From: Methylobacter sp.
GTDB taxonomy: Bacteria; Pseudomonadota; Gammaproteobacteria; Methylococcales; Methylomonadaceae
Assembly (NCBI GenBank): GCA_026399025.1
Contig: JAPLRU010000063.1
Span: 1 to 55,571, forward strand
Length of the DNA: 55,571 nucleotides
Direction: 5' to 3'
Shown here: positions 1 to 55,571 of the stretch, one piece after another
Layout of the letters: the number at the start of each line of letters is the position of its first letter
Numbering within the stretch: position 1 is the stretch's first letter
Position numbers and translations under genes: made by a program
The notes under the pieces: model-generated
Told to the model about the DNA's origin: nothing
The model's input: only the letters and a program-made list of their open reading frames with translations
Database searches by the model: none

Positions 1-3
1 AAG

Positions 4-157
4 CTCCCTCTCGGCAATTGCTCCTGCATTGCTCTACTTACCTACATCCATGTAGGCATCCTGCTGGAGAGGGTTGGGGTGAGGAGAATAAAAATAAGGA
101 AAAAAGCCTTATTTGATCCCCTCATCCTAACCTTCTCCCGGTGGGAGAAGGGACTGT
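4..157. repeat. Dispersed repeat A (gagaggg stem-loop type) with nested ~60-bp element
   Basis: The outer parts (ctccctctc ... gagagggttggggtgagg) match the repeats at 20108-20204 and 35066-35152. In the simple form at 20108 the two arms are separated only by a short loop. Here a ~60-bp sequence beginning cggcaattgctcctgc fills the loop. A degenerate inverted copy (cctcatcctaaccttctccc) follows to about 157. There is no coding potential. The rest of the stretch up to 259 holds only a fragment of the 'gccggagcgtgggaac' repeat at about 183-200. Confidence 0.75.
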
Positions 158-259
158 CCAGCCTTAACTTAATGGCAGTGACGCCGGAGCGTGGGAACGA
201 TGTCCCTTTCATTTCGGACTCTATAATCAACCTATTCGCGCCATTCGCGTTCGATTTAT

Positions 260-490
260 CTACCTTAGTTTTTTAATACTGACGAATTTATTTTCCGGCG
301 TTAATTCCATTTCAAAATAACCGTTGATGCCTTGCTTGGTTAAAAAAGATTGAACCCTGCCCGCCGGAAAAGCGATTCTTCTGCCGTCGTCGGCAATGAC
401 CGAAACGTTTTTGGCAATACCTTGGTAAACATTAAGGTATTGGTCATAGGACAGGTTTAGCGCAAAGCGGATATGTTGATGTTGAGTCAT
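260..490 (-). CDS. DUF2835 family protein
   Basis: This is a 76-residue soluble protein with no signal peptide or membrane segment. It reads through with a SYDQYLNVYQG motif near the N-terminus, an R-I-x-F-P-A-x-R block in the middle, and a C-terminal NKFVSIKKL strand. That pattern is what I remember for the DUF2835 family of small gammaproteobacterial proteins, which are about 70 residues long. No function is known to me. It is a single gene downstream of htpX on the same strand, separated from it by a repeat-filled gap, so co-transcription is doubtful. Confidence 0.72.
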   Translation of the reverse strand: MTQHQHIRFALNLSYDQYLNVYQGIAKNVSVIADDGRRIAFPAGRVQSFLTKQGINGYFEMELTPENKFVSIKKLR

Positions 491-520
491 GAAATAGGCG
501 TTAACTTAAACGGGATAAAA

Positions 521-651
521 ATTCACCGCAAAGGACACGAAGCAATAAAAACTTCGTGCCCTCGGCAACTGCTCCTGCGTCGCCTAAAGCGCCTACTGTT
601 GGTGCCCTACCTCCTGCATCCTTGCAAGTCGTTCGTGTCTTCGTGGTGAAT
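521..651. repeat. Dispersed repeat B (attcacc..cacgaag palindrome) containing nested element
   Basis: Outer arms are attcaccgcaaaggacacgaag and its near complement cttcgtggtgaat. The same palindromic family occurs at 3418, 14606, 18231 and 43717. In this copy the loop is filled by a ctcggcaactgctcctgcg... sequence (about 558-632). The same nested sequence sits inside repeat A at 11-66 and 35077-35130 and inside rlmL. It is non-coding and fills the gap between htpX and the DUF2835 gene. Confidence 0.75.
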
Positions 652-669
652 AAAAAGCTTTTTAATAAG

Positions 670-1545
670 TTACCGACTATTTTGCAAGGCCGCAATACGC
701 TCTTCCAACGGCGGATGGCTCATAAACAACTTGCTCACACCGCCGCCGTTAATACCGAACGCCGCCAATTGTCCCGGCAGGTCTTCGGCTTCGTGCCCGC
801 GTTGCAAGGCGCGCAGAGCGCCGATCATCTTTTCGCGTCCGGCCAAATGAGCGCCACCGGCATCGGCCTTGAATTCACGGTAACGGGAGAACCACATCAC
901 CAGCATCGAAGCCAAAATGCCCAAAACCACTTGAGCCGCCATTTGGGTAACGTAATAGGCCGGACCGTAACCGCGCTCGGTTTTAAACACAACGCGGTCA
1001 ACCAGATGGCCGATGATGGTGGCGAAAAAATACACAAAAGTATTGACCACGCCTTGCATTAACGCCATCGTCACCATATCGCCGTTGGCGACATGGCTGA
1101 TTTCATGACCGACCACCGCTTCCACTTCATCGGTATTCATGTTGTGCAGCAAACCGGTACTGACCGCCACCAAGGCGCTGTTTTTACTCATGCCGGTAGC
1201 GAAAGCGTTGGCGTCGGGGGTATCGAATATACCGACTTCGGGCATATCGATACCGGCTTGTCGAGCTTGTCTGGACACTGTGTCGATCAACCAGCGCTCG
1301 GTTTGATTTTGGGGCTGATCGATAACATGAACGCCCATCGCTCTTTTTGCCGACCATTTGGACATCGCCAAGGAAATAACCGAACCGGTCATGCCGATGA
1401 CGGCCGACATCACTAACAACCCATTCAGGTTAAGATCGACGCCATGTGCGTCCAAGGCGCTGCCTAAGCCTAAAACATTAAAAATAATACTGACAACAAC
1501 CAATATCGCCGCATTGGTTGCAATAAAAAGAAAAATGCGCATCAT
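670..1545 (-). CDS. htpX: Membrane zinc metalloprotease HtpX (M48B)
   Basis: This is an inner-membrane zinc endopeptidase that degrades misfolded membrane proteins alongside FtsH. It has 291 residues, the usual HtpX length. It begins MMRI followed by a hydrophobic segment (about 4-28), as in the E. coli protein, which supports this start. A second hydrophobic segment lies near 43-62. The zinc motif HEISH is at 147-151, two more hydrophobic segments follow (about 160-180 and 200-215), and a downstream EFKADAGGA block supplies the third zinc ligand. The genes around it do not suggest an operon. Envelope-stress regulation is typical of the family, but I did not identify a specific promoter. Confidence 0.95.
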   Translation of the reverse strand: MMRIFLFIATNAAILVVVSIIFNVLGLGSALDAHGVDLNLNGLLVMSAVIGMTGSVISLAMSKWSAKRAMGVHVIDQPQNQTERWLIDTVSRQARQAGIDMPEVGIFDTPDANAFATGMSKNSALVAVSTGLLHNMNTDEVEAVVGHEISHVANGDMVTMALMQGVVNTFVYFFATIIGHLVDRVVFKTERGYGPAYYVTQMAAQVVLGILASMLVMWFSRYREFKADAGGAHLAGREKMIGALRALQRGHEAEDLPGQLAAFGINGGGVSKLFMSHPPLEERIAALQNSR

Positions 1546-1659
1546 ATGTTTGAGCCTTTAAGTAAGTTAAGGTTTGATCGATATGGGGCTTGAATAACAC
1601 ATTCCAACCCTTACTAGAGCACTAATATAACTTAAAGTTTACTAACGGAGGGTATTCTT

Positions 1660-2778
1660 ATGCATATTGTCAAAGTAATCGTATTTGCCTTATTTATCGT
1701 TAATCCTGGTTTATGCTTTGCCTTACAAAAAAGCTATCGGGATGTTTTAAACCAACTGCATGTGCCCGCAGGCTTTACTGTATCTATTTTTGCCGACAAC
1801 CTGCCCGATGCCCGCAGTCTGGCCTTGGGCGATAACGGCGTCGTGTTCGTCGGCAGCGGGTCAGGAGACGCGGTTTATGCGGTACAGGATAGCGATAGCG
1901 ACGGCGTCGCGGATAAGCGTTATGTCATCGCCAGCCATTTATATGGGCCTAACGGCGTTGTTTATAAGGATGGTTCGCTTTACGTGGCGGAAATTAATCG
2001 CATTATTCGCTTCGACCGGATCATGCAACAGTTAGCCGCGCCGCCTAAACCCGTTGTCGTTTACGATCAACTTCCGTCGGAGCAACATCACGGCTGGAAA
2101 TACCTGCGCATCGGCCCCGATAATAAATTGTACACAGCCGTCGGCGCGCCTTGTAATGTGTGCGAACCCGAAAAAGCTATTTACAGCTCGCTGGTCCGAT
2201 TAAATGCCGACGGCAGCGGCTTTGAGACGCTTGCCAGGGGCATCAGGAGTTCGGTCGGCTTTGACTGGCAACCCGAAACCAATGCCTTATTTTTTACCGA
2301 CAACGGCCGCGATGAGCTGGGCGATGACCTGCCGCCCGACGAGCTTAACCAATGGACCGCTATCGGTGAACATTTCGGTTTTCCTTATTGCCACGGCGGC
2401 GATATTGCCGATCCCGAGTTTGGCGCGGCTAAGGAATGCGCGCAATTCACCGCGCCGGTGTGGAAAATTAAAGCCCATATGGCACCGTTAGGCCTGCGCT
2501 TTTATCGAGGCAAGCAATTTCCGCGTGAATACCAGAATCAATTATTTGTAGCCGAACACGGTTCATGGAACCGGTCCGTGCCGCAGGGTTATCGTGTTGC
2601 TTTGATCACATTCAGTCAGGGCAAGCCGGTCACAGAACAGGTTTTTATCGACGGTTGGTTAACTAAAAGCGGCGGCGTGATTGGGCGGCCTGTCGATGTT
2701 CTGGAAATGCCAGGCGGCGGCTTGCTGATTAGCGACGATAAGCTCGGTGTCATTTATAAGGTTGAATATCATGGATAA
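1660..2778 (+). CDS. Secreted PQQ-type sugar/sorbosone dehydrogenase-like beta-propeller
   Basis: This is a 372-residue protein with an N-terminal signal peptide (hydrophobic about 5-20, cleavage near GLCFA). A strong ggaggg ribosome site lies about 7 bases before the ATG. The body has repeating beta-propeller strands with motifs such as VPAGFTVSIFA, GPNGVVYKDGSLYVAE, SSVGFDWQPETN, FTDNGRDELGDD and VAEHGSWNRS. These are characteristic of the sorbosone dehydrogenase/PQQ-dependent sugar dehydrogenase superfamily. It probably oxidises a periplasmic sugar or aldehyde, but the substrate cannot be told from sequence and members may be non-catalytic. The next gene (nudF) starts inside its last codons, so the two are translationally coupled. 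Confidence 0.82.
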   Translation: MHIVKVIVFALFIVNPGLCFALQKSYRDVLNQLHVPAGFTVSIFADNLPDARSLALGDNGVVFVGSGSGDAVYAVQDSDSDGVADKRYVIASHLYGPNGVVYKDGSLYVAEINRIIRFDRIMQQLAAPPKPVVVYDQLPSEQHHGWKYLRIGPDNKLYTAVGAPCNVCEPEKAIYSSLVRLNADGSGFETLARGIRSSVGFDWQPETNALFFTDNGRDELGDDLPPDELNQWTAIGEHFGFPYCHGGDIADPEFGAAKECAQFTAPVWKIKAHMAPLGLRFYRGKQFPREYQNQLFVAEHGSWNRSVPQGYRVALITFSQGKPVTEQVFIDGWLTKSGGVIGRPVDVLEMPGGGLLISDDKLGVIYKVEYHG

Positions 2779-3397
2779 GCAGTTTGAAATTCTAAGCAAG
2801 GAAATCGTTTATCAGGGCTTTTTTCGCGTGGAAGAATACCGTCTTAAACATACCCTGTTTGGCGGCGGCTGGAGCACTGAAATAGTCCGCGAGTTATTCA
2901 TGCGCGGCAGCTGTGTTGCGGTTTTGTTATACGATCCCGATGCCGATAAGGTGGTTCTGATCGAGCAATTCAGGGCAGGCGCACTCTTAAACCCGGATAA
3001 AGCCTGGGTGGTGGAAATTGTTGCCGGAGCCATTGAAGAAGGCGAAACGGCCGAACAAGTCGCTTATCGGGAATCAATGGAAGAAGCGGGCTGCGAAATT
3101 CAGCAATTGATGGTCATTAATGAGTTTTACACCACGCCGGGCGGTTCGTCCGAATGGATTACTTTGTTTTGCGGCAAAGTGGATAGCTCACAAGTGGGCG
3201 GTATTCACGGCTTGGAGCATGAAGGCGAGGATATATGGGTACGCGCCGTCGATTTCGACGAAGTGTATCTTATGCTGGAAACTGGCGAGATAGAATCGGC
3301 CATTCCGATTATCGCCATTCAATGGCTGGCGTTGAACAAGCAAAAACTTAAACAAAAATGGGGCGTTAAAACAACCGGGGAGCTACCCATCACCTAA
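2771..3397 (+). CDS. nudF: ADP-ribose pyrophosphatase NudF
   Basis: This Nudix hydrolase cleaves ADP-ribose to AMP and ribose-5-phosphate. It has 208 residues from the ATG at 2771, which overlaps the previous gene by 8 bases. An in-frame upstream start at 2747 would add eight residues inside that gene and is less likely. The Nudix box runs from about 86 to 108: GAIEEGE, then an RESMEEAG core with the metal-binding glutamates. The FRAGALL segment before it and the YTTPGGSSE segment after it are typical of the ADP-ribose subgroup. Length agrees with the E. coli enzyme (209). The protein is cytosolic. Confidence 0.92.
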   Translation: MDKQFEILSKEIVYQGFFRVEEYRLKHTLFGGGWSTEIVRELFMRGSCVAVLLYDPDADKVVLIEQFRAGALLNPDKAWVVEIVAGAIEEGETAEQVAYRESMEEAGCEIQQLMVINEFYTTPGGSSEWITLFCGKVDSSQVGGIHGLEHEGEDIWVRAVDFDEVYLMLETGEIESAIPIIAIQWLALNKQKLKQKWGVKTTGELPIT

Positions 3398-3417
3398 AGA
3401 ATTTATAAAAGTTAGTG

Positions 3418-3457
3418 AATTCACCACGAAGGCACGAAGGCACGAAGGACACGAAGT
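3418..3457. repeat. Partial copy of dispersed repeat B
   Basis: This is a half-copy of the attcaccacgaaggcacgaag palindrome, with the unit ggcacgaa duplicated in tandem. The returning arm is missing. Confidence 0.6.
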
Positions 3458-3553
3458 TTTTAATGCATTTGAAAGAAGCTTACTTAGCGCGTTAAATTAA
3501 TGGGTAGTCTACTGGGCTAAGAACAATTTGCCAACGATGATTAGCGTTTTATA

Positions 3554-3652
3554 GTTCCCACGCTCCGGCGTGGGAATTCAGTCCGCAACGCTCCAGCGTT
3601 GCGGGACGCTGGAGCGTCTACCACGGCATTCCCACGCCGGAGCGTGGGAACG
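3554..3652. repeat. Dispersed repeat C: array of three hairpins (gttcccacgctccggcgtgggaa)
   Basis: There are three successive perfect or near-perfect hairpins: ttcccacgctccggcgtgggaa (3555-3576), gcaacgctccagcgttgc (3585-3602) and a mirror of the first at 3627-3651. The outer two are inverted copies of each other. Fragments of the same family occur near 183, 15805 and 37909. With the half-copy of repeat B this fills the gap between nudF and the toxin remnant (3398-3704), and I see nothing else in that gap. Confidence 0.8.
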
Positions 3653-3704
3653 ATTTCGTTTATGGTATTTTATTTCTTGTTAGGTTCTTAACACATAGAC
3701 GTGA

Positions 3705-3926
3705 AACAAAAAGAACCCGGCTATCGGCGAAGCAAAGAAAGGCGATTTATCAGGTTTTTTCGTTCACAAATTCAATCGGCAAGAATATTTGATTGCCTAC
3801 CTGCCACCGAAGGAGGATCGGATGAGCAATGCCGCACTGATCGAGTTTTTAGCGATTGATTTCTACAAGATCGGTTCACACGAAAATTTTTACGATGAAC
3901 TGAAGCGTTATATAAGTGAGGAATAA
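3705..3926 (+). pseudogene. 5'-truncated RelE/ParE-type toxin remnant
   Basis: An open frame without a plausible N-terminal half runs from 3705 to the stop at 3924-3926. It reads GDLSGFFVHKFNRQEYL, then IAYLPP, then FYKIGSHENFYDELKRYI. This looks like the C-terminal half of a RelE/ParE-superfamily toxin (the strand with a basic HKF/R segment, then the typical G-x-H-E-N-F-Y-x-x-L-K ending). The start and first half are missing. The break falls just after the repeat C array, which suggests loss through a repeat-associated deletion. An internal ATG at 3822 with a strong aggagg site could still make a 34-residue peptide. The HTH gene begins 2 bases after the stop. Confidence 0.68.
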
Positions 3927-3928
3927 CC

Positions 3929-4264
3929 ATGAACAGCACCGTTACAGCCGAAGAACTTTTTGCTGCTGTGCGAAATATGCCATCAACAGAGCGAGCGCGT
4001 TTTTTCTCTATGTTGGGTGCCAATGCATTTCAAAAAGAAGATTACTCTCACGAACAAGTGTTTGGCGATCTTGAAAATGATGAATTTACCGCCGATGAAG
4101 CCGCCGAGTACCTTGAAGTGTCCCTACCGACTTTCCGGCGCTATGTTCAGAGTAAGAAGATCAATCCCAGTAGCACTGTAGGTCGCAATCAATTTTTCGC
4201 AACTAAAGTGCTAAAGTCGTTTAAGCGTTCCTTGCGTGATGTGAAGGGACAGTCGGCAGGTTAA
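3929..4264 (+). CDS. Excisionase-type HTH protein, probable antitoxin
   Basis: This is a 111-residue cytosolic protein. The N-terminal half is helical (SLP-free, acidic). The C-terminal half carries a MerR/excisionase-like winged HTH: FTADEAAEYLEVSLPTFRRYV at about 52-72, then a GRNQFF wing. It follows the toxin remnant after 2 bases, the layout of toxin-first type II modules, so I infer it is the orphaned antitoxin and DNA-binding autoregulator. It could also be an unrelated HTH regulator. The frame is intact while the partner is not. Confidence 0.66.
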   Translation: MNSTVTAEELFAAVRNMPSTERARFFSMLGANAFQKEDYSHEQVFGDLENDEFTADEAAEYLEVSLPTFRRYVQSKKINPSSTVGRNQFFATKVLKSFKRSLRDVKGQSAG

Positions 4265-4532
4265 AACGGGTTCAATTTATCATCTTGTTCATTAGCTTCA
4301 ATTTGCTGTAGCAGAGAGGGTATCTGTTGCCAATCATCGGAAACTTGTTTCCAGTCTACTGTTCTGTTATCAGAAACAGCCCTACATTTTTGCTCTAAGG
4401 GCAACGACAGTGGAAATGTTGGGCATAATTGGTATGTCGAGCCTCCCGGACTAGCGTAAAGCTTGTGGCGATAATTTATATTTAAGAAAAGAGTTTTTGC
4501 TATCATTGCCCGGTCATAACCCGGAGCATGAT

Positions 4533-7442
4533 ATGGAACCCAGCCGCAACGCCGAACAAACATTGTTCGATCTACTAAACGCTATTACCGACCTCGTCAG
4601 CAAATATTTTACGGCGCATCCTGGCGTATACGACACCGTAGTTGGTGGATTTGCGTTTGTGTTTCTTTATGCCGTTTTTTTAATTATACAAAGACAAGCC
4701 GCTAATCGTTTTTGGCGAGCTGTTGGCTGGCTTGGCAGTGTCCAAGGGTTTTCCAGATTGGCTTGGTGGGCCTACCGGAGCAATTTAATAAGCGAGTACG
4801 GCAAACTGGTTAACATCTATCTGGGTATAGAAGAAAAACTAAGCCTGAGCCAAGTATTCGTGCCTCTGACCTTGCGTATTTCCGGTTCCGCCAATCTTGG
4901 CGAGAACCGCACTACCGAACAAATTCTTACCGACGATAAACAAAAGCGGCTGGTATTGTTGGGCGCGCCGGGTTCGGGAAAAAGCACCTTGCTTAAAGCA
5001 TTGGCGGCGGGCATTAGCCGTCGGGAATGGCCGCAGTTTGGGGATTTGGAGCCGGTGTTGGCATCCTTACGTGAATACGCCCATGCGGTGGAAAAGAAAA
5101 GCCTGCTGGATTGGCTGACCGAGGATGAATTGCCTCGCTTCGGTCTGCGCAATTCCAAGCCTTTGCTTAAATCCATGCTCGCCAAGGGGCGGATATTGTT
5201 GCTACTGGATGGTTTGGACGAAGTGGCTAACGATAAGCTGGAGGCGGTTAACCGCGCCATTGCCATTTTTATCGACGACTTGGATGCACAGAAAACTTGT
5301 CGCGTATTGTTGACTTGCCGTGAACAAAATTACGACGACCTGCCTGACCGCCACCACTACACCCGAGACGGCTTTGCCGAATACCGGGTGGCGGAGCTAC
5401 GTGACTCGGAAATCCGTGAAATCGTCCGTCGTCGTCAGAACAGTTTTACCGAAAAACAAAAATCCATGGCGAACTATCTGGAACAAGTATTCCGTCATGC
5501 CGATATTCTGCAATTGCATCGCAACCCGCTATTACTAACCCTGTCTATGGGGCTTTATCTGCACCGAATCGGCGAAGAAGTGCCGCATAATTTAGCCGAG
5601 TTTTATGAACAGGCCATTGATAATCTACTGTACCGGCATGACTTCCGCGAAACCAAAGATCACCCCATTAATCGTTATAAAGCGAAAGACAAATTTCGCC
5701 TGTTGCGCCATTTCGCCTTACTCAACCTGATTGAAGCCACCGCCGAAAATCGCGATTTTGAGACGTTCAGCTTTCAAGCGGTAACAGAAGCCGCAAAGCA
5801 ACTGGCGGAGCAAGGCATAGTGGAGTTTAAGCCTGACGAGGCTCACGCAGTGGTGAAGGAAATCCACATGCAGGCAGGTTTGCTTAACGTCTTGCAGGAT
5901 GGAGGGTGTTTCTTGTTTGCTCATCGCTCTCTGAACGAATATTGCGCTGCCGCTGCGTTAAATTGGCGTAATCAAGCGGAGTTCGAGCGAATTTTCGAGC
6001 AGTTGAATAATACACGCTGGCGGCAGGTGATTTTCTTCTACTGCGCTATTGACGACGATAACGACAATGCCGTGCGTCTGGTCGAAGCAATCAAACAACG
6101 AGCGGCTCAAGAGAGCGATTTGCACTTGTTGGCTCGGGCTGGTCATTGCGCCGCAGCGATGGTGCAACCGCGACCGCAACTGCGCTTGGAGTTGTTGGAT
6201 GCATTGACAGAAGCCTTGTTAGCGGCAGATTTGGCGATGCGCGGGGTTTTGCTGAAAAGTTTGTTGGCTTTAGGTAATAGTCGTGATGAGGCAATACGTC
6301 AGCGGCTGGATTACTCTATGCGCCGTTTTGTCGAATCAGGCAATATTGATGAGTTAATAACAGAGATCGGGCGGTTAGAGTCTGATGTGGCGCTGCAATT
6401 TTTGGGCTATCTTGCTGATAGCGAAGAATTGTCACGCAAGCGAACGGCTTTGTGGGGCTTACGGCAATTTGAGAGTCAAGACAATATTCCGCTGTTGTGG
6501 AGATTGTTGCTGGTTTTTCGGGACTTAAACGATGCCGAATCAATGTCTTACGCCATAGATCAATTATTGTGTTTAATGGCTGAACCCGGTGCGGTGGAAC
6601 GGTTAAACGATTGCGAATCTAAGTTTCACACTTCAGATGAGGTCGCGTATCAACAGCTTTCTGATGCCTATCCGTTTCATCATGCAAGCTGGCCCATTAC
6701 TACCTTTGCTTGGCTTATGGCTTGGGCAGTTGAAGCTAAATGCTCTGCGGATCATTTGGTCACGATGGGTTCTTGGTGGCAGTTTCTTAATCTCATACTG
6801 AGCAATAAGACCGCCGAAGAGCTACAAGAATGGAAGCGAGTGCCACAAGATAGAAAAAAATGGAATCCAAAGATCAAGACTTTAATTATTGGTAAGTTGC
6901 TAATTTGGTTGCCATTGATAATAGGATATTTAGTGTTTCTGGGAATTGTTTTTTCAGAAGGAGATGGAGTAAAAACATTGATGTTAGTCTGTTTAGTTGC
7001 AGCACTTCTATGTGGAATGTTTTCTAACTTTATCTGGTCGATATCGAAGGAAATCATGTTAGATTCTGGAATGATGGGGGCGCTGGAAGCATATCCTGCT
7101 TTTATACGTAGCGAGCTAAATCCACAATTAATCTTTGATGTTGAAAAATCGATGACCCTAACTAGGCTTCTGCTTCGTGCGTTAAAATTAAGTTTTTTTG
7201 CATGGCCGTTTTGTATTTTCAGCCTCGGATTTCTTTTTCTTATTGATGTGAATTTCTTATGGTCAACTTGGGAGAGGATCGTTGCTTGGCTTACGTTTAG
7301 TTTTTCCTTGATGTTTCTCCCTGCCCTTAATTGGTTCGATTCAGGTCGGGTGATCTACCCTTTAGGAAAACCAAACCGTTATCTGGATTTATACCAAATC
7401 CCCGGCGTCGAGCGCTGGCTACCGCCGGAGGAAAAAGAATGA
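4533..7442 (+). CDS. Membrane-anchored NACHT-domain NTPase (NLR-like)
   Basis: This protein has 969 residues from the ATG at 4533, which has a ggag site about 8 bases before it. A TTG at 4497 would add 12 residues. One hydrophobic segment lies at about 35-53. The NTPase core follows: Walker A GAPGSGKST (144-152) and Walker B LLLLDGLDE (222-230), with the DGLDEV signature of NACHT/STAND ATPases, then a winged-helix/HEAT-like helical region to about 760. The C-terminus has four further hydrophobic segments (about 790-960). Bacterial NACHT proteins of this class are known phage-defence sensors, and the toxin-antitoxin genes on both sides fit a defence patch. Sensing and effector mode are unknown; the membrane segments suggest a membrane-acting effector. 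Confidence 0.85.
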   Translation: MEPSRNAEQTLFDLLNAITDLVSKYFTAHPGVYDTVVGGFAFVFLYAVFLIIQRQAANRFWRAVGWLGSVQGFSRLAWWAYRSNLISEYGKLVNIYLGIEEKLSLSQVFVPLTLRISGSANLGENRTTEQILTDDKQKRLVLLGAPGSGKSTLLKALAAGISRREWPQFGDLEPVLASLREYAHAVEKKSLLDWLTEDELPRFGLRNSKPLLKSMLAKGRILLLLDGLDEVANDKLEAVNRAIAIFIDDLDAQKTCRVLLTCREQNYDDLPDRHHYTRDGFAEYRVAELRDSEIREIVRRRQNSFTEKQKSMANYLEQVFRHADILQLHRNPLLLTLSMGLYLHRIGEEVPHNLAEFYEQAIDNLLYRHDFRETKDHPINRYKAKDKFRLLRHFALLNLIEATAENRDFETFSFQAVTEAAKQLAEQGIVEFKPDEAHAVVKEIHMQAGLLNVLQDGGCFLFAHRSLNEYCAAAALNWRNQAEFERIFEQLNNTRWRQVIFFYCAIDDDNDNAVRLVEAIKQRAAQESDLHLLARAGHCAAAMVQPRPQLRLELLDALTEALLAADLAMRGVLLKSLLALGNSRDEAIRQRLDYSMRRFVESGNIDELITEIGRLESDVALQFLGYLADSEELSRKRTALWGLRQFESQDNIPLLWRLLLVFRDLNDAESMSYAIDQLLCLMAEPGAVERLNDCESKFHTSDEVAYQQLSDAYPFHHASWPITTFAWLMAWAVEAKCSADHLVTMGSWWQFLNLILSNKTAEELQEWKRVPQDRKKWNPKIKTLIIGKLLIWLPLIIGYLVFLGIVFSEGDGVKTLMLVCLVAALLCGMFSNFIWSISKEIMLDSGMMGALEAYPAFIRSELNPQLIFDVEKSMTLTRLLLRALKLSFFAWPFCIFSLGFLFLIDVNFLWSTWERIVAWLTFSFSLMFLPALNWFDSGRVIYPLGKPNRYLDLYQIPGVERWLPPEEKE

Positions 7443-7480
7443 TACACAACGATAAAACATACGTAAGCCGCGTATAATTA

Positions 7481-7819
7481 ATGCAAGCCCTATTCGTCGA
7501 ACTCCCAGCTTTCTCCCGTTACCGTCAGGATTACCTGGACGACGAAGCATTCCGCGCGTTGCAATCCGCACTATTGGCAAACCCGAAACTGGGCGATGTC
7601 ATTGAAGGGACAGGCGGCCTGCGTAAAATCCGACAAGCCGATCAGCGGCGCGGTAAAGGCAAGCGCGGCGGTTTACGGCTTATCTATTTCTGGTGGGAAA
7701 CGGGTAGGCAATTCTGGTTATTTACTCTGTACGATAAAAACGAATTTGACGATCTGTCGCCTACAGAACGCAAAACGTTAAAAGAGATGTTGAAACGGGA
7801 ATTGGAGGTAAGACGATGA
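7481..7819 (+). CDS. RelE/HigB-like toxin
   Basis: This is a 112-residue basic protein of the RelE/ParE superfamily, which are usually ribosome-dependent mRNA interferases. Supporting features are the GTGGLRKIR block, the KGKRGGLRLIYFW central strand and a terminal LYDKNEFDDLSPTERKTLKEM helix, all typical of the HigB-2/RelE subgroup paired with NadS-type antitoxins. The toxin precedes the antitoxin and overlaps it by four bases (ATGA), giving coupled translation. It is intact, unlike the other toxin remnants in this window. Confidence 0.85.
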   Translation: MQALFVELPAFSRYRQDYLDDEAFRALQSALLANPKLGDVIEGTGGLRKIRQADQRRGKGKRGGLRLIYFWWETGRQFWLFTLYDKNEFDDLSPTERKTLKEMLKRELEVRR

Positions 7820-8127
7820 AACGAAATCTATTCGATGAGCTTAGTGAAGGTTTCGACGCTTTGATGCAACAGCGCCAAGGCAAACTCACGCTGAGAACGC
7901 ACGAAGTTGAGGTAAAGCCTGTGCCGGAATTAGGGGCAGCCGAACTGGTGGCGTTACGGGAGCGGCTGCATCTGTCGCGGGCGGTGTTCGCCCGCTATCT
8001 GCGAACCAATCCGCGCACTTTGGAGAATTGGGAGCAAGGCCGCGCCAAGCCCAATGCTCAAGCGGCATTGCTGATTAGTCTGGTTGCGCGTTATCCCGAT
8101 ACGCTTGAGCGCTTGGGGCGGATTTAA
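7816..8127 (+). CDS. NadS/HigA-like HTH antitoxin
   Basis: This 103-residue protein has an Xre-type HTH in its second half: ELVALRERLHLSRAVFARYL, then RTLENWEQGRAKPN (about 41-76). The LENWEQGR pattern is typical of NadS/HigA-2 antitoxins. The N-terminal part probably wraps the toxin. It overlaps the toxin gene by four bases and should autoregulate the operon. A short gene-free gap to msrP follows. Confidence 0.85.
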   Translation: MKRNLFDELSEGFDALMQQRQGKLTLRTHEVEVKPVPELGAAELVALRERLHLSRAVFARYLRTNPRTLENWEQGRAKPNAQAALLISLVARYPDTLERLGRI

Positions 8128-8223
8128 CGGCCCCGTAACCGTCTGAACTAGTGTTAATCGGGAATCGGTTTAAGGTATGATTCAAACTCCATAGTGTAAA
8201 CGCCCGAAACCAAGGAGCTGAGC

Positions 8224-9168
8224 ATGTTAATTAAAACCCACGCAAATATTTTAAGCAGCGAAATCACCGAGCGGGCGGTTTTCGAATCCCGGCGGGAGTT
8301 TATTAAAGCGGCAACAGTGCTTTCGGCAGGCGCATTGTTGCCCGGTTCGGGGCAGGCAAAAACCGGAAGCTATGCCGATGCGCCGGTCGGGCCGTATTCG
8401 GCAAAGTTAGCGGTTACCGGCCGTGAGGATGTGGCGAACTACACCAACTACTACGAGTTTTCCACCAACAAACAAGATTCAACCGTTTTAGCCAAAGCCT
8501 TAAAAACCAAGCCTTGGACCGTGGAAGTGAGCGGCGAAGCGGAAAATCCGGGCGTTTACAATCTCGAAGACATTCTAAAAGACAATCCGGTGCAGGAGCG
8601 CATCTATCGATTCCGTTGTGTGGAAGCCTGGTCGATGGTGGTGCCGTGGATAGGTTTTCCGTTGGGCGATATGCTCAAGCGTTTTAAACCCAGCTCAAAA
8701 GCTAAGTTTGTCGAATTTACCACGCTTTATAATCCGGAAATCATGGTCGGTCAGCGTTCCGGCGTTTTGGCCTGGCCTTATGTAGAAGCTTTGCGCATCG
8801 ATGAAGCGATGCATCCGCTAACGCTGCTGGTCACCGGCATGTACGGCGATGAGTTGCCCAATCAGAATGGCGCGCCGTTGCGCTTGATGGTGCCGTGGAA
8901 GTACGGTTTCAAGAGCATCAAGGCTATCGTCAAAATTCGTTTTAGCGAAACGATGCCGGAAACCGCATGGCATAAAAGCGCGCCTAATGAGTACGGCTTT
9001 TATGCCAATGTTAATCCTGAAGTGCCTCATCCACGTTGGAGTCAAAGCCGCGAGCGGGTGATAGGCGGCAGTATTTTTACCCCGAAACGCGAGACCGAAA
9101 AATTTAACGGTTATGGCAATGAAGTCGCGGCGCTGTATTCGGGTATGGATTTAACCCGGTATTTTTGA
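8224..9168 (+). CDS. msrP: Periplasmic methionine sulfoxide reductase, catalytic subunit MsrP
   Basis: This molybdopterin enzyme repairs oxidised methionines in periplasmic proteins, fed with electrons by MsrQ. It has 314 residues. A Tat signal SRREFIKAA followed by a hydrophobic stretch lies at about 22-45. The sulfite-oxidase fold shows the RFRCVEAWSMVVPW segment (about 130-143), in which the cysteine ligates Mo. GSKYG-like LMVPWKYGFKSIK is also conserved. A ggag ribosome site lies 6-8 bases before the ATG. The stop overlaps the msrQ start by one base (TGATG). Confidence 0.95.
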   Translation: MLIKTHANILSSEITERAVFESRREFIKAATVLSAGALLPGSGQAKTGSYADAPVGPYSAKLAVTGREDVANYTNYYEFSTNKQDSTVLAKALKTKPWTVEVSGEAENPGVYNLEDILKDNPVQERIYRFRCVEAWSMVVPWIGFPLGDMLKRFKPSSKAKFVEFTTLYNPEIMVGQRSGVLAWPYVEALRIDEAMHPLTLLVTGMYGDELPNQNGAPLRLMVPWKYGFKSIKAIVKIRFSETMPETAWHKSAPNEYGFYANVNPEVPHPRWSQSRERVIGGSIFTPKRETEKFNGYGNEVAALYSGMDLTRYF

Positions 9169-9788
9169 TGCAGCTCGATAAAAAAGGCTGGGCGGTCCTT
9201 AAAATGGCTGTTTTTTTATTGGGCTTGGCGCCTTTTTTGTTGCTGACTGACGATGCGGTCAATGACCGGCTGGGCGCCAATCCGATAGAAGCTTTACATT
9301 TCGGTTTCGGCGATTGGGCTTTGCGGTTTTTATGCATCGGTTTGGCGTTGACGCCGATTAAAACCCTAACCGGGCAAAACAAGCCGATGCGCTTTAGGCG
9401 CATGATGGGCCTATTTGCTTTCTTTTACGCGACGCTGCATTTGCTGGTTTTTATCGTGCTTGATTTGTCGCTCTCTTGGCAAGCGCTTAAAGACGAGGTG
9501 CCGAAAAGCCCTTATCTGTTAATGGGCTTGCTGACGTATTTGCTGCTGATCCCGCTGGCGCTCACGTCAACAAAAAACATGCAGAAAAGGTTGGGAAGAA
9601 GCTGGATAAAGCTGCATAAAGTAGTGTATGCGGCGGGATTAACGGCGCTGGTACATTATTTCTGGTTGGTAAAGAAAGATTATACCGGGCCGTTGATTTA
9701 TGCGGGAGTGATCGGGGTTCTATTAGGAATCCGCGTGGTGGTTTATTACAGGAAAAAAGTAAAGCTACTTTATTTCGAAAGTCGTTAA
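9168..9788 (+). CDS. msrQ: MsrQ, heme-binding membrane subunit of the MsrPQ system
   Basis: This integral membrane b-type cytochrome passes quinol electrons to MsrP. It has 206 residues from ATG 9168; a TTG three bases earlier is also in frame. Hydrophobic segments are near 10-28, 45-62, 75-95, 115-133, 150-165 and 172-190. Conserved histidines are in the FYATLHLLVF and WIKLHKVVYAAGLTALVHYFW segments, as expected for the ferric-reductase-like domain. It is converging with the acylphosphatase gene, whose stop lies within the 3' end of msrQ (24-base overlap). Confidence 0.94.
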   Translation: MQLDKKGWAVLKMAVFLLGLAPFLLLTDDAVNDRLGANPIEALHFGFGDWALRFLCIGLALTPIKTLTGQNKPMRFRRMMGLFAFFYATLHLLVFIVLDLSLSWQALKDEVPKSPYLLMGLLTYLLLIPLALTSTKNMQKRLGRSWIKLHKVVYAAGLTALVHYFWLVKKDYTGPLIYAGVIGVLLGIRVVVYYRKKVKLLYFESR

Positions 9789-10037
9789 CGCTTCACCGTG
9801 TTGAAGTTCGTTGACTTCGACATGATCGACGCGGGCGGTTATAGGGCCTTTATGGCACCATTTGATGAATTTCTCGATGGCCATGTTTTCAGCCTCGGCG
9901 ATGATTTCAACTCGGCCGTCGGGAAGGTTTTTAGCGCTGCCTTTTATAGAAAAATGTTTGGCTTTGTTCTGGGTGAACAGGCGAAAGTAAACGCCTTGAA
10001 CGCGACCGGAAACCAGGATTTTAACTTTACGTATCAC
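9765..10037 (-). CDS. Acylphosphatase
   Basis: This is a 90-residue cytosolic acylphosphatase that hydrolyses carboxyl-phosphate bonds. The signature GRVQGVYFR is at about 11-19, with the catalytic arginine. The NLPDGRVEI segment (about 42-50) carries the catalytic asparagine. The start codon is GTG at 10037 and overlaps the rlmL stop by four bases (GTGA), so translation is coupled to rlmL. The tail overlaps convergent msrQ by 24 bases. Length matches the family (about 90). Confidence 0.92.
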   Translation of the reverse strand: MIRKVKILVSGRVQGVYFRLFTQNKAKHFSIKGSAKNLPDGRVEIIAEAENMAIEKFIKWCHKGPITARVDHVEVNELQHGEALTTFEIK

Positions 10038-12538
10038 TCTTGAATTCTCCAGCAGTAATGGATTTTGGGATTGCGGGCAAAATCTTCGGGGATTGTTGCC
10101 GCACTGATGTCTTCTACAATTAAGTCGGCCAATGCCTGATGGTCGATTTTGAAACGTCTGAAATTAGTCGAGAAGTATAAGATACCTCCCGGCGACAATA
10201 AAGCGATTGCGTTATTGATCAGTTGCACATGATCGTTTTGTATGTCGAACGCTTCGTCCATCCGTTTCGAATTGGAAAAGGTCGGCGGATCAAGGAATAT
10301 CAAGTCGTAATGTTTGCTCGGTTGCCGAGCTTCATTTTCCAGCCATTCCAGGCAATCGGCCTGGATAAATTCATGATCGCCCTGAACGGTATTCAACGCC
10401 AAGTTCTTTTTTGCCCAGTTGATATAGGTATGGGACATATCGACGGTGGTTGTCGATTTGGCGCCGCCTATCGCCGCATGAACGGTAGCGCTGCCGGTAT
10501 AGGCAAACAGGTTTAAGAAATGTTTATCCTTGGCTTGTTTTTGAATCAACAGCCGAATCGGCCGGTGATCGAGAAATAAACCGGTGTCCAGATAATCCTC
10601 AAAATTCACCAGTAATTGACAGCCGCCTTCTTCAATACTATGAAACCGGCCCTGATCGCCGTATTTTTCATATTGGTCGGTGCTTTTTTGTTTGCGCCGT
10701 ATTTTCAGGAAAACCTGCTCGCGATTGACGCCGAGTACGCGCGGTATTTCGGCCAACAGCCCGGCCAAGCGCTGATCGGCTTTATGTTGATCAATGCTTT
10801 TGGGCGGCTCGTATTCTTGGACATTGACCCAGGTTTGCTCACCTTGATAAATGTCAACGGCGACCGCGTATTCCGGTAAATCGGCATCATAAACGCGATA
10901 ACAGGTGATGCGCTTTTGCTTGGCCCAATTGGACAGTTTTTTCAGGTTTTTTTTGAGCCGGTTGGCAAACATCTCCGCGCCCAGCTCACTTGTATGTACG
11001 GTTGAGCTAAGAGGAGGAGCTCCTTCTCCCTGAGGGACAAATCCGCCGGGAGCGGATTTGCACTCGCCCGTAGGGTGCTGGACAGGAGAGTCCAGCATGA
11101 TTAGGTTGGGATGAGGGGATTCAAATAAGCTTTTTTCCTTATTTTGATTTCCCCTCGGCAACTGCTCCCTGCGTTGCTCTACCTCTTGCATCCTTGTCGT
11201 CACCCAACCTTCTCCTTCTGGAGAGGGCTTTTTAATGTTTAAGTTGTCAGTAGTTTCCGGTTGAGCAATAGAGCGAATCTCGGCCGCTTGAGCAATCCGC
11301 TGTTCCTGCGCTTTGCTGATTTCATTAACTTGCGCAATGCGTTCTTCCTGCGATTTGGCTTTGGGAATGAAAAAATTTCTATCCTCAATATCCAGTCTTA
11401 ACAGCTTGCATTCAAGCGCGCCGTTAAACAGGGTAATCGGCTTTTGCGAACGGATGCCAAGGCGAAAACCCAGTTCCGGATTGCTGATGATCATCGCGGC
11501 TTTCCAGCCGATAAAGTGCGCTTTCAGCGAATCGCCGAATTTTTTGTACAACTCGGCGGTTTCCTGCTCGTCGCCCAGGCGTTCGCCGTAAGGCGGATTA
11601 CAAATCAGCAGGCCGGGTTTCCAGCTTTCGGCCGGTTCCGCGTCTTCAATATCGCGGCGCTCGATATGGATTTTGTTTTGCAGGCCGGCATTGGCGATAT
11701 GCGCTAACGCGGTGTTGACGGTATGGCGGTTTTGATCGAAACCGACGATAACCGGCAGCTTAGCCAAGCCGATTTTTTTGCGTTGTTCGGCTTCAGCGCG
11801 TAATTTTTTCCAGCATTCGGCATCGTGTTTTTTCCAGCCGGTAAAGCCGAAATAGTCGCGCAGCAAGCCGGGCGCGTAATCGGCGGCGATCATCGCGCCT
11901 TCCAACAGCAATGTGCCCGAGCCGCACATCGGGTCTATCAATGCCCCTTTCTGCTTGGCGATGTGGGGCCAGCCGCTGCGCAATAACATCGCCGCCGCCA
12001 GATTTTCCTTGATCGGGGCTTTGATGCTGACATCCCGATAACCGCGCCGATGCAGGCTTTCGCCGGAAAAATCCAGGCTGAGCTGAGCGGTTTCGCCGTT
12101 CAGGTAAACATTGATGCGGATGTTAGGCTGTTCGGTATCGATACTGGGCCGGGTTTGGAATTTGGCGCGCATTTGGTCGACGATGGCGTCTTTAACTTTT
12201 AATGCGCCGAAATGGGTGTTGTTAATCGCTTCCGAGTTCTTCGCGCTGAATGAGACGGCAAAGCTGTCGTCAGGATTGATATGCTCAAACCAGTCGATTT
12301 TTTGTACACCGTTATAAAGGTCTTGCTGGGATTTTACTGCGAAAGAGCTGAGTACCAGTAAAATCCGATTGGCGGTTCTTGACCACAGGCAGGCGCGATA
12401 AGCGGTTTCGAGATCGCCCTGGAACGCGACGCCGGCCAAGGTCGCTTTGATGTTAGCGATGCCGAGTGCGTGGAGTTCATCGCCAAGGAGGGTTTCCATC
12501 GCTTTGGGCGTGGTAGCAAATAGTTGATAAGTGGGCAT
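10034..12538 (-). CDS. rlmL: 23S rRNA G2445/G2069 methyltransferase RlmKL, with in-frame repeat insertion
   Basis: This bifunctional enzyme methylates G2445 (N-terminal half) and G2069 (C-terminal half) of 23S rRNA. From the ATG at 12538 it has 834 residues, against about 700 in E. coli. The ATG gives the expected MPTYQLFATTPK start. The order is a THUMP domain, the first methyltransferase with its NPPYGERLG motif, a long linker, then the RlmK domain beginning AEMFANRLKKNLKKL, with FLDPPTFSNSKRM as catalytic motif. Most of the extra length lies in the linker, where about 78 residues are encoded by a dispersed intergenic repeat (11000-11235) without breaking the frame. Both catalytic motifs look intact. 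Confidence 0.95.
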   Translation of the reverse strand: MPTYQLFATTPKAMETLLGDELHALGIANIKATLAGVAFQGDLETAYRACLWSRTANRILLVLSSFAVKSQQDLYNGVQKIDWFEHINPDDSFAVSFSAKNSEAINNTHFGALKVKDAIVDQMRAKFQTRPSIDTEQPNIRINVYLNGETAQLSLDFSGESLHRRGYRDVSIKAPIKENLAAAMLLRSGWPHIAKQKGALIDPMCGSGTLLLEGAMIAADYAPGLLRDYFGFTGWKKHDAECWKKLRAEAEQRKKIGLAKLPVIVGFDQNRHTVNTALAHIANAGLQNKIHIERRDIEDAEPAESWKPGLLICNPPYGERLGDEQETAELYKKFGDSLKAHFIGWKAAMIISNPELGFRLGIRSQKPITLFNGALECKLLRLDIEDRNFFIPKAKSQEERIAQVNEISKAQEQRIAQAAEIRSIAQPETTDNLNIKKPSPEGEGWVTTRMQEVEQRREQLPRGNQNKEKSLFESPHPNLIMLDSPVQHPTGECKSAPGGFVPQGEGAPPLSSTVHTSELGAEMFANRLKKNLKKLSNWAKQKRITCYRVYDADLPEYAVAVDIYQGEQTWVNVQEYEPPKSIDQHKADQRLAGLLAEIPRVLGVNREQVFLKIRRKQKSTDQYEKYGDQGRFHSIEEGGCQLLVNFEDYLDTGLFLDHRPIRLLIQKQAKDKHFLNLFAYTGSATVHAAIGGAKSTTTVDMSHTYINWAKKNLALNTVQGDHEFIQADCLEWLENEARQPSKHYDLIFLDPPTFSNSKRMDEAFDIQNDHVQLINNAIALLSPGGILYFSTNFRRFKIDHQALADLIVEDISAATIPEDFARNPKIHYCWRIQE
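11000..11235. repeat. Dispersed repeat A-type element inserted in frame in rlmL
   Basis: This part of rlmL shares cctcggcaactgctccctgc, gctctacctcttgcatccttg, cacccaaccttctcc and the aataaggaaaaaagc spacer with intergenic repeats at 1-160, 558-632, 20108-20204 and 35066-35152. On the coding strand it gives a proline/glycine/glutamate-rich peptide (begins KKPSPEGEGW, ends near PLSST) in the linker between the two methyltransferase domains. No stop occurs in the reading frame used. Confidence 0.8.
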
Positions 12539-12579
12539 CGGAATAAAACGAAAGGTGCAAGACAAAGACGCAAAACAAC

Positions 12580-12630
12580 AATAAAAAAGGCGCAAGGCCC
12601 AGGCTTCATTCGCCTTTCGCCTTGCGCCTT
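12580..12630 (-). terminator. Rho-independent terminator after the FKBP gene
   Basis: The arms aaggcgcaaggc (12587-12598) and gccttgcgcctt (12619-12630) form a perfect 12-bp stem with a 20-base loop. On the minus strand the stem is followed by TTTTTTATTG. It lies just after the stop of the minus-strand FKBP gene and before rlmL, so it should end the FKBP transcript. Confidence 0.82.
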
Positions 12631-12641
12631 GTACCGGCTTG

Positions 12642-13124
12642 TTACTGAATCTTGATTAACTCGACATCGAAGATTAAAGCGGCGTTCGGTCCGATTGCGC
12701 GGCCTGCGCCTTGCTCGCCGTAAGCGAGTTCGGAGGGAATATAAAAGCGGTATTTAGCGCCTTCTTTCATTAATTGCACGCCTTCAGTCCATCCGGCGAT
12801 AACTCTGTTGAGCGGAAATGTAGCCGGTTCGCCTCTGCTGTATGAGCTGTCGAACTCTTCACCATTGAGCGTGGTGCCTTTGTAATGTACCGTAACGTTG
12901 CTGGTAGCCGTGGGTGAAACGGTGCCTGTTCCGGGGGTCAAAACTTCGTATTGCAAGCCGCTTGCGGTTGTAACTATATTGGTTTTTTTAGTGTTTTCCG
13001 CCAGAAAGGCGGTTCCTGCGGCTTTATTTTCTGCGGGGGTAGTGGCGTTGGCCATTGAAAACATAGTAAATCCTAAAAGAAGAACGGCGACGATTGAAAG
13101 AACTTGAGTTTGAATTTTTCTCAC
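12642..13124 (-). CDS. FKBP-type peptidyl-prolyl isomerase, exported
   Basis: This 160-residue protein has a signal peptide (hydrophobic about 8-24, cleavage near SMANA). A short helical linker comes next, then a single FKBP domain with the family marks VTVHYKGTTLNGEEFDSS (about 80-97), VIAGWTEGV and IPSELAYGEQGAG. It catalyses prolyl cis-trans isomerisation, probably in the periplasm or outer membrane, similar to the C-terminal domain of FklB/Mip proteins but without their long dimerisation domain. It is a single gene, closed by the terminator at 12580-12630. Confidence 0.92.
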   Translation of the reverse strand: MRKIQTQVLSIVAVLLLGFTMFSMANATTPAENKAAGTAFLAENTKKTNIVTTASGLQYEVLTPGTGTVSPTATSNVTVHYKGTTLNGEEFDSSYSRGEPATFPLNRVIAGWTEGVQLMKEGAKYRFYIPSELAYGEQGAGRAIGPNAALIFDVELIKIQ

Positions 13125-13162
13125 GACTTATCCTTATGTTATTAATAAGAGGCGATAGTTTA

Positions 13163-13759
13163 TCAAAAAAACCAGCCTTTGTTGTCTAAATCGCCCTGGC
13201 ACTGACCTAATTGGCTTTGGAATAGTTTGGCTCTTTTAGCGACTTTATTGGCGATTTGCACCAGCCACGCTTTTTGTAAATAGCTTTTTTGATGGTATCC
13301 GCTATGGCCTTCATGATAGGCCAAGTATAAATCCTTGGTATTCAGTTTCGATATGCCCAAGTGGGTATAACTGATGTTGCAGTACCAGCCGATAAAATCG
13401 ATGGCGTCGGCAAACTCATCGCGATCCGCTCCCCAGTTGTCGGCTTTGGTTTGGTAATCATCCCAGGTTTCATCTTTAGCTTGAGCATAACCGTAGGCGC
13501 TGCTGGCTCTGGGCAGAGGAATAATCCACAGCAGCCAGGAGCGCGGCGGTTGCGCGTCGGCGACAAAGTGCGATTCTTGATGCATGATTGCCATTTGAAC
13601 GGGAATCGGTATGCCCCATTTTTTAAATGAGTTTTTTGCGTCATCGTACCAGTCTGATTTTTCCTTGAAAGTGGAGCATATATTGTCGCCGTTTTTAGGT
13701 GGGACAGCCGTGCAGGCCGCCAAAAATAACAACGACAGCAGAATTAATGTTTTTTTCAT
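13163..13759 (-). CDS. Lytic transglycosylase-like (SLT domain) lipoprotein
   Basis: This is a 198-residue protein from the ATG at 13759. A lipoprotein signal peptide ends in the lipobox LAAC (about 13-16). A SLT/lysozyme-like domain follows, with IMHQESHF (the E is the probable catalytic acid), SSAYGYAQAKDETW and LAYHEGHSGY, typical of goose-lysozyme-like SLT proteins. It probably cleaves peptidoglycan from the inner face of the outer membrane. A longer in-frame ORF up to 14038 only runs into the promoter region of the divergent PilZ gene and is not believed. Confidence 0.8.
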   Translation of the reverse strand: MKKTLILLSLLFLAACTAVPPKNGDNICSTFKEKSDWYDDAKNSFKKWGIPIPVQMAIMHQESHFVADAQPPRSWLLWIIPLPRASSAYGYAQAKDETWDDYQTKADNWGADRDEFADAIDFIGWYCNISYTHLGISKLNTKDLYLAYHEGHSGYHQKSYLQKAWLVQIANKVAKRAKLFQSQLGQCQGDLDNKGWFF

Positions 13760-13956
13760 GATACCGTGGCTTGGGTAAAGTTGAGCTATTGCCGGTGATC
13801 CTGTTCGACAAGGCTCTGCTGAGTACAGTCGAAGGGCTCGGGGCAGGAAAAATAAGTGTAATAGAAAAAAATATAGCACAGTCACTATAATTGCGTTACG
13901 TAACCTTGCCTGGCTTTGAACGGCAAGCGATAAATGGATAATCAGAGGAAAGTTAG

Positions 13957-14577
13957 ATGAATTTGGATTTAAACCGGCCCTATCGAAAAAATTTAACCTC
14001 GCATGGTTTGCTTTATATGGGAGGAGAAGAGCGGGCAATTACGATTAAAGACCTTTCTTTAACCGGTGTGCTCGCGGAGTTAAAGTGCGATCAGCCGGGT
14101 AGTCAGGAGGCTAAAGATATTTTTAATATGCTGATGGAATCGGCGACGATAGATTTGTATCTTCCTGAAATGCGTTTAGCCGGCGAAGCCGAGGTGGTCA
14201 GGGTTGATATGTTGGATGAACATGTTTTGCTCGCGCTGGAATTCAGAAATATCGCTTATGATGTCGATAATCAGCTGTACAAAAGAAAAGTGTACCGAAA
14301 AAACATAGTGGTTCCGGGCAAAATCCTGCTCAATGGCGAATACCACGAATTTAATACCGTCAACGCTTCGGTGGACGGTTTAATGGTTAACCTGGCCGAA
14401 TCGCTAAGCGTCGAAGCCGGCGAGGTAACGGTATTTGAAATTGAGCGCCTGGAGTTGGAAGGCGAGATAAAAGTGATATGGGCGGAGCGCACCGCCGACG
14501 GCGGCATATTGCTCGGCTTGCAATACATGCATATGGAAAAAACCGTGATTAAGGGAATACCCCGGTTTGAGCGGTAA
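13957..14577 (+). CDS. Tandem PilZ-like domain protein (c-di-GMP receptor candidate)
   Basis: This 206-residue cytosolic protein has two PilZ-like halves. The first has RPYRKNL near the start and KDLSLTGVLAEL at about 31-42, resembling the RxxxR ... [D/N]xSxxG c-di-GMP motifs. The second has RKVYRKNI at about 109-116 and NASVDGLMVNL at about 136-146. It probably senses cyclic-di-GMP, although the first arginine motif is only approximate (R-K-N in place of R-xxx-R). A gagga site precedes the ATG. It stands alone, facing away from the transglycosylase gene. Confidence 0.75.
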   Translation: MNLDLNRPYRKNLTSHGLLYMGGEERAITIKDLSLTGVLAELKCDQPGSQEAKDIFNMLMESATIDLYLPEMRLAGEAEVVRVDMLDEHVLLALEFRNIAYDVDNQLYKRKVYRKNIVVPGKILLNGEYHEFNTVNASVDGLMVNLAESLSVEAGEVTVFEIERLELEGEIKVIWAERTADGGILLGLQYMHMEKTVIKGIPRFER

Positions 14578-14605
14578 GTCGTTAGGGTTTAAAGCCTTTA
14601 TTTAA

Positions 14606-14669
14606 TACCAAGACACGAAGGATACGAAGCTTATATAACTTCGTATCCTTCGTGTCTTCATGGTGAAAT
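14606..14669. repeat. Dispersed repeat B, perfect 19-bp stem hairpin between convergent genes
   Basis: Arms agacacgaaggatacgaag (14611-14629) and its exact complement (14639-14657) enclose a 9-base loop. It belongs to the cacgaag repeat family. It lies between the ends of the PilZ gene (+) and nifQ (-), where it could act as a bidirectional terminator, though no clear T tract is present. Confidence 0.78.
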
Positions 14670-14679
14670 CTGGTTAGTC

Positions 14680-15261
14680 CTATTCCTCAGAACCATAACA
14701 TTTGGAATAATCAATACATATCTCGCAAGAAGGCACCCGGCACAGATACAAGCCTTCCGCTTCGCACAACTGCTTGTAAATGAACTTCTTCCATTTCATA
14801 TCTTTGTTGTTTTTGGCGGCCAATTCGGGGAAATTGTAGTGCAGCATCGCGCTCAATTGCGAGCGCGACCACAGACCTAAATCCTGCCACAAATGATCGC
14901 TGCCTAAACTGCCGGCTACGATGATACCTATAATCCAATCTATTTCGATAATATCGGGTTGACTGAATTGTTTCAGCAGATTAACCAAGTCATCTTTTTC
15001 CAGCATTCGGCTAAAATCCACTTTGCTACCCGATGGCGCGTGTTCCGGAATGTCGATACCCGGAAAAAGACGGTTGGTTAATTGCTTAAATTGCTCCGGC
15101 TCCAAGCCCAGGTAATCGGGCAACGCGCTTTGTCCCGCACACCAGCCGGCTATCATGCAGCTTAGCCATTCATAATTAGGTGTTGCTGTCATGACCGGTT
15201 TCGATGTGAGGCGGGAATAAATGCATTCCCGGTCATCCTGGAGTTGAAGCACGGCGGACAT
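14680..15261 (-). CDS. nifQ: Nitrogenase cofactor molybdenum-delivery protein NifQ
   Basis: NifQ carries a Mo-Fe-S cluster and donates molybdenum to FeMo-cofactor assembly on NifEN. The protein is 193 residues, with the family's defining C-terminal cysteine pattern C-x4-C-x2-C-x5-C (CRVPSCEICIDYSKC, near 173-187). The middle is helical and hydrophobic with GIIVAGSLGSDHLWQDLGL, a typical NifQ segment. It begins 2 bases after the stop of the FeSII-like gene. An internal ATG at about 15192 is an alternative start, since NifQ N-termini vary. It is the last gene of the nif operon here. Confidence 0.92.
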   Translation of the reverse strand: MSAVLQLQDDRECIYSRLTSKPVMTATPNYEWLSCMIAGWCAGQSALPDYLGLEPEQFKQLTNRLFPGIDIPEHAPSGSKVDFSRMLEKDDLVNLLKQFSQPDIIEIDWIIGIIVAGSLGSDHLWQDLGLWSRSQLSAMLHYNFPELAAKNNKDMKWKKFIYKQLCEAEGLYLCRVPSCEICIDYSKCYGSEE

Positions 15262-15263
15262 GA

Positions 15264-15614
15264 TTAATATTCGACCAGAATATCTTCATCCCTGACGATC
15301 ATTTGGCAAGCCAAACGCCAGGGCGACGGAATGTCGTCGACAATCATTTGTTCCATTTCTTCCTTGCTGATTTTACCGCTGGATTGCAGAACCGCTTTTT
15401 CTTTTTCGGTTAAAGGGCCGCCCATGCGTTGAAGCTTTTTATCGATACTGCTGACTTTTACCAAGCAGGTGCCGCATTCGCCGTCTTCGCATTCGTAATT
15501 GATCGGAATTTTGTTTTCCCGCGCCAATTTCAGCAATGTTTCGGTGTGACTGCCGGCAACGGCATAAACGGTTTTATCCCTGTATTCGGGATTTGAAAAG
15601 GTCACTAAAGCCAT
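15264..15614 (-). CDS. FeSII (Shethna)-like 2Fe-2S protein, nitrogenase protection
   Basis: This 116-residue plant-type ferredoxin has ligands C42, C47 and C50 in CEDGECGTC and the distal LACQ near 100. Between them it has an inserted region of about 45 residues (LTEKEKAVLQSSGKISKEE...) and ends in DEDILVEY. From memory this order and wording closely resemble the Azotobacter vinelandii FeSII protein (ECQDGNCGSC ... LTDKERNVLKSVGKL ... RLACQTIVTDEDLLVEF). FeSII forms an inactive but oxygen-tolerant complex with nitrogenase. The position next to nifQ supports that role. A strong aaggag site precedes the ATG. Confidence 0.82.
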   Translation of the reverse strand: MALVTFSNPEYRDKTVYAVAGSHTETLLKLARENKIPINYECEDGECGTCLVKVSSIDKKLQRMGGPLTEKEKAVLQSSGKISKEEMEQMIVDDIPSPWRLACQMIVRDEDILVEY

Positions 15615-15841
15615 GATTTACTCCTTAAAATAAGTATTTTGAGCTGTCGCCTGCTTCTACTTTGGAATCCAGGCATTTTTATTCATAAATAGTTGCATTC
15701 CCACACGAGCGTTATTGCTTTAAGTTAAGGATTTATCGACGGCGGGCGCAAATCAATTCAGGCCCCTGGCTTTCAACCATAACTGTTTTCGACTTAATTT
15801 AACGGCAGCGGCGCCGAGCGTAGGAATGACAAACTTATTGT

Positions 15842-16147
<306 letters not shown>

Positions 16148-16158
16148 TTAAAAAAATA

Positions 16159-17442
16159 TTAGGCAAGATCGGCCATATCGATCGTTTTGGATTGTCTTAA
16201 ACCCATCAGATCCTGCGCCATTTCATGCCCGAATTCACGACAGATTTGGATTTCTTCTTCGGTCGGAATTAACTTAATGCGTATGCCCGGAATAGGCACC
16301 CGCAATTTGAGACCGCGTAAGCGATCTTCAACCATTTTCACGCCTTCACCGGTCCAGCCGTACGAGCCGAAGACGCCGCCCAGCTTCGATTTGAGATTGA
16401 TCACCGCCAATGAGGACAACAAATCCCAGACCGGTTTAACCGCATCGCCGTTGATGGTCGGCGTACCGAACAGAATGCCGTCCGCACCTTCTATTAAATC
16501 GACAAACGGCGCTATTTCGCTGCCTTCCAGATCGTATAAAGAGACGCGCACATGCTCCACCGCCATGGCTCCTTCATAAATGGCTTCGGCCATGCGCCGG
16601 GTATTGCCGTAGGAACTGATGTAAAAAATCAACAAGGTTTTTTCGTTCGCGCTGATTTCGCTTTGCAAGGCCTGGGTTGATAATTCACGATACCGCTGCA
16701 CATAGCGTTGCGGCTGGTCGCGCAATAAAGGGCCGTGAGCGGGGACAATGCTGTTCAGCGGTAATAAAGGCTCTATTAAATCGAGCGCGCGATTCACATA
16801 GTCCTTAAACGGCCGCATGATATGGGCGTAGTAATATTCAAACGAAAAACGAAAATCGCCGACGACATCGTTAAACAGCCGCGAATCGCAAAAGTGGCAG
16901 CCGAATACATCGCCTGAAAACAGGATTTTTTCTTCGACTAAATAAGTGCATTGGGTATCCGGCCAATGCAAATAAGGCGTATGGAAGAACTCCAAGGTGC
17001 GATCGCCCAGCGACACCTTATCGCCGGTCATGACCGGCGTAAAGTCAAAGGCATCCTGCTTTAACAGGGCTTTAAGCATGGATTGCGCTTTTTGGGAAAT
17101 ATAAAGCTGGGCTTGCGGGGCGCGGCGCATCAGTTCGGGTAAGGCCCCGGTATGATCGGGTTCGAGATGATTTAACACGATGACTTTAATTTCGTCATAC
17201 GCGGCTACCGATTCAAACCGGGCAAAAAAATCATCGGCGAAGTTTTCTTTGACAGTGTCGATAATCGCGACGCCTTCGGTTCCCCTGACCACATAAGCGT
17301 TATAGCTGGTGCCGTTGGCGGTTTTTAGGATAATGTCGAAAGTGCGCAACGACGGATCGAGCGCACCTATCCAATGAACGCGTTCGGATAGCGTAACGGC
17401 TTGCGCTACGCCATCAACGGTCAAGACCGGTGGTTTACTCAT
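16159..17442 (-). CDS. Flavodiiron protein (A-type flavoprotein, oxygen/NO reductase)
   Basis: This 427-residue cytosolic protein starts at the ATG at 17442, inside the end of nifO (8-base overlap). An N-terminal metallo-beta-lactamase domain has all diiron ligands: H92-x-E94-x-D96-H97 in NHLEPDHTG, then a histidine in PYLHWPDT, an aspartate in FSGDVFG and a histidine in PAHGPLL. A flavodoxin domain from about 275 has the FMN loop FYISSYGNTRRMAE. The family reduces O2 to water or NO to N2O. Inside a nif operon, oxygen scavenging to protect nitrogenase is the likely job. It has no C-terminal rubredoxin extension. Confidence 0.93.
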   Translation of the reverse strand: MSKPPVLTVDGVAQAVTLSERVHWIGALDPSLRTFDIILKTANGTSYNAYVVRGTEGVAIIDTVKENFADDFFARFESVAAYDEIKVIVLNHLEPDHTGALPELMRRAPQAQLYISQKAQSMLKALLKQDAFDFTPVMTGDKVSLGDRTLEFFHTPYLHWPDTQCTYLVEEKILFSGDVFGCHFCDSRLFNDVVGDFRFSFEYYYAHIMRPFKDYVNRALDLIEPLLPLNSIVPAHGPLLRDQPQRYVQRYRELSTQALQSEISANEKTLLIFYISSYGNTRRMAEAIYEGAMAVEHVRVSLYDLEGSEIAPFVDLIEGADGILFGTPTINGDAVKPVWDLLSSLAVINLKSKLGGVFGSYGWTGEGVKMVEDRLRGLKLRVPIPGIRIKLIPTEEEIQICREFGHEMAQDLMGLRQSKTIDMADLA

Positions 17443-17857
17443 GACCGCAACTTGCTTGCGCAAGCGTTCTGGGGCAGCTTTCAATATCCTGATAGGTCTG
17501 GGTTTCTTTTAAGCCGATCCAGTCATCGACCGCGTACTGATCGAAGCCCGCCATTAAGTTATCGCCGACTTGCATTAACGGCCGACGGATCAATAACGGA
17601 TTTTTCAACATCAGCGCCAACGCTTCCGGTTCGGTCAGGTTCTCCGGGTCGATTTCTCCGTGTTTGATGGCCGGAGCGCTGTAATTAAACCAGTTCCGTA
17701 CCGCCAATTTGCCGAAGAACGGGCGTAAGCGATCAGGTTGCCACGCTTCGGTTAATAAATTCAGCGCGACAACTTCATGACCTGCCGCGGCTAATAATTT
17801 CTTTTGCCGGGTATTGTTAATGCAACCGGGTTTTTCGTAGAAATAGACGGTAGCCAT
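17435..17857 (-). CDS. nifO: Nitrogenase-associated ArsC-family protein NifO
   Basis: This protein has 140 residues from the ATG at 17857, preceded by a gagga site; an upstream ATG at 17872 is possible. It has the ArsC/Spx thioredoxin-like fold. A single cysteine sits in YEKPGCINN (about 7-15), with a KKLLAAAGHEV helix after it and a LIRRPLMQVGD motif near 90. This is the nitrogenase-associated subfamily found as nifO between fdxN and nifQ in Azotobacter. NifO is reported to influence molybdenum use between nitrogenase and nitrate reductase; its chemistry is not settled. It is encoded directly after fdxN. Confidence 0.88.
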   Translation of the reverse strand: MATVYFYEKPGCINNTRQKKLLAAAGHEVVALNLLTEAWQPDRLRPFFGKLAVRNWFNYSAPAIKHGEIDPENLTEPEALALMLKNPLLIRRPLMQVGDNLMAGFDQYAVDDWIGLKETQTYQDIESCPRTLAQASCGHE

Positions 17858-17872
17858 CGGAACTATCCTCAA

Positions 17873-18151
17873 TCAGTGACCCTGCAATTCGGCCATTACC
17901 TCGGCCATTCTTTCCGGTGGAATACCGGTTAAAGAGCCTGGCAAGTTAATGGCTTCGCCCAATGAATTTAATATCGCACCTTCAATCGGGCAAATACTGG
18001 CGCATTGGTAGACCGGGAAGTCGCCTTCGCATTCGGTGCATTTTTTACTGTTCACTAAAAAATGCGGTTTAGCCGCATAAATGGCTTTACTTGGACAAAC
18101 CGGCTCGCAAGCATAGCAATTAACGCAGGATTCAATAATTTTTACCGCCAT
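17873..18151 (-). CDS. fdxN: 2[4Fe-4S] ferredoxin FdxN
   Basis: This is a 92-residue bacterial-type ferredoxin. The first cluster motif is CVNCYACEPVC (about 9-19). The second is C-T-E-C, then eight residues, then C-x3-C-P (CTECEG ... CASICP), the spacing typical of nif-linked FdxN proteins. It is an electron donor required for NifB-dependent cofactor synthesis or nitrogenase reduction. It lies just after nifB, separated by a 179-base gap that holds a repeat B copy. Confidence 0.93.
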   Translation of the reverse strand: MAVKIIESCVNCYACEPVCPSKAIYAAKPHFLVNSKKCTECEGDFPVYQCASICPIEGAILNSLGEAINLPGSLTGIPPERMAEVMAELQGH

Positions 18152-18230
18152 GACAGGCTCCTAAATACTATCGTGTGAGAATGTATGAGCCTAGGCTTAA
18201 CACTCTGCACATCGACTTAACGATTGATAA

Positions 18231-18300
18231 ATCCACCACCCAGGCACGAACAAAAGCTCAGTTAAAAACCTGGTGTTCTTGTTCGCGCCTTAGTGGTGAT
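18231..18300. repeat. Dispersed repeat B variant between nifB and fdxN
   Basis: Arms atccaccacccaggcacgaac and its near complement gttcgcgccttagtggtgat, with an internal gttaaaaacctggtgttcttg. It is a divergent member of the family at 521, 14606 and 43717. As a hairpin inside the nif transcript it could lower expression downstream of nifB, which is a guess. Confidence 0.7.
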
Positions 18301-18330
18301 ATGCCTTTATGGAGTTACCGCTAGTCCAGC

Positions 18331-19821
18331 TTATGCGCTGGCTCTAACCGGAGCTTTGGTGTCATCCAACTTACCCGCGGCCGCCATCTCTTTGTAAACA
18401 GCCATGACCGCTTCTTCGATGGGTTCCATCGCATGTTCGCCGTTCGGCGCGATTCCGGCCGCTTCCAGTTGTTCCCAAGGTTCATAACCGACTTTCGAAC
18501 ACAATACCGCTTCGCATCCGGCCAAAGCGCGAATGGTCAGTTGCAGAGTGGTTTCGCCGTCGCCGCAAGTGCTGTCGCCGCCGCAATATTGATCGGCCTT
18601 GCGGTGGCTGATAAAACGCACGCCGTCCGGCGATGCTTCATAAATCAGGAATTCCCTGGCATGACCGAAGTGCATGTTAATCACGCCTTGTCCGCTGGTG
18701 GCGACTGCCATCAATACCGGACGGGTAGCCAGCTTGGGTTCTTCCTTGTGTTGCTGGGCCTTTTGGGCTTTTTCCAAACGCTTGCTGTCCATCTCGGCCT
18801 GGATAGCGCCATGAATCACCTTGCGTTTTTCCATCGCCGCTTGATAGTCGATTTCCATTTCCTCGATCTTATCCAGCGTAAATTCGTCGCCTCTATCTTC
18901 ACCCAACAAACCGACCGCATCGGCGCGGCATTGGCGGCAATGGCGCATCATGTTCATATCGCCGGAACAGCTGTCTTGCAGGTCTTGCAACTCATCGGGG
19001 GTCGGGCCGCGTTGTCCCATTACACCGTAGAAAGTGCCGTGCTCAGGTTCGGAAATCAACGGCATTACGTTATGCAAAAACGCGCCTTTGGATTTAACCA
19101 CTCGACTGACTTCGGCCAAATGCTCATCGTTTACACCGGGAATCATGACCGAATTGACCTTTACCAAAATGCCTTTGGCAATCAGCATTTCCAAGCCTTT
19201 TTGCTGTTGCTGAATCAGGATTTTCGCGGCTTTTACGCCGGTAATGCGTTTATTGTTCCAGAAAATCCATGGATAAATCTTGGCGCCGATTTCAGGATCG
19301 ACGCAATTAATGGTGATCGTGACATGATCGATATTGTGCTTGGACAATTCTTCTACCGAATCGGGCAACGCCAGACCGTTGGTTGATACGCATAGTTTGA
19401 TGTCTGGCGCTTCTTCGCTTAAACGCCGGAAGGTTTCGAAGGTACGTTCGGGATTGGCTAACGGGTCGCCGGGGCCGGCAATACCCAGAACGGTCATTTG
19501 CGGAATAGTGGCCGCCACCGCCATGGTTTTTTTAACCGCTTGATCCGGCGTCAGCACTTCAGAAACCACGCCGGGCCGCGATTCATTACTGCAATCGTAT
19601 TTGCGATTACAGTAATGGCACTGGATATTACAAGCCGGGGCAACCGCAACATGCATTCGGGCAAAGTAATGATGGGCGTCTTCCGAATAGCAGGGATGGT
19701 TCTGTACCTTTTCCCGGATCGAATCAGGCAATGAATCCATTTGATTATCGGTTGAACCGCATGAGCTGGCTTCACAGCCGCTTTTAGCCGCAGGGGCATC
19801 GTTTAATACTGGTAGTTGCAT
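18331..19821 (-). CDS. nifB: Nitrogenase cofactor radical SAM enzyme NifB
   Basis: NifB builds the 8Fe-9S-C NifB-co precursor of FeMo-co using S-adenosylmethionine. It has 496 residues from the ATG at 19821, with a gaggtg site about 7 bases upstream. The radical SAM cluster motif C64-x3-C68-x2-C71 lies in CNIQCHYC. GPGDPLANPE and HNVMPLISEPEHG follow, as do further cysteines (HCRQCRAD). The C-terminal third is a NifX-like domain (from about 385, with INMHFGHAREF). The full two-domain form is typical of proteobacteria. It is the first gene of the operon, controlled by the sigma-54/NifA elements upstream. Confidence 0.97.
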   Translation of the reverse strand: MQLPVLNDAPAAKSGCEASSCGSTDNQMDSLPDSIREKVQNHPCYSEDAHHYFARMHVAVAPACNIQCHYCNRKYDCSNESRPGVVSEVLTPDQAVKKTMAVAATIPQMTVLGIAGPGDPLANPERTFETFRRLSEEAPDIKLCVSTNGLALPDSVEELSKHNIDHVTITINCVDPEIGAKIYPWIFWNNKRITGVKAAKILIQQQQKGLEMLIAKGILVKVNSVMIPGVNDEHLAEVSRVVKSKGAFLHNVMPLISEPEHGTFYGVMGQRGPTPDELQDLQDSCSGDMNMMRHCRQCRADAVGLLGEDRGDEFTLDKIEEMEIDYQAAMEKRKVIHGAIQAEMDSKRLEKAQKAQQHKEEPKLATRPVLMAVATSGQGVINMHFGHAREFLIYEASPDGVRFISHRKADQYCGGDSTCGDGETTLQLTIRALAGCEAVLCSKVGYEPWEQLEAAGIAPNGEHAMEPIEEAVMAVYKEMAAAGKLDDTKAPVRASA

Positions 19822-19860
19822 CGTCTTACACCTCGTCAAGTTGAGTTTAGTTAAAGCAAA

Positions 19861-19876
19861 TGCACAGGTCATGCCA
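19861..19876 (-). promoter_or_regulatory. Sigma-54 -24/-12 promoter of nifB
   Basis: On the minus strand the site reads TGGCATGACCTGTGCA. It matches the TGGCAC-N5-TTGCA consensus at 14 of 16 defined-or-free positions, with the invariant GG and GC exactly 10 bases apart. It lies 40-55 bases upstream of the nifB ATG. Confidence 0.85.
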
Positions 19877-19938
19877 ATGCCGGTAGACAGTTTTAAGTTA
19901 TTAACTTATATAGATTTGTTTTTGCTCAAGAGTGCTAT

Positions 19939-19954
19939 TGTTGTAAACGCAACA
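19939..19954 (-). promoter_or_regulatory. NifA upstream activator site 1 (TGT-N10-ACA)
   Basis: TGTTGTAAACGCAACA fits TGT-N10-ACA, with partial dyad symmetry beyond the triplets. It sits about 65 bases upstream of the -24 element, somewhat nearer than usual but workable for NifA. Confidence 0.75.
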
Positions 19955-19971
19955 CGCATCTTTTTAGGTTT

Positions 19972-19987
19972 TGTTATTAATAGGACA
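19972..19987 (-). promoter_or_regulatory. NifA upstream activator site 2 (TGT-N10-ACA)
   Basis: TGTTATTAATAGGACA fits TGT-N10-ACA. Its centre is 33 bases (about three helical turns) from that of site 1, so two NifA dimers could bind the same face. Confidence 0.75.
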
Positions 19988-20107
19988 ATGATTTTCGCGA
20001 TAAAAATATTTGCGGCGAATTTTTCGGTTGCGCTCGGACGCTCCTTGCCGCGCCAATCCGTTGTAGATTCATCGTATAGATACCTCAGTTGATAAAGCGA
20101 CGTAAAG

Positions 20108-20204
20108 CCCTCTCCAGCGGGAGAGGGTTGGGTGAGGGGAATCTAAAATAAGGAAAATGCTATTTATTCTCCTCACCCCAACCCTCTCCAGCAGGAGAGG
20201 GAGC
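20108..20204. repeat. Dispersed repeat A, simple paired form
   Basis: Two inverted arms, ccctctccagcgggagaggg + ttgggtgagggg and ctcctcaccccaaccctctcc + agcaggagaggg, are joined by aatctaaaataaggaaaatgc. Each arm is itself a hairpin. This is the simplest copy in the window and shows where the nested element is inserted in other copies. The rest of 19988-20398 holds no gene I can support. A fragment ccctgagggagaaggagc at 20262 matches part of the rlmL insertion. Confidence 0.78.
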
Positions 20205-20398
20205 TATGTCGACTTATAACTCATTGTATTTATAATGCAAAAAGTTGTGTAGATAGTTATGCCCTGAGGGAGAAGGAGCAAATGTCTCTATATTAGCTGC
20301 GGACTCTATAGCGATGAGCCGTTGCCTGTACGCAGCATAATGCACAATAAATGATCTTGTTCAGCGGAGCCGCGCGTAACAGTATGCAAAAAGCCGGC

Positions 20399-21952
20399 TT
20401 AAAGCTTGAGCCCTAAGCATTTCCAGAAATCTTCCTGCTTGGCTATATTGAGCACGGCTTGACCGGCGAGTAGGGCGGAGACGCTGACGCCTGCCACGCC
20501 GCCGCCCGGCCGGGTCCAATGCCCGGTGTGATAAAGTCCGGGCAAAACACCGCGTACGCCGGGACGGTTCGGGCCGATTTGGTCGGGGCTGGGGGCATAG
20601 CCGTAGGCCGCGCCTTGATGGTTGAGGGTAAAACGTTCCAAGGTTCTAGGCGATCCCGATTCCACCCATAACAGATGGTCATTGAGGCCGGGGAAATGGC
20701 GTTCGGCATTTTCCAAAAGGCGCTGTTGGAATCCTTGCTTGGCTTGGCGCCAGGAGAGGCCGATTTGGAAGGGGCATAATGTGGTCAGCAGCAGGATATG
20801 TTGGCCTTCGGGGGCTAAGGACGGATCGGCCAAAGAAGGAAGAGTGGCGGAAAACCAATTGGAGCGGCCCGCGCAAGTGAGCGCGTAGCCGGCTTCATGA
20901 TCGAAGGAATCAAAGAAAAAAGACTCATGGCTATGGGCTTGTTCGGCGAGTTGGAGGTCGGTCGCCACGTAGCTGACGAAAACCGACAGAGAGGACGTCA
21001 GTTTCTCTAAACCTTCGCAATGCCCTGCCGGCAAGTGTTCCCGCCCGATTAACAAGTCGGCGGTCTGGCGGGCGTCGATATTGGAAACCACGGTTTCGGC
21101 CCGGATCACTTGGCCGTTTTCCAAGATGATGCCGCAGACTTTACCCTGTTCCACGCAAATGCGCCGCACACTGGCATTCAACAGCACCTCGCCGCCGTGT
21201 TCTTGCACGGCCGCCGCAAGCAGATTGGCATAAGTTTGGAAACTGCCTTGGCAATAATAACCGCCCTCGTAGGTATAGCCCGCTATCATGGCGGCCCAAT
21301 ACAGAAAGGACAGCTTCGACGGCGGCAGCCCCAAGTAAGGCCAAAGCGCAGCGCAGGCGCTCTTTAGGCGCGCATCGACCAAGAATTCATCCAGCGCCTC
21401 GGCCAGGGTAGTGCGGCGGTAATGGAACAAATTGGCCAACGCGAGCGCCGGCGAAATCGGCGCGGATCTGCCTTGAGCCAATATCTCTTCCGCCACCATG
21501 GCTTCTTCCGCCAAGACCCGGCAAAGTCGAAGCAGAGCGAGAAGACGATCTTTTTCTTCGGGAAAGCGCTCGCTGAGACCGGTAATGAAAGCGTCTTCAC
21601 CGGAGTGTAAAGGTATTTCGAATTCCGGGAAAACCGCCCGTGCGTAAGCCGGGATGGGGATGAAGATGGCTTGCGGGTCTATCCCCAGCGCCCGGCAAAT
21701 CTTGTGAATGACGCTACCGTTGCGGTAACCTTCGGAACCGCAGCCGCTGACCAAATGGACGCCCGAGTCGAAATGAAAGCCGCGCCGCTTGAAACCGTGG
21801 GCGTAACCGCCGGGACGGTCGTGTCTCTCTACCAGCAGTACCGATTTTCCCGCCTTCGCCAGCAAAGCGGCGGTGCTCAGGCCGCCGATGCCCGCGCCGA
21901 TGACGATAACATCGTAAGTTTCTTGTTCGGATTCGCTGTGAATGCCACGCAT
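20399..21952 (-). CDS. Carotenoid desaturase/isomerase-like FAD oxidoreductase
   Basis: This 517-residue protein has an FAD-binding GAGIGGLSTAALLAKAG motif at about 19-35, then RHDRPGGYAHGFKRRGFHFDSGVH. The C-terminus has LYHTGHWTRPGGGVAGVSVSA, the CrtI/CrtISO signature. It is most like CrtISO/retinol saturase-type enzymes that isomerise or reduce polyene chains. Lying beside an acyl ligase and the polyene genes, it may desaturate, reduce or isomerise the polyene. A separate carotenoid role is possible, but no phytoene synthase is present. It is divided from the ligase gene by the 90-bp repeat D. There is no obvious membrane segment beyond the FAD helix. Confidence 0.75.
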   Translation of the reverse strand: MRGIHSESEQETYDVIVIGAGIGGLSTAALLAKAGKSVLLVERHDRPGGYAHGFKRRGFHFDSGVHLVSGCGSEGYRNGSVIHKICRALGIDPQAIFIPIPAYARAVFPEFEIPLHSGEDAFITGLSERFPEEKDRLLALLRLCRVLAEEAMVAEEILAQGRSAPISPALALANLFHYRRTTLAEALDEFLVDARLKSACAALWPYLGLPPSKLSFLYWAAMIAGYTYEGGYYCQGSFQTYANLLAAAVQEHGGEVLLNASVRRICVEQGKVCGIILENGQVIRAETVVSNIDARQTADLLIGREHLPAGHCEGLEKLTSSLSVFVSYVATDLQLAEQAHSHESFFFDSFDHEAGYALTCAGRSNWFSATLPSLADPSLAPEGQHILLLTTLCPFQIGLSWRQAKQGFQQRLLENAERHFPGLNDHLLWVESGSPRTLERFTLNHQGAAYGYAPSPDQIGPNRPGVRGVLPGLYHTGHWTRPGGGVAGVSVSALLAGQAVLNIAKQEDFWKCLGLKL

Positions 21953-21987
21953 GGAGTCCCTGCTCTGAGGATGGCTTCCGGGTAATT

Positions 21988-22077
21988 ATTCAGTCCCCCT
22001 CTTTGAAAAAGAGGGGTTAGGGGAGATTTTTTAAATAAATCCCCCTCGATCCCCCTTTTTCAAAGGGGGAGGTGAAT
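21988..22077. repeat. 90-bp dispersed repeat D, copy 1 (inverted partner at 37121-37210)
   Basis: It begins attcagtccccctctttgaa and ends caaagggggaggtgaat, with inner hairpins around gaaaaagagg and ctttttcaaag. The reverse complement matches 37121-37210 over the full 90 bases with one visible difference (ggatcgagg against ggattgagg). It is MITE-like, with terminal inverted repeats. Confidence 0.88.
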
Positions 22078-22167
22078 ACTTACGCTTCCGGAGTAGCCTG
22101 TACGGGGTTTAAGTGAAACGAAGGTTAGCAGGTTTTCCTAGGAGTACCAAGTTCGTGAATCCTGTCG

Positions 22168-23460
22168 CTAAACTAAACCGGCTAAAAGTTTTTCCAGTTC
22201 GGCTTTAGGCAACTTGCCCGCCTTGTTGCGCGGAATCGCGGCGACGAAGTAAATTTTACGGGGCAGGAAAACCGTGTCGACATAAGGCTGCAATCCTTCC
22301 CAGATGCCTTGTTTGTCAAGTTCGCTGACGGTTACGGCCGCTAGGCGGCCTTCATTCGGCCCGTTCTGCTGGAGAAAGCAAAATCCATCCAACACGCCTT
22401 CTATATCCTGTAGTCTCCGGTTCAGCTCAGCCAAGGAAGCGCGCTTGCCTCCGATCTTAACTATGTCGAGGTGCCGCCCCAACACGGCAAAGCGTCGGTC
22501 CGCTTCGATCTTGAACAGGTCTTGCAGTTGGATTGGCGTTTGCAAATGGGGCGATTGCAAATAAGTGAGTCCGGTTTCTTCCTGAATCATGCGGATGCTC
22601 GCGTAAGGTTCCCACAAGCTTTCGCGTAAGATCTCCCTGCAGGCAAACGAAAGTGTTTCGGTGCTGCCGTAAATTTCACGAGGGGATAGGCCTAAAACAG
22701 AGTTCGTTTCGCGGGCAAGTTTATCGGATAAAACATCGGTAGCCGATAGTACGCCGACCAGTTTGGCCCAGGAGCCGTGAGATTTACTCAGGGTGCGCAA
22801 ATGGGTGGGCGTGGTCGCCAGTACGGCGGGCCAAGGAGAGGCCTCGGTGGCGCGGCGAATGTCTTCGGGAAAGAAAGGGTGGCCGTCATACAAGATGAGA
22901 CTGGAAAATAAGGGCCAAAATACCGAGGTTTCCAGGCCGTACATGTGTTGCGGCGGCGTAGTGGAGACCATCAGCAGTTGTTGCTGACCAAGCCCCAGAC
23001 TGTTTACGGCCATGTTGGCCGAGATTCTGAACGTCGCCAGATTGTGCGGGCAAGGTTTGGGCCGGCCGGTGCTGCCCGAAGTGAAGGCGATGACAGCGGT
23101 GCGATTCCAGTCGAAACGGGGTTCCAAGGCGGAATCGCCGGACCTGGGTGCGGCCACCGGGAACCACGCCAAGTCGGGCAGGTTGGAGATGCGTTCGCTA
23201 GCGACGTAAGCTCCGGGGTAGTCGTGGGCGATTTCTCTAAGCACTGTCATTTGGCTGGAGGGTGGCAGCAGGCAAATTTGCCCGCGGCTGGCGGCGGCCA
23301 ATAAAACCAGGCAAAACAAGTAACGGTTTTCGCACAAGTTGAATAGATAGGGGCGGTCGGGCAAGCGTTTTGCCATTTCTTTTACGTCAGACCATAAGTT
23401 TCCGCGTGTTATCAGTCTGCCTTCATGGAGCGCGAAGGGGGTTTCGTTGGTTAAAGGCAT
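22168..23460 (-). CDS. AMP-dependent acyl/aryl ligase of the polyene locus (ApeH-like)
   Basis: This 430-residue protein is an adenylate-forming enzyme. The P-loop FTSGSTGRPKP is at about 127-137, then IYGSTETLSFA near 255, GRHLDIVKIGGKRASL near 330, and the catalytic lysine in PRNKAGKLPKAEL near the C-terminus. It is short for an acyl-CoA synthetase but typical of ligases in aryl-polyene clusters, where they load the aryl starter onto an ACP. It is transcribed away from the plus-strand biosynthetic genes. It is the first of two starter-activating ligases in this locus (the other is at 44976-46409). Substrate unknown. Confidence 0.8.
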   Translation of the reverse strand: MPLTNETPFALHEGRLITRGNLWSDVKEMAKRLPDRPYLFNLCENRYLFCLVLLAAASRGQICLLPPSSQMTVLREIAHDYPGAYVASERISNLPDLAWFPVAAPRSGDSALEPRFDWNRTAVIAFTSGSTGRPKPCPHNLATFRISANMAVNSLGLGQQQLLMVSTTPPQHMYGLETSVFWPLFSSLILYDGHPFFPEDIRRATEASPWPAVLATTPTHLRTLSKSHGSWAKLVGVLSATDVLSDKLARETNSVLGLSPREIYGSTETLSFACREILRESLWEPYASIRMIQEETGLTYLQSPHLQTPIQLQDLFKIEADRRFAVLGRHLDIVKIGGKRASLAELNRRLQDIEGVLDGFCFLQQNGPNEGRLAAVTVSELDKQGIWEGLQPYVDTVFLPRKIYFVAAIPRNKAGKLPKAELEKLLAGLV

Positions 23461-23488
23461 TCAGTGGAGAATATTATTTTAGTGATTG

Positions 23489-23788
23489 CTATTTTTTGCC
23501 GAGTTTTTTTCTTGTCCATGCCGGATGTCTTCGGCAATCAAGAATGGCGTAAACGCGTGCGGTTTGATTTTCAACACGATAATAAACGGCAAACGGAAAG
23601 CGTTTGGATAATAACCGGTGATACTTCTCGAAATAAACCTGATGAATTCCCGCGTTAATCATCAATGAATCAATGTCCGAAAAAAGCGTGTCTAAAAAAT
23701 AGCTCCCCAAGCCGTTGGCCTGTTGCTCATAAAATCGGTAGCCATTGATTAAATCCTGTTGCGCGGAACGTTGTATTTGGATCTTCAT
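23489..23788 (-). CDS. RelE/ParE family toxin
   Basis: This 99-residue protein has the pattern of ParE/RelE toxins: SAQQDLINGYRFYEQQANGLG helix at the start, YRFP-like KRFPFAVYYRVEN strands near 62-74, and VYAILDCRRHPAW near the end (the R-x-P-x-W ending is characteristic). The first ATG overlaps the antitoxin stop by four bases. The frame is intact, unlike the toxins at 37.6 and 40.0 kb. It sits inside the pigment locus between the ligase gene and the halogenase-like gene. Confidence 0.88.
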   Translation of the reverse strand: MKIQIQRSAQQDLINGYRFYEQQANGLGSYFLDTLFSDIDSLMINAGIHQVYFEKYHRLLSKRFPFAVYYRVENQTARVYAILDCRRHPAWTRKKLGKK

Positions 23789-24000
23789 GAAAGCCGGTTA
23801 CGCATGTCCTTTTTGGCATCATTCCAATCGATAAAGGCATCGGTTCCATTATCAAGCATTTCTTCTCTTTGCTGTAACACCTCGGCATGCCAAGCCGGAG
23901 AGTCGATGTTATCCGCATGAGCACATAAGCTGTCCCAAAGAGATTCCATGACTTGTATTTTTTCCGCGACGGTCAAATGGTCTATTTGAATGGCTGTCAT
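23785..24000 (-). CDS. Addiction module antitoxin (TIGR02574-type)
   Basis: A 71-residue acidic protein beginning with LTVAEKIQVMESLWDSL, then SPAWHAEVLQQRE near 38-50. This is the pattern of small antitoxins of the 'addiction module component' family, which precede ParE/RelE toxins. It is translationally coupled to the toxin (ATGA). The 187 bases from here to the halogenase-like gene at 24188 contain no gene I can support and should hold the start of the plus-strand polyene operon. Confidence 0.86.
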   Translation of the reverse strand: MTAIQIDHLTVAEKIQVMESLWDSLCAHADNIDSPAWHAEVLQQREEMLDNGTDAFIDWNDAKKDMRNRLS

Positions 24001-24187
24001 AGTGATTTCCTAAAGTGAGTGAAACGGCCGGCTGGGCTTTGCATCATTGTATTATAAAACAGTCTAAGCTAAATTCTTCCGGCAAGTCCTAACAACATCC
24101 ATTGATTGCTCTTTGCCGTTTTTAAAATACAACCTTTCATGGATAATAAGTAACATCATATTTTAATAGCAAGCAAGAGAATCGAAA

Positions 24188-25414
24188 ATGGATGCGGATG
24201 TATTGATTATCGGGGCCGGGCCCGCTGGAAGCGTGGCGGCGCGGATGCTTAAAAAACGGGGCTACCGTGTCGTGATCCTGGAAAAGGAACTGTTCCCGCG
24301 TTTTTCGATAGGCGAAAGTCTACTTCCCCAATGCATGGCGTTCTTGGAAGAGGCCGATCTAGTGGAGCAAGTGGCGGCGGAAAATTTCCAGCTAAAAAAC
24401 GGCGCGGCTTTTTCTCATGCGGGCAAACTGACCGAGTTCGATTTTTCAGAGAAATTTACTCCCGGCTGGGGCACTACCTATCAAGTTCCTCGCGCCGGAT
24501 TCGACCAAACATTAGCTAGGGCTGCCGAAGACTGCGGCGCCATCATCCACTACCGGCACAGCATCGTGGCGGCGGATTTCAATACTCCCGGTCAGGCGAG
24601 TCTAACTACGATTGACGACAACGGCTTGCAGCGCGATTGGACCGCCGGGTGGGTCATGGATGCCAGCGGTTTTGGTCGGGTGTTGCCCCGCCTGCTTGAA
24701 CTTGAAACGCCTTCTTCGTTGCCGCCGCGCCAAGCGTTGTTCACCCATATCGAAGACCGGATTACCGTCCCGGATTATGACCGCAACAAAATCCTGATCG
24801 CTATCCACCCTGAATTCCATGAAGTCTGGTATTGGCTGATTCCTTTCAGCAATGGCAGAAGCTCGTTGGGCGTAGTGATGCCGATGGATTTCATCGCGAC
24901 TCGAAGCGGCAGTCCGCTGGAGATCTTGCAGAAACTGGCCATGGAAGAACCTCGGCTGGCCGAGTTACTGAAAGAAAGCCGTTTCGACACTCCGGTCAAC
25001 CGGATTGGCGGCTATTCCGCCGATGTCAAAAACTTATATGGCGAGGGTTTCGTGTTGCTGGGCAATGCCGGCGAGTTTCTCGATCCGGTGTTTTCCTCCG
25101 GCGTCACCATTGCCTTAAAGTCGGCATCGTTAGCCGTTCCTTTGGTGGACAGGCATTTGCGCGGGCTTTCGGTGGACTGGCAAACCGACTATGAGCAAAC
25201 TTTGCGCAACGGCATCAATGTATTCCGCGCTTACGTGGATGCTTGGTACGACGGACGCTTTCAACGCATTATTTTTGAAGAACGGCAGTTGACGCAGATT
25301 AAATCGATGATCTGCTCGATTCTCGCCGGCTTTGTCTGGGATGAGACCAATCCGATGACTCAACGTTGCAGCAAGAAGATCGATGCCATCGCCGATAGCT
25401 GTCCGCCTTTGTGA
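24188..25414 (+). CDS. Flavin-dependent halogenase-like protein 1
   Basis: This 408-residue FAD protein has the dinucleotide motif GAGPAGS at about 9-15 and GESLLPQ at 42-48. A lysine lies in FQLKNGAAF (K70), at the place of the catalytic lysine of FADH2 halogenases. The halogenase signature W-x-W-x-I-P is exact as WYWLIP (214-219). GNAGEFLDPVFSSGV follows near 295. Similar proteins occur in xanthomonadin and flexirubin clusters. It may halogenate the aryl/pyrrolyl head, but related proteins are monooxygenases or reductases, so the reaction is unproven. It is the first gene of the left-arm operon; the ketosynthase follows after 27 bases. Confidence 0.78.
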   Translation: MDADVLIIGAGPAGSVAARMLKKRGYRVVILEKELFPRFSIGESLLPQCMAFLEEADLVEQVAAENFQLKNGAAFSHAGKLTEFDFSEKFTPGWGTTYQVPRAGFDQTLARAAEDCGAIIHYRHSIVAADFNTPGQASLTTIDDNGLQRDWTAGWVMDASGFGRVLPRLLELETPSSLPPRQALFTHIEDRITVPDYDRNKILIAIHPEFHEVWYWLIPFSNGRSSLGVVMPMDFIATRSGSPLEILQKLAMEEPRLAELLKESRFDTPVNRIGGYSADVKNLYGEGFVLLGNAGEFLDPVFSSGVTIALKSASLAVPLVDRHLRGLSVDWQTDYEQTLRNGINVFRAYVDAWYDGRFQRIIFEERQLTQIKSMICSILAGFVWDETNPMTQRCSKKIDAIADSCPPL

Positions 25415-25441
25415 ATGCAGTTCCCGCACGGGAGGTTAGCT

Positions 25442-26611
25442 GTGTATCTGAATGAGTTAGGGATAGTCTGCGCACTGGGTAGCGCTAAGACTGAGGTATT
25501 GTCTGCATGGCTTTCAGGCCGCTGTCCCCAGGCGGCTCCGGTGTCGTGGCTGAATTCGAACATTCCGGCGCTGAGTTTGCAAACCGAACCGCCGCCTCTG
25601 CCGCAAAACTTCAATCGTTATGATTGCCGCAATAACCGCATCCTGCTGGCGGCCTTAGGCCAAATCGAAGCTTCCGTCAGGGACATGATCGATCGTTACG
25701 GCGCGCACCGCATCGGCGTGGTTGTCGGTACCAGCACTTCCGGCATCGCCGAGGGCGAGCAAGCCGTTAGCGTGTTGCAAAGCACCGGACAATTGCCATC
25801 TTCTTATCACTACAAGCAGCAGGTCTTGGGCGGAGCAGCGGAGTTCCTGGCGTGTTATCTGGACATCGAAGGCCCTGCCTACACGGTTTCGACGAGTTGT
25901 TCCTCCAGCGCCAACGCCTTGGCTTCGGCTCGTCGTCTATTACGGCTGGATGTTTGCGATGCGGTGCTCGTTGGCGGCGGGGATGCCCTGTGTCGCACCA
26001 CTTTGGAAGGTTTCGCCGCCTTGGGCGCGCTCAGCCATAGCCGTTGCAATCCGTTCAGTAAAAACCGCGACGGCACTGTCATCGGGGAGGGCGCGGCTTT
26101 GTTCCTGATGAGCCGGGAACCCGCGCCCATTGCGTTGCTGGGTGTTGGCGCCGGTTCCGATGCTTACCATATTTCCGCGCCGCGTCCCGACGGGGCTTGC
26201 GCTTATGCGGCGATGCAAGCCGCCCTTCGCGATGCCGATCTGGCGCCGGGGCAAGTGGATTACATTAATCTTCACGGTACCGCGACCAGGCAAAACGACG
26301 CAATGGAAAGCAAGGCCGTCGGGCAATTGTTCGGCAACAAGACGTTTTGCGGCTCAAGCAAGCCCGCTACCGGCCATTGCTTAGGCGCAGCCGGAGCCAT
26401 CGAAGCCGGTTTGTGCTGGTTGTTGTTGTCCGGCTTAAACCGGGAAAATCGTTTGCCTCCGCATCTTTGGGATGGCGTGGCGGACCCTGAAATGGCGCGG
26501 CTTGGCTTTGCCGCGCTTGAAAGCCGGGGTTCTAATCCACTACAATATTGTCTTAGTAACTCTTTCGCTTTCGGCGGCAACAATGTGTCCTTGCTCGTTG
26601 GCTACTCCTGA
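25442..26611 (+). CDS. Beta-ketoacyl-ACP synthase (ApeO-like), copy 1
   Basis: This 389-residue ketosynthase is numbered from a GTG at 25442, chosen because gggagg lies 6 bases before it and the protein then starts at the conserved YLNELGIVCALGS. An ATG at 25415 is in frame but lies before that ribosome site. The catalytic triad is complete: C153 in STSCSSSA, a histidine in NLHGTAT and a histidine in PATGHCLGAAGA. It should condense malonyl units on the growing polyene, probably together with the chain-length-factor-like subunit at 29030. It is paralogous to the gene at 52633: both share YDCRN and GTSTSGI. Confidence 0.88.
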   Translation: MYLNELGIVCALGSAKTEVLSAWLSGRCPQAAPVSWLNSNIPALSLQTEPPPLPQNFNRYDCRNNRILLAALGQIEASVRDMIDRYGAHRIGVVVGTSTSGIAEGEQAVSVLQSTGQLPSSYHYKQQVLGGAAEFLACYLDIEGPAYTVSTSCSSSANALASARRLLRLDVCDAVLVGGGDALCRTTLEGFAALGALSHSRCNPFSKNRDGTVIGEGAALFLMSREPAPIALLGVGAGSDAYHISAPRPDGACAYAAMQAALRDADLAPGQVDYINLHGTATRQNDAMESKAVGQLFGNKTFCGSSKPATGHCLGAAGAIEAGLCWLLLSGLNRENRLPPHLWDGVADPEMARLGFAALESRGSNPLQYCLSNSFAFGGNNVSLLVGYS

Positions 26612-27074
26612 CAAACCCGCAGTTCTTCCCTATCCCATTGAAACGCTACTTCCCCAGTCACTCGACATGATCCTGCTCGACCGGGTGGTGGAGATAGGTG
26701 AAGAGCATATCGTCGTCGAACTTAAGGTGCGCGACGACGGCTTGTTTTCAAGTCCCGAACATACCGTTCCCGCGTGGGTCGGCTTGGAATACATGGCGCA
26801 AGCCATAGCCGCATTTTCCGGCTATCACAAAAAATGCCGCGGCGAGGAGATTGTCTTGGGTTTTTTACTGGGCAGCCGTCACTATCACTGTTCGGTCGGC
26901 AGTTTTCCTTGCGGCGCTCAACTCAGGGTGCGGGCGGAAAAGATCATTGAGGCGGCTAATGAAATGTCGGTATTCGCTTGTGTGATCGAAGGCGACAACA
27001 TTAATGCGAGCTCGCAACTTAACGTTCTGTTGCCGCAAAATTCAAAAAAATTTCTCGCCGGAAAAGGACTATGA
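26583..27074 (+). CDS. Hotdog-fold 3-hydroxyacyl-ACP dehydratase (ApeP-like)
   Basis: This 163-residue protein starts from ATG 26583, inside the end of the ketosynthase gene (29-base overlap). It contains PYPIETLLPQ, DMILLDRV and the family mark VPAWVGLEYMAQAIAAFSGY (about 63-82). This is the hotdog dehydratase seen in aryl-polyene clusters, which in E. coli works as a hetero-complex with the other dehydratase (ApeI, here at 31629). It removes water from 3-hydroxyacyl-ACP to give the trans double bonds. An upstream in-frame TTG at 26472 lies wholly within the ketosynthase and is not believed. Confidence 0.82.
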   Translation: MCPCSLATPDKPAVLPYPIETLLPQSLDMILLDRVVEIGEEHIVVELKVRDDGLFSSPEHTVPAWVGLEYMAQAIAAFSGYHKKCRGEEIVLGFLLGSRHYHCSVGSFPCGAQLRVRAEKIIEAANEMSVFACVIEGDNINASSQLNVLLPQNSKKFLAGKGL

Positions 27075-27799
27075 GCCAAAACACCATTCTGGTCACGGGG
27101 GCCAGCCGTGGCATCGGCAAGGCTATTGCCTTGCGCTTGGCGCGGGACGGATACGACATCGTCGTGCATTGTCGCAGCCGCCTGGACGAAGCTGCGCAAG
27201 TGCAAGACAGTATCGTGCAAATGGGCAGACAGTCCCGTGTGCTCAGTTTTGATCTGGCCGACCGTAGCGCGGCCCAAAACAGCCTTGAAGCGGATATGGA
27301 GGCCCACGGCGCTTATTACGGCGTGGTTTGCAACGCAGGCCTTACGCGGGATAACGCCTTTCCCGCGATGAGCGGGGAAGATTGGGACTTGGTCCTGCAC
27401 AGTAATTTGGACGGCTTTTATAACGTGCTAAATCCCCTTGTTATGCCGATGATTCAGCGGCGTAAACCGGGGCGCATCGTCACACTGGCGTCGGTTTCCG
27501 GACTTGTCGGCAACCGGGGCCAAGTCAATTACAGCGCCGCCAAAGCGGGCATCATCGGCGCCACCAAAGCGCTGGCGGTGGAATTGGCGAAACGCAAAAT
27601 CACGGTCAATTGCGTGGCTCCCGGTTTGATCGAAACCGATATGCTGAAGGATTTGCCCTTGGATGACGTGGTCGCGGCCATTCCCGCAAGGCGTTTGGGC
27701 AGTCCGGAAGAGGTCGCCGCGCTGGTGGCTTTCCTGATGTCGGATGACGCCGGTTATATCACCCGCCAAGTCATTTCCATCAATGGGGGCATGTGTTGA
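27071..27799 (+). CDS. 3-oxoacyl-ACP reductase (FabG/ApeQ-like)
   Basis: This 242-residue short-chain dehydrogenase has the NADP-binding motif TGASRGIGKAIA at about 9-20, the NAG motif (CNAGLTRDNAF) near 89, a catalytic serine in VSGLVGN and the YSAAK active site near 155. It reduces 3-oxoacyl-ACP to 3-hydroxyacyl-ACP in each polyene cycle. It overlaps the dehydratase by four bases (ATGA). The end overlaps the next ketosynthase by 7 bases. Confidence 0.92.
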   Translation: MSQNTILVTGASRGIGKAIALRLARDGYDIVVHCRSRLDEAAQVQDSIVQMGRQSRVLSFDLADRSAAQNSLEADMEAHGAYYGVVCNAGLTRDNAFPAMSGEDWDLVLHSNLDGFYNVLNPLVMPMIQRRKPGRIVTLASVSGLVGNRGQVNYSAAKAGIIGATKALAVELAKRKITVNCVAPGLIETDMLKDLPLDDVVAAIPARRLGSPEEVAALVAFLMSDDAGYITRQVISINGGMC

Positions 27800-29028
27800 G
27801 CCGGCGCGTGGTGGTGACCGGTATGGCCGGGTTTTCCCCGATCGGCAACGATTGGGACGAGATACGCGCCAAGCTTCAGGCCTACCGTTCCGGCATCCGC
27901 TATTTGCCGGAATGGGCGCGGTACAACGGCCTGCTGACCCGTTTGGGCGCGCCGGTGGAAAATTTCAACCTGCCCGCCCATTACACCCGCAAAAGAATCC
28001 GCAGTATGGGACGGGTTTCCCTGCTGGCCACCCGCGCCACGGAGCTGGCTCTTAGCGACGCCGGTCTGCTTGATGATCCTGTCGTCAGCGGCGGGCGTGT
28101 CGGCGTCGCCTACGGGTCTTCGGTGGGATCGACTCCGGCCATCGCCGATTTCGGCAGAATGCTGATCAATCACGATGTCGGCAATCTCAATGCGACAACC
28201 TATCTTAAAATGATGGGGCACACCAGCGCGGTGAACGTCGCCCTGTTTTTCCAGGTGCGCGGGCGTGTCATTCCCTCCGTCAGCGCGTGCACTTCCGGCA
28301 GCCAAGGCATAGGCTTCGCTTACGAGGCTATCAAGTTCGGCTTGCAGGATGTGATGTTGGCGGGCGGGGCGGAAGAGCTTTGCCCGACCGAGGCGGCGAC
28401 TTTCGATGCTTTGTACGCCACCAGCACCCGTAACGGCGAGCCCCAACTCACGCCCAGACCCTTCGACCGCGACCGCGACGGCTTGGTGATCGGTGAGGGC
28501 GCTTGCACCTTGGTGTTGGAAGCGTTGGACCATGCCCTGGACCGTGGCGCTCATATTTATGCCGAGGTAATGGGTTTTGCCACCAATGTCGACGGCTCCC
28601 ACATCACCCAGCCTCACGCGGAAACGATGCAGGTGGTCATGCGCCAGGCTTTATTGGATGCGGCGCTCGAACCCGGCCAAATCGCTTATGTCAGCGCTCA
28701 CGGCACCGCCACCGAGCTGGGCGACATCGCCGAAAGCCATGCCACGCAGTCGGTATTCGGTTCCGACATTCCCATCAGCAGCCTTAAAAGCTATACCGGC
28801 CACACCTTGGGCGCTTGCGGAGCTTTGGAAGCCATGGTTGCAATCCGCATGATGAATGAGGCTTGGTTCCACCCGACGCTTAATCTTGAGCATCCCGACC
28901 CCCGTTGCGCCGAACTCGATTACATCATCGGTGATGGCCGCACTATCGATGCGCAATATGTCATGAGCAATAATTTTGCGTTCGGCGGCATCAACACCTC
29001 GCTGATTTTTAGCCGCTGGACAAGCTGA
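27793..29028 (+). CDS. Beta-ketoacyl-ACP synthase II-type (FabF/ApeR-like)
   Basis: This 411-residue ketosynthase starts at GTG 27793; a TTG three bases later is equally possible. It is closer to FabF than the other two ketosynthases here. The triad is complete: C166 in VSACTSGSQG, a histidine in SAHGTATELGD, and a histidine in YTGHTLGACGALE. NNFAFGGINTSL lies near the C-terminus. In the E. coli pathway the ApeR homodimer performs chain initiation or elongation separately from the ApeO/ApeC dimer. It is in the middle of the overlapping left-arm operon. Confidence 0.9.
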   Translation: MLSRRVVVTGMAGFSPIGNDWDEIRAKLQAYRSGIRYLPEWARYNGLLTRLGAPVENFNLPAHYTRKRIRSMGRVSLLATRATELALSDAGLLDDPVVSGGRVGVAYGSSVGSTPAIADFGRMLINHDVGNLNATTYLKMMGHTSAVNVALFFQVRGRVIPSVSACTSGSQGIGFAYEAIKFGLQDVMLAGGAEELCPTEAATFDALYATSTRNGEPQLTPRPFDRDRDGLVIGEGACTLVLEALDHALDRGAHIYAEVMGFATNVDGSHITQPHAETMQVVMRQALLDAALEPGQIAYVSAHGTATELGDIAESHATQSVFGSDIPISSLKSYTGHTLGACGALEAMVAIRMMNEAWFHPTLNLEHPDPRCAELDYIIGDGRTIDAQYVMSNNFAFGGINTSLIFSRWTS

Positions 29029-29029
29029 A

Positions 29030-29806
29030 ATGGCGAAGGTTACGGGATCGGCTCACACCGACTCTGCCGAATCCGGCGCTAAGGAAAGCCGTCTTAGCTT
29101 CACCCTTCAACACTGGTGCCTGTGGCAATCCGAACAATCTTCCGGCGGGACACATTGGCCCGACGGAGAGGTTTTGCCTTATAACGGAGGATATGCCGAT
29201 GTGGGCTTCTTGCCGATGATGCAAAGCCGCCGCTTATCGCCCTTAGCCAGGGCGGCCTGTGCGGTGGCTCATCATTGCCGGGAAAAAAGCGGGGATATGC
29301 CTTCGGTGTTTGTTTCCAGCCACGGCGAAAGCCACTATTATTTTGAGATGTTGCAGGGCATGGCGGCGCGCGAGGATGTCTCTCCCAGCCGTTTCAGTCT
29401 GTGCGTGCATAACGCGATTGCCGGTCTATCCAGCTTCCACAGCGCAAGCTTCCTGCCTTATGTGGCCTTGGCGGGCGGCACCGAGGGAATGTTTAGCGCA
29501 TTTTTAGAGGCCGCCGGGATGTTGCTGGAAACCCCTCAAGTATTAGTCGTCTGGTATGAACAGCCTTTGCCGGAAGCTTATCGGCCCTATTTGAGCGCAT
29601 CCGAAACGACTTGGGCGTTGGCTATGGTTTTGACCGGGGCCGGCGGCTCCGGCTGTCAGTTGCGGCTGACACGCAGGCCGGGCACGACGCCGCTTGCAAG
29701 CCAAGACTGCGATAACAGCCTGATCCGGGCCATTTTGACGAATCAACGCCGTTCAAGCTGCCGTTCGGATCGGTCGATTTGGCAGTGGGAGCTTAGCGAT
29801 GCTTGA
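29030..29806 (+). CDS. Ketosynthase-like chain-length-factor subunit (ApeC-like), copy 1
   Basis: This 258-residue protein belongs to the short 'beta-ketoacyl synthase N-terminal-like' family. It has SVFVSSHGES, then FSLCVHNAIAG at about 121-131, where a true ketosynthase would carry its nucleophile cysteine and both later histidines. I see no complete triad, so it is probably a non-catalytic partner, like the chain-length factor ApeC that pairs with ApeO. It follows the FabF-like gene by one base. A similar protein is encoded at 53835 after the second ketosynthase. Confidence 0.75.
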   Translation: MAKVTGSAHTDSAESGAKESRLSFTLQHWCLWQSEQSSGGTHWPDGEVLPYNGGYADVGFLPMMQSRRLSPLARAACAVAHHCREKSGDMPSVFVSSHGESHYYFEMLQGMAAREDVSPSRFSLCVHNAIAGLSSFHSASFLPYVALAGGTEGMFSAFLEAAGMLLETPQVLVVWYEQPLPEAYRPYLSASETTWALAMVLTGAGGSGCQLRLTRRPGTTPLASQDCDNSLIRAILTNQRRSSCRSDRSIWQWELSDA

Positions 29807-30575
29807 GCGGATTAATTACCTTTGGCGGCTGTTCGGTACCGGTCTTAGCTTTTTTCTGTTCGGTTTCGTGGGCGTGCTGTTCTGGGGAATGCTGTTTCCG
29901 TTGTTTGAAAAATTCATCGGTGTGGGTCTGCAAAAGAAACTAAGATCCAGAGCCTTGATGAACAGGATTTTTCATCTTTATATGGAGTTCATGCGCGTCA
30001 TCGGTATTTTGAGCTACGAAGTGCATGGCGGCGAGCGGCTCAATGCTCCGGGCAGGCTGATCGTCGCCAATCATCCTTGCTTGTTGGACGTCGTGTTCCT
30101 TATTTCGCAAGTCCGCAACGCAACCTGCATCGTCAAGCCTGCTTTGGCGGCCAACCCGTTTATGCGCATTCCTATCCATGCGCTGAGCTATATTTACGCA
30201 GTGGAGCCTGAACTTTTGCTGGAACAGTGTACGACGGAATTGCACCAAGGCTGCTCGCTGATCGTCTTTCCCGAAGGCACCCGAACCACGCCCGGCAAAC
30301 CGGTCAAATTCCTGCGCGGGGCCGCCGCCATTGCCTTGCAGGCCAAGGTCAAGATTCTGCCGGTGCATATCGGCTGCGCCCCGACCACATTGACTAAGCG
30401 CGAGAAATGGTATCAAATACCCCACAAGAAATTTACTTTAAGCCTGCATGTAGGGGACGATATTGAAGTAGATGCCATTGATGGAAATGCTGACCGCTCC
30501 CTCGCCGCCCGAAAACTAACCCGGCACTTGGAGACGTATTTCATTGAGCAGCAGGCGCATTATGGAAAACCTTGA
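29799..30575 (+). CDS. PlsC-type 1-acylglycerol-3-phosphate acyltransferase-like protein
   Basis: This 258-residue membrane protein has an N-terminal hydrophobic segment (about 10-33). Acyltransferase motif I is NHPCLLD (H-x4-D) near 90 and motif III is FPEGTRT near 152. It is a member of the PlsC superfamily usually found in aryl-polyene clusters and probably transfers the polyene acyl chain, or a fatty acyl chain, to a lipid acceptor. It overlaps the preceding gene by 8 bases, and the ACP gene starts inside its end. Confidence 0.86.
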   Translation: MLERINYLWRLFGTGLSFFLFGFVGVLFWGMLFPLFEKFIGVGLQKKLRSRALMNRIFHLYMEFMRVIGILSYEVHGGERLNAPGRLIVANHPCLLDVVFLISQVRNATCIVKPALAANPFMRIPIHALSYIYAVEPELLLEQCTTELHQGCSLIVFPEGTRTTPGKPVKFLRGAAAIALQAKVKILPVHIGCAPTTLTKREKWYQIPHKKFTLSLHVGDDIEVDAIDGNADRSLAARKLTRHLETYFIEQQAHYGKP

Positions 30576-30825
30576 AGCCGAATTAAAGCAGTTAATTATC
30601 AACACTCTGGAGCTGGACGGGATAAGCCCGCCGGACATCGATTCGGAAGCGCCCTTGTTTGGCGGCGGCTTAGGTCTCGATTCCATTGACGCGCTGGAAC
30701 TCGGACTGGCCTTGAAAAAAAAATACCACATCCACATCGATACCGACTCCACCGAGCTGTTGAATTATTTCGCATCGGTTAAAAACTTGGCGGATTTTGT
30801 CTCGCAACAACAAAAAATCTTATGA
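30562..30825 (+). CDS. Acyl carrier protein 1 (ApeE/F-like)
   Basis: This 87-residue acidic four-helix ACP has the phosphopantetheine serine S41 in GLGLDSIDALEL. The ATG at 30562 gives a normal ACP start; a TTG at 30544 would add six residues. It overlaps the acyltransferase gene end by 14 bases and the second ACP by four. The GGGLGLDSID loop is nearly identical to that of the ACP at 48751, so those two are closer paralogues than the adjacent ACP 2. Confidence 0.93.
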   Translation: MENLEAELKQLIINTLELDGISPPDIDSEAPLFGGGLGLDSIDALELGLALKKKYHIHIDTDSTELLNYFASVKNLADFVSQQQKIL

Positions 30826-31073
30826 AAACCCCTGAACAAATACATGCCACCCTAAGGCAACTGATGTCGGAAATGTTTGAATTAGCGCCCGAGGACATTG
30901 ATTTAAATGCCCGCTTGAGCGAGGATTTGGATATCGACAGCATAGACGCCGTGGATTTGATGGTCAGGTTGCGGAATATTATCGGCAAACGCATCAACCC
31001 CGAAGATTTCAAAAACACCCGCACCATACAGGACGTGGTGGACGTCATTTATCGCATTAACGAAGCCGCTTAG
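30822..31073 (+). CDS. Acyl carrier protein 2
   Basis: An 83-residue ACP with S40 in DLDIDSIDAVDL and a typical helix II MVRLRNIIGKRI. ATGA overlap with ACP 1. Paired, different ACPs are normal in aryl-polyene systems, where one usually carries the starter and the other the extender or finished chain. Which does which here cannot be read from sequence. Confidence 0.93.
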   Translation: MKTPEQIHATLRQLMSEMFELAPEDIDLNARLSEDLDIDSIDAVDLMVRLRNIIGKRINPEDFKNTRTIQDVVDVIYRINEAA

Positions 31074-31080
31074 CGCCTTT

Positions 31081-31629
31081 ATGCTTAACGGCATTATCTG
31101 GCTGACGACGCTCGCTTACCCTTTCCTGGTTTGGTTTTCCCTGGACTCCGTTCAGCCCCGTTATGTGGTCTTGCCGTTGGCGGGGCTGGCTCTGCTTCGT
31201 TTTTTTAAGCGCCGCCCACGTCAACCGATGGGCCGGGCCGGGGGACTGGTGTTTGCGGCCTGCGCACTGTTCCTGCTGGTCATCGCGCTGGTCAACGAGA
31301 CTCGCTGGCTGCTGGCTTATCCGGTCTTCGTCAGTCTCGCGTTTTTCGCTGTTTTTGCTTCCAGTCTGGTCTATCCGCCTCCCGTCGTGGAGCGCTTGGC
31401 AAGGCTTGAAGACCCCGACCTGCCGCCCAAGGGCGTAGCCTATACCCGCAAAGTCACTCAGGTGTGGAGCGGGTTCTTCCTGGTTAATGCCGCAATCTCT
31501 TTGCTCACGATTTTGCATGGCGACCCGTGGTTGTGGAGCTTATACAACGGCGGCATATTTTACCTGTTGATGGGGCTGTTGATGGCCGCTGAGATGGCTG
31601 TCCGTCGTAAAGTCAAGGCCGGCTATTGA
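31081..31629 (+). CDS. COG4648-type polytopic membrane protein, copy 1
   Basis: This is a 182-residue inner-membrane protein with about five hydrophobic segments (near 2-18, 24-38, 50-66, 72-88, 122-140 and 146-165) and a conserved central block PPPVVERLARLEDPDLPP ... RKVTQVWSGFF. The same block (MPPSLCERLVRLQYPDF ... REVTWAWTLFF) occurs in the paralogue at 49017. The family is restricted to polyene-type clusters, as far as I recall, and has no established reaction; a role in transfer or anchoring of the product is a guess. Confidence 0.78.
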   Translation: MLNGIIWLTTLAYPFLVWFSLDSVQPRYVVLPLAGLALLRFFKRRPRQPMGRAGGLVFAACALFLLVIALVNETRWLLAYPVFVSLAFFAVFASSLVYPPPVVERLARLEDPDLPPKGVAYTRKVTQVWSGFFLVNAAISLLTILHGDPWLWSLYNGGIFYLLMGLLMAAEMAVRRKVKAGY

Positions 31630-31991
31630 TGCGTTCGCCTATTTTATTTCCTGACATACTCGGAGAAAAGCCGGAGGCGGAGGGTATTGTTTTGGCTTTG
31701 CGAATCCCCGAAGGCTTGGCTTATTTTAGCGGCCACTTCGATGAAGTCGCTATCGTGCCGGGCGTAACGCAAATCCAATGGGCGGTGCATTACGCCCGGC
31801 AATACTTAGCGCTGAATCGCATCTTCAGCCACATGGAAGTCGTCAAATTCAAAGAATTATTATTGCCGGGGCAACGTTTGGAGCTGACTTTGGATTATCA
31901 GCGGACCGGCTGCAAATTAAACTTTTGTTACCGTTCGGAAACCACCGAATACAGCTCAGGTAGAATCTATTTCCATGACGACTCCTTTTAA
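31629..31991 (+). CDS. FabA/FabZ-like dehydratase (ApeI-like)
   Basis: This is a 120-residue hotdog dehydratase from ATG 31629 (TGATG overlap with the membrane protein; a TTG one codon earlier is in frame). The active-site helix region reads YFSGHFDEVAIVPGVTQ (about 32-48), the FabZ-like G-H-F ... P-G-V-x-Q pattern with the catalytic histidine. It probably forms the active hetero-complex with the dehydratase at 26583, as ApeI with ApeP in E. coli. The glycosyltransferase gene starts 17 bases before its end. Confidence 0.86.
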   Translation: MRSPILFPDILGEKPEAEGIVLALRIPEGLAYFSGHFDEVAIVPGVTQIQWAVHYARQYLALNRIFSHMEVVKFKELLLPGQRLELTLDYQRTGCKLNFCYRSETTEYSSGRIYFHDDSF

Positions 31992-32718
31992 TCCCTGCAT
32001 ACTCATCCCGGTCTACAATCACGAAGGGCCGCTGCCGAAAATTTTGCAACAATTGAGCTCTTATCGGTTGCCCTGTATTTTAGTGGACGATGGCAGTCAG
32101 GAATCCTGTGCCGAATTAATCCGCGGCTTGTCCAAGCAATATCCCTGGGCACAGACTATCCGTTTAGAATCCAATCAGGGCAAAGGCGCGGCGGTAAAGG
32201 CCGGTATATTGCTGGCCCAACAACAGGGTTTTTCCCACGCCCTGCAAATCGATGCCGACGGTCAGCATGATCTGCACGATCTGCAAAAGTTCCTGGCCGC
32301 CGCCCGTTCAGTCCCGGAAGCGGTCGTTATCGGGCTGGCGATATTCGACGACTCCATTCCCAAGCTCCGCTATTATGCCCGCTACCTGACTCATATCTGG
32401 GTGCATATCAACACCTTGTCCTTACGCATCCCCGATTCCATGTGCGGCTACCGAATCTATCCGGTCGAGAGCTGCGCGAAACTGATCCAAACCGCCGCAT
32501 TGGAAAACCGTATGGCCTTCGATACGGAAATCCTGGTGCGTCTTGACTGGCAGGGCGTTCCTGTCGTGTCGATTCCGACCCATGTTACTTATCCGCAAGA
32601 CGGCGTGTCACATTTTCGGGCATGGGAGGATAACCTGCGCATCAGCCTGACTCATGCCCGCTTGTTTTTCGGCATGTTGCCCCGGTTGCCCAAACTGCTG
32701 GCCCGGCATTTTCAATGA
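31975..32718 (+). CDS. Family 2 glycosyltransferase (N-terminal half of ApeJ)
   Basis: This 247-residue GT-A enzyme shows PCILIPVYNHE at 7-17, LVDDGSQ (nucleotide-binding aspartates) near 36-42, and IDADGQHD (DxD metal site) near 91-98. There is no C-terminal membrane segment. It overlaps the next acyltransferase by four bases. In E. coli aryl-polyene clusters the glycosyltransferase and the LpxL-like acyltransferase are fused in one protein; here they are two genes in the same order. It probably glycosylates the lipid anchor or the pigment head. Confidence 0.87.
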   Translation: MTTPFNPCILIPVYNHEGPLPKILQQLSSYRLPCILVDDGSQESCAELIRGLSKQYPWAQTIRLESNQGKGAAVKAGILLAQQQGFSHALQIDADGQHDLHDLQKFLAAARSVPEAVVIGLAIFDDSIPKLRYYARYLTHIWVHINTLSLRIPDSMCGYRIYPVESCAKLIQTAALENRMAFDTEILVRLDWQGVPVVSIPTHVTYPQDGVSHFRAWEDNLRISLTHARLFFGMLPRLPKLLARHFQ

Positions 32719-33677
32719 AGTCCGTAGACACAGACCGCCATTGGGCCAGTTTGCAGGAAACCAGCGCCGTTTTAGGCATACGCATTTTGACCTGGGTTTA
32801 CCGGATTTTCGGACGTTGGGCGTTCCGGCTGTTGTTGCGTCCGGTCGTGACTTATTACTTTCTCGGCGGACGCATCGCCCGTAATGCGTCGTTGGACTAT
32901 TTGCGCCGCTTGGGTCGGCGTTATCCCGAATTAGGTTTGTCGGGCGGATGGTCGGAAAGTTACCGGCATTTCCTCAGCTTCGGCGAAACCTTGCTGGATA
33001 AAATCATCGTCTGGACCGGAAGCATAACGCCGGATCAAGTTGATTTCCCTAAGCGGAAACTGCTGCTCGACTTGCTGGAGCAAAAGCGCGGAGCCATCTT
33101 GCTCAGCGGACATATCGGCAACCTGGAACTTTGTCAGGCGATAGCCGGTATGCGCGGCCACATCCGTCTCAATATCCTGGTGCATACCAAACATGCCGAA
33201 AAATTTAACCGCCTGCTCGGCGGCAGCAAGGGCAGCGCCACCATCCAACTGATTCAGGTCACCGAGTTGAATCCCGCTATTGCCATCGAATTGCAGAATA
33301 AAATCGAACGGGGCGAGTTCCTGGTGTTGGTCGGCGACAGGATACCGGTTAACGGCAGCCGCACCGTGCAGGCGGACTTTCTCGGCAACAACGCCGAATT
33401 TCCTCAAGGCCCTTATCTGCTTGCATCCTTGCTGCGTTGCCCGGTCTATACCCTGTTTTGTTTCAACGTGGATGGGCGTTTTCAAATCGATCTGGAGCTG
33501 TTCGCCGAATCCATCCGCATCCCGCGCAGCGAGCCGCAACGCTTACAGATGCTTGAAGCCCTGGCGCAACGCTATGCCGAACGGCTTGAAGCGCATTGCC
33601 GCGCCACGCCGTTGCAGTGGTTCAATTTTTACCCGTACTGGAGCCCTTCAACTGAAGGAGAGACAAGCCGATCATGA
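32715..33677 (+). CDS. LpxL/HtrB-type lipid acyltransferase (C-terminal half of ApeJ)
   Basis: This 320-residue protein of the lipid A late-acyltransferase family has a hydrophobic segment near 25-58. The motif LLSGHIGNLELCQ (H-x4-E/D type, about 128-140) and the LVLVGDRIPVNG block near 210 match the family. It is likely to transfer an acyl chain (from acyl-ACP) to the glycolipid anchor of the pigment. ATGA overlaps join it to the glycosyltransferase upstream and the thioesterase downstream. Confidence 0.86.
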   Translation: MKSVDTDRHWASLQETSAVLGIRILTWVYRIFGRWAFRLLLRPVVTYYFLGGRIARNASLDYLRRLGRRYPELGLSGGWSESYRHFLSFGETLLDKIIVWTGSITPDQVDFPKRKLLLDLLEQKRGAILLSGHIGNLELCQAIAGMRGHIRLNILVHTKHAEKFNRLLGGSKGSATIQLIQVTELNPAIAIELQNKIERGEFLVLVGDRIPVNGSRTVQADFLGNNAEFPQGPYLLASLLRCPVYTLFCFNVDGRFQIDLELFAESIRIPRSEPQRLQMLEALAQRYAERLEAHCRATPLQWFNFYPYWSPSTEGETSRS

Positions 33678-34090
33678 TCCGGGCCGAAGTGGAGTTGATC
33701 GTGCCCTTCCATGATGTCGACATGCTCGGCATCGCTTGGCATGGGCATTATTGCAAATATTTCGAAATCGCCCGTTGCGCGATGCTGGACAAGATCGATT
33801 ACAACTACATGGTGATGAAAGCCACCGGCTACGTCTGGCCTATTGTCGATTTGCAAATGCGTTTTGTCCGACCGGCGAAATTCAATCAACGCATTCGGGT
33901 AAGGGCGGAATTGGTGGAGTGGGAATACCGGATGAAAATAAAATACCTGATAAGCGATGCCGAAACCCATGAAGCGCTGGTCAAAGGGCATAGCATTCAA
34001 GCGGCCGTGGATGCGGTCACCGGGGAAATGAGCTATGCCTCGCCGGCTGTTTTTCTGCAACGTCTCGGCATCGACGACGATGTCTGTTAG
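33674..34090 (+). CDS. Hotdog thioesterase (4HBT/ApeK-like)
   Basis: This is a 138-residue single-hotdog thioesterase. The active-site region PFHDVDMLGIAWHGHYCKYFE (HDxDxxG then a conserved H-x-x-Y) at about 11-30 carries the catalytic aspartate (D15 or D13) of the 4-hydroxybenzoyl-CoA thioesterase family. It may hydrolyse stalled or finished chains from the ACP. It overlaps the preceding gene by four bases and the TSUP gene by 11. Confidence 0.88.
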   Translation: MIRAEVELIVPFHDVDMLGIAWHGHYCKYFEIARCAMLDKIDYNYMVMKATGYVWPIVDLQMRFVRPAKFNQRIRVRAELVEWEYRMKIKYLISDAETHEALVKGHSIQAAVDAVTGEMSYASPAVFLQRLGIDDDVC

Positions 34091-35036
34091 ACATATCGCT
34101 GTCTTCTTGCTGCCGCCGCTGGTTTGGTTGGCGTGGTATTTTCTGCCGGACTCGCCGCCGCTGGAGGCAATCGCCCGACATTGGCGCATCACCCTGACCA
34201 TGGCCTTCGGCTCTTTTATCGGCGGAGCAACCAGCGAGGCAGGCGGTGCCGTGGCCTTCCCGGTGTTTACCAAGCTGCTGGGCATTCCGCCCGCGCACGC
34301 CAAGCTGTTTTCCATCGCCACCCAGAGCATAGGCATGGGGTCCGGTTTTTTGACCATCTTGCTGTTACGCATCCGCGTCGAATGGCGAGCGGTGGCCTGG
34401 GTCGTGCTCGGCTCCGTACCCATGTTGCCGGTGGGTTTTTTTCTTTCCACTTGGCTGCCTTCCAGCGCGGTGCGGATATTGTTTACCGTGGTTCAGTGCA
34501 GCTTTGCGTTGGCTCTTTGGTGGCACAACCGAGACCCTGAGCGCGACCGCAATGACCATCTGCCCCGCTTCGATACCTTGGAAAAAGGCATCTTGCTGGT
34601 TTTCGGCATGGTGGGCGGACTGGTTAGCGGCCTGTTGGGCAGCGGGCTGGAAATCATCGTGTTTTCGGTGCTGGTGCTGTGGTTTCGGATCTGCGAAAAA
34701 GCCGCAACGCCGACGGTGATTGTGATGATGGTGCTGACCTCCTGGTCGGGGTTTGCGATGATCGCTTACGCCGGGCAGTTTGTCCCGCCGGTTAGCGACT
34801 ACTGGCTTGCCGCTATTCCGATTGTGGTGGTGGGCGGGCCTTTGGGCGTGTATGCGTGTTCGCATATGTCGAGGATGCTGGTGGTCAGAACCTTGATCGT
34901 GCTGATACTGGCCGAGTTGGTTTCCTCGGTTGCGCTGATTCCGTTGAGCCGGGAAATTGCCGCCGTATCGGCTGCGGTGTTTCTGGGGTTTTCGGGCGTG
35001 TATTACCTGATGTACCGTTCGCGGCGCTATGTTTAG
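34080..35036 (+). CDS. TSUP (TauE/SafE) family membrane transporter
   Basis: This 318-residue polytopic protein from ATG 34080, within the end of the thioesterase gene, has about eight hydrophobic segments. Family marks include GSFIGGATSEAGGAVAFPV near 43-61 and a second repeat-like GGLVSGLLGSGLEI near 185-198. TauE/SafE proteins export sulfite, organosulfonates or related anions. It is not a usual aryl-polyene gene as far as I know, but the 11-base overlap ties it to the operon. The substrate may be a by-product, halide-like anion or precursor; this is unknown. It is followed by repeat A. Confidence 0.82.
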   Translation: MSVRHIAVFLLPPLVWLAWYFLPDSPPLEAIARHWRITLTMAFGSFIGGATSEAGGAVAFPVFTKLLGIPPAHAKLFSIATQSIGMGSGFLTILLLRIRVEWRAVAWVVLGSVPMLPVGFFLSTWLPSSAVRILFTVVQCSFALALWWHNRDPERDRNDHLPRFDTLEKGILLVFGMVGGLVSGLLGSGLEIIVFSVLVLWFRICEKAATPTVIVMMVLTSWSGFAMIAYAGQFVPPVSDYWLAAIPIVVVGGPLGVYACSHMSRMLVVRTLIVLILAELVSSVALIPLSREIAAVSAAVFLGFSGVYYLMYRSRRYV

Positions 35037-35065
35037 GAACGCGGATGAAATAACTTCGGCAACCG

Positions 35066-35152
35066 GCTCCCTCTCCTGCTGGACGACTTGCATGGATGCA
35101 GGAGGTAGGGCAATGCAGGAGCAATTGCCGAGAGGGTTGGCGTGAGGAGAAT
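35066..35152. repeat. Dispersed repeat A with nested element in reverse orientation
   Basis: Outer arms ctccctctc ... gagagggttggcgtgagg have the same orientation as at 4-105. The ~60-bp segment between them (tgcatggatgcaggaggtag ... gcaattgccg) is the reverse complement of that in the first copy. It lies between the TSUP gene and the lipoprotein gene. Confidence 0.8.
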
Positions 35153-35232
35153 CAAATGCTCAAGTTATTTCATGCACGTTCCTGAGATAAAACTTTAGAT
35201 ATTCAATGACCTGTTATAGAAGGAAGATGACC

Positions 35233-35796
35233 ATGCTTAGAAAAACCACGATTTTGACCCTGCTTGGCCTAACGGTTTTATTGGGCGCGTGCAGTCAACA
35301 ATTAAAACCCAACGAACTGGTTGCGGGCATCCAGCCCGGACGGATTTACTATACGCAATTCAGCCTGTTTCAAGAAAATAATAATTTTCGCACCACCAAT
35401 TACCGTAAAGGCACGTTGATTCCGGTCAACACAGCGCTGACCCTGCTGACCATCAGCGCCGATAAGGCTGAACTCAAACTCATGGAAACAGGCCAAGCTC
35501 TTACCCTGGAAAACGTCCCCAAATTCACCAAGGACGACATGCAAACAGCCTTTAAAAAAATCGTCGGATTAAACAAGGTTAATCTACAACCGTTTACGCC
35601 TGCCGAGCAGGACGGCATTCTGACCGGGAAAGTCAAAAAAGACATGAGCAAAAAAGCCGTTTTAACGGCCATTGGCTACCCGCCTCAACATGTAACTCCG
35701 TCACTGTATGCCAACGACTGGACTTATTGGTCGAATATCTTTAACCGTTTCGTCGTGCATTTCAATAATGACAAGGTTGTTAACATTGTCGACTAA
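35233..35796 (+). CDS. Polyene-locus lipoprotein 1 (BamE/SmpA-like C-terminus)
   Basis: This 187-residue lipoprotein starts at ATG 35233 (agga site 8 bases upstream; ATG at 35227 is also in frame). The signal peptide ends in the lipobox LLGAC. The C-terminal half (from about 135) has VKKDMSKKAVLTAIGYPP, the 'xGMsxxxVxxxlGxP' pattern of the SmpA/BamE/OmlA fold, and a WTYWSN then HFNNDKVVNI ending. It probably sits in the outer membrane and helps place the pigment. Its gene overlaps the following halogenase-like gene, the same pairing as at 54749/55162. Confidence 0.74.
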   Translation: MLRKTTILTLLGLTVLLGACSQQLKPNELVAGIQPGRIYYTQFSLFQENNNFRTTNYRKGTLIPVNTALTLLTISADKAELKLMETGQALTLENVPKFTKDDMQTAFKKIVGLNKVNLQPFTPAEQDGILTGKVKKDMSKKAVLTAIGYPPQHVTPSLYANDWTYWSNIFNRFVVHFNNDKVVNIVD

Positions 35797-37102
35797 TGCC
35801 GCGATTCCCAGCCGTTGCGACGTCCTGGTCATCGGCGGCGGCCCGGCCGGTTCCAGCGTCGCGGCCTTGCTGGCGAAAAAAGGCGTGGACGTGGTGTTAT
35901 TGGAAAAAGCCTCTCACCCGCGTCCTCAGGTTGGTGAAAGCCTGATCCCGCATTTTTGGAAATACGCCGACCAAACCGGGGTGTCGCCGCTGCTCGAACA
36001 AGAAGGCTTTGTCGCCAAAGCCGGAGGCATCACGGTTTGGAACGATAAAATCAGCCGTATCGCGTTCTCCGAATTCGGTTTCACCCGCCCCGCCTTGCAT
36101 GTGGAAAGGGATGTTTTCGACCGATTGTTGCTCAAACACGCCGAAAGCCTGGGCGTGACGGTTTTTCAGCAAGTCGCCGCCCAAGCAGTCGAGTTAGGTT
36201 TGGACTTGCCCAAAGTAAATTACTCTGATCGACGCGGGGAGGATGCGAATGCAGGCAGCATCGTTTGCCGCTACGTGATTGACGCCGGCGGGCCGGCGGC
36301 GCTTCTTGCCGGACAGTTTAAAGCCAAGCGGCTGATAGACTCGCGGATGCGCTTCCTGTCGCTTTGGGGGTATTTTAAAAACTCCCGTTTTGTCGCCGCC
36401 GACGGACGTAGTTATCCGGCGGAAGATGTCGGCAAAGTCCGCCCCGTTACTTTCGTCACCTCTTTTGAAGACGGCTGGATTTGGCATATCGCAATGCGCA
36501 AATTGACCAGCGTGGGCCTGGTCATTAACACCGACCGCGCCCGCGCGATGGACAAGGAAGGCCGCGAACGCTATTTTTTAAACACCTTGAAGTCCGCGCC
36601 CTACCTCGACCGGCTACTGGCAAACGCCGAGTACGCGGAAGATTCCTACTGCGAAAGGCCGGACTATTCCTATTACTCCACCCGGTTGTGCGGAGAAAAT
36701 TTTTATTGCATAGGCGATGCCGCCTCCTTCGTCGATCCTATCTATTCCCACGGGGTGCTGAATGCTTTTTACAACGCATCGATGACCGCGTTGGCGGTGT
36801 CCGAATCCCTTAAAGATCCTGCTTATCGCGTTCGTTATGCCCAGCTTTGCGAGAACCGCATTCGGCAGTTTTACGGATTTTCGCGCTCGCTGGCGTTGGG
36901 CGAATTCGGCGGCGACGGTGTCGATGCAACATTGGTGCAACGCTTCATGCGCCAAGTGCCGCCGGTAGAGTTGGAACTGATGCTGGCCGCCTCGTCGATG
37001 TCCGAGCGCTCGGAAAACTTCCATCGCTTGGTGCGCGACGCAAAACTCAAGCTTCACCCGGCAAGAGCCGGAGCGCATCTGATGGAGGCGTTGCTGCTTT
37101 AA
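35768..37102 (+). CDS. Flavin-dependent halogenase-like protein 2
   Basis: This is a 444-residue FAD protein. ATG 35768 is taken as start although a TTG at 35786, with aagg 9 bases before it, is a real alternative. It has GGGPAGSS at about 23-30, GESLIPHFW near 56-64 and K84 in FVAKAGGITVW at the catalytic-lysine place. The signature tryptophan motif reads WIWHIA near 235, so the final proline of W-x-W-x-I-P is replaced by alanine. GDAASFVDPIYSHGV follows near 315. It is probably a halogenase-family enzyme or a flavin monooxygenase derived from one. It is the last gene of the left arm, closed by repeat D. Confidence 0.75.
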   Translation: MTRLLTLSTNAAIPSRCDVLVIGGGPAGSSVAALLAKKGVDVVLLEKASHPRPQVGESLIPHFWKYADQTGVSPLLEQEGFVAKAGGITVWNDKISRIAFSEFGFTRPALHVERDVFDRLLLKHAESLGVTVFQQVAAQAVELGLDLPKVNYSDRRGEDANAGSIVCRYVIDAGGPAALLAGQFKAKRLIDSRMRFLSLWGYFKNSRFVAADGRSYPAEDVGKVRPVTFVTSFEDGWIWHIAMRKLTSVGLVINTDRARAMDKEGRERYFLNTLKSAPYLDRLLANAEYAEDSYCERPDYSYYSTRLCGENFYCIGDAASFVDPIYSHGVLNAFYNASMTALAVSESLKDPAYRVRYAQLCENRIRQFYGFSRSLALGEFGGDGVDATLVQRFMRQVPPVELELMLAASSMSERSENFHRLVRDAKLKLHPARAGAHLMEALLL

Positions 37103-37120
37103 GCTAAACACGAGGTAATT

Positions 37121-37210
37121 ATTCACCTCCCCCTTTGAAAAAGGGGGATTGAGGGGGATTTATTTAAAAAATCTCCCCTAACCCCTCTTTTTCAAAGAGG
37201 GGGACTGAAT
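37121..37210. repeat. 90-bp dispersed repeat D, copy 2 (inverted partner at 21988-22077)
   Basis: Reverse complement of the copy at 21988-22077 over 90 bases with one difference. The pair encloses 15.0 kb holding the ligase, a toxin-antitoxin pair and the whole plus-strand left-arm operon. From 37211 to 37344 I see no convincing gene; a 24-codon ORF at 37269 is too short to judge. Confidence 0.88.
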
Positions 37211-37344
37211 AGCTACAACACGAGTAATATGTTGCGATTTATGAATCCAATTTCAGAAGGACATTGAGATGAATATGCTCGAAACCCCGCAAGCACAGGC
37301 AAGAATGGCGCCAAGCCAAATTCGCAAACAGATTGGAGTATAAA

Positions 37345-37590
37345 ATGCCAACATCTTACGCAGAATTTATTCCCTTAATTAACCAACTAAGCCACAGCGA
37401 TAAACTGCGTTTAGCGCAATGGCTAATTAAAGTAATTGCGCTGGAAGAGGGAGTCAATGACGTTATTGTTTTAGCAGAAGATGAACTTTCAAAAGACGAG
37501 CGGCAGCACATTCAACACTGCATAACACAAATCCAACAAGGCGATTACAGTGAATTCGATGACTGGGAATCGGTCAAAAATCAGCTATGA
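37345..37590 (+). CDS. Small antitoxin-like protein paired with a broken RelE toxin
   Basis: This 81-residue acidic protein has an N-terminal helix block MPTSYAEFIPLINQLSHSDKLRLAQWLI, resembling the LxxSEKLxLxxxL helix of addiction-module antitoxins, and an acidic tail YSEFDDWESVKNQL. The stop overlaps the toxin ATG by four bases. Composition is more AT-rich than in the polyene genes on either side, a sign of separate origin. The frame is intact. Confidence 0.68.
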   Translation: MPTSYAEFIPLINQLSHSDKLRLAQWLIKVIALEEGVNDVIVLAEDELSKDERQHIQHCITQIQQGDYSEFDDWESVKNQL

Positions 37591-37858
37591 GCTATCGGCT
37601 GCTCTTACATAAAAACGTAACCAAATTTCTTGAAAAATGTCCCGTAAAACAACAGCAAGACATAAAGAAAAAACTGGAATTACTGAAACAAAATCCTTAT
37701 TCCAATATCCAGCTTGATATAAAAATCATACAATGCTACGAAATTTATATCGCCTGCGTATAGGTCAATATCGACTTATTTATCAAGTAAAACAAAATGA
37801 ATTAGTTGTCTTTATAATTAAAGCGGGCAATAGAGGCGATATTTACAAAGAGCTTTAA
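37587..37858 (+). pseudogene. RelE-type toxin, frameshifted at an A run
   Basis: From ATG 37587 the frame reads MSYRLLLHKNVTKFLEK, continues to NPYSNIQLDIK and then fails (stop at 37761). Switching frame at the aaaaa run near 37720-37725 gives NHTMLRNLYRLRIGQYRLIY, then VVFIIKAGNRGDIYKEL with a stop at 37856. This is the continuous C-terminal half of a RelE toxin (L-Y-R-L-R-I-G-x-Y-R-L-I-Y). One inserted or deleted base in the homopolymer therefore splits the gene. Both real inactivation and a sequencing error in the homopolymer are possible. Confidence 0.82.
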
Positions 37859-37985
37859 ACAACAACTCTTATCTAATCGCTGGGGATGTGGCGATTTATA
37901 TTGTTTCCACGCTCCGGCGAGGGACCGATATAAAAACATGTATTGGATTTAATTTGAAATGAAATAAATCAAGGAATTTAACAAA

Positions 37986-38315
37986 ATGAGATTAAAAGAA
38001 AAAGAGGTTGAAGTCGGCTGTTTATATTTGACCACCGCCAATCAATACCGTGCCGTACTTGCGATGAAAGGTGAATTTTTGATTTATGCGCCCAGTTTGG
38101 AAGCGACTGCGCCGTTAAATCCGAATTCCACAAAAATGCCGTTTGAAAATATGCCATTTAAGAAATGCCAAATTATTACCTTTGCCAAAAAGGATTATCA
38201 AGTGTTTGATTTCAACGGCACTGAAGCGATCAAACATAAATTGAATGAATTGCAGATAGCGGAAGCAACAGCTCAGTGTAATGCCAAGTCGGCTATTGCT
38301 GCATTGTTAGCGTAA
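37986..38315 (+). CDS. Hypothetical protein
   Basis: This 109-residue soluble protein is one I do not recognise. It starts MRLKEKEVEVGCLYLTT after an aaggaat stretch. The first half is beta-like (VGCLYLTTANQYRAVLA, EFLIYAPS), suggesting a small barrel, and the C-terminal third is helical (EAIKHKLNELQIAEATAQ). It is AT-rich, like its neighbours in the 37-42 kb island. It stands alone on the plus strand with no overlaps. Confidence 0.6.
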   Translation: MRLKEKEVEVGCLYLTTANQYRAVLAMKGEFLIYAPSLEATAPLNPNSTKMPFENMPFKKCQIITFAKKDYQVFDFNGTEAIKHKLNELQIAEATAQCNAKSAIAALLA

Positions 38316-38414
38316 TAAAGCGGTTACAACGGATAAATTTATAACTCAATATCAAATCCACTATTTCAAACTATTGGGCATGGGTAAGATAGTGATATTA
38401 CTGGGAGACATTTT

Positions 38415-39452
38415 CTGAAACATCTCTTTTATGACCTAACTTATTCCGATTTAGAAGCAATTATAAATCGGAATAATTTAAATCGCTCCGCCGCGGCAGT
38501 TCTTTTCAATTGGCATTATAAGAAAAAAGAAAATACTCAGTGTCATGATAAAATCGCCAAAAGTTCATTGGCCTTTTTTCAAAATAACTTCGACTTTTCT
38601 CTACCCGAAATCGATACGGTTCATGAATCAAAAAATGATCGAACGGTAAAATTTCTTTTTAAGCTTAAAGACCATCATAAAGTTGAAACCGTCCTAATTC
38701 CATTTAATAACAAATATTCAATTTGTCTTTCATCGCAGGTTGGCTGTGCAATGAATTGTTCATTTTGTTTTACCGGAAAACAAGGGCTTAAAAGAAATTT
38801 AACGACCAGTGAAATTGTTGGTCAGTTTCTACAGGCTTGGCGTTGGTTAGCAATAAATAGGCCTGGAGAAGAGCGGATTTTAAATATCGTTTTTATGGGA
38901 CAAGGCGAACCCTTACATAATTTTGATGCTGTCAAAAAAGCCTGTGAAATATTTTTATCACAACACGGAACTTCAATTGGTGTTCAAAAAATTACTATTT
39001 CAACGGCGGGTTATATTCCCGGACTTAAAAGATGGAGCCGGGAAATTCCCGGAGTAAATCTTGCGTTATCGCTTCATTCTCCTTTTGAAGAAAAGAGGAA
39101 TGAACTTATTCCCATTAATAAAAAATATCCGCTAGATGAAGTGTTGGCATATATTGATAAGATACCTTTAAATAAAAAGCAATTTATTACTTATGAATAT
39201 ATTCTGATAAAAGATTTTAATGATTCTCCGGATGATGCTAAAAAATTGGGAGAGATATTGGCAGGTAAACGGGCTTATATAAACTTAATTCCTTTTAACT
39301 CATTCCCAGGTTCGCATTATGAGAGTCCGGATTCGGCTAAAATTGAAAAGTTTAAAGACGTTTTAGATACTTTTAAAATCCCGACTTTAATAAGAAGTGC
39401 TAAAGGCGATGATGTGTTAGCAGCCTGTGGTCAGCTTAATTCTAAAAATTAA
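38415..39452 (+). CDS. RlmN/Cfr-family radical SAM rRNA methyltransferase
   Basis: It has 345 residues if it starts at the CTG at 38415, where ggga lies about 7 bases upstream. No ATG fits: the first in-frame TTG is at 38568 and would cut off a conserved N-terminal domain (LFYDLTYSDLEAIINR). The radical SAM motif CAMNCSFC is in the middle, FMGQGEPLHN follows, and the C-terminal AACGQL holds the methyl-carrying cysteine. All are RlmN/Cfr hallmarks. It methylates A2503 of 23S rRNA (C2 by RlmN, C8 by Cfr). The strongly AT-rich codon use and position in an island suggest an acquired second copy, not the housekeeping rlmN. Confidence 0.82.
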   Translation: MKHLFYDLTYSDLEAIINRNNLNRSAAAVLFNWHYKKKENTQCHDKIAKSSLAFFQNNFDFSLPEIDTVHESKNDRTVKFLFKLKDHHKVETVLIPFNNKYSICLSSQVGCAMNCSFCFTGKQGLKRNLTTSEIVGQFLQAWRWLAINRPGEERILNIVFMGQGEPLHNFDAVKKACEIFLSQHGTSIGVQKITISTAGYIPGLKRWSREIPGVNLALSLHSPFEEKRNELIPINKKYPLDEVLAYIDKIPLNKKQFITYEYILIKDFNDSPDDAKKLGEILAGKRAYINLIPFNSFPGSHYESPDSAKIEKFKDVLDTFKIPTLIRSAKGDDVLAACGQLNSKN

Positions 39453-39535
39453 ATGGCTATCAAGTGCCGGTGAATGGAGCCGAACCAAGTCAACACTCTG
39501 TTTTTATGGAAAATACATAAAACCTGAAGTCCGCT

Positions 39536-39727
39536 GGTTCCCAAGCTCCAGCTCTCGTCTTTACACACAAGTCTGTTCAAGACGGGACGTAGGCCGGAAT
39601 AAGCCCGCCCGGCGATAGCCAGGGTGGGCGTTTCCGGCATTTCGAAGCCTCGGAAGCCGGAAACGCCACCTCGCGCTACGCGCTTGGATGGCCTTATTCC
39701 GGCCTACTTCCGGAGCTTGGGAACCAG
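39536..39727. repeat. Nested palindromic MITE-like repeat E
   Basis: The inner terminal repeats gtaggccggaataag (39589-39603) and cttattccggcctac (39693-39707) are exact complements. Inside, gtgggcgtttccggc and gccggaaacgccacc also pair. Outer arms ggttcccaagctcc (about 39536) and ggagcttgggaacc (about 39713) pair again, so one element seems inserted in another. It is the only content of the 337-base gap between the methyltransferase and the VapB gene. Confidence 0.82.
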
Positions 39728-39789
39728 CGCAATGTCTTTTTGCTATAGCGAAATCATCAATAACTCAAATCTCTGTGAGGAATTCCCAA

Positions 39790-39993
39790 ATGAAAGCTAC
39801 CATTTCCCTAGACAACGCCGTACTGGAGCAATTATTGGCGTACACCAAAGCCAAAACCGCCAAGGAAAGTATTGCCAAGGCCATTGAAGAATACATCCGC
39901 TATCAGCAACGCCAGGAATTGCTTAACTGTCGGGGGTCGGTGGAAATAGATGACAACTGGCAGCAATTGCGCGAACTGGAACGGCCGCAATGA
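39790..39993 (+). CDS. VapB-type antitoxin
   Basis: This 67-residue protein starts at ATG 39790, preceded by a gagga site. The N-terminal ribbon-helix-helix MKATISLDNAVLEQLLAYTKAKT(A)KESIAKA is split by the usual turn, with a C-terminal acidic tail (DDNWQQLRELE) for toxin binding. This is the pattern of VapB antitoxins that regulate VapBC operons. It overlaps the toxin ATG by four bases. Intact. Confidence 0.82.
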   Translation: MKATISLDNAVLEQLLAYTKAKTAKESIAKAIEEYIRYQQRQELLNCRGSVEIDDNWQQLRELERPQ

Positions 39994-40413
39994 CGCGAGT
40001 GTTGATCGACACCTGCGCCTGGATTGATTTTTTTTAAATCGAAAACCGGCGCTTTGGGCAATCTGGTTGCCGAGTTGATCGAAACCAACCAAGCCGCGAT
40101 TACCGGCGTGGTCATTGCTGAGTTACTGCAAGGCGTAAAACAGGAAAAGGAAAGCCGGCGGCTACGCGTATTGTTTCACTCGATTTATTATTTGCCAACC
40201 GAAGATAATGATTGGTTCGATGCTGGACAGCTTGCCCAACAATTGCGAGCCAAAGGCATAACCTTGCCGCTGACCGACATATTAATCGCGGTGATTGCCC
40301 AACGCTATGCCCTACCGGTTTTAACCCTGGACAAACATTTTCAACACCTTCCGGTGAATAGTTTTGGTGGGTTTAAAAAGTTCACACTCGCATCAAATCA
40401 TTTGACAATATGA
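39990..40413 (+). pseudogene. VapC (PIN-domain) toxin frameshifted in an eight-T run
   Basis: ATG 39990 gives MTRVLIDTCAWIDFF and then TAA at 40035, directly after a run of eight Ts (40028-40035). With seven Ts the frame would continue into FKSKTGALGNLVAELIE and on to a complete PIN domain ending at 40413, with VIAELLQGV, LPLTDILIAV and LTLDKHF. The acidic residues of the first strand and of ELLQG and TDILIA form the VapC nuclease site. The gene is thus one base out of frame. Phase variation, mutation or a sequencing artefact all fit. Confidence 0.85.
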
Positions 40414-40540
40414 GGTGCGGGGTGGATTCTAAAGAGATTCGGCAATTTAAATATAGGGAATCACCTAACGACCGCCCCAAATTTTTGGTTCTACAGCCTA
40501 AAGCTGTGCAGAATTATTAAGCAACTGTTATAATTGAATT

Positions 40541-41374
40541 ATGAGCCTAGAATACTTAATACCGATTACCCAGTCACACGCGATTCAGAGCGTTGTATTT
40601 GCACTAGAATGGCAAGGCGAATTGACGGATCAAGCTTTGACTGATATCCAAAAACTTGCCCCGGAACTGAAGTCTCATTTTCCAGTAGCTACCCCTCAGA
40701 GGGTAGTTAATATTAGCATAGGACCAAAACTTAACAGTACTTTACCGAATCAACAGGAAGTCGATGACCAACTTGGCGGTATGATGTTTCTGAGGACAGG
40801 GAAATTTGGTAATGTTGCCTGCCAACTTAATGTTTCACGAACTAATTGTGTAGTTGTAATTAACGAATACGACAGGTGGTCGCAGACCCTTGATGCCGTT
40901 ATACGCTATCTCAAGATAGTGCTGCCTGTGATATTGAAGGAAAAGCCGATAAGTATCATAGCTCTTCAATATATCGATATATTTACCTGGAAGGATGATC
41001 AGGCGAATTTGAATTTACGTGAGATCTTTCTTGAGAACTCCCCCTATCTGGCTCCAAACGTATTTGATCAAAAAGGTTTGTGGCATTGCCACAATGGACA
41101 TGTGATTCAACAATTAGACCCTCTTGTAGATCATCTTGAGGGGGTGTGCTTGGACAACATAAACGTCAATACAGTAGCCGATCAAGATGATCTAAAAATT
41201 CAAATAACTACCGCTCATAAATTTACGTTAAAAAATCCATTAAGATTGGCCTCCAAAACCTATTTACAGTCAATCAAAGCTGTTCAAAATGCTCTACATG
41301 ACCATAATAAAGACACTTTGAGACAGTTGTTGACCGATGAAGTTCGCAACATGATTCATTTGACAAATATATAG
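40541..41374 (+). CDS. TIGR04255-like protein, first gene of a three-gene set
   Basis: This 277-residue protein has no signal or membrane segment. The central DQLGGMMFLRTGKFGNVACQLNVSRT and the EYDRWSQTLDAVIRYL helix resemble the sporadically distributed TIGR04255 family as I remember it. That is a recognition from memory, not a search result. The AT-rich codon use and patchy distribution of that family suggest horizontal transfer. The second gene begins 10 bases after its stop, preceded by aggag, so an operon is likely. Function unknown. Confidence 0.62.
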   Translation: MSLEYLIPITQSHAIQSVVFALEWQGELTDQALTDIQKLAPELKSHFPVATPQRVVNISIGPKLNSTLPNQQEVDDQLGGMMFLRTGKFGNVACQLNVSRTNCVVVINEYDRWSQTLDAVIRYLKIVLPVILKEKPISIIALQYIDIFTWKDDQANLNLREIFLENSPYLAPNVFDQKGLWHCHNGHVIQQLDPLVDHLEGVCLDNINVNTVADQDDLKIQITTAHKFTLKNPLRLASKTYLQSIKAVQNALHDHNKDTLRQLLTDEVRNMIHLTNI

Positions 41375-41384
41375 GAGAGAAAGA

Positions 41385-41957
41385 ATGGAACCGTTATCTA
41401 CCATCGCACTTTTGGCAACTTTGACTACAGCGACTGTCATACCAAATTTTAATTCTGAGAAACCAAAAAAACATAGGCCGATTGTAACCTCAATAAGTCT
41501 TTACAATGATGTTACAGTGATGGAATCGACCGTTGCTGACATCATGAGACAGCATGACAAAAAAATATTTGTCACAAATATCACTAACGATGCTCTTGCC
41601 CAGCTAGACGGTTATTCTGAGCTAGAACCGGGTTGGGATGGACCTGACAGTGTAACACCTTCATCAAGCGATATTGATTTAGCTACAGATTTTATTGCCT
41701 CGATTCCGGCGGTTTTTCCACTACCAAAGGCGATGCTATCTAGCGATGGCACAGTTGGATTGTATTGGAATGATACTCTCATGTATGTCGACATCCAATT
41801 TGAATCAGATCGCACGTTCTCAGTGTTTTTGCGTGATCGATCATCGGAAAAAGAAAGGTTCATCGATTCGATAGATGTAACGACTATCAATCCTAATTGG
41901 TTCTTTAATACATTAGGGGCATTGTTGAGCCCCGCCGAGGATACGCTCGCTGCATAA
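41385..41957 (+). CDS. Hypothetical protein, second gene of the set
   Basis: This 190-residue protein is one I do not recognise. It begins with a short hydrophobic stretch (LSTIALLATLTTATVIP, about 3-19) that may be a weak signal anchor. A recognisable block LDGYSELEPGWDGPDSVTPSSSDIDLA (split here only by mention) near 70-95 resembles the 'E-P-x-W-D' start of small proteins found beside TIGR04255 genes. A beta-rich C-terminal region (TVGLYWND ... MYVDIQFESDRTFSVFL) follows. A strong aggaga site precedes the ATG by 7 bases. It is closely followed by the third gene. Confidence 0.6.
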   Translation: MEPLSTIALLATLTTATVIPNFNSEKPKKHRPIVTSISLYNDVTVMESTVADIMRQHDKKIFVTNITNDALAQLDGYSELEPGWDGPDSVTPSSSDIDLATDFIASIPAVFPLPKAMLSSDGTVGLYWNDTLMYVDIQFESDRTFSVFLRDRSSEKERFIDSIDVTTINPNWFFNTLGALLSPAEDTLAA

Positions 41958-41970
41958 ATGCTAATTGCAT

Positions 41971-42558
41971 ATGATGTGTATTGATTTTTTCTCGCAAAAT
42001 CATAGAGATCCGCAAATATGCAAACTCCTTCAAGAGGTTCAAGTAGATAAATTGCTCGCGTGGGAGCTTGAAGTCGCGACTGAACACTCGCCAGGTCCTG
42101 TTAGTAATGAAGAGTTTTTGTATCGTCAAATTTGGAGCCCAACTCATTACGACACACAAACAAACACTTTATCTCCTGCGGCATTTGATGATGCGTCAAA
42201 CAAAGGCATGTCTGTAAACCGATTGAAATACACATCTGAAGAGCAAATTTTTCAAGTGGCGAGTAATCGAGTGGCGCACTATAATAAACTTAACCCGGAT
42301 AAGCCACAGCGATCATTTCCTGGTGTTGTTCGTTTTGTTTGTGACGATATTCGCAATATAACCTTTCTTCCAGAGGAAGATTCGAGTCCTATTCGAGGCT
42401 GCGCCGTCTATGACACCGCATATGAAAATGATCAATCACATGCCGATATTTGTCAGATTGTGAAAAATAAAGCTCACGGGCGAAGTGTTCGGTCTAGAAT
42501 TTTTGACTTGGCAAATAAATTTTTGGCACAAAACCCTTTCCCGACCGAAACCGTTTGA
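41971..42558 (+). CDS. Hypothetical protein, third gene of the set
   Basis: This 195-residue protein starts at ATG 41971 (41974 is also in frame; 41965 is a TTG). I do not recognise the family. It is soluble and acidic. The pattern DEEFLYRQIWSP-like NEEFLYRQIWSP, SPAAFDDASNKGMSVNRL, and SRIFDLANKF at the end suggests a defined domain, with FDDAS/GMSVNR as the most distinctive part. It follows the second gene after 13 bases, so the three genes form a probable operon ahead of the right pigment arm. No phage or transposase gene is beside it. Confidence 0.58.
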   Translation: MMCIDFFSQNHRDPQICKLLQEVQVDKLLAWELEVATEHSPGPVSNEEFLYRQIWSPTHYDTQTNTLSPAAFDDASNKGMSVNRLKYTSEEQIFQVASNRVAHYNKLNPDKPQRSFPGVVRFVCDDIRNITFLPEEDSSPIRGCAVYDTAYENDQSHADICQIVKNKAHGRSVRSRIFDLANKFLAQNPFPTETV

Positions 42559-42745
42559 TCTTAATTAGCCCTAGATTTATCTTCTCACTAAAAGCGAGGA
42601 TAGCCCCGCATCGGCATCCTACACAAGTCAATGGCAGCTAAGGGTCGTAAACGGACATTCACCAACGCCTTGCGCTATCTACATGACTGTTCGGACTATT
42701 TACCCCAGTGATTTACTTTTCATCCATAAGGACGAGCGTTCGGAC

Positions 42746-43585
42746 TCAATTTGCATTTTCGCCAGCCGGTATCGGAAGCGCCTCACGTAGGGTCACCGGC
42801 CGCAGCTTCGCGGCGCTAACAGCATCCAGCAAGGAGGGCAGTACTTCAAGGATGACCGGCCTGCCTGCCGCTGTCCGGGCGGCATTGCCGTCGTGCAGCA
42901 ATAGAATGTCGCCGGCCTTCAGACCGTTCAACAGTTTTGCCAATACCATTTGGGGATCTTTCTCGATGGTATCAAAACCCCGGCGGGTCCAACTGGTCAG
43001 TTGCAGACCTAGGCGATTAAGCACGGGGTCCAATAAAGGATTGCGCAAGCCCGCCGGGGCGCGGAAAAAGCGAGGGCGGGTGCCGGTGATCGCGGTCAAT
43101 AGTTGTTGGGCGGCGGTCAGTTCCGAAAAATAGCCTCCGAGCAATAATAAGGCAAAGCCATGGCTATGCTTCATGCTGTGATTTTCCACAGCATGGCCCC
43201 GCTCTGCGATTTCCTTGCACAAGTCCGGGTGGCGTTGCGCTTTTTCGCCGATGCAGAAGAAAGTCGCTTTCACGCCGTGGCGGTCGAGCAGGTCGAGAAC
43301 GGCGGGAGTCACTTCAGGGTCGGGGCCGTCGTCGAAGGTGAGCGCAATTTCGCCTCTTGCGACCGAAGTTTGGGGCAGGGCGGTCCAGTTTGAGCCCAAT
43401 AGACTACAGCGCGGACAAAGTCCGGCAACAGTCAACGGCACATGGACGAGGGCAATGACAGCCGCAGCCCAGGGCCAGATGTCGGGGCGTATCGCTATGG
43501 CCGTTACCGACGCTGCGATCAGCAGAAGGCCTGTCTTGACCATTAGCGTGGGTCGCCAATGACCCTTGGAATAGAGAGATTTCAT
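42746..43585 (-). CDS. Membrane-anchored polysaccharide deacetylase (NodB family)
   Basis: This 279-residue protein has two N-terminal hydrophobic segments (about 15-32 and 37-56), then a NodB domain. It carries TFDDGPDP (metal aspartates) near 83-90, HSMKHSH (zinc histidines) near 138-144, RFFRAPAG near 171 and a C-terminal LLLHDGNAA. It deacetylates N-acetyl groups of a polysaccharide or lipid-linked sugar, probably facing the periplasm. It lies in the same minus-strand direction as the proline/pyrrole cassette but is separated by 278 bases with a repeat. Its place in the pigment pathway (sugar head-group trimming) is a guess. Confidence 0.88.
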   Translation of the reverse strand: MKSLYSKGHWRPTLMVKTGLLLIAASVTAIAIRPDIWPWAAAVIALVHVPLTVAGLCPRCSLLGSNWTALPQTSVARGEIALTFDDGPDPEVTPAVLDLLDRHGVKATFFCIGEKAQRHPDLCKEIAERGHAVENHSMKHSHGFALLLLGGYFSELTAAQQLLTAITGTRPRFFRAPAGLRNPLLDPVLNRLGLQLTSWTRRGFDTIEKDPQMVLAKLLNGLKAGDILLLHDGNAARTAAGRPVILEVLPSLLDAVSAAKLRPVTLREALPIPAGENAN

Positions 43586-43716
43586 CTTAAAAACCGCAAT
43601 TTAAGGCTTCCCGTTTAAGGTTAAGTTGTTCATCATCGCGAAGCTGTAGCTTCGCTGACTGCGTTCCCAAGCTGAAGAGACTGTGAAAGTATTCGTTTTA
43701 GAATAAAAGCAAAAGC

Positions 43717-43809
43717 ATTCACCACGAAGGCACGAAGAACACGAAGTTTTCAATACATTGAGTTTAAATAACTATTTTCCTTCGTGAACTTCGTGCCTTC
43801 GTGGTGAAT
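43717..43809. repeat. Dispersed repeat B, complete copy
   Basis: Arms attcaccacgaaggcacgaag and its complement cttcgtgccttcgtggtgaat enclose a ~45-base AT-rich loop. This is the clearest full copy of the family. It lies between the acyl-CoA dehydrogenase and deacetylase genes. Confidence 0.85.
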
Positions 43810-43863
43810 AGTTTTTTAAACTAATTTAGGAACGAGCAAATTACGAAGCTAGTAGAAAAAGCT

Positions 43864-44979
43864 TCACGGTTTGCCGGGTAAGCCGCTACCCCGGTAAGCT
43901 TCGCCGGTGCCGAGCAGGGCGGCGATAAGGTTTTTCTGCACTTCCGAACTGCCGGAAAACAGCCGTCCGGCCAAGGCGTCTTGCACTAAATCGGCCATCG
44001 CGCTGTCTTGTTCCAAGGCTGCCGCGCCCATGATCTGCACGGCGTCCAGGCTCGATTGCAAAAACGCTTCGGCGGCGTAGAGCTTGGTTTGCGCCGAGGC
44101 TAAAGTCAGCCGTTGACCGGCATCGCAAAGCCGGGCGCATTCTCTCAGCCACAAGTCGGTGGTATCCAGCCGCAGTTTCATGTCCGCGATACGATGAGAA
44201 ATTGCCTGATGACGGCCTAAATGAACGCCGCCGGAGCGCCTTTCCCGGCTATGGCGCACGGCTTCGGATAACTGCCATGCCATGATTCCGGCAATGCCTG
44301 CAAACACGAAGGCGCGTTCGTATTCCAAGGCTTTCTGGATCATCTGCGTTCCCGCTCCGGCTTTGCCCAACAGGCGTGCGCCATCGAGTCGACAATCCTC
44401 CAACATAACGCTCCCGGTGACGCTGCCTTGGCAAGCGTCCAAAGCCCCGGCGCGGCTGAATTTACAACCGGCATCATCGCGGGAAACCAGGAAAGCGCTG
44501 ATCTTCCCCTCAAGTTTGACATAAACCACCAGCCAATCCGCCAAGGGAACATTGGTGATGTAGCGTTTTTCGCCGTTCAAGACGAAGCCTTCGTCATTTC
44601 GTTCGGCGCAACTGGTCATGGCCTGCACATCGGAACCGCAACACGGTTCGGTGATAGCATGTCCGCCCAGCCATTGCCCTGCCAGCAGCGGCGGCAAAAA
44701 CTGTTGCCGTTGCCGCTCGTCCCCGTACAGCAAAATAGGGAATAGCGCTCCCCACACATGGGCATTCACCATCAGCATCAAGCCGGGATCGCGGCAGGCT
44801 TCGCCTAAGCTGCGGTGGCTCCGGTACAGATTGGCGAAGTCATCGCCATAGCCGCCGAAGCGCTCGGGCAGCGCATGGCGCAAGAGACCTTTAGCCGCGA
44901 CAGCTTGAAAACGGGAGAGGATTAATGTCTCGTTGCTGGGTTTGACGTAAGGCGGGACATCGGCAAATTCGGGATTCAT
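43864..44979 (-). CDS. Acyl-CoA dehydrogenase-like flavoenzyme, candidate prolyl-PCP dehydrogenase
   Basis: This 371-residue protein starts at the ATG at 44979, overlapping the ligase stop (ATGA). The order is an N-terminal helical domain with RHALPERFGGYGDD, the middle domain with HAITEPCCGSDVQAM (FAD-contact motif) and the C-terminal four-helix domain with VQIMGAAALEQDSAM and GSSEVQKNLIAALLG. Size and the neighbouring stand-alone A and PCP genes match PltE/RedW, which oxidise prolyl-S-PCP to pyrrolyl-2-carboxyl-S-PCP. An ordinary acyl-ACP desaturation is the alternative. The upstream in-frame extension to 45423 lies inside the ligase and is not believed. Confidence 0.82.
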   Translation of the reverse strand: MNPEFADVPPYVKPSNETLILSRFQAVAAKGLLRHALPERFGGYGDDFANLYRSHRSLGEACRDPGLMLMVNAHVWGALFPILLYGDERQRQQFLPPLLAGQWLGGHAITEPCCGSDVQAMTSCAERNDEGFVLNGEKRYITNVPLADWLVVYVKLEGKISAFLVSRDDAGCKFSRAGALDACQGSVTGSVMLEDCRLDGARLLGKAGAGTQMIQKALEYERAFVFAGIAGIMAWQLSEAVRHSRERRSGGVHLGRHQAISHRIADMKLRLDTTDLWLRECARLCDAGQRLTLASAQTKLYAAEAFLQSSLDAVQIMGAAALEQDSAMADLVQDALAGRLFSGSSEVQKNLIAALLGTGEAYRGSGLPGKP

Positions 44980-46409
44980 GGTTGCGTCTCCAGCAAGGCG
45001 CGCACTTGGCGGTAATCCAGCTTGCCGTTGGGCAGGCGGGGCAGTTGTTCCAACACGATGCAGCGGACAGGTTGCATATAGGACGGCAATTGCCGGATCA
45101 GTGCGCTGCGGATTTCGGCGAGCGGCGTTTGGGATTCCAAGACTAAAGCCAAGGCCGGGCGCTGTCCGGCGGCAGGGTCGTCGATACCGACTACGGCACA
45201 GTCTATAACGCCTGTCATGGCATTGACCACGGCTTCGATTTCCGCCGGTTCGACCCGATACCCTGAACATTTGAGCATACGCCCAAGTCTGCCGTGGAAA
45301 CGGTATTCGCCATTGGCTAGAGTCACGCGGTCGCCGGTGGGATACCAACCGGCTTCGTTTAAAAAAGGCTGCAATCGGCCTTGATTCCAATAGCCGCTGG
45401 CAAGGCCGGGGCCTCGCGCCCACAGTTCGCCGGTTTCGTCATGCGTATGAAGTTCGTAATTCGCGGCAGGTAAGCCGATAGGGATGTTGTCGTCTGCGCT
45501 CAAGCGCTCGCGCTCCACCGGCCAATAACAACACACATTGGTTTCAGTGGGACCGAAAAAATTGTAAAGCGCCGTCCGGGGCAAGCAGGTAGCCAGGTTT
45601 ATCAAGGCCGGAGCGGGAAATACTTCGCCTGCGAAGATTAAAAAGCGCAAGGACTCTAAAGGCGTTTGCGCCAAATTGCCTTTATAAGCCAGAAAAGCCA
45701 GTAGGGAAGGGACGGTGTACCAGCCGTTGATGGCATGGTGTTGCAGCCAAGCGCTGAGACGGGCCGGGGCCAGATTCAGCGAAGCGGGGATGAAATGCAG
45801 GCTGGCGCCCGCTCCCAAAACGGCATAGAGATCGAAGGTGGACAGGTCGAAAAAAAACGGTGCGCTAGCGGCGATGCGGTCATTGTTTTGCAATGCAAGC
45901 AAGTCCGCGGCCCATCGCGCAAAAGACGCTATCGCGCCATGGCTTAGAGCCACGCCGCGCGCTTGGCCGGTGGAGCCGGAGGTGTAAAGTATGGCGGCCA
46001 AGGTATCGGCTGAAGTTTCGACCGGTTTTAAGGAGTCCTCAGCACAGGCAGCGATGTCCAGCCACAAGTTTGCAGCCAGCCAAGCGGGAGCGGCGCCTAA
46101 GCCCACTATCGCATGAACCCTGGCGTCGTCGATAATAGAGGCTAGCCTTGGCTTTGGGTTTTTTAAGTCCAGCGGGACGTAGCAAGCACCGGCCAGCAGT
46201 ACGCCGAATAGGGCAATCACCGCATCGATGCCCCGATCCAGATGAACGGCGACAGGTCGGCCCGGTTGAACGCCCAGTCCTTGCAAACCGGTGGCAACGG
46301 ATTGCGCGCGCGCCAGTAAATCGCCGTAGGACAGGTAACGGTCGTTTTCCACCAAGGCCACGGCTTCGGGCCGACGTCGGCATTGTTGCAGAAAAGGTTG
46401 CAGCAGCAT
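44976..46409 (-). CDS. Stand-alone adenylation enzyme, candidate L-prolyl-AMP ligase (PltF/RedM-like)
   Basis: This 477-residue NRPS-type A-domain enzyme has no fused carrier domain. Core motifs are AILYTSGSTGQARGVALSH (about 138-156), FDLSTFDLY, NFFGPTETNVCCYW, GELWARGPGLASGYW, YPTGDR, and the C-terminal PNGKLDY catalytic lysine. In the A4-A5 region D-L, then V-C after GPTETN, and K occupy specificity positions that, as I recall, agree with part of the proline code of PltF. That is suggestive, not proof. It lies between the condensation-like gene (3-base gap) and the dehydrogenase. Confidence 0.84.
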   Translation of the reverse strand: MLLQPFLQQCRRRPEAVALVENDRYLSYGDLLARAQSVATGLQGLGVQPGRPVAVHLDRGIDAVIALFGVLLAGACYVPLDLKNPKPRLASIIDDARVHAIVGLGAAPAWLAANLWLDIAACAEDSLKPVETSADTLAAILYTSGSTGQARGVALSHGAIASFARWAADLLALQNNDRIAASAPFFFDLSTFDLYAVLGAGASLHFIPASLNLAPARLSAWLQHHAINGWYTVPSLLAFLAYKGNLAQTPLESLRFLIFAGEVFPAPALINLATCLPRTALYNFFGPTETNVCCYWPVERERLSADDNIPIGLPAANYELHTHDETGELWARGPGLASGYWNQGRLQPFLNEAGWYPTGDRVTLANGEYRFHGRLGRMLKCSGYRVEPAEIEAVVNAMTGVIDCAVVGIDDPAAGQRPALALVLESQTPLAEIRSALIRQLPSYMQPVRCIVLEQLPRLPNGKLDYRQVRALLETQP

Positions 46410-46412
46410 CGG

Positions 46413-47696
46413 TCAGGCCTCGGCGTTGTCCAGTAATTCAATGTCCATTTGCGCGATCACCGCGTCCAGCCAAGCCTCGTCCACTGCCGGGGATAGGTAG
46501 TTGTAGGATAAGGTGAGCCGACCATCTAATTGTCCGGCCAGCAGAGCCAGACCCGGCGGCAATGTCATCCAGCACAAATGGAACATGCCGGTAACGGGGA
46601 TGCCGAGAAAGCCTTTGTTTGCCCAAGACAGGTCGCCGATGTCGGAAAACCACAGTGAACTCAATTCGCCGCCGCTGTGTTGTTTGCGCAATATTTTGGC
46701 GTAGCGGGCCGGAGACAGCCATTGGCCCAGCCGCATCAGTGTTAAATAGGCCATATCCAGCTCTTCCCGCACCACCTGCTTATGCTGCGCCAGCAAATGC
46801 TCGAACAAACCTTGCCGATCCCGCACTTGATCACGGGCGGCGCGGGCGAACAGACAGCCGACGTGGTTGCCGAATACGGGGGTCGGGGCATTTTGGCGAC
46901 GCAAGTTGAATGCGTAAGGAATGCAATAACCGGCCTTGGCGACGGGCGGCCCCACCTGTTCCACGGCCCGCATGAAGCAGCCGAGATAATATAGGGTTCG
47001 CCCGGCCAAGCCGGTGTGTTGCTGGGCGAGTTTGGCGATTTGCCGGGACTCGTCCTCGCTAAAGTGCCGCACTTTGACTTGCAAGCTTTGCGGGCCTTGT
47101 TCCTGTTGTGTCGGCAAACAGCTATCCAGGCGGTTGACTTCCCTGTTGTGCCGCTTGGCCTTGATGAACAGACGGCATTTTTTCCAGAAACTCCATTGCG
47201 CCAGCTTGGCTTCAATTAAAGACGGCGATTCCTTAAAGCTTTCGGGGCGGTCGGAAACGAGAAAATCCAATACGATGTTTACGCCGCGGGCATCCAGCAA
47301 CGGATGAATCCAAACCAGCAGCAAAGTCCCGCCCGTTCCCCAGGCGATCCAATGCAGGGTTAGCGGCAAGGCATTTTGGCGGTTAAGGATGTCCAATTGG
47401 ATGCGCCGGGCTTCTTCTTTGCTATCGTCATTCTGTTGGCATTGATGGCGTTCCAACGCGATCTGCTGTCCCGTCGGCTGCCAAGCGTAGCGCTTGCCTT
47501 GGCGCTCGATGCGGGCGGACGCGACGGGGAAACGTTCCACCAAAAGATCCAGCCGCTGTTGCAGGCAGGTTAAATCAGGCGGTTCGGCCAGTTCCAGCGC
47601 AAAGCCGCAATAGCCGCCGGGCAGGCCGATAGTGCGGATTTCCTGATCGAGCACGAAGGTGAAATAGTCGGCGGGATTGAACAACGTTTGTTTCAT
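46413..47696 (-). CDS. Condensation-domain-like HxxxD acyltransferase
   Basis: This 427-residue protein starts at ATG 47696, overlapping the PCP stop by four bases. An ATG at 47723 is in frame but would lie within the PCP gene. The order is an N-terminal CAT-like subdomain with IHPLLDAR near 140, giving the second histidine and the aspartate of HHxxxDG (the first His is Ile, the Gly is Arg-shifted). A C-terminal subdomain follows with FSDIGDLSWAN, the D-x-x-x latch-like region, near 365. It is likely to move an acyl group from the PCP to a nucleophile, such as an ACP thiol, amine or alcohol. It has no carrier domain. Confidence 0.74.
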   Translation of the reverse strand: MKQTLFNPADYFTFVLDQEIRTIGLPGGYCGFALELAEPPDLTCLQQRLDLLVERFPVASARIERQGKRYAWQPTGQQIALERHQCQQNDDSKEEARRIQLDILNRQNALPLTLHWIAWGTGGTLLLVWIHPLLDARGVNIVLDFLVSDRPESFKESPSLIEAKLAQWSFWKKCRLFIKAKRHNREVNRLDSCLPTQQEQGPQSLQVKVRHFSEDESRQIAKLAQQHTGLAGRTLYYLGCFMRAVEQVGPPVAKAGYCIPYAFNLRRQNAPTPVFGNHVGCLFARAARDQVRDRQGLFEHLLAQHKQVVREELDMAYLTLMRLGQWLSPARYAKILRKQHSGGELSSLWFSDIGDLSWANKGFLGIPVTGMFHLCWMTLPPGLALLAGQLDGRLTLSYNYLSPAVDEAWLDAVIAQMDIELLDNAEA

Positions 47697-47935
47697 TGTT
47701 GTTGGCCCGATGCTTTTATCCATTGTTCGAGTGCGTTTAAACTGTGGACATTATCCGGTTCGATTTCCGTATCCGGCAGCGTCACGCCGAACGCTTTTTC
47801 GGTGAACATGATCAGGCGCATGATGCCCAAGCTGTCGAGCCCCGCCTCCAACAGGTCGGCGTCATCGCCGAAAGAAGCGGGATCTTCATGGTAAATGAGT
47901 TCGGAGAAGATGAATGTTTTCAGTTTTTCTTTCAT
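47693..47935 (-). CDS. Stand-alone peptidyl carrier protein (PltL/RedO-like)
   Basis: This is an 80-residue carrier protein with the phosphopantetheine serine S35 in EAGLDSLGIMRL. The D-S-L rather than D-S-I sets it apart from the three ACPs of the locus (all DSI) and agrees with NRPS-type PCPs. It is the first gene of a four-gene coupled set (PCP, HxxxD, ligase, dehydrogenase). It should hold the proline/pyrrole unit. The 165 bases upstream to the methyltransferase gene hold the likely ribosome site but no recognised promoter. Confidence 0.87.
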   Translation of the reverse strand: MKEKLKTFIFSELIYHEDPASFGDDADLLEAGLDSLGIMRLIMFTEKAFGVTLPDTEIEPDNVHSLNALEQWIKASGQQQ

Positions 47936-48100
47936 GGCGTCAAAGGTGGGGCAAAAGGGGGTTAAAGAATCGGCAAATTATACACAGTCCAAAAATCCGT
48001 CGCCTTTCTGCTGTTGGGCGCTGACTGGAATTTCCGAAGTAGGGGCTTAAGTTGCCTGGCTTAAGCTCGGACCGTGTCCGGCCTAAGCGTGTAGCGGGAA

Positions 48101-48607
48101 TTAGGCGGAATCCGGGGTGAACGCGCGGAAAGTAAAATTCCAGCGCGGCACGGTTCGGCAGTAATCGCTATAAGACGCGCCAAACCGGCGATGCAGAACG
48201 GGCTCCTCGTAAAAGACCACGAAGATATGGAAAACGCCGGCGATTAAAACGGTGTACAGTGAAAGACCGCGATCAAGAAACAACACGCTCTCGCCCACAA
48301 GAATAAGCAGGATGCCTTGATACATCGGGTTGCGAAAGCGCCGATACAATCCGGTCACGACCAGTTTTTTCGGCGGATCAATAGGGGCGGGTGTGCCTAA
48401 GCCCTTGACCGCGAAGTCCCAGGCGCAACGGAGGTAAATGGCCGTTCCGATCAGGATGCAGGCGGCAGCGGGAATCGATAGGGCTAAACCGGCTATTTGC
48501 AGGTTGCCGCCTGTGCGGGAAAGCAGCGAATAGGGAAAGTAAAGGGTCACAGCGCCGGGGACGAGGAGGGTGAAAAGCATGACTTTGACAGCCAGAAGAA
48601 AACGCAT
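48101..48607 (-). CDS. Isoprenylcysteine-type membrane methyltransferase (ICMT/PEMT family)
   Basis: This is a 168-residue integral membrane protein from ATG 48607 (an ATG at 48685 would add 26 polar residues upstream). There are about four hydrophobic segments (near 4-22, 38-60, 102-120 and 122-140). The family motif GLYRRFRNPMYQG (about 85-97) and VFYEEPVLHRRFG-SYSDYCRTVPRW near the end are SAM-binding/active-site marks of ICMT-like enzymes. It probably methylates a carboxylate or lipid head in the pigment product. It is oriented with the pyrrole cassette, opposite to the ACP operon. Confidence 0.82.
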   Translation of the reverse strand: MRFLLAVKVMLFTLLVPGAVTLYFPYSLLSRTGGNLQIAGLALSIPAAACILIGTAIYLRCAWDFAVKGLGTPAPIDPPKKLVVTGLYRRFRNPMYQGILLILVGESVLFLDRGLSLYTVLIAGVFHIFVVFYEEPVLHRRFGASYSDYCRTVPRWNFTFRAFTPDSA

Positions 48608-48692
48608 GTATCGGCCTGTTGGGATGGGGAGAATGAAGGGGTTGAATTCGCAACGATTCTGACATTTCCCGGTAGCCCAATTCAAGCGCTTT

Positions 48693-48721
48693 TTGAGTAT
48701 TGCCGGAATCTTGTGTAGAAT
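48693..48721 (+). promoter_or_regulatory. Sigma-70-type promoter for the right-arm operon
   Basis: TTGAGT at 48693-48698 and TAGAAT at 48716-48721, separated by exactly 17 bases. It lies 29 bases upstream of the ACP ATG at 48751, facing it. The region between the divergent methyltransferase and ACP genes holds nothing else recognisable. Confidence 0.6.
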
Positions 48722-48750
48722 CTAGGCTTTATTAATAAGGTTATTTAAAC

Positions 48751-49014
48751 ATGTCAGATGACTTGATCGTCCAATTGAAAACCATGCTCATCGAAGGTTT
48801 ACGCCTTGAAGACATCATGCCCGAGGACCTTTCCCCTGATGCCGCTTTATTCAGCGGCGGCTTAGGTTTGGATTCCATCGACGCCCTGGAAATAGGCGTT
48901 ATGCTGGATCGTCAATACGGCATCAAAATCACTTCCGGCGACGAACGTAACAATCGGATTTTTGTCTCCCTGCGCTCATTGGCGGAATTCGTCGCTACCC
49001 ATCGCACCCGTTAA
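48751..49014 (+). CDS. Acyl carrier protein 3
   Basis: An 87-residue ACP with S42 in GGLGLDSIDALEIG, closely like ACP 1 at 30562. aagg lies about 10 bases before the ATG. First gene of the right-arm plus-strand operon; the membrane protein follows after 2 bases. Confidence 0.93.
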   Translation: MSDDLIVQLKTMLIEGLRLEDIMPEDLSPDAALFSGGLGLDSIDALEIGVMLDRQYGIKITSGDERNNRIFVSLRSLAEFVATHRTR

Positions 49015-49016
49015 AT

Positions 49017-49637
49017 ATGGGTAATCTTGTTAAGACAGTCGGCATCGTCTTTATTATCATCGCTTATCCCTTCCTCAGTTCTTATTTAGCCGCGCAAGGC
49101 TATGCCAACCTGGAGTTGCTGGTGTTTGCCGCGTTGACGCTATGGCGCGGGCTTCATGCGAAAATGCCGGCTTTACGCGTCGGCAGCTTCTTGTTTGCCG
49201 CTTTGTTGCTGGTCGGTGCGTATTTCGCCCATGCCTATTTTATCTGGCTGGTTCCCTCGTTTGCCTATTTGTGGCTGACGGTTCTATTCGGGCATACGTT
49301 ATGGATGCCGCCTTCTCTATGCGAACGCTTGGTGCGTTTGCAATACCCGGATTTTATACCCGGCATTGCGGAGTACCTGCGCGAAGTGACTTGGGCATGG
49401 ACGTTGTTTTTCGCCGCGAATACAGTGATTTGCGCGTTGCTGCCAACGCTTGCCGGACCCGGCGCATGGGCCCTTTATACCGGGCTGCTTGTTTATGGAC
49501 TGATGGCCTTGCTGGGCGTTGGCGAATGGTTCTATCGGCGCCGGCGCTTTCCCGATCTCGATATTCCCCCTCTAGTGGAGACGTTCACTTTCATGGCAAA
49601 ACACGGCCACAAGGTATTCCAAGGAGAGCGGTCATAA
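49017..49637 (+). CDS. COG4648-type polytopic membrane protein, copy 2
   Basis: This is a 206-residue inner-membrane protein with about five hydrophobic segments and the family's central block MPPSLCERLVRLQYPDF ... REVTWAWTLFF, the same as in the copy at 31081. It is longer than copy 1 by a C-terminal polar extension. Both copies directly follow an ACP gene, which suggests a partnership with ACP. Its reaction is unknown. Confidence 0.78.
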   Translation: MGNLVKTVGIVFIIIAYPFLSSYLAAQGYANLELLVFAALTLWRGLHAKMPALRVGSFLFAALLLVGAYFAHAYFIWLVPSFAYLWLTVLFGHTLWMPPSLCERLVRLQYPDFIPGIAEYLREVTWAWTLFFAANTVICALLPTLAGPGAWALYTGLLVYGLMALLGVGEWFYRRRRFPDLDIPPLVETFTFMAKHGHKVFQGERS

Positions 49638-49660
49638 ATGATTGTCCGAACAGCACGCGG

Positions 49661-50320
49661 ATGACGCCGAATTATCACTATCCGCGTTCTGTTATAAAAC
49701 TCGCTCTCTGCTTGCTATTAGCGTTATTGCCTAGGCCGGGATTTTGCAATGAAACCGAATTGCAGACTTTACTCGGACGCATCCGGCAAAACGCCTCGGC
49801 CGAGTTCCATTACCAGGAAATCCGTCAACTGGAATTAGCCTCTTCCCCTTGGCAAGGCGAAGGCAGCATGTTGTCCGGCGCGGACGGCAGCTTGATCAAA
49901 CTGCAACTGCAACCCACGCGGGTCATTATGGCTATCGCCGAAGGCCACATGTATTACTGGGATCCCGAACAACAGCAGCGCCATACCGCGCCCTTAGGCC
50001 AATCGGGGCAAGGGTCCGAACTGATCACGGTATTCGTCGCCATTTTGCAGGGACATGCCGACGACTTGAAGTCGAGCTATGATTTTATCCCGGAACAGCA
50101 CGGCAAGCGTTGGACCTTGCGCTTGACGCCTAAGCCGGAGCCGGGCAATGAGGACGCGCCGACAATCGAAATCTCAGGGGACGAAGATGAACGTAAACAA
50201 CACGTTTTAATCCGCCAAGCGGATGGCGAATCCACCGAATACCGCTTGATCAAGACTGCCGAAGGTCAGCCATTGGATGAGGCTATCCGGCGCTTGCTGC
50301 GGGAAGCCATCGGAGATTAA
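49661..50320 (+). CDS. LolA-like outer-membrane lipid/pigment carrier (ApeL-like)
   Basis: This 219-residue exported protein starts at ATG 49661 (the longer in-frame ORF from 49142 lies in the membrane-protein gene). The signal peptide is hydrophobic about 10-25. The mature part resembles LolA: ASAEFHYQEIRQLELASSPWQGEG strand region near 44-67, MAIAEGHMYYWDPEQQQ near 90 and AEGQPLDEAIRRLL at the end. In aryl-polyene clusters such carriers accept the pigment from the MMPL exporter for delivery to the outer membrane. The MMPL gene follows after 3 bases. Confidence 0.78.
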   Translation: MTPNYHYPRSVIKLALCLLLALLPRPGFCNETELQTLLGRIRQNASAEFHYQEIRQLELASSPWQGEGSMLSGADGSLIKLQLQPTRVIMAIAEGHMYYWDPEQQQRHTAPLGQSGQGSELITVFVAILQGHADDLKSSYDFIPEQHGKRWTLRLTPKPEPGNEDAPTIEISGDEDERKQHVLIRQADGESTEYRLIKTAEGQPLDEAIRRLLREAIGD

Positions 50321-50323
50321 CGG

Positions 50324-52636
50324 ATGTCTTTGGTATGGAGAAAGCGCTGGTTTCTGGTTTTGTTGCCCTTGCTGGTGGCGGTAACCGTTTGGCAAATCCG
50401 CATCGAATCCGATCTGAACGCTTTTTTTACCGCCGGCGACAATGAAGACTCAAAGCTGCTGTCCGGCTTATTGCAATCGGGCGAGCTGTCGCGCCGCTAT
50501 CTGCTGGTGGTGGAACAAGCCAATATTCCAAATGAAGCTCATTCAACGTCCTTAGACGCGTTCAGCGCCAAGCTGGTTTTGCAACTGGCGCGGATCGAAG
50601 GCGTGGAACAGGTGTGGCCCGCTAACCAACCTCCTCGCGAGTGGATCGATGCGCTCGGTTCTTACGCCCCCTATCATGCCCGCCTGTTTAGTCTAAACCC
50701 GATGGAAGACGGGCGCGAGCTGTTCGATCCCGTCGGCTTGAGCCATCGGGCCGAAGGTCTCAAACAGGCTTTGCTTTCGCCTCAGGGCGGCTTCGTCAAA
50801 GCCGTCGCCAAGCAGGACCCTTTGCTGCTATCGCTAAATGGTTTCAAGGACTTGAAAGGCCAGTTTGAGCGCCAAGCCGAGTTGGACAGCGGCGGTGCGT
50901 TGATTTTGCAAAGCCGTCCGGCCGCCTTGGATTCGGATGCGCATTTGCGCCTACAAGCCGCCATCCGCGCAAGCTTCGATAGCTTGAACCAGAGCTCAGG
51001 CGGCCTGTTCCGGCTGTCGATGGCCGGGGTGCCGGTTTTCAGCGCAGCGGCTCACGGCGAGATCAGTCAGGACGTCACTTTGGTTTCGGTGGTGTCCAGT
51101 GTGGCGGTGGCTGTGGTATTTTTGCTGCTGTTCCGCTCTTTTTCCGCGCTGCATTGGGTCATGATGGTGCAAATCGCCTCCTTTGTTGTCGGCGCTTTGG
51201 TAACGGCTCTAGTTTTCGGCACTGTCCATAGCTTGACCTTGGCTCTGGGCGGGAGTTTGATCGGCATCTGCACCGATTATCCTATCCATGTGATGGTGCA
51301 TTGCGCAAAACATCGCAATTCCCCACTGGATGCCGCCCGGCTGCTATGGCCCAGCCTGGTCTTGGGCGGTTTGACCACCATCATCGGCTATGCGGCCTTG
51401 GGGCTTACCGGATTTCCGGGCTTCGAGCAAATCGCTATTTTCGCCTTGGCCAGTATTACCGCTTCCTTAGGACTGACCCGCTGGGTGCTGCCCGCCTTGC
51501 TTGCTCATTCTTCCCTGCATGTCGCCCATTTGCCCGGTATCGCCGCCTGGGTCGGTTTTTGCGCCCGCCGCCGCACGCTTTTGCTGGGTTTGTTGGCCGC
51601 CTGTGTGGTGCTGGCCGGGCTGGCTTTGCCGCAAACGCGTTGGATGAACGACATGCAAAAACTGGCGCTGAACATGGATCGGTTAAAGCAGCAGGACGAG
51701 GCGGTCCGCAGCCATTTTGCCGGTATCGAACCGGGGCGATTTGTGTTGGTTCAGGCCGATGATTTGGAAACCGCGCTTAGACGCAGCGAAGCGGCCGAGC
51801 GCCGCTTGAAGCAGTTGAAGCAAGCCGGGATCTTAACCGAATATCACGGCTTGTTTCCCTGGCTGGTTTCACAAGAGTTGCAGCATGACAACGTCCAAGT
51901 TTACGCCCAGGCATTAACCCCGCACTTTCAGGAGGCTTGGCGGGCGGCCTTGGTCAAAGCCGGGCTTTCGGTGGACAAGCTCGGCCAACTGTCGCCGCCT
52001 GCCGCACAGCCGCTAGAACCAAAAGACGTTCTGGCCTCGCCGGTGCGCCATATCCTGAGCGGGCAGATGATCGAGGGCCAAAAAGGCGTGGCCTTGACGC
52101 TCTGGCTGGGCGAGCACGATCCGCAAAAGCTGGCCGAAGGTTTGGCGGGCTTGGCGGGGACGCGTTACTTCAGTCAAAAAGATCAGCTGGATCGCTTGGC
52201 CTCGTTATACCGGGACAGATCCTTAGTCATGCTGGCCTTAGGCATCGTCGTCATGGGGCTGTTCATTTGGCTGCAACAACGCAATATCGCTAAGGTGCTG
52301 TTGACCTTGTTGCCCACACTCGCCTCTATTCTATTCATTTTCGCTATCTGGGCGCTGATCAAGGAGGAAGTGAGTTTTCTTCATATCATCGGCCTCTTGC
52401 TGTCGGTTTCCTTATGCGTCGATTACGGTATATTTTTCATGGATAATCGCGGTCGGGATTCGGACATAACCTATCATGCTCTCGCCTCGTCCACTTTGAC
52501 GACCTTGGCTTCATTCGGAGCTTTAGGCTTAGGCAAAACGCCGACATTACCTATACTGGCGCTGTCAGTGAGCCTGGGAGTTACCTTGGGATTTTTGCTA
52601 TGCCCGTTGCTGATTCAAAAGCCAAGTCTGAAATGA
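50324..52636 (+). CDS. MMPL/RND-family exporter (ApeM-like)
   Basis: This is a 770-residue inner-membrane transporter with a single N-terminal membrane segment (about 9-24) followed by a periplasmic domain. Two blocks of about five segments follow, each with the RND proton-relay D-Y: GICTDYPIHVM near 308 and SLCVDYGIFFMDN near 700. The second periplasmic domain lies between about 440 and 615. It exports hydrophobic conjugates, here most likely the polyene or its glycolipid. The gene overlaps the next ketosynthase by four bases. Confidence 0.9.
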   Translation: MSLVWRKRWFLVLLPLLVAVTVWQIRIESDLNAFFTAGDNEDSKLLSGLLQSGELSRRYLLVVEQANIPNEAHSTSLDAFSAKLVLQLARIEGVEQVWPANQPPREWIDALGSYAPYHARLFSLNPMEDGRELFDPVGLSHRAEGLKQALLSPQGGFVKAVAKQDPLLLSLNGFKDLKGQFERQAELDSGGALILQSRPAALDSDAHLRLQAAIRASFDSLNQSSGGLFRLSMAGVPVFSAAAHGEISQDVTLVSVVSSVAVAVVFLLLFRSFSALHWVMMVQIASFVVGALVTALVFGTVHSLTLALGGSLIGICTDYPIHVMVHCAKHRNSPLDAARLLWPSLVLGGLTTIIGYAALGLTGFPGFEQIAIFALASITASLGLTRWVLPALLAHSSLHVAHLPGIAAWVGFCARRRTLLLGLLAACVVLAGLALPQTRWMNDMQKLALNMDRLKQQDEAVRSHFAGIEPGRFVLVQADDLETALRRSEAAERRLKQLKQAGILTEYHGLFPWLVSQELQHDNVQVYAQALTPHFQEAWRAALVKAGLSVDKLGQLSPPAAQPLEPKDVLASPVRHILSGQMIEGQKGVALTLWLGEHDPQKLAEGLAGLAGTRYFSQKDQLDRLASLYRDRSLVMLALGIVVMGLFIWLQQRNIAKVLLTLLPTLASILFIFAIWALIKEEVSFLHIIGLLLSVSLCVDYGIFFMDNRGRDSDITYHALASSTLTTLASFGALGLGKTPTLPILALSVSLGVTLGFLLCPLLIQKPSLK

Positions 52637-53835
52637 CCAAGCCTTTACCTATCCCGCCTGTTGCCGTCACAGCCTACCAGTGCGTCAGCGCCGCCGGGGA
52701 CGACGTGGAGGCTTTGTATAATAGCCTGATTGCCAACCGTAGCTGTCTGCAACCGTTACGCTTATTCGACATTCCGTTCAAAACCGTGGTCGGTGAGGTC
52801 GCGACGCCTTTGCCGCATATTCGCGCCGGTCTTAAGGCTTATGATTGCCGCAACGCAAGACTGGCGTTGAAGGCGTTGAATCAAGGTCGGTTTCGAACCG
52901 ATGTGGAACGGGCAATCGCCGATTACGGCTCCTTGCGCGTTGGGCTGGTGTTAGGCACCAGCACCTCGGGCATCTACGATTCCGAAAACGCCTATGCTCA
53001 TCTCCTCAGTCACGGAATCATGCCCGGCGATTTTCATTTCCTGCAAATTCAAACCGCCCAAGCGACTGCCGAGTTTCTGCACCATGAACTGAAATTGCAA
53101 GGGCCTTGCTACGGCATTTCCACTGCCTGTTCCTCCAGTGCCAAAGCTTTGGGCGCGGCGCAAAGATTGATCGCCGCCGATTTTTGCGACGCGGTGTTGG
53201 TTGCCGGTGTGGATAGCTTGTGCCGCTTGACCTTGCGCGGTTTCCACAGCTTGCAGTTGATCTCGCAGGAAGCGTGTCGTCCTATGGATGCTAATCGTCG
53301 GGGTATCAACATCGGCGAGGGCTCGGCCTTGCTGCTGCTGGAACGTCAAAGCGCAGCTAACGCCGCCTGTCTACGGCTACTGTCGGTAGGCGAATCCTCC
53401 GATGCCCATCACATGAGCGCACCGCATCCGCAAGGCGCGGGGGCCGCCTTGGCGATGGCTCACGCGTTGCGTCTGGCGGGCCGGGATTTAAACGATGTCG
53501 ATTACATCAATCTGCACGCCACCGCCAGCACCCTCAACGATCTCTCCGAGGCCAAGGCCATAGCCGGTTTGTTCCCAAATCCGCCGCCGTGCAGCGGGGT
53601 GAAAGGTTTGCTCGGTCATACGCTGGGTGCGGCAGGCGCGGTGGAAACGATAGTCAGCCTGCTGGCCCTGGAACGGGGTTTCTTGCCGGGCACCTGTGGC
53701 TTGGCGCAAGCCGATCCGGACTGTCCATGCCCGGTCATCGTGGCGCCGCGTTTGGAGAGGGCGCCTAAGTTGGTATTGAGCAATGCTTTCGGATTCGGCG
53801 GCAACAACGCCAGCGTCTTGCTGGAGGCGGCTTGA
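52633..53835 (+). CDS. Beta-ketoacyl-ACP synthase (ApeO-like), copy 2
   Basis: This 400-residue ketosynthase starts at ATG 52633, coupled to the exporter stop (ATGA); an ATG at 52600 is also in frame. The triad is complete: C166 in STACSSSAKA, a histidine in NLHATAS (with A in place of the usual G) and a histidine in LGHTLGAAGA. Like copy 1 it has YDCRN and GTSTSGIYDSE. It probably pairs with the chain-length-factor-like protein encoded next. A second complete KS/CLF pair implies a second substrate range or starter. Confidence 0.88.
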   Translation: MTKPLPIPPVAVTAYQCVSAAGDDVEALYNSLIANRSCLQPLRLFDIPFKTVVGEVATPLPHIRAGLKAYDCRNARLALKALNQGRFRTDVERAIADYGSLRVGLVLGTSTSGIYDSENAYAHLLSHGIMPGDFHFLQIQTAQATAEFLHHELKLQGPCYGISTACSSSAKALGAAQRLIAADFCDAVLVAGVDSLCRLTLRGFHSLQLISQEACRPMDANRRGINIGEGSALLLLERQSAANAACLRLLSVGESSDAHHMSAPHPQGAGAALAMAHALRLAGRDLNDVDYINLHATASTLNDLSEAKAIAGLFPNPPPCSGVKGLLGHTLGAAGAVETIVSLLALERGFLPGTCGLAQADPDCPCPVIVAPRLERAPKLVLSNAFGFGGNNASVLLEAA

Positions 53836-54581
53836 TGGACTGCATGAGTTTACTGGGCTTCGGCGCTTGCTCCCCCGATCCCGAATTTCGGGCGCGGCTG
53901 CCGTTTCCTGTGTATGACATCGACCGCGATGCGATTCCGCCGCTGTTGCGCCGTCGCAGCAGCCAAGCGACGCAAATGGCGTTTAGCGCGGCGACACTGG
54001 CCTGTACACAGGCGCAACGCTCAGCCGCAACCCTCCCGTCGGTGTTTGCCAGCGTGGCCGGTGAAATCCGGACCACCGATCAGCTTTGCACCGAACTGGT
54101 TAGGCCCGACGGCGTTATTTCCCCCAGTGTTTTCCACAATTCCGTGCAGAATACCGCGGCCGGTTATTGGACTATCGCCCAACAATGTCTCCAGCCCGCA
54201 GCAGCCTTGGCGGCAGGAGCCGACACTTTTGCGATGGCTCTACTGGAAGCGTGGTGTCAATTGGCTTGCCTTGGGGGGGAGTTGCTGCTGGTTGGCTATG
54301 ATGAAAGCCTACCGAAATACTTGGCCCCCGGTTTGGCCGAACCCGCTTTCGCTTGCGCCTTGGTTTTGGCGGCCGGTGCGGTAGAAGGCCGTATTTTACA
54401 GATCGGCCGGCCTCGGCCGGGAGCTGAAGCTTTTCCACCGGATTGGCAATCCCTGGTCGCCGACAGGCCGGTTTTGTCGGCTATTCCTCTGCTCGGTTTG
54501 GCTGCGTCCGGAGCGGAGGCGCAAAATATACCGGTTTCTCCGCTTACATCGGGTTGGCAGGTTAAGATAAGTCCGCCATAG
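53835..54581 (+). CDS. Ketosynthase-like chain-length-factor subunit (ApeC-like), copy 2
   Basis: This is a 248-residue protein of the short KS-N-terminal-like family, starting by TGATG overlap with the ketosynthase. It has PSVFASVAGEIRTTDQL and FHNSVQNTAAGYWTI near 100-114, where an active ketosynthase carries its cysteine. No catalytic triad is seen. It shares the fold pattern of the protein at 29030 but is well diverged. It should be the partner of KS copy 2, perhaps controlling chain length. Confidence 0.74.
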   Translation: MDCMSLLGFGACSPDPEFRARLPFPVYDIDRDAIPPLLRRRSSQATQMAFSAATLACTQAQRSAATLPSVFASVAGEIRTTDQLCTELVRPDGVISPSVFHNSVQNTAAGYWTIAQQCLQPAAALAAGADTFAMALLEAWCQLACLGGELLLVGYDESLPKYLAPGLAEPAFACALVLAAGAVEGRILQIGRPRPGAEAFPPDWQSLVADRPVLSAIPLLGLAASGAEAQNIPVSPLTSGWQVKISPP

Positions 54582-54748
54582 CGTCGGGCTTATCTTGAAT
54601 GTCTCTTTTGTTGGGATGAGATTTACAGGCTAGACAAAACTTGCTAGGCTTCCGGCTGGTCCGGCGTTTATCTTTATGAGCTGAAAACCTGTCTGCTACG
54701 TCGGCCCAATGACCATTGAAAACTCTTCATAAAACCTCAAGGACTGCT

Positions 54749-55147
54749 ATGAAAAATTATAAAATGCTGACTCTCCTCGTGCCCTTCATATTTCTCGCCG
54801 GTTGCGCATCGACCGCTCAACCCCCCGCTACGACTTCAAATGCCTTGCCTGAATCGCGCATCGACGGGAATATCCCCGCTAATGCGCCTTTCGCTAAAAT
54901 CAAGGTTGGCATGAGTCAAGGTCAGGTGCATAGCATTCTCGGCCAGCCAACCGATAGCAAGGTATACCAAACCGGCAAAATGTGGATCCCCTTCTATTTC
55001 GGCAGCGATACGCATCGTACAGAGGAGTTATACAAAGGCATGGGAAAAATCACTTATACCGGAATGGGTATTGGCGGCGTTAACTTGACCGTTTTCAAGG
55101 CTATCTATGATCCGAGCGAAGACGGTTTTCAGGATTTAAAAAATTAA
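54749..55147 (+). CDS. Polyene-locus lipoprotein 2 (BamE/SmpA-like)
   Basis: This 132-residue lipoprotein starts at ATG 54749 with aagga 5-6 bases upstream. The signal peptide ends with lipobox LAGC. IKVGMSQGQVHSILGQPTD near 51-69 is the SmpA/BamE-like motif. It is followed by KMWIPFYFG and a glycine-rich GKITYTGMGIGGVN stretch. It is probably an outer-membrane lipoprotein of the pigment system. It is encoded directly before a halogenase-like gene, as for lipoprotein 1. The 167 bases before it hold no recognisable promoter or gene. Confidence 0.78.
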   Translation: MKNYKMLTLLVPFIFLAGCASTAQPPATTSNALPESRIDGNIPANAPFAKIKVGMSQGQVHSILGQPTDSKVYQTGKMWIPFYFGSDTHRTEELYKGMGKITYTGMGIGGVNLTVFKAIYDPSEDGFQDLKN

Positions 55148-55161
55148 GAGATTTTAAAATC

Positions 55162-55571
55162 ATGCCTGACAACAAACAAAACGGTTTCGATTACGACATA
55201 GTGGTCGTCGGCGGAGGCCCTGCCGGTTCCACGGCTGCGACTTTGCTGGCGCAACAGGGCCATACGGTTTTACTTCTGGAGAGCGGCAAGCATCCGCGTT
55301 TTCACATCGGCGAATCGATGTTGCCTTTTAGCGAGCCGGTGGTGCAACGTTTGGGTATAGATTGGAGTGAAGGCAACCAATTCAAGAGCGGGGCGGTGTT
55401 CATCGATGAAAACACCGATCAGCGTATGTATTTTCCTTTGAGCGTTTATCGCAAAACCTACCAGTTGGAGCGCGGCCCTTTCGACCAAGTGTTGTTTAAG
55501 AATGCTGCCGCCCATGGCGTGGAAACCCACGAAGAAGAGAAGGTGCTTGACGTAGATTGCCGGTTGGAGGG
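55162..55571 (+). CDS. Flavin-dependent halogenase-like protein 3 (partial, cut by window end)
   Basis: Only the first 136 residues are visible. The FAD motif VVGGGPAGST is at about 15-24, GESMLPF near 49-55, and a lysine lies in FKSGAVFIDE near 74-83 at the catalytic-lysine place of FADH2 halogenases. It is closer in this region to halogenase 1 (GAAF) than to halogenase 2. The tryptophan signature would be beyond the window, so the reaction cannot be judged. It follows lipoprotein 2 by 14 bases. Confidence 0.8.
   Translation, partial: MPDNKQNGFDYDIVVVGGGPAGSTAATLLAQQGHTVLLLESGKHPRFHIGESMLPFSEPVVQRLGIDWSEGNQFKSGAVFIDENTDQRMYFPLSVYRKTYQLERGPFDQVLFKNAAAHGVETHEEEKVLDVDCRLE

Follow-up and report, generated by a model that had tools for sequence, protein, structure and literature searches.

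Analysis of a 55,571-nucleotide stretch of Methylobacter sp. DNA (the window; contig JAPLRU010000063.1) identified a four-gene module on the minus strand that, at a probability of roughly 55%, makes pyrrole-2-carboxyl-S-PCP from L-proline and delivers it to an aryl-polyene product, the acyl group delivered probably being a halogenated pyrrole-2-carboxyl. The module encodes a stand-alone peptidyl carrier protein (PCP; 47693..47935, PF00550, phosphopantetheine site AGLDSLGIM), a putative condensation-superfamily-like acyltransferase (46413..47723, HPLLDA motif), a stand-alone L-proline-type adenylation enzyme (44976..46409, PF00501 and PF13193, pocket DLFYIAFVC(K)) and a prolyl-carrier-type dehydrogenase (ACAD; 43864..44979, PF02771/PF02770/PF00441), whose start was placed at the ATG conserved in relatives (44979), the ORF call beginning at 45423. 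An earlier note on this DNA had described this gene set within an aryl-polyene locus, and both the set and its setting were borne out.

The module is compact, as the PCP and condensation-like genes overlap by 31 bp, a 3 bp gap separates the condensation-like and adenylation genes, and the adenylation and ACAD genes overlap by 4 bp. The order PCP, condensation-like, adenylation, ACAD was kept in loci L002–L005 at 66–90% identity for all four genes, again at 70–85% identity in L028–L032, some with extra genes between, and at 37–75% in other genera (PCP 59–75, condensation-like 37–43, adenylation 48–54 and ACAD 52–60%). This recurrence of gene order in relatives indicated that the module is not a chance arrangement. 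Upstream lies a gene for an isoprenylcysteine-carboxyl-methyltransferase-like protein (48101..48685, minus strand, PF04191), and such a gene was also observed near the module in several genera. The aryl-polyene core (24188..34090, plus strand) encodes a halogenase-like FAD enzyme, KS, ApeP, KR, KS, a KS/CLF-like protein, an acyltransferase, two ACPs, a small protein, ApeI, a glycosyltransferase, a lipid A-type acyltransferase and a thioesterase, and a divergent second operon (48751..54581, plus strand) encodes an ACP, two small proteins, an MmpL/RND exporter, a KS and a KS/CLF-like protein. The aryl-polyene set of the window was complete for the markers tested (ApeH, KS/CLF, KR, ApeP/ApeI, ACPs and exporter). 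Scans of the window for promoters and terminators gave 3 and 13 hits, against means of 3.7 and 9.9 in shuffled sequence.

The specificity code of the adenylation enzyme showed a proline-type pocket, and a code for another amino or aryl acid was not seen. At the nine positions readable from the alignment, the window pocket (DLF-Y-IA-F-VC) differed at one from that of the proline ligase 7thn (DLF-Y-IA-W-VC), the corresponding positions of 6o6e being DLL-Y-LA-L-VC, and the pattern DLF-Y-[ILF]A-[FL]-V[CS] fitted all 29 module adenylation enzymes read. The L-proline ligases 7thn and 6o6e were the best stand-alone matches in the PDB search, ranking behind multi-domain NRPS chains that matched in two stretches. 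The phosphopantetheine serine was present in the PCPs, with G[LM]DS[LM]GIM in 34 of 35 read and GLNSIGIM in L067, and weak PDB matches of the window PCP included several carriers, among them PltL and the 6cxt carrier chain, the best being 2my5 at 35 bits.

In the 5.2 Mb genome PF00441 matched the module ACAD alone, and in this enzyme Glu221, which we take to be the catalytic-base position, was invariant in 16 of 16 sequences. NCBIfam scores were 264 bits for PigA and 252 for RedW, with the next model at 152; both fall below the cut-offs (500 and 650 bits), so the enzyme is an equivalog of neither and belongs to the same wider group. The best PDB match was the prolyl-ACP dehydrogenase 4irn (212 bits), presumably a two-electron enzyme of the AnaB type, followed by 6cxt (177), which we counted as prolyl-carrier type although the PDB names it butyryl-CoA dehydrogenase, and by the prolyl-PCP dehydrogenase 5zw0, whose 167 bits are no better than the 166 of the ordinary acyl-CoA dehydrogenase 2dvl. 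Phylogenetic analysis placed the module enzymes, as a clade of their own on a long branch, together with prolyl-carrier-type enzymes and apart from five fatty-acid-type enzymes (support 100/99), where the label of prolyl-carrier type was taken from gene neighbours or PDB names and one so-placed Methylocystis row (L126) adjoins a polyketide synthase and PPTase, not an adenylation-carrier pair. This tree omitted seven of the 32 rows of a first tree, namely module rows L002, L057 and L070 (redundant, or near to other rows), S. clavuligerus L123 and fatty-acid rows L129, L133 and L136; the first tree contained a mis-framed row and long branches, and in it one clade (97/93) took in seven fatty-acid rows, the mis-framed row standing apart. 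Among plasmid relatives of the ACAD, five of the nine opened lie next to a carrier gene and a gene for an adenylation enzyme or AMP-ligase.

A fatty-acid reading of the ACAD was rejected on the tree split and the single PF00441 match in the genome. More broadly, a degradation enzyme for fatty acids or amino acids, accompanied by an adenylation enzyme loading another amino or aryl acid, could be argued from the missed PigA and RedW equivalog cut-offs, but is extremely improbable given the pocket code, the ACAD tree and the lack of any other PF00441 protein in the genome. The closeness of the pocket to 7thn, together with the uniqueness and grouping of the ACAD, makes the conversion of proline to an oxidised prolyl- or pyrrolyl-PCP a well supported prediction from sequence, from which a two-electron enzyme and a pyrrole-former are indistinguishable. 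By the earlier note, its set for activating proline and oxidising the ring would be refuted by another adenylation specificity or by an ACAD grouping with fatty acid oxidation enzymes. Neither was seen, and the pocket code, the ACAD tree and the closest relatives of solved structure support the set itself; the role of replacement starter that the note had given it is not supported.

The module was present in 44 of 151 family genomes, and aryl-polyene markers occurred in 43 of these 44 in comparison to 51 of the 107 others. The stretch read contained one or more aryl-polyene genes (for a ketosynthase, reductase or ligase) at 18 of 22 module loci in one set and at 6 of 12 in another, some of the remaining four and six loci being on short contigs, and in several genera the module adjoins the KS-ApeP-KR core operon. 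At E <= 1e-150 the ACAD was missing from three of the 44 module genomes (G001, G092 and G116), of which G001, 99% complete, had only a weaker match (1.9e-77), and three genomes (G008, G026 and G058) had the ACAD without other module genes. The module could be merely a neighbour of pigment genes that directs a separate pyrrole compound, as would fit the stretches read around L033, L034, L040 and L044, where no aryl-polyene gene was found; the marker distribution and a linkage that recurs in several arrangements make this unlikely.

The window also encodes the loader that would be expected for an aryl starter, a stand-alone ApeH-like ligase (22168..23460, minus strand) assigned from PF00501 and its distribution. 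ApeH, either stand-alone or fused, was kept in 43 of the 44 module-bearing family genomes: the stand-alone form was missing in 19, of which 18 carried a fused form (query from other loci) and the remaining one, G045, is 75% complete. Fused ApeH genes were mostly on other contigs or distant from the module, as in G089 (about 19 kb from the module ACAD) and G010 (about 63 kb from the condensation-like gene). The proposal that a pyrrolyl starter replaces the aryl starter was consequently dropped, and the label of starter is not supported. The fallback offered by the earlier note, read as a pathway of two components, comes closer. The note had also argued from a missing lyase in the locus; no aromatic ammonia lyase was found in the genome, but E. 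coli obtains 4-hydroxybenzoate for its aryl polyenes from UbiC of ubiquinone synthesis, as described in the portion of PMC8253772 used here, so that absence from the locus is no argument.

A second starter is possible in principle, though doubtful, in which the condensation-like protein passes the pyrrolyl group from the PCP to the aryl-polyene ACP/KS and pyrrolyl and aryl polyenes leave one line. Such a route would suit the adjacency of the module to the KS-ApeP-KR core in several genera, an aryl-acid-type sister module at the same place and the second KS/CLF pair in the operon beside the window module. It is opposed by the retained ApeH loader and by the example of pyoluteorin and the prodiginines, whose pyrrolyl starters move from PCP to KS without a condensation enzyme.

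The condensation-like protein is the putative transferase that would deliver the pyrrole group as an ester or amide. The His and Asp of its motif were invariant in all 21 aligned proteins, yet it had no match of its own in Pfam, NCBIfam or PDB sequences, and none of the 21 family members matched PF00668 at E up to 1. NRPS condensation domains (PF00668) share with it the invariant His-x-x-x-Asp but have HHxxxDG, whereas the module protein has the first His replaced (xHPxxDA). A possible tie to the condensation superfamily comes indirectly, through a second family encoded by the sister module, to which the protein is homologous over its full length (hhalign 99.8%, 407 columns) and of which all four scanned members matched PF00668 weakly and below cut-off (E 4e-5 to 0.013). 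No match occurred in plasmids, and a scan of genome contigs that finds close relatives only returned four, all Methylococcales; among 369 class genomes there were four matches (its own genome, G010, G209 and G178), that in G209 being full-length and from another family and that in G178 very weak.

The sister module, found at the same spot in relatives, pairs an aryl-acid-type ligase with this homologous condensation enzyme. As the ligase is of the aryl/acyl-CoA type, its carrier would bear no amine, and its condensation enzyme should take the carrier-bound acyl group as donor. This weighs against an amide cap, an improbable scheme in which polyene acyl-ACP is the donor, prolyl-S-PCP accepts the acyl group on its amine, and the ACAD turns the N-acyl-prolyl-PCP into a polyenoyl-dehydroproline. 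The scheme matches the usual direction of NRPS condensation, where the adenylation-PCP pair delivers the amine, but studied members of the ACAD clade act on free prolyl-PCP.

A flavin-halogenase-family enzyme (35708..37102, plus strand) that tracks the module is the candidate halogenase of the carrier-bound pyrrole. It was present in 37 of 44 genomes with the module and in one of 107 without (p 5.6e-27, genomes not phylogeny-corrected), and in 7 of the 11 genera with both states the two were fully concordant; four of the seven module genomes lacking it belong to one genus. The two can be remote, as in G010 (module at 3.04 Mb, halogenase at 3.88 Mb). Its sequence has GGGPAG at the FAD site, WIWHIA (lacking the Pro of WxWxIP) and GFVAKAGG; the Lys of the last motif lines up with a Lys in 3e1t and is presumably the catalytic Lys of flavin-dependent halogenases. 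Pyrrole halogenases do not stand out by score among its PDB matches, and the head groups of xanthomonadin, an aryl polyene, are halogenated according to the portion of PMC8253772 used here, so the enzyme may instead act on the aryl ring.

Downstream of the ACAD and in the same direction, a NodB-type polysaccharide deacetylase (42746..43585, minus strand) was assigned from PF01522 and its motifs, with NodB as best NCBIfam match, below the NodB cut-off. Its gene overlaps the ACAD gene by 4 bp in four relatives and, among the loci read, follows it only in the species group of the window and in genus g12. By analogy with NodB and NodA, where deacetylation precedes acylation, the deacetylase is a plausible candidate for making an amine acceptor, and our guess is that an amino sugar of a lipid anchor receives the pyrrole acyl group.

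In the favoured reading of pyrrole delivery to an aryl-polyene product, the adenylation enzyme would activate L-proline and load the PCP, and the ACAD would oxidise prolyl-S-PCP, two steps with strong sequence evidence, the second continuing, we infer, to the aromatic pyrrole. Co-inheritance and family suggest that in most of these species the halogenase would then halogenate the pyrrole while it is bound to the carrier. The condensation-like protein would move the acyl group from the PCP, through an ester or amide bond, onto the aryl polyene or onto its lipid or sugar anchor; in the species group of the window the acceptor may be an amino sugar freed by the deacetylase. The aryl-polyene chain itself would be started by ApeH as usual. 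Very tentatively, type I methanotrophs may produce an outer-membrane pigment lipid of a new class, an aryl polyene with a sugar anchor in which the amine (or hydroxyl) of the anchor is acylated with halogenated pyrrole-2-carboxyl by an undescribed carrier-dependent acyltransferase family, with the sister system attaching an aryl acid.

With gene functions taken from the portion of PMC8253772 used here, the locus shares with E. coli and Xenorhabdus ape clusters the ApeH-like ligase, KS/CLF, KR, ApeP and ApeI dehydratases, ACPs, glycosyltransferase, acyltransferases, thioesterase and RND exporter, and unlike them has the pyrrole module, the halogenase-family enzyme tracking it and a second KS/CLF operon. 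Among the papers listed by literature searches on the pairing, no title or opening of an abstract mentioned pyrrole or proline as part of an aryl-polyene system. New here are the module distribution, the tracking halogenase, the sister module and the lack of Pfam, NCBIfam or PDB sequence matches for the condensation-like protein. The presence of the module in under a third of the family predicts a concrete product difference within the aryl-polyene class, gives an orphan protein family a function to try, and suggests that a pigment, or a lipid bearing one, is still to be found in methane-eating bacteria, which would also make organohalogens if the halogenase acts on pyrrole.

The pyoluteorin (PltF/PltL/PltE) and prodiginine (PigI/PigG/PigA, RedM/RedO/RedW) cassettes have in common with the module a proline-type adenylation enzyme of near-same pocket, a stand-alone PCP and a dehydrogenase of the same wider group, and the flavin halogenase PltA of pyoluteorin biosynthesis is a relative of the halogenase-family enzyme at 35708..37102. 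The module differs from these cassettes in the dedicated condensation-like enzyme of its operon, its location in an aryl-polyene locus that has a starter ligase of its own, and its separate ACAD clade. In aminocoumarin biosynthesis (clorobiocin CloN3/N4/N5 with CloN2/CloN7), dedicated transferases move a proline-derived pyrrolyl group from its PCP to a heteroatom. The module would work like this CloN system, with a putative transferase apparently of another superfamily and a polyene lipid as acceptor.

The genes for the PCP (47693–47935; PF00550), condensation-like protein (46413–47723; no domain match), adenylation enzyme (44976–46409; PF00501 and PF13193) and acyl-CoA-dehydrogenase-like enzyme (ACAD; 43864–44979; acyl-CoA dehydrogenase domains) all lie on the minus strand with spacings of −31, +3 and −4 bp, which bears out their description as overlapping or near-touching. 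The genome measures 5.2 Mb, and the window comes from one of its contigs, 93 kb long. The module is flanked on one side by an aryl-polyene core operon (24188–34090), which has an ApeH-like ligase on the opposite strand (22168–23460), and on the other by a divergent operon encoding an ACP, an MmpL/RND exporter and a KS/CLF pair (48751–54581). At 49017–50320 two ORF calls (49017–49637 and 49142–50320) overlap in different frames; since relatives of this region carry a gene of ~206 aa and then one of ~210 aa, we estimate that the second true gene probably starts near 49690. A VapB-like antitoxin and PIN-domain gene pair (39688–40413) lies between pigment operon and module, while a NifB-like radical SAM/FeMo-co gene with a beta-lactamase-fold/flavodoxin protein (16159–19872) adjoins the pigment locus, and 15264–15614 appeared ferredoxin-like by eye.

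Among stand-alone PDB entries, the adenylation enzyme matched 7thn (253 bits) and 6o6e (216 bits) best; both are annotated as L-proline--[L-prolyl-carrier protein] ligases, and we take them to be PigI and PltF, respectively. Entry 6o6e also contains PltL, and the chains ranked above these two were multi-domain NRPSs, each matched over two stretches. The nine pocket positions read from alignments (GrsA numbering; the final Lys lies beyond the printed alignment) were D L F Y I A F V C in the window enzyme, D L F Y I A W V C in 7thn and D L L Y L A L V C in 6o6e, indicating a proline-like pocket, one of nine readable positions off 7thn, and not the code of another acid. The pattern D L F Y [I/L/F] A [F/L] V [C/S] was present in all 29 module adenylation enzymes read (terminal C in 27), 20 of which are distant, with 48–54% identity to the window enzyme.

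NCBIfam comparison of the ACAD gave 264 bits to PigA and 252 bits to RedW, both under the equivalog cut-offs, with the next model at 152 bits. Its best PDB match was prolyl-ACP dehydrogenase 4irn (212 bits), and further matches included 6cxt (177 bits) and prolyl-PCP dehydrogenase 5zw0 (167 bits), the latter level with an ordinary acyl-CoA dehydrogenase, 2dvl (166 bits). A tree of 25 sequences (10 module ACADs, 10 prolyl-carrier-type and five fatty-acid-type enzymes) placed the module ACADs, as a separate clade on a long branch, with the prolyl-carrier-type enzymes and apart from the fatty-acid-type at 100/99 support. No second PF00441 protein was found in this genome, so the ACAD is not a member of a beta-oxidation set, and Glu221, at the position of the presumed catalytic base, was invariant in 16 of 16 aligned sequences. 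Among nine plasmid relatives opened, five have as neighbours a carrier gene plus one for an adenylation enzyme or AMP ligase, one lies beside polyketide genes, one is an isovaleryl-CoA dehydrogenase and two are in records without a gene table there. The proline-to-pyrrole conversion proposed in the earlier note is supported by the proline-type pocket and the prolyl-carrier-type ACAD, whose product, judged by sequence, may be either a pyrroline or pyrrole. Genome G025 (locus L073:3482–6433) has a set of its own for ACAD, adenylation enzyme and carrier, 30–32% identical to the module proteins and lacking the condensation-like gene.

Across 151 Methylomonadaceae genomes, orthologues of the condensation-like protein (≥36% identity), adenylation enzyme (E up to 1e-111) and ACAD (E up to 1e-150) were found in 42, 43 and 44 genomes, and all three in 39 of the 47 having any one. 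The condensation-like search matched 48 family genomes, six of them through a second condensation family only. Module genomes, defined by a condensation-like or adenylation orthologue, numbered 44, of which G001, G092 and G116 had no ACAD at E up to 1e-150. Genomes G008 (L070), G058 (L071) and G026 (L072) carry an ACAD orthologue, and the module's condensation-like and adenylation genes were not found in them. In G094 a type I restriction-modification-like locus, as judged by eye, splits the adenylation enzyme and ACAD (L029:12102–19901; L074). Elsewhere in the window's genus the module was absent from all 11 genomes sampled, although 10 of them have an aryl-polyene core gene, and the class sample gave the condensation-like protein in four of 369 genomes, including the window's own and G010.

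By raw genome counts, uncorrected for kinship, the module occurred in 43 of the 94 genomes that carry ApeH, its fused form or the core halogenase-like gene, in comparison to one of the 57 that carry none of these (G045, 75% complete). Aryl-polyene genes for a ketosynthase, a reductase or a ligase, one or more per locus, lay near the module, within the stretch read around each locus, at 18 of 22 loci in one set and six of 12 in another, and arrangements varied among genera. Stand-alone ApeH was found in 27 of 151 genomes and 25 of 44 module genomes, and fused ApeH in 67 of 151 and in 18 of the 19 module genomes lacking the stand-alone form; the canonical loader is therefore kept in 43 of 44 module genomes. 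This speaks against the module as a replacement of the aryl starter, and the earlier suggestion of pyrrole in place of a benzoic-type starter is not borne out. That suggestion had also drawn on a missing lyase; no aromatic lyase (PF00221) was indeed matched in this genome, but this is no argument against an aryl starter, as UbiC is described as a possible source of 4-hydroxybenzoate in the part of PMC8253772 consulted.

The condensation-like protein had no match in Pfam, NCBIfam or PDB sequences, nor did its family of 21 in Pfam or PDB. Its four close relatives in the named genome collection (L002–L005; 66–86% identity) belong to Methylobacter and other Methylococcales, which places the window among the gammaproteobacterial methanotrophs. 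An HPxxDA motif is invariant in all 21 family members. The second family, from other methanotrophs, shows 22–25% identity and is homologous over the full length (hhalign 99.8%, 407 columns); it carries WHHxxxDA in eight of eight members, and PF00668 matched weakly, under cut-off, in four of four scanned. We take both to be putative condensation-superfamily acyltransferases.

This second family occurred in 12 of 151 genomes and was not found in the window's own. At seven loci (L050–L056; e.g. L055:7313–12873), mostly within aryl-polyene loci, it forms a sister module with its own PCP, FAD oxidoreductase, halogenase-like enzyme and AMP ligase, the one ligase compared with PDB best matching feruloyl-CoA synthetase. 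The sister module adjoins the same core operon (L053–L056) where other genera hold the pyrrole module (L064, L065), and six of the 12 genomes have both, ~18 kb apart in G086 and ~40–50 kb in G122. As the sister ligase is of aryl/acyl type, its carrier should bring no amine, and the sister condensation enzyme should therefore take a carrier-bound acyl group as donor. By analogy, the condensation-like protein of the pyrrole module may likewise use a carrier-bound acyl group. Downstream of the ACAD, both genus g12 and the species group to which the window belongs have a NodB-type deacetylase (42746–43585; DDGP and HSMxH motifs), which overlaps the ACAD by 4 bp in L030, L031, L032 and L074; none was seen adjoining the module in other genera read. 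According to the part of PMC8253772 consulted, aryl polyenes are presumed to be attached to an outer-membrane lipid, possibly a glycolipid, and our guess is that an amino sugar of this anchor might be the acceptor.

The FAD enzyme at 35708–37102 (motifs WIWHIA and GFVAKAGG) belongs, by sequence relationship, with flavin halogenases; its PDB relatives ChlB4, 3e1t, CmlS, 8zop, 5buk, RadH and PltA scored from 146 down to 123 bits. It occurred in 37 of the 44 genomes with the module and in one of the 107 that lack it (Fisher p 5.6e-27; phylogeny not corrected for), and within aryl-polyene genomes in 36 of 43 with the module and one of 51 without. Eleven of 15 tabulated genera had both module states and seven of these were fully concordant; g3 and g20 had one exception each, and g12 (four of five module genomes without halogenase) and g23 were discordant. 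In some complete genomes (G010, G060) it lies far from the module. As its distribution tracks the module, this enzyme is a candidate for halogenating the carrier-bound pyrrole. It is possible that it acts on the aryl ring instead, as PDB scores did not single out pyrrole halogenases and xanthomonadin has halogenated aryl head groups, as stated in the part of PMC8253772 consulted.

The titles and abstract openings of the papers listed made no mention of pyrrole or proline as a unit of aryl-polyene systems, most subscription journals being outside coverage. Methanotroph surveys (PMC11964084, PMC12810054) report aryl-polyene clusters, with no pyrrole or proline detail in the parts concerned, and PMC13163355, the one listed paper to contain both 'pyrrole-2-carboxyl' and 'aryl polyene', names them separately in the portion available.
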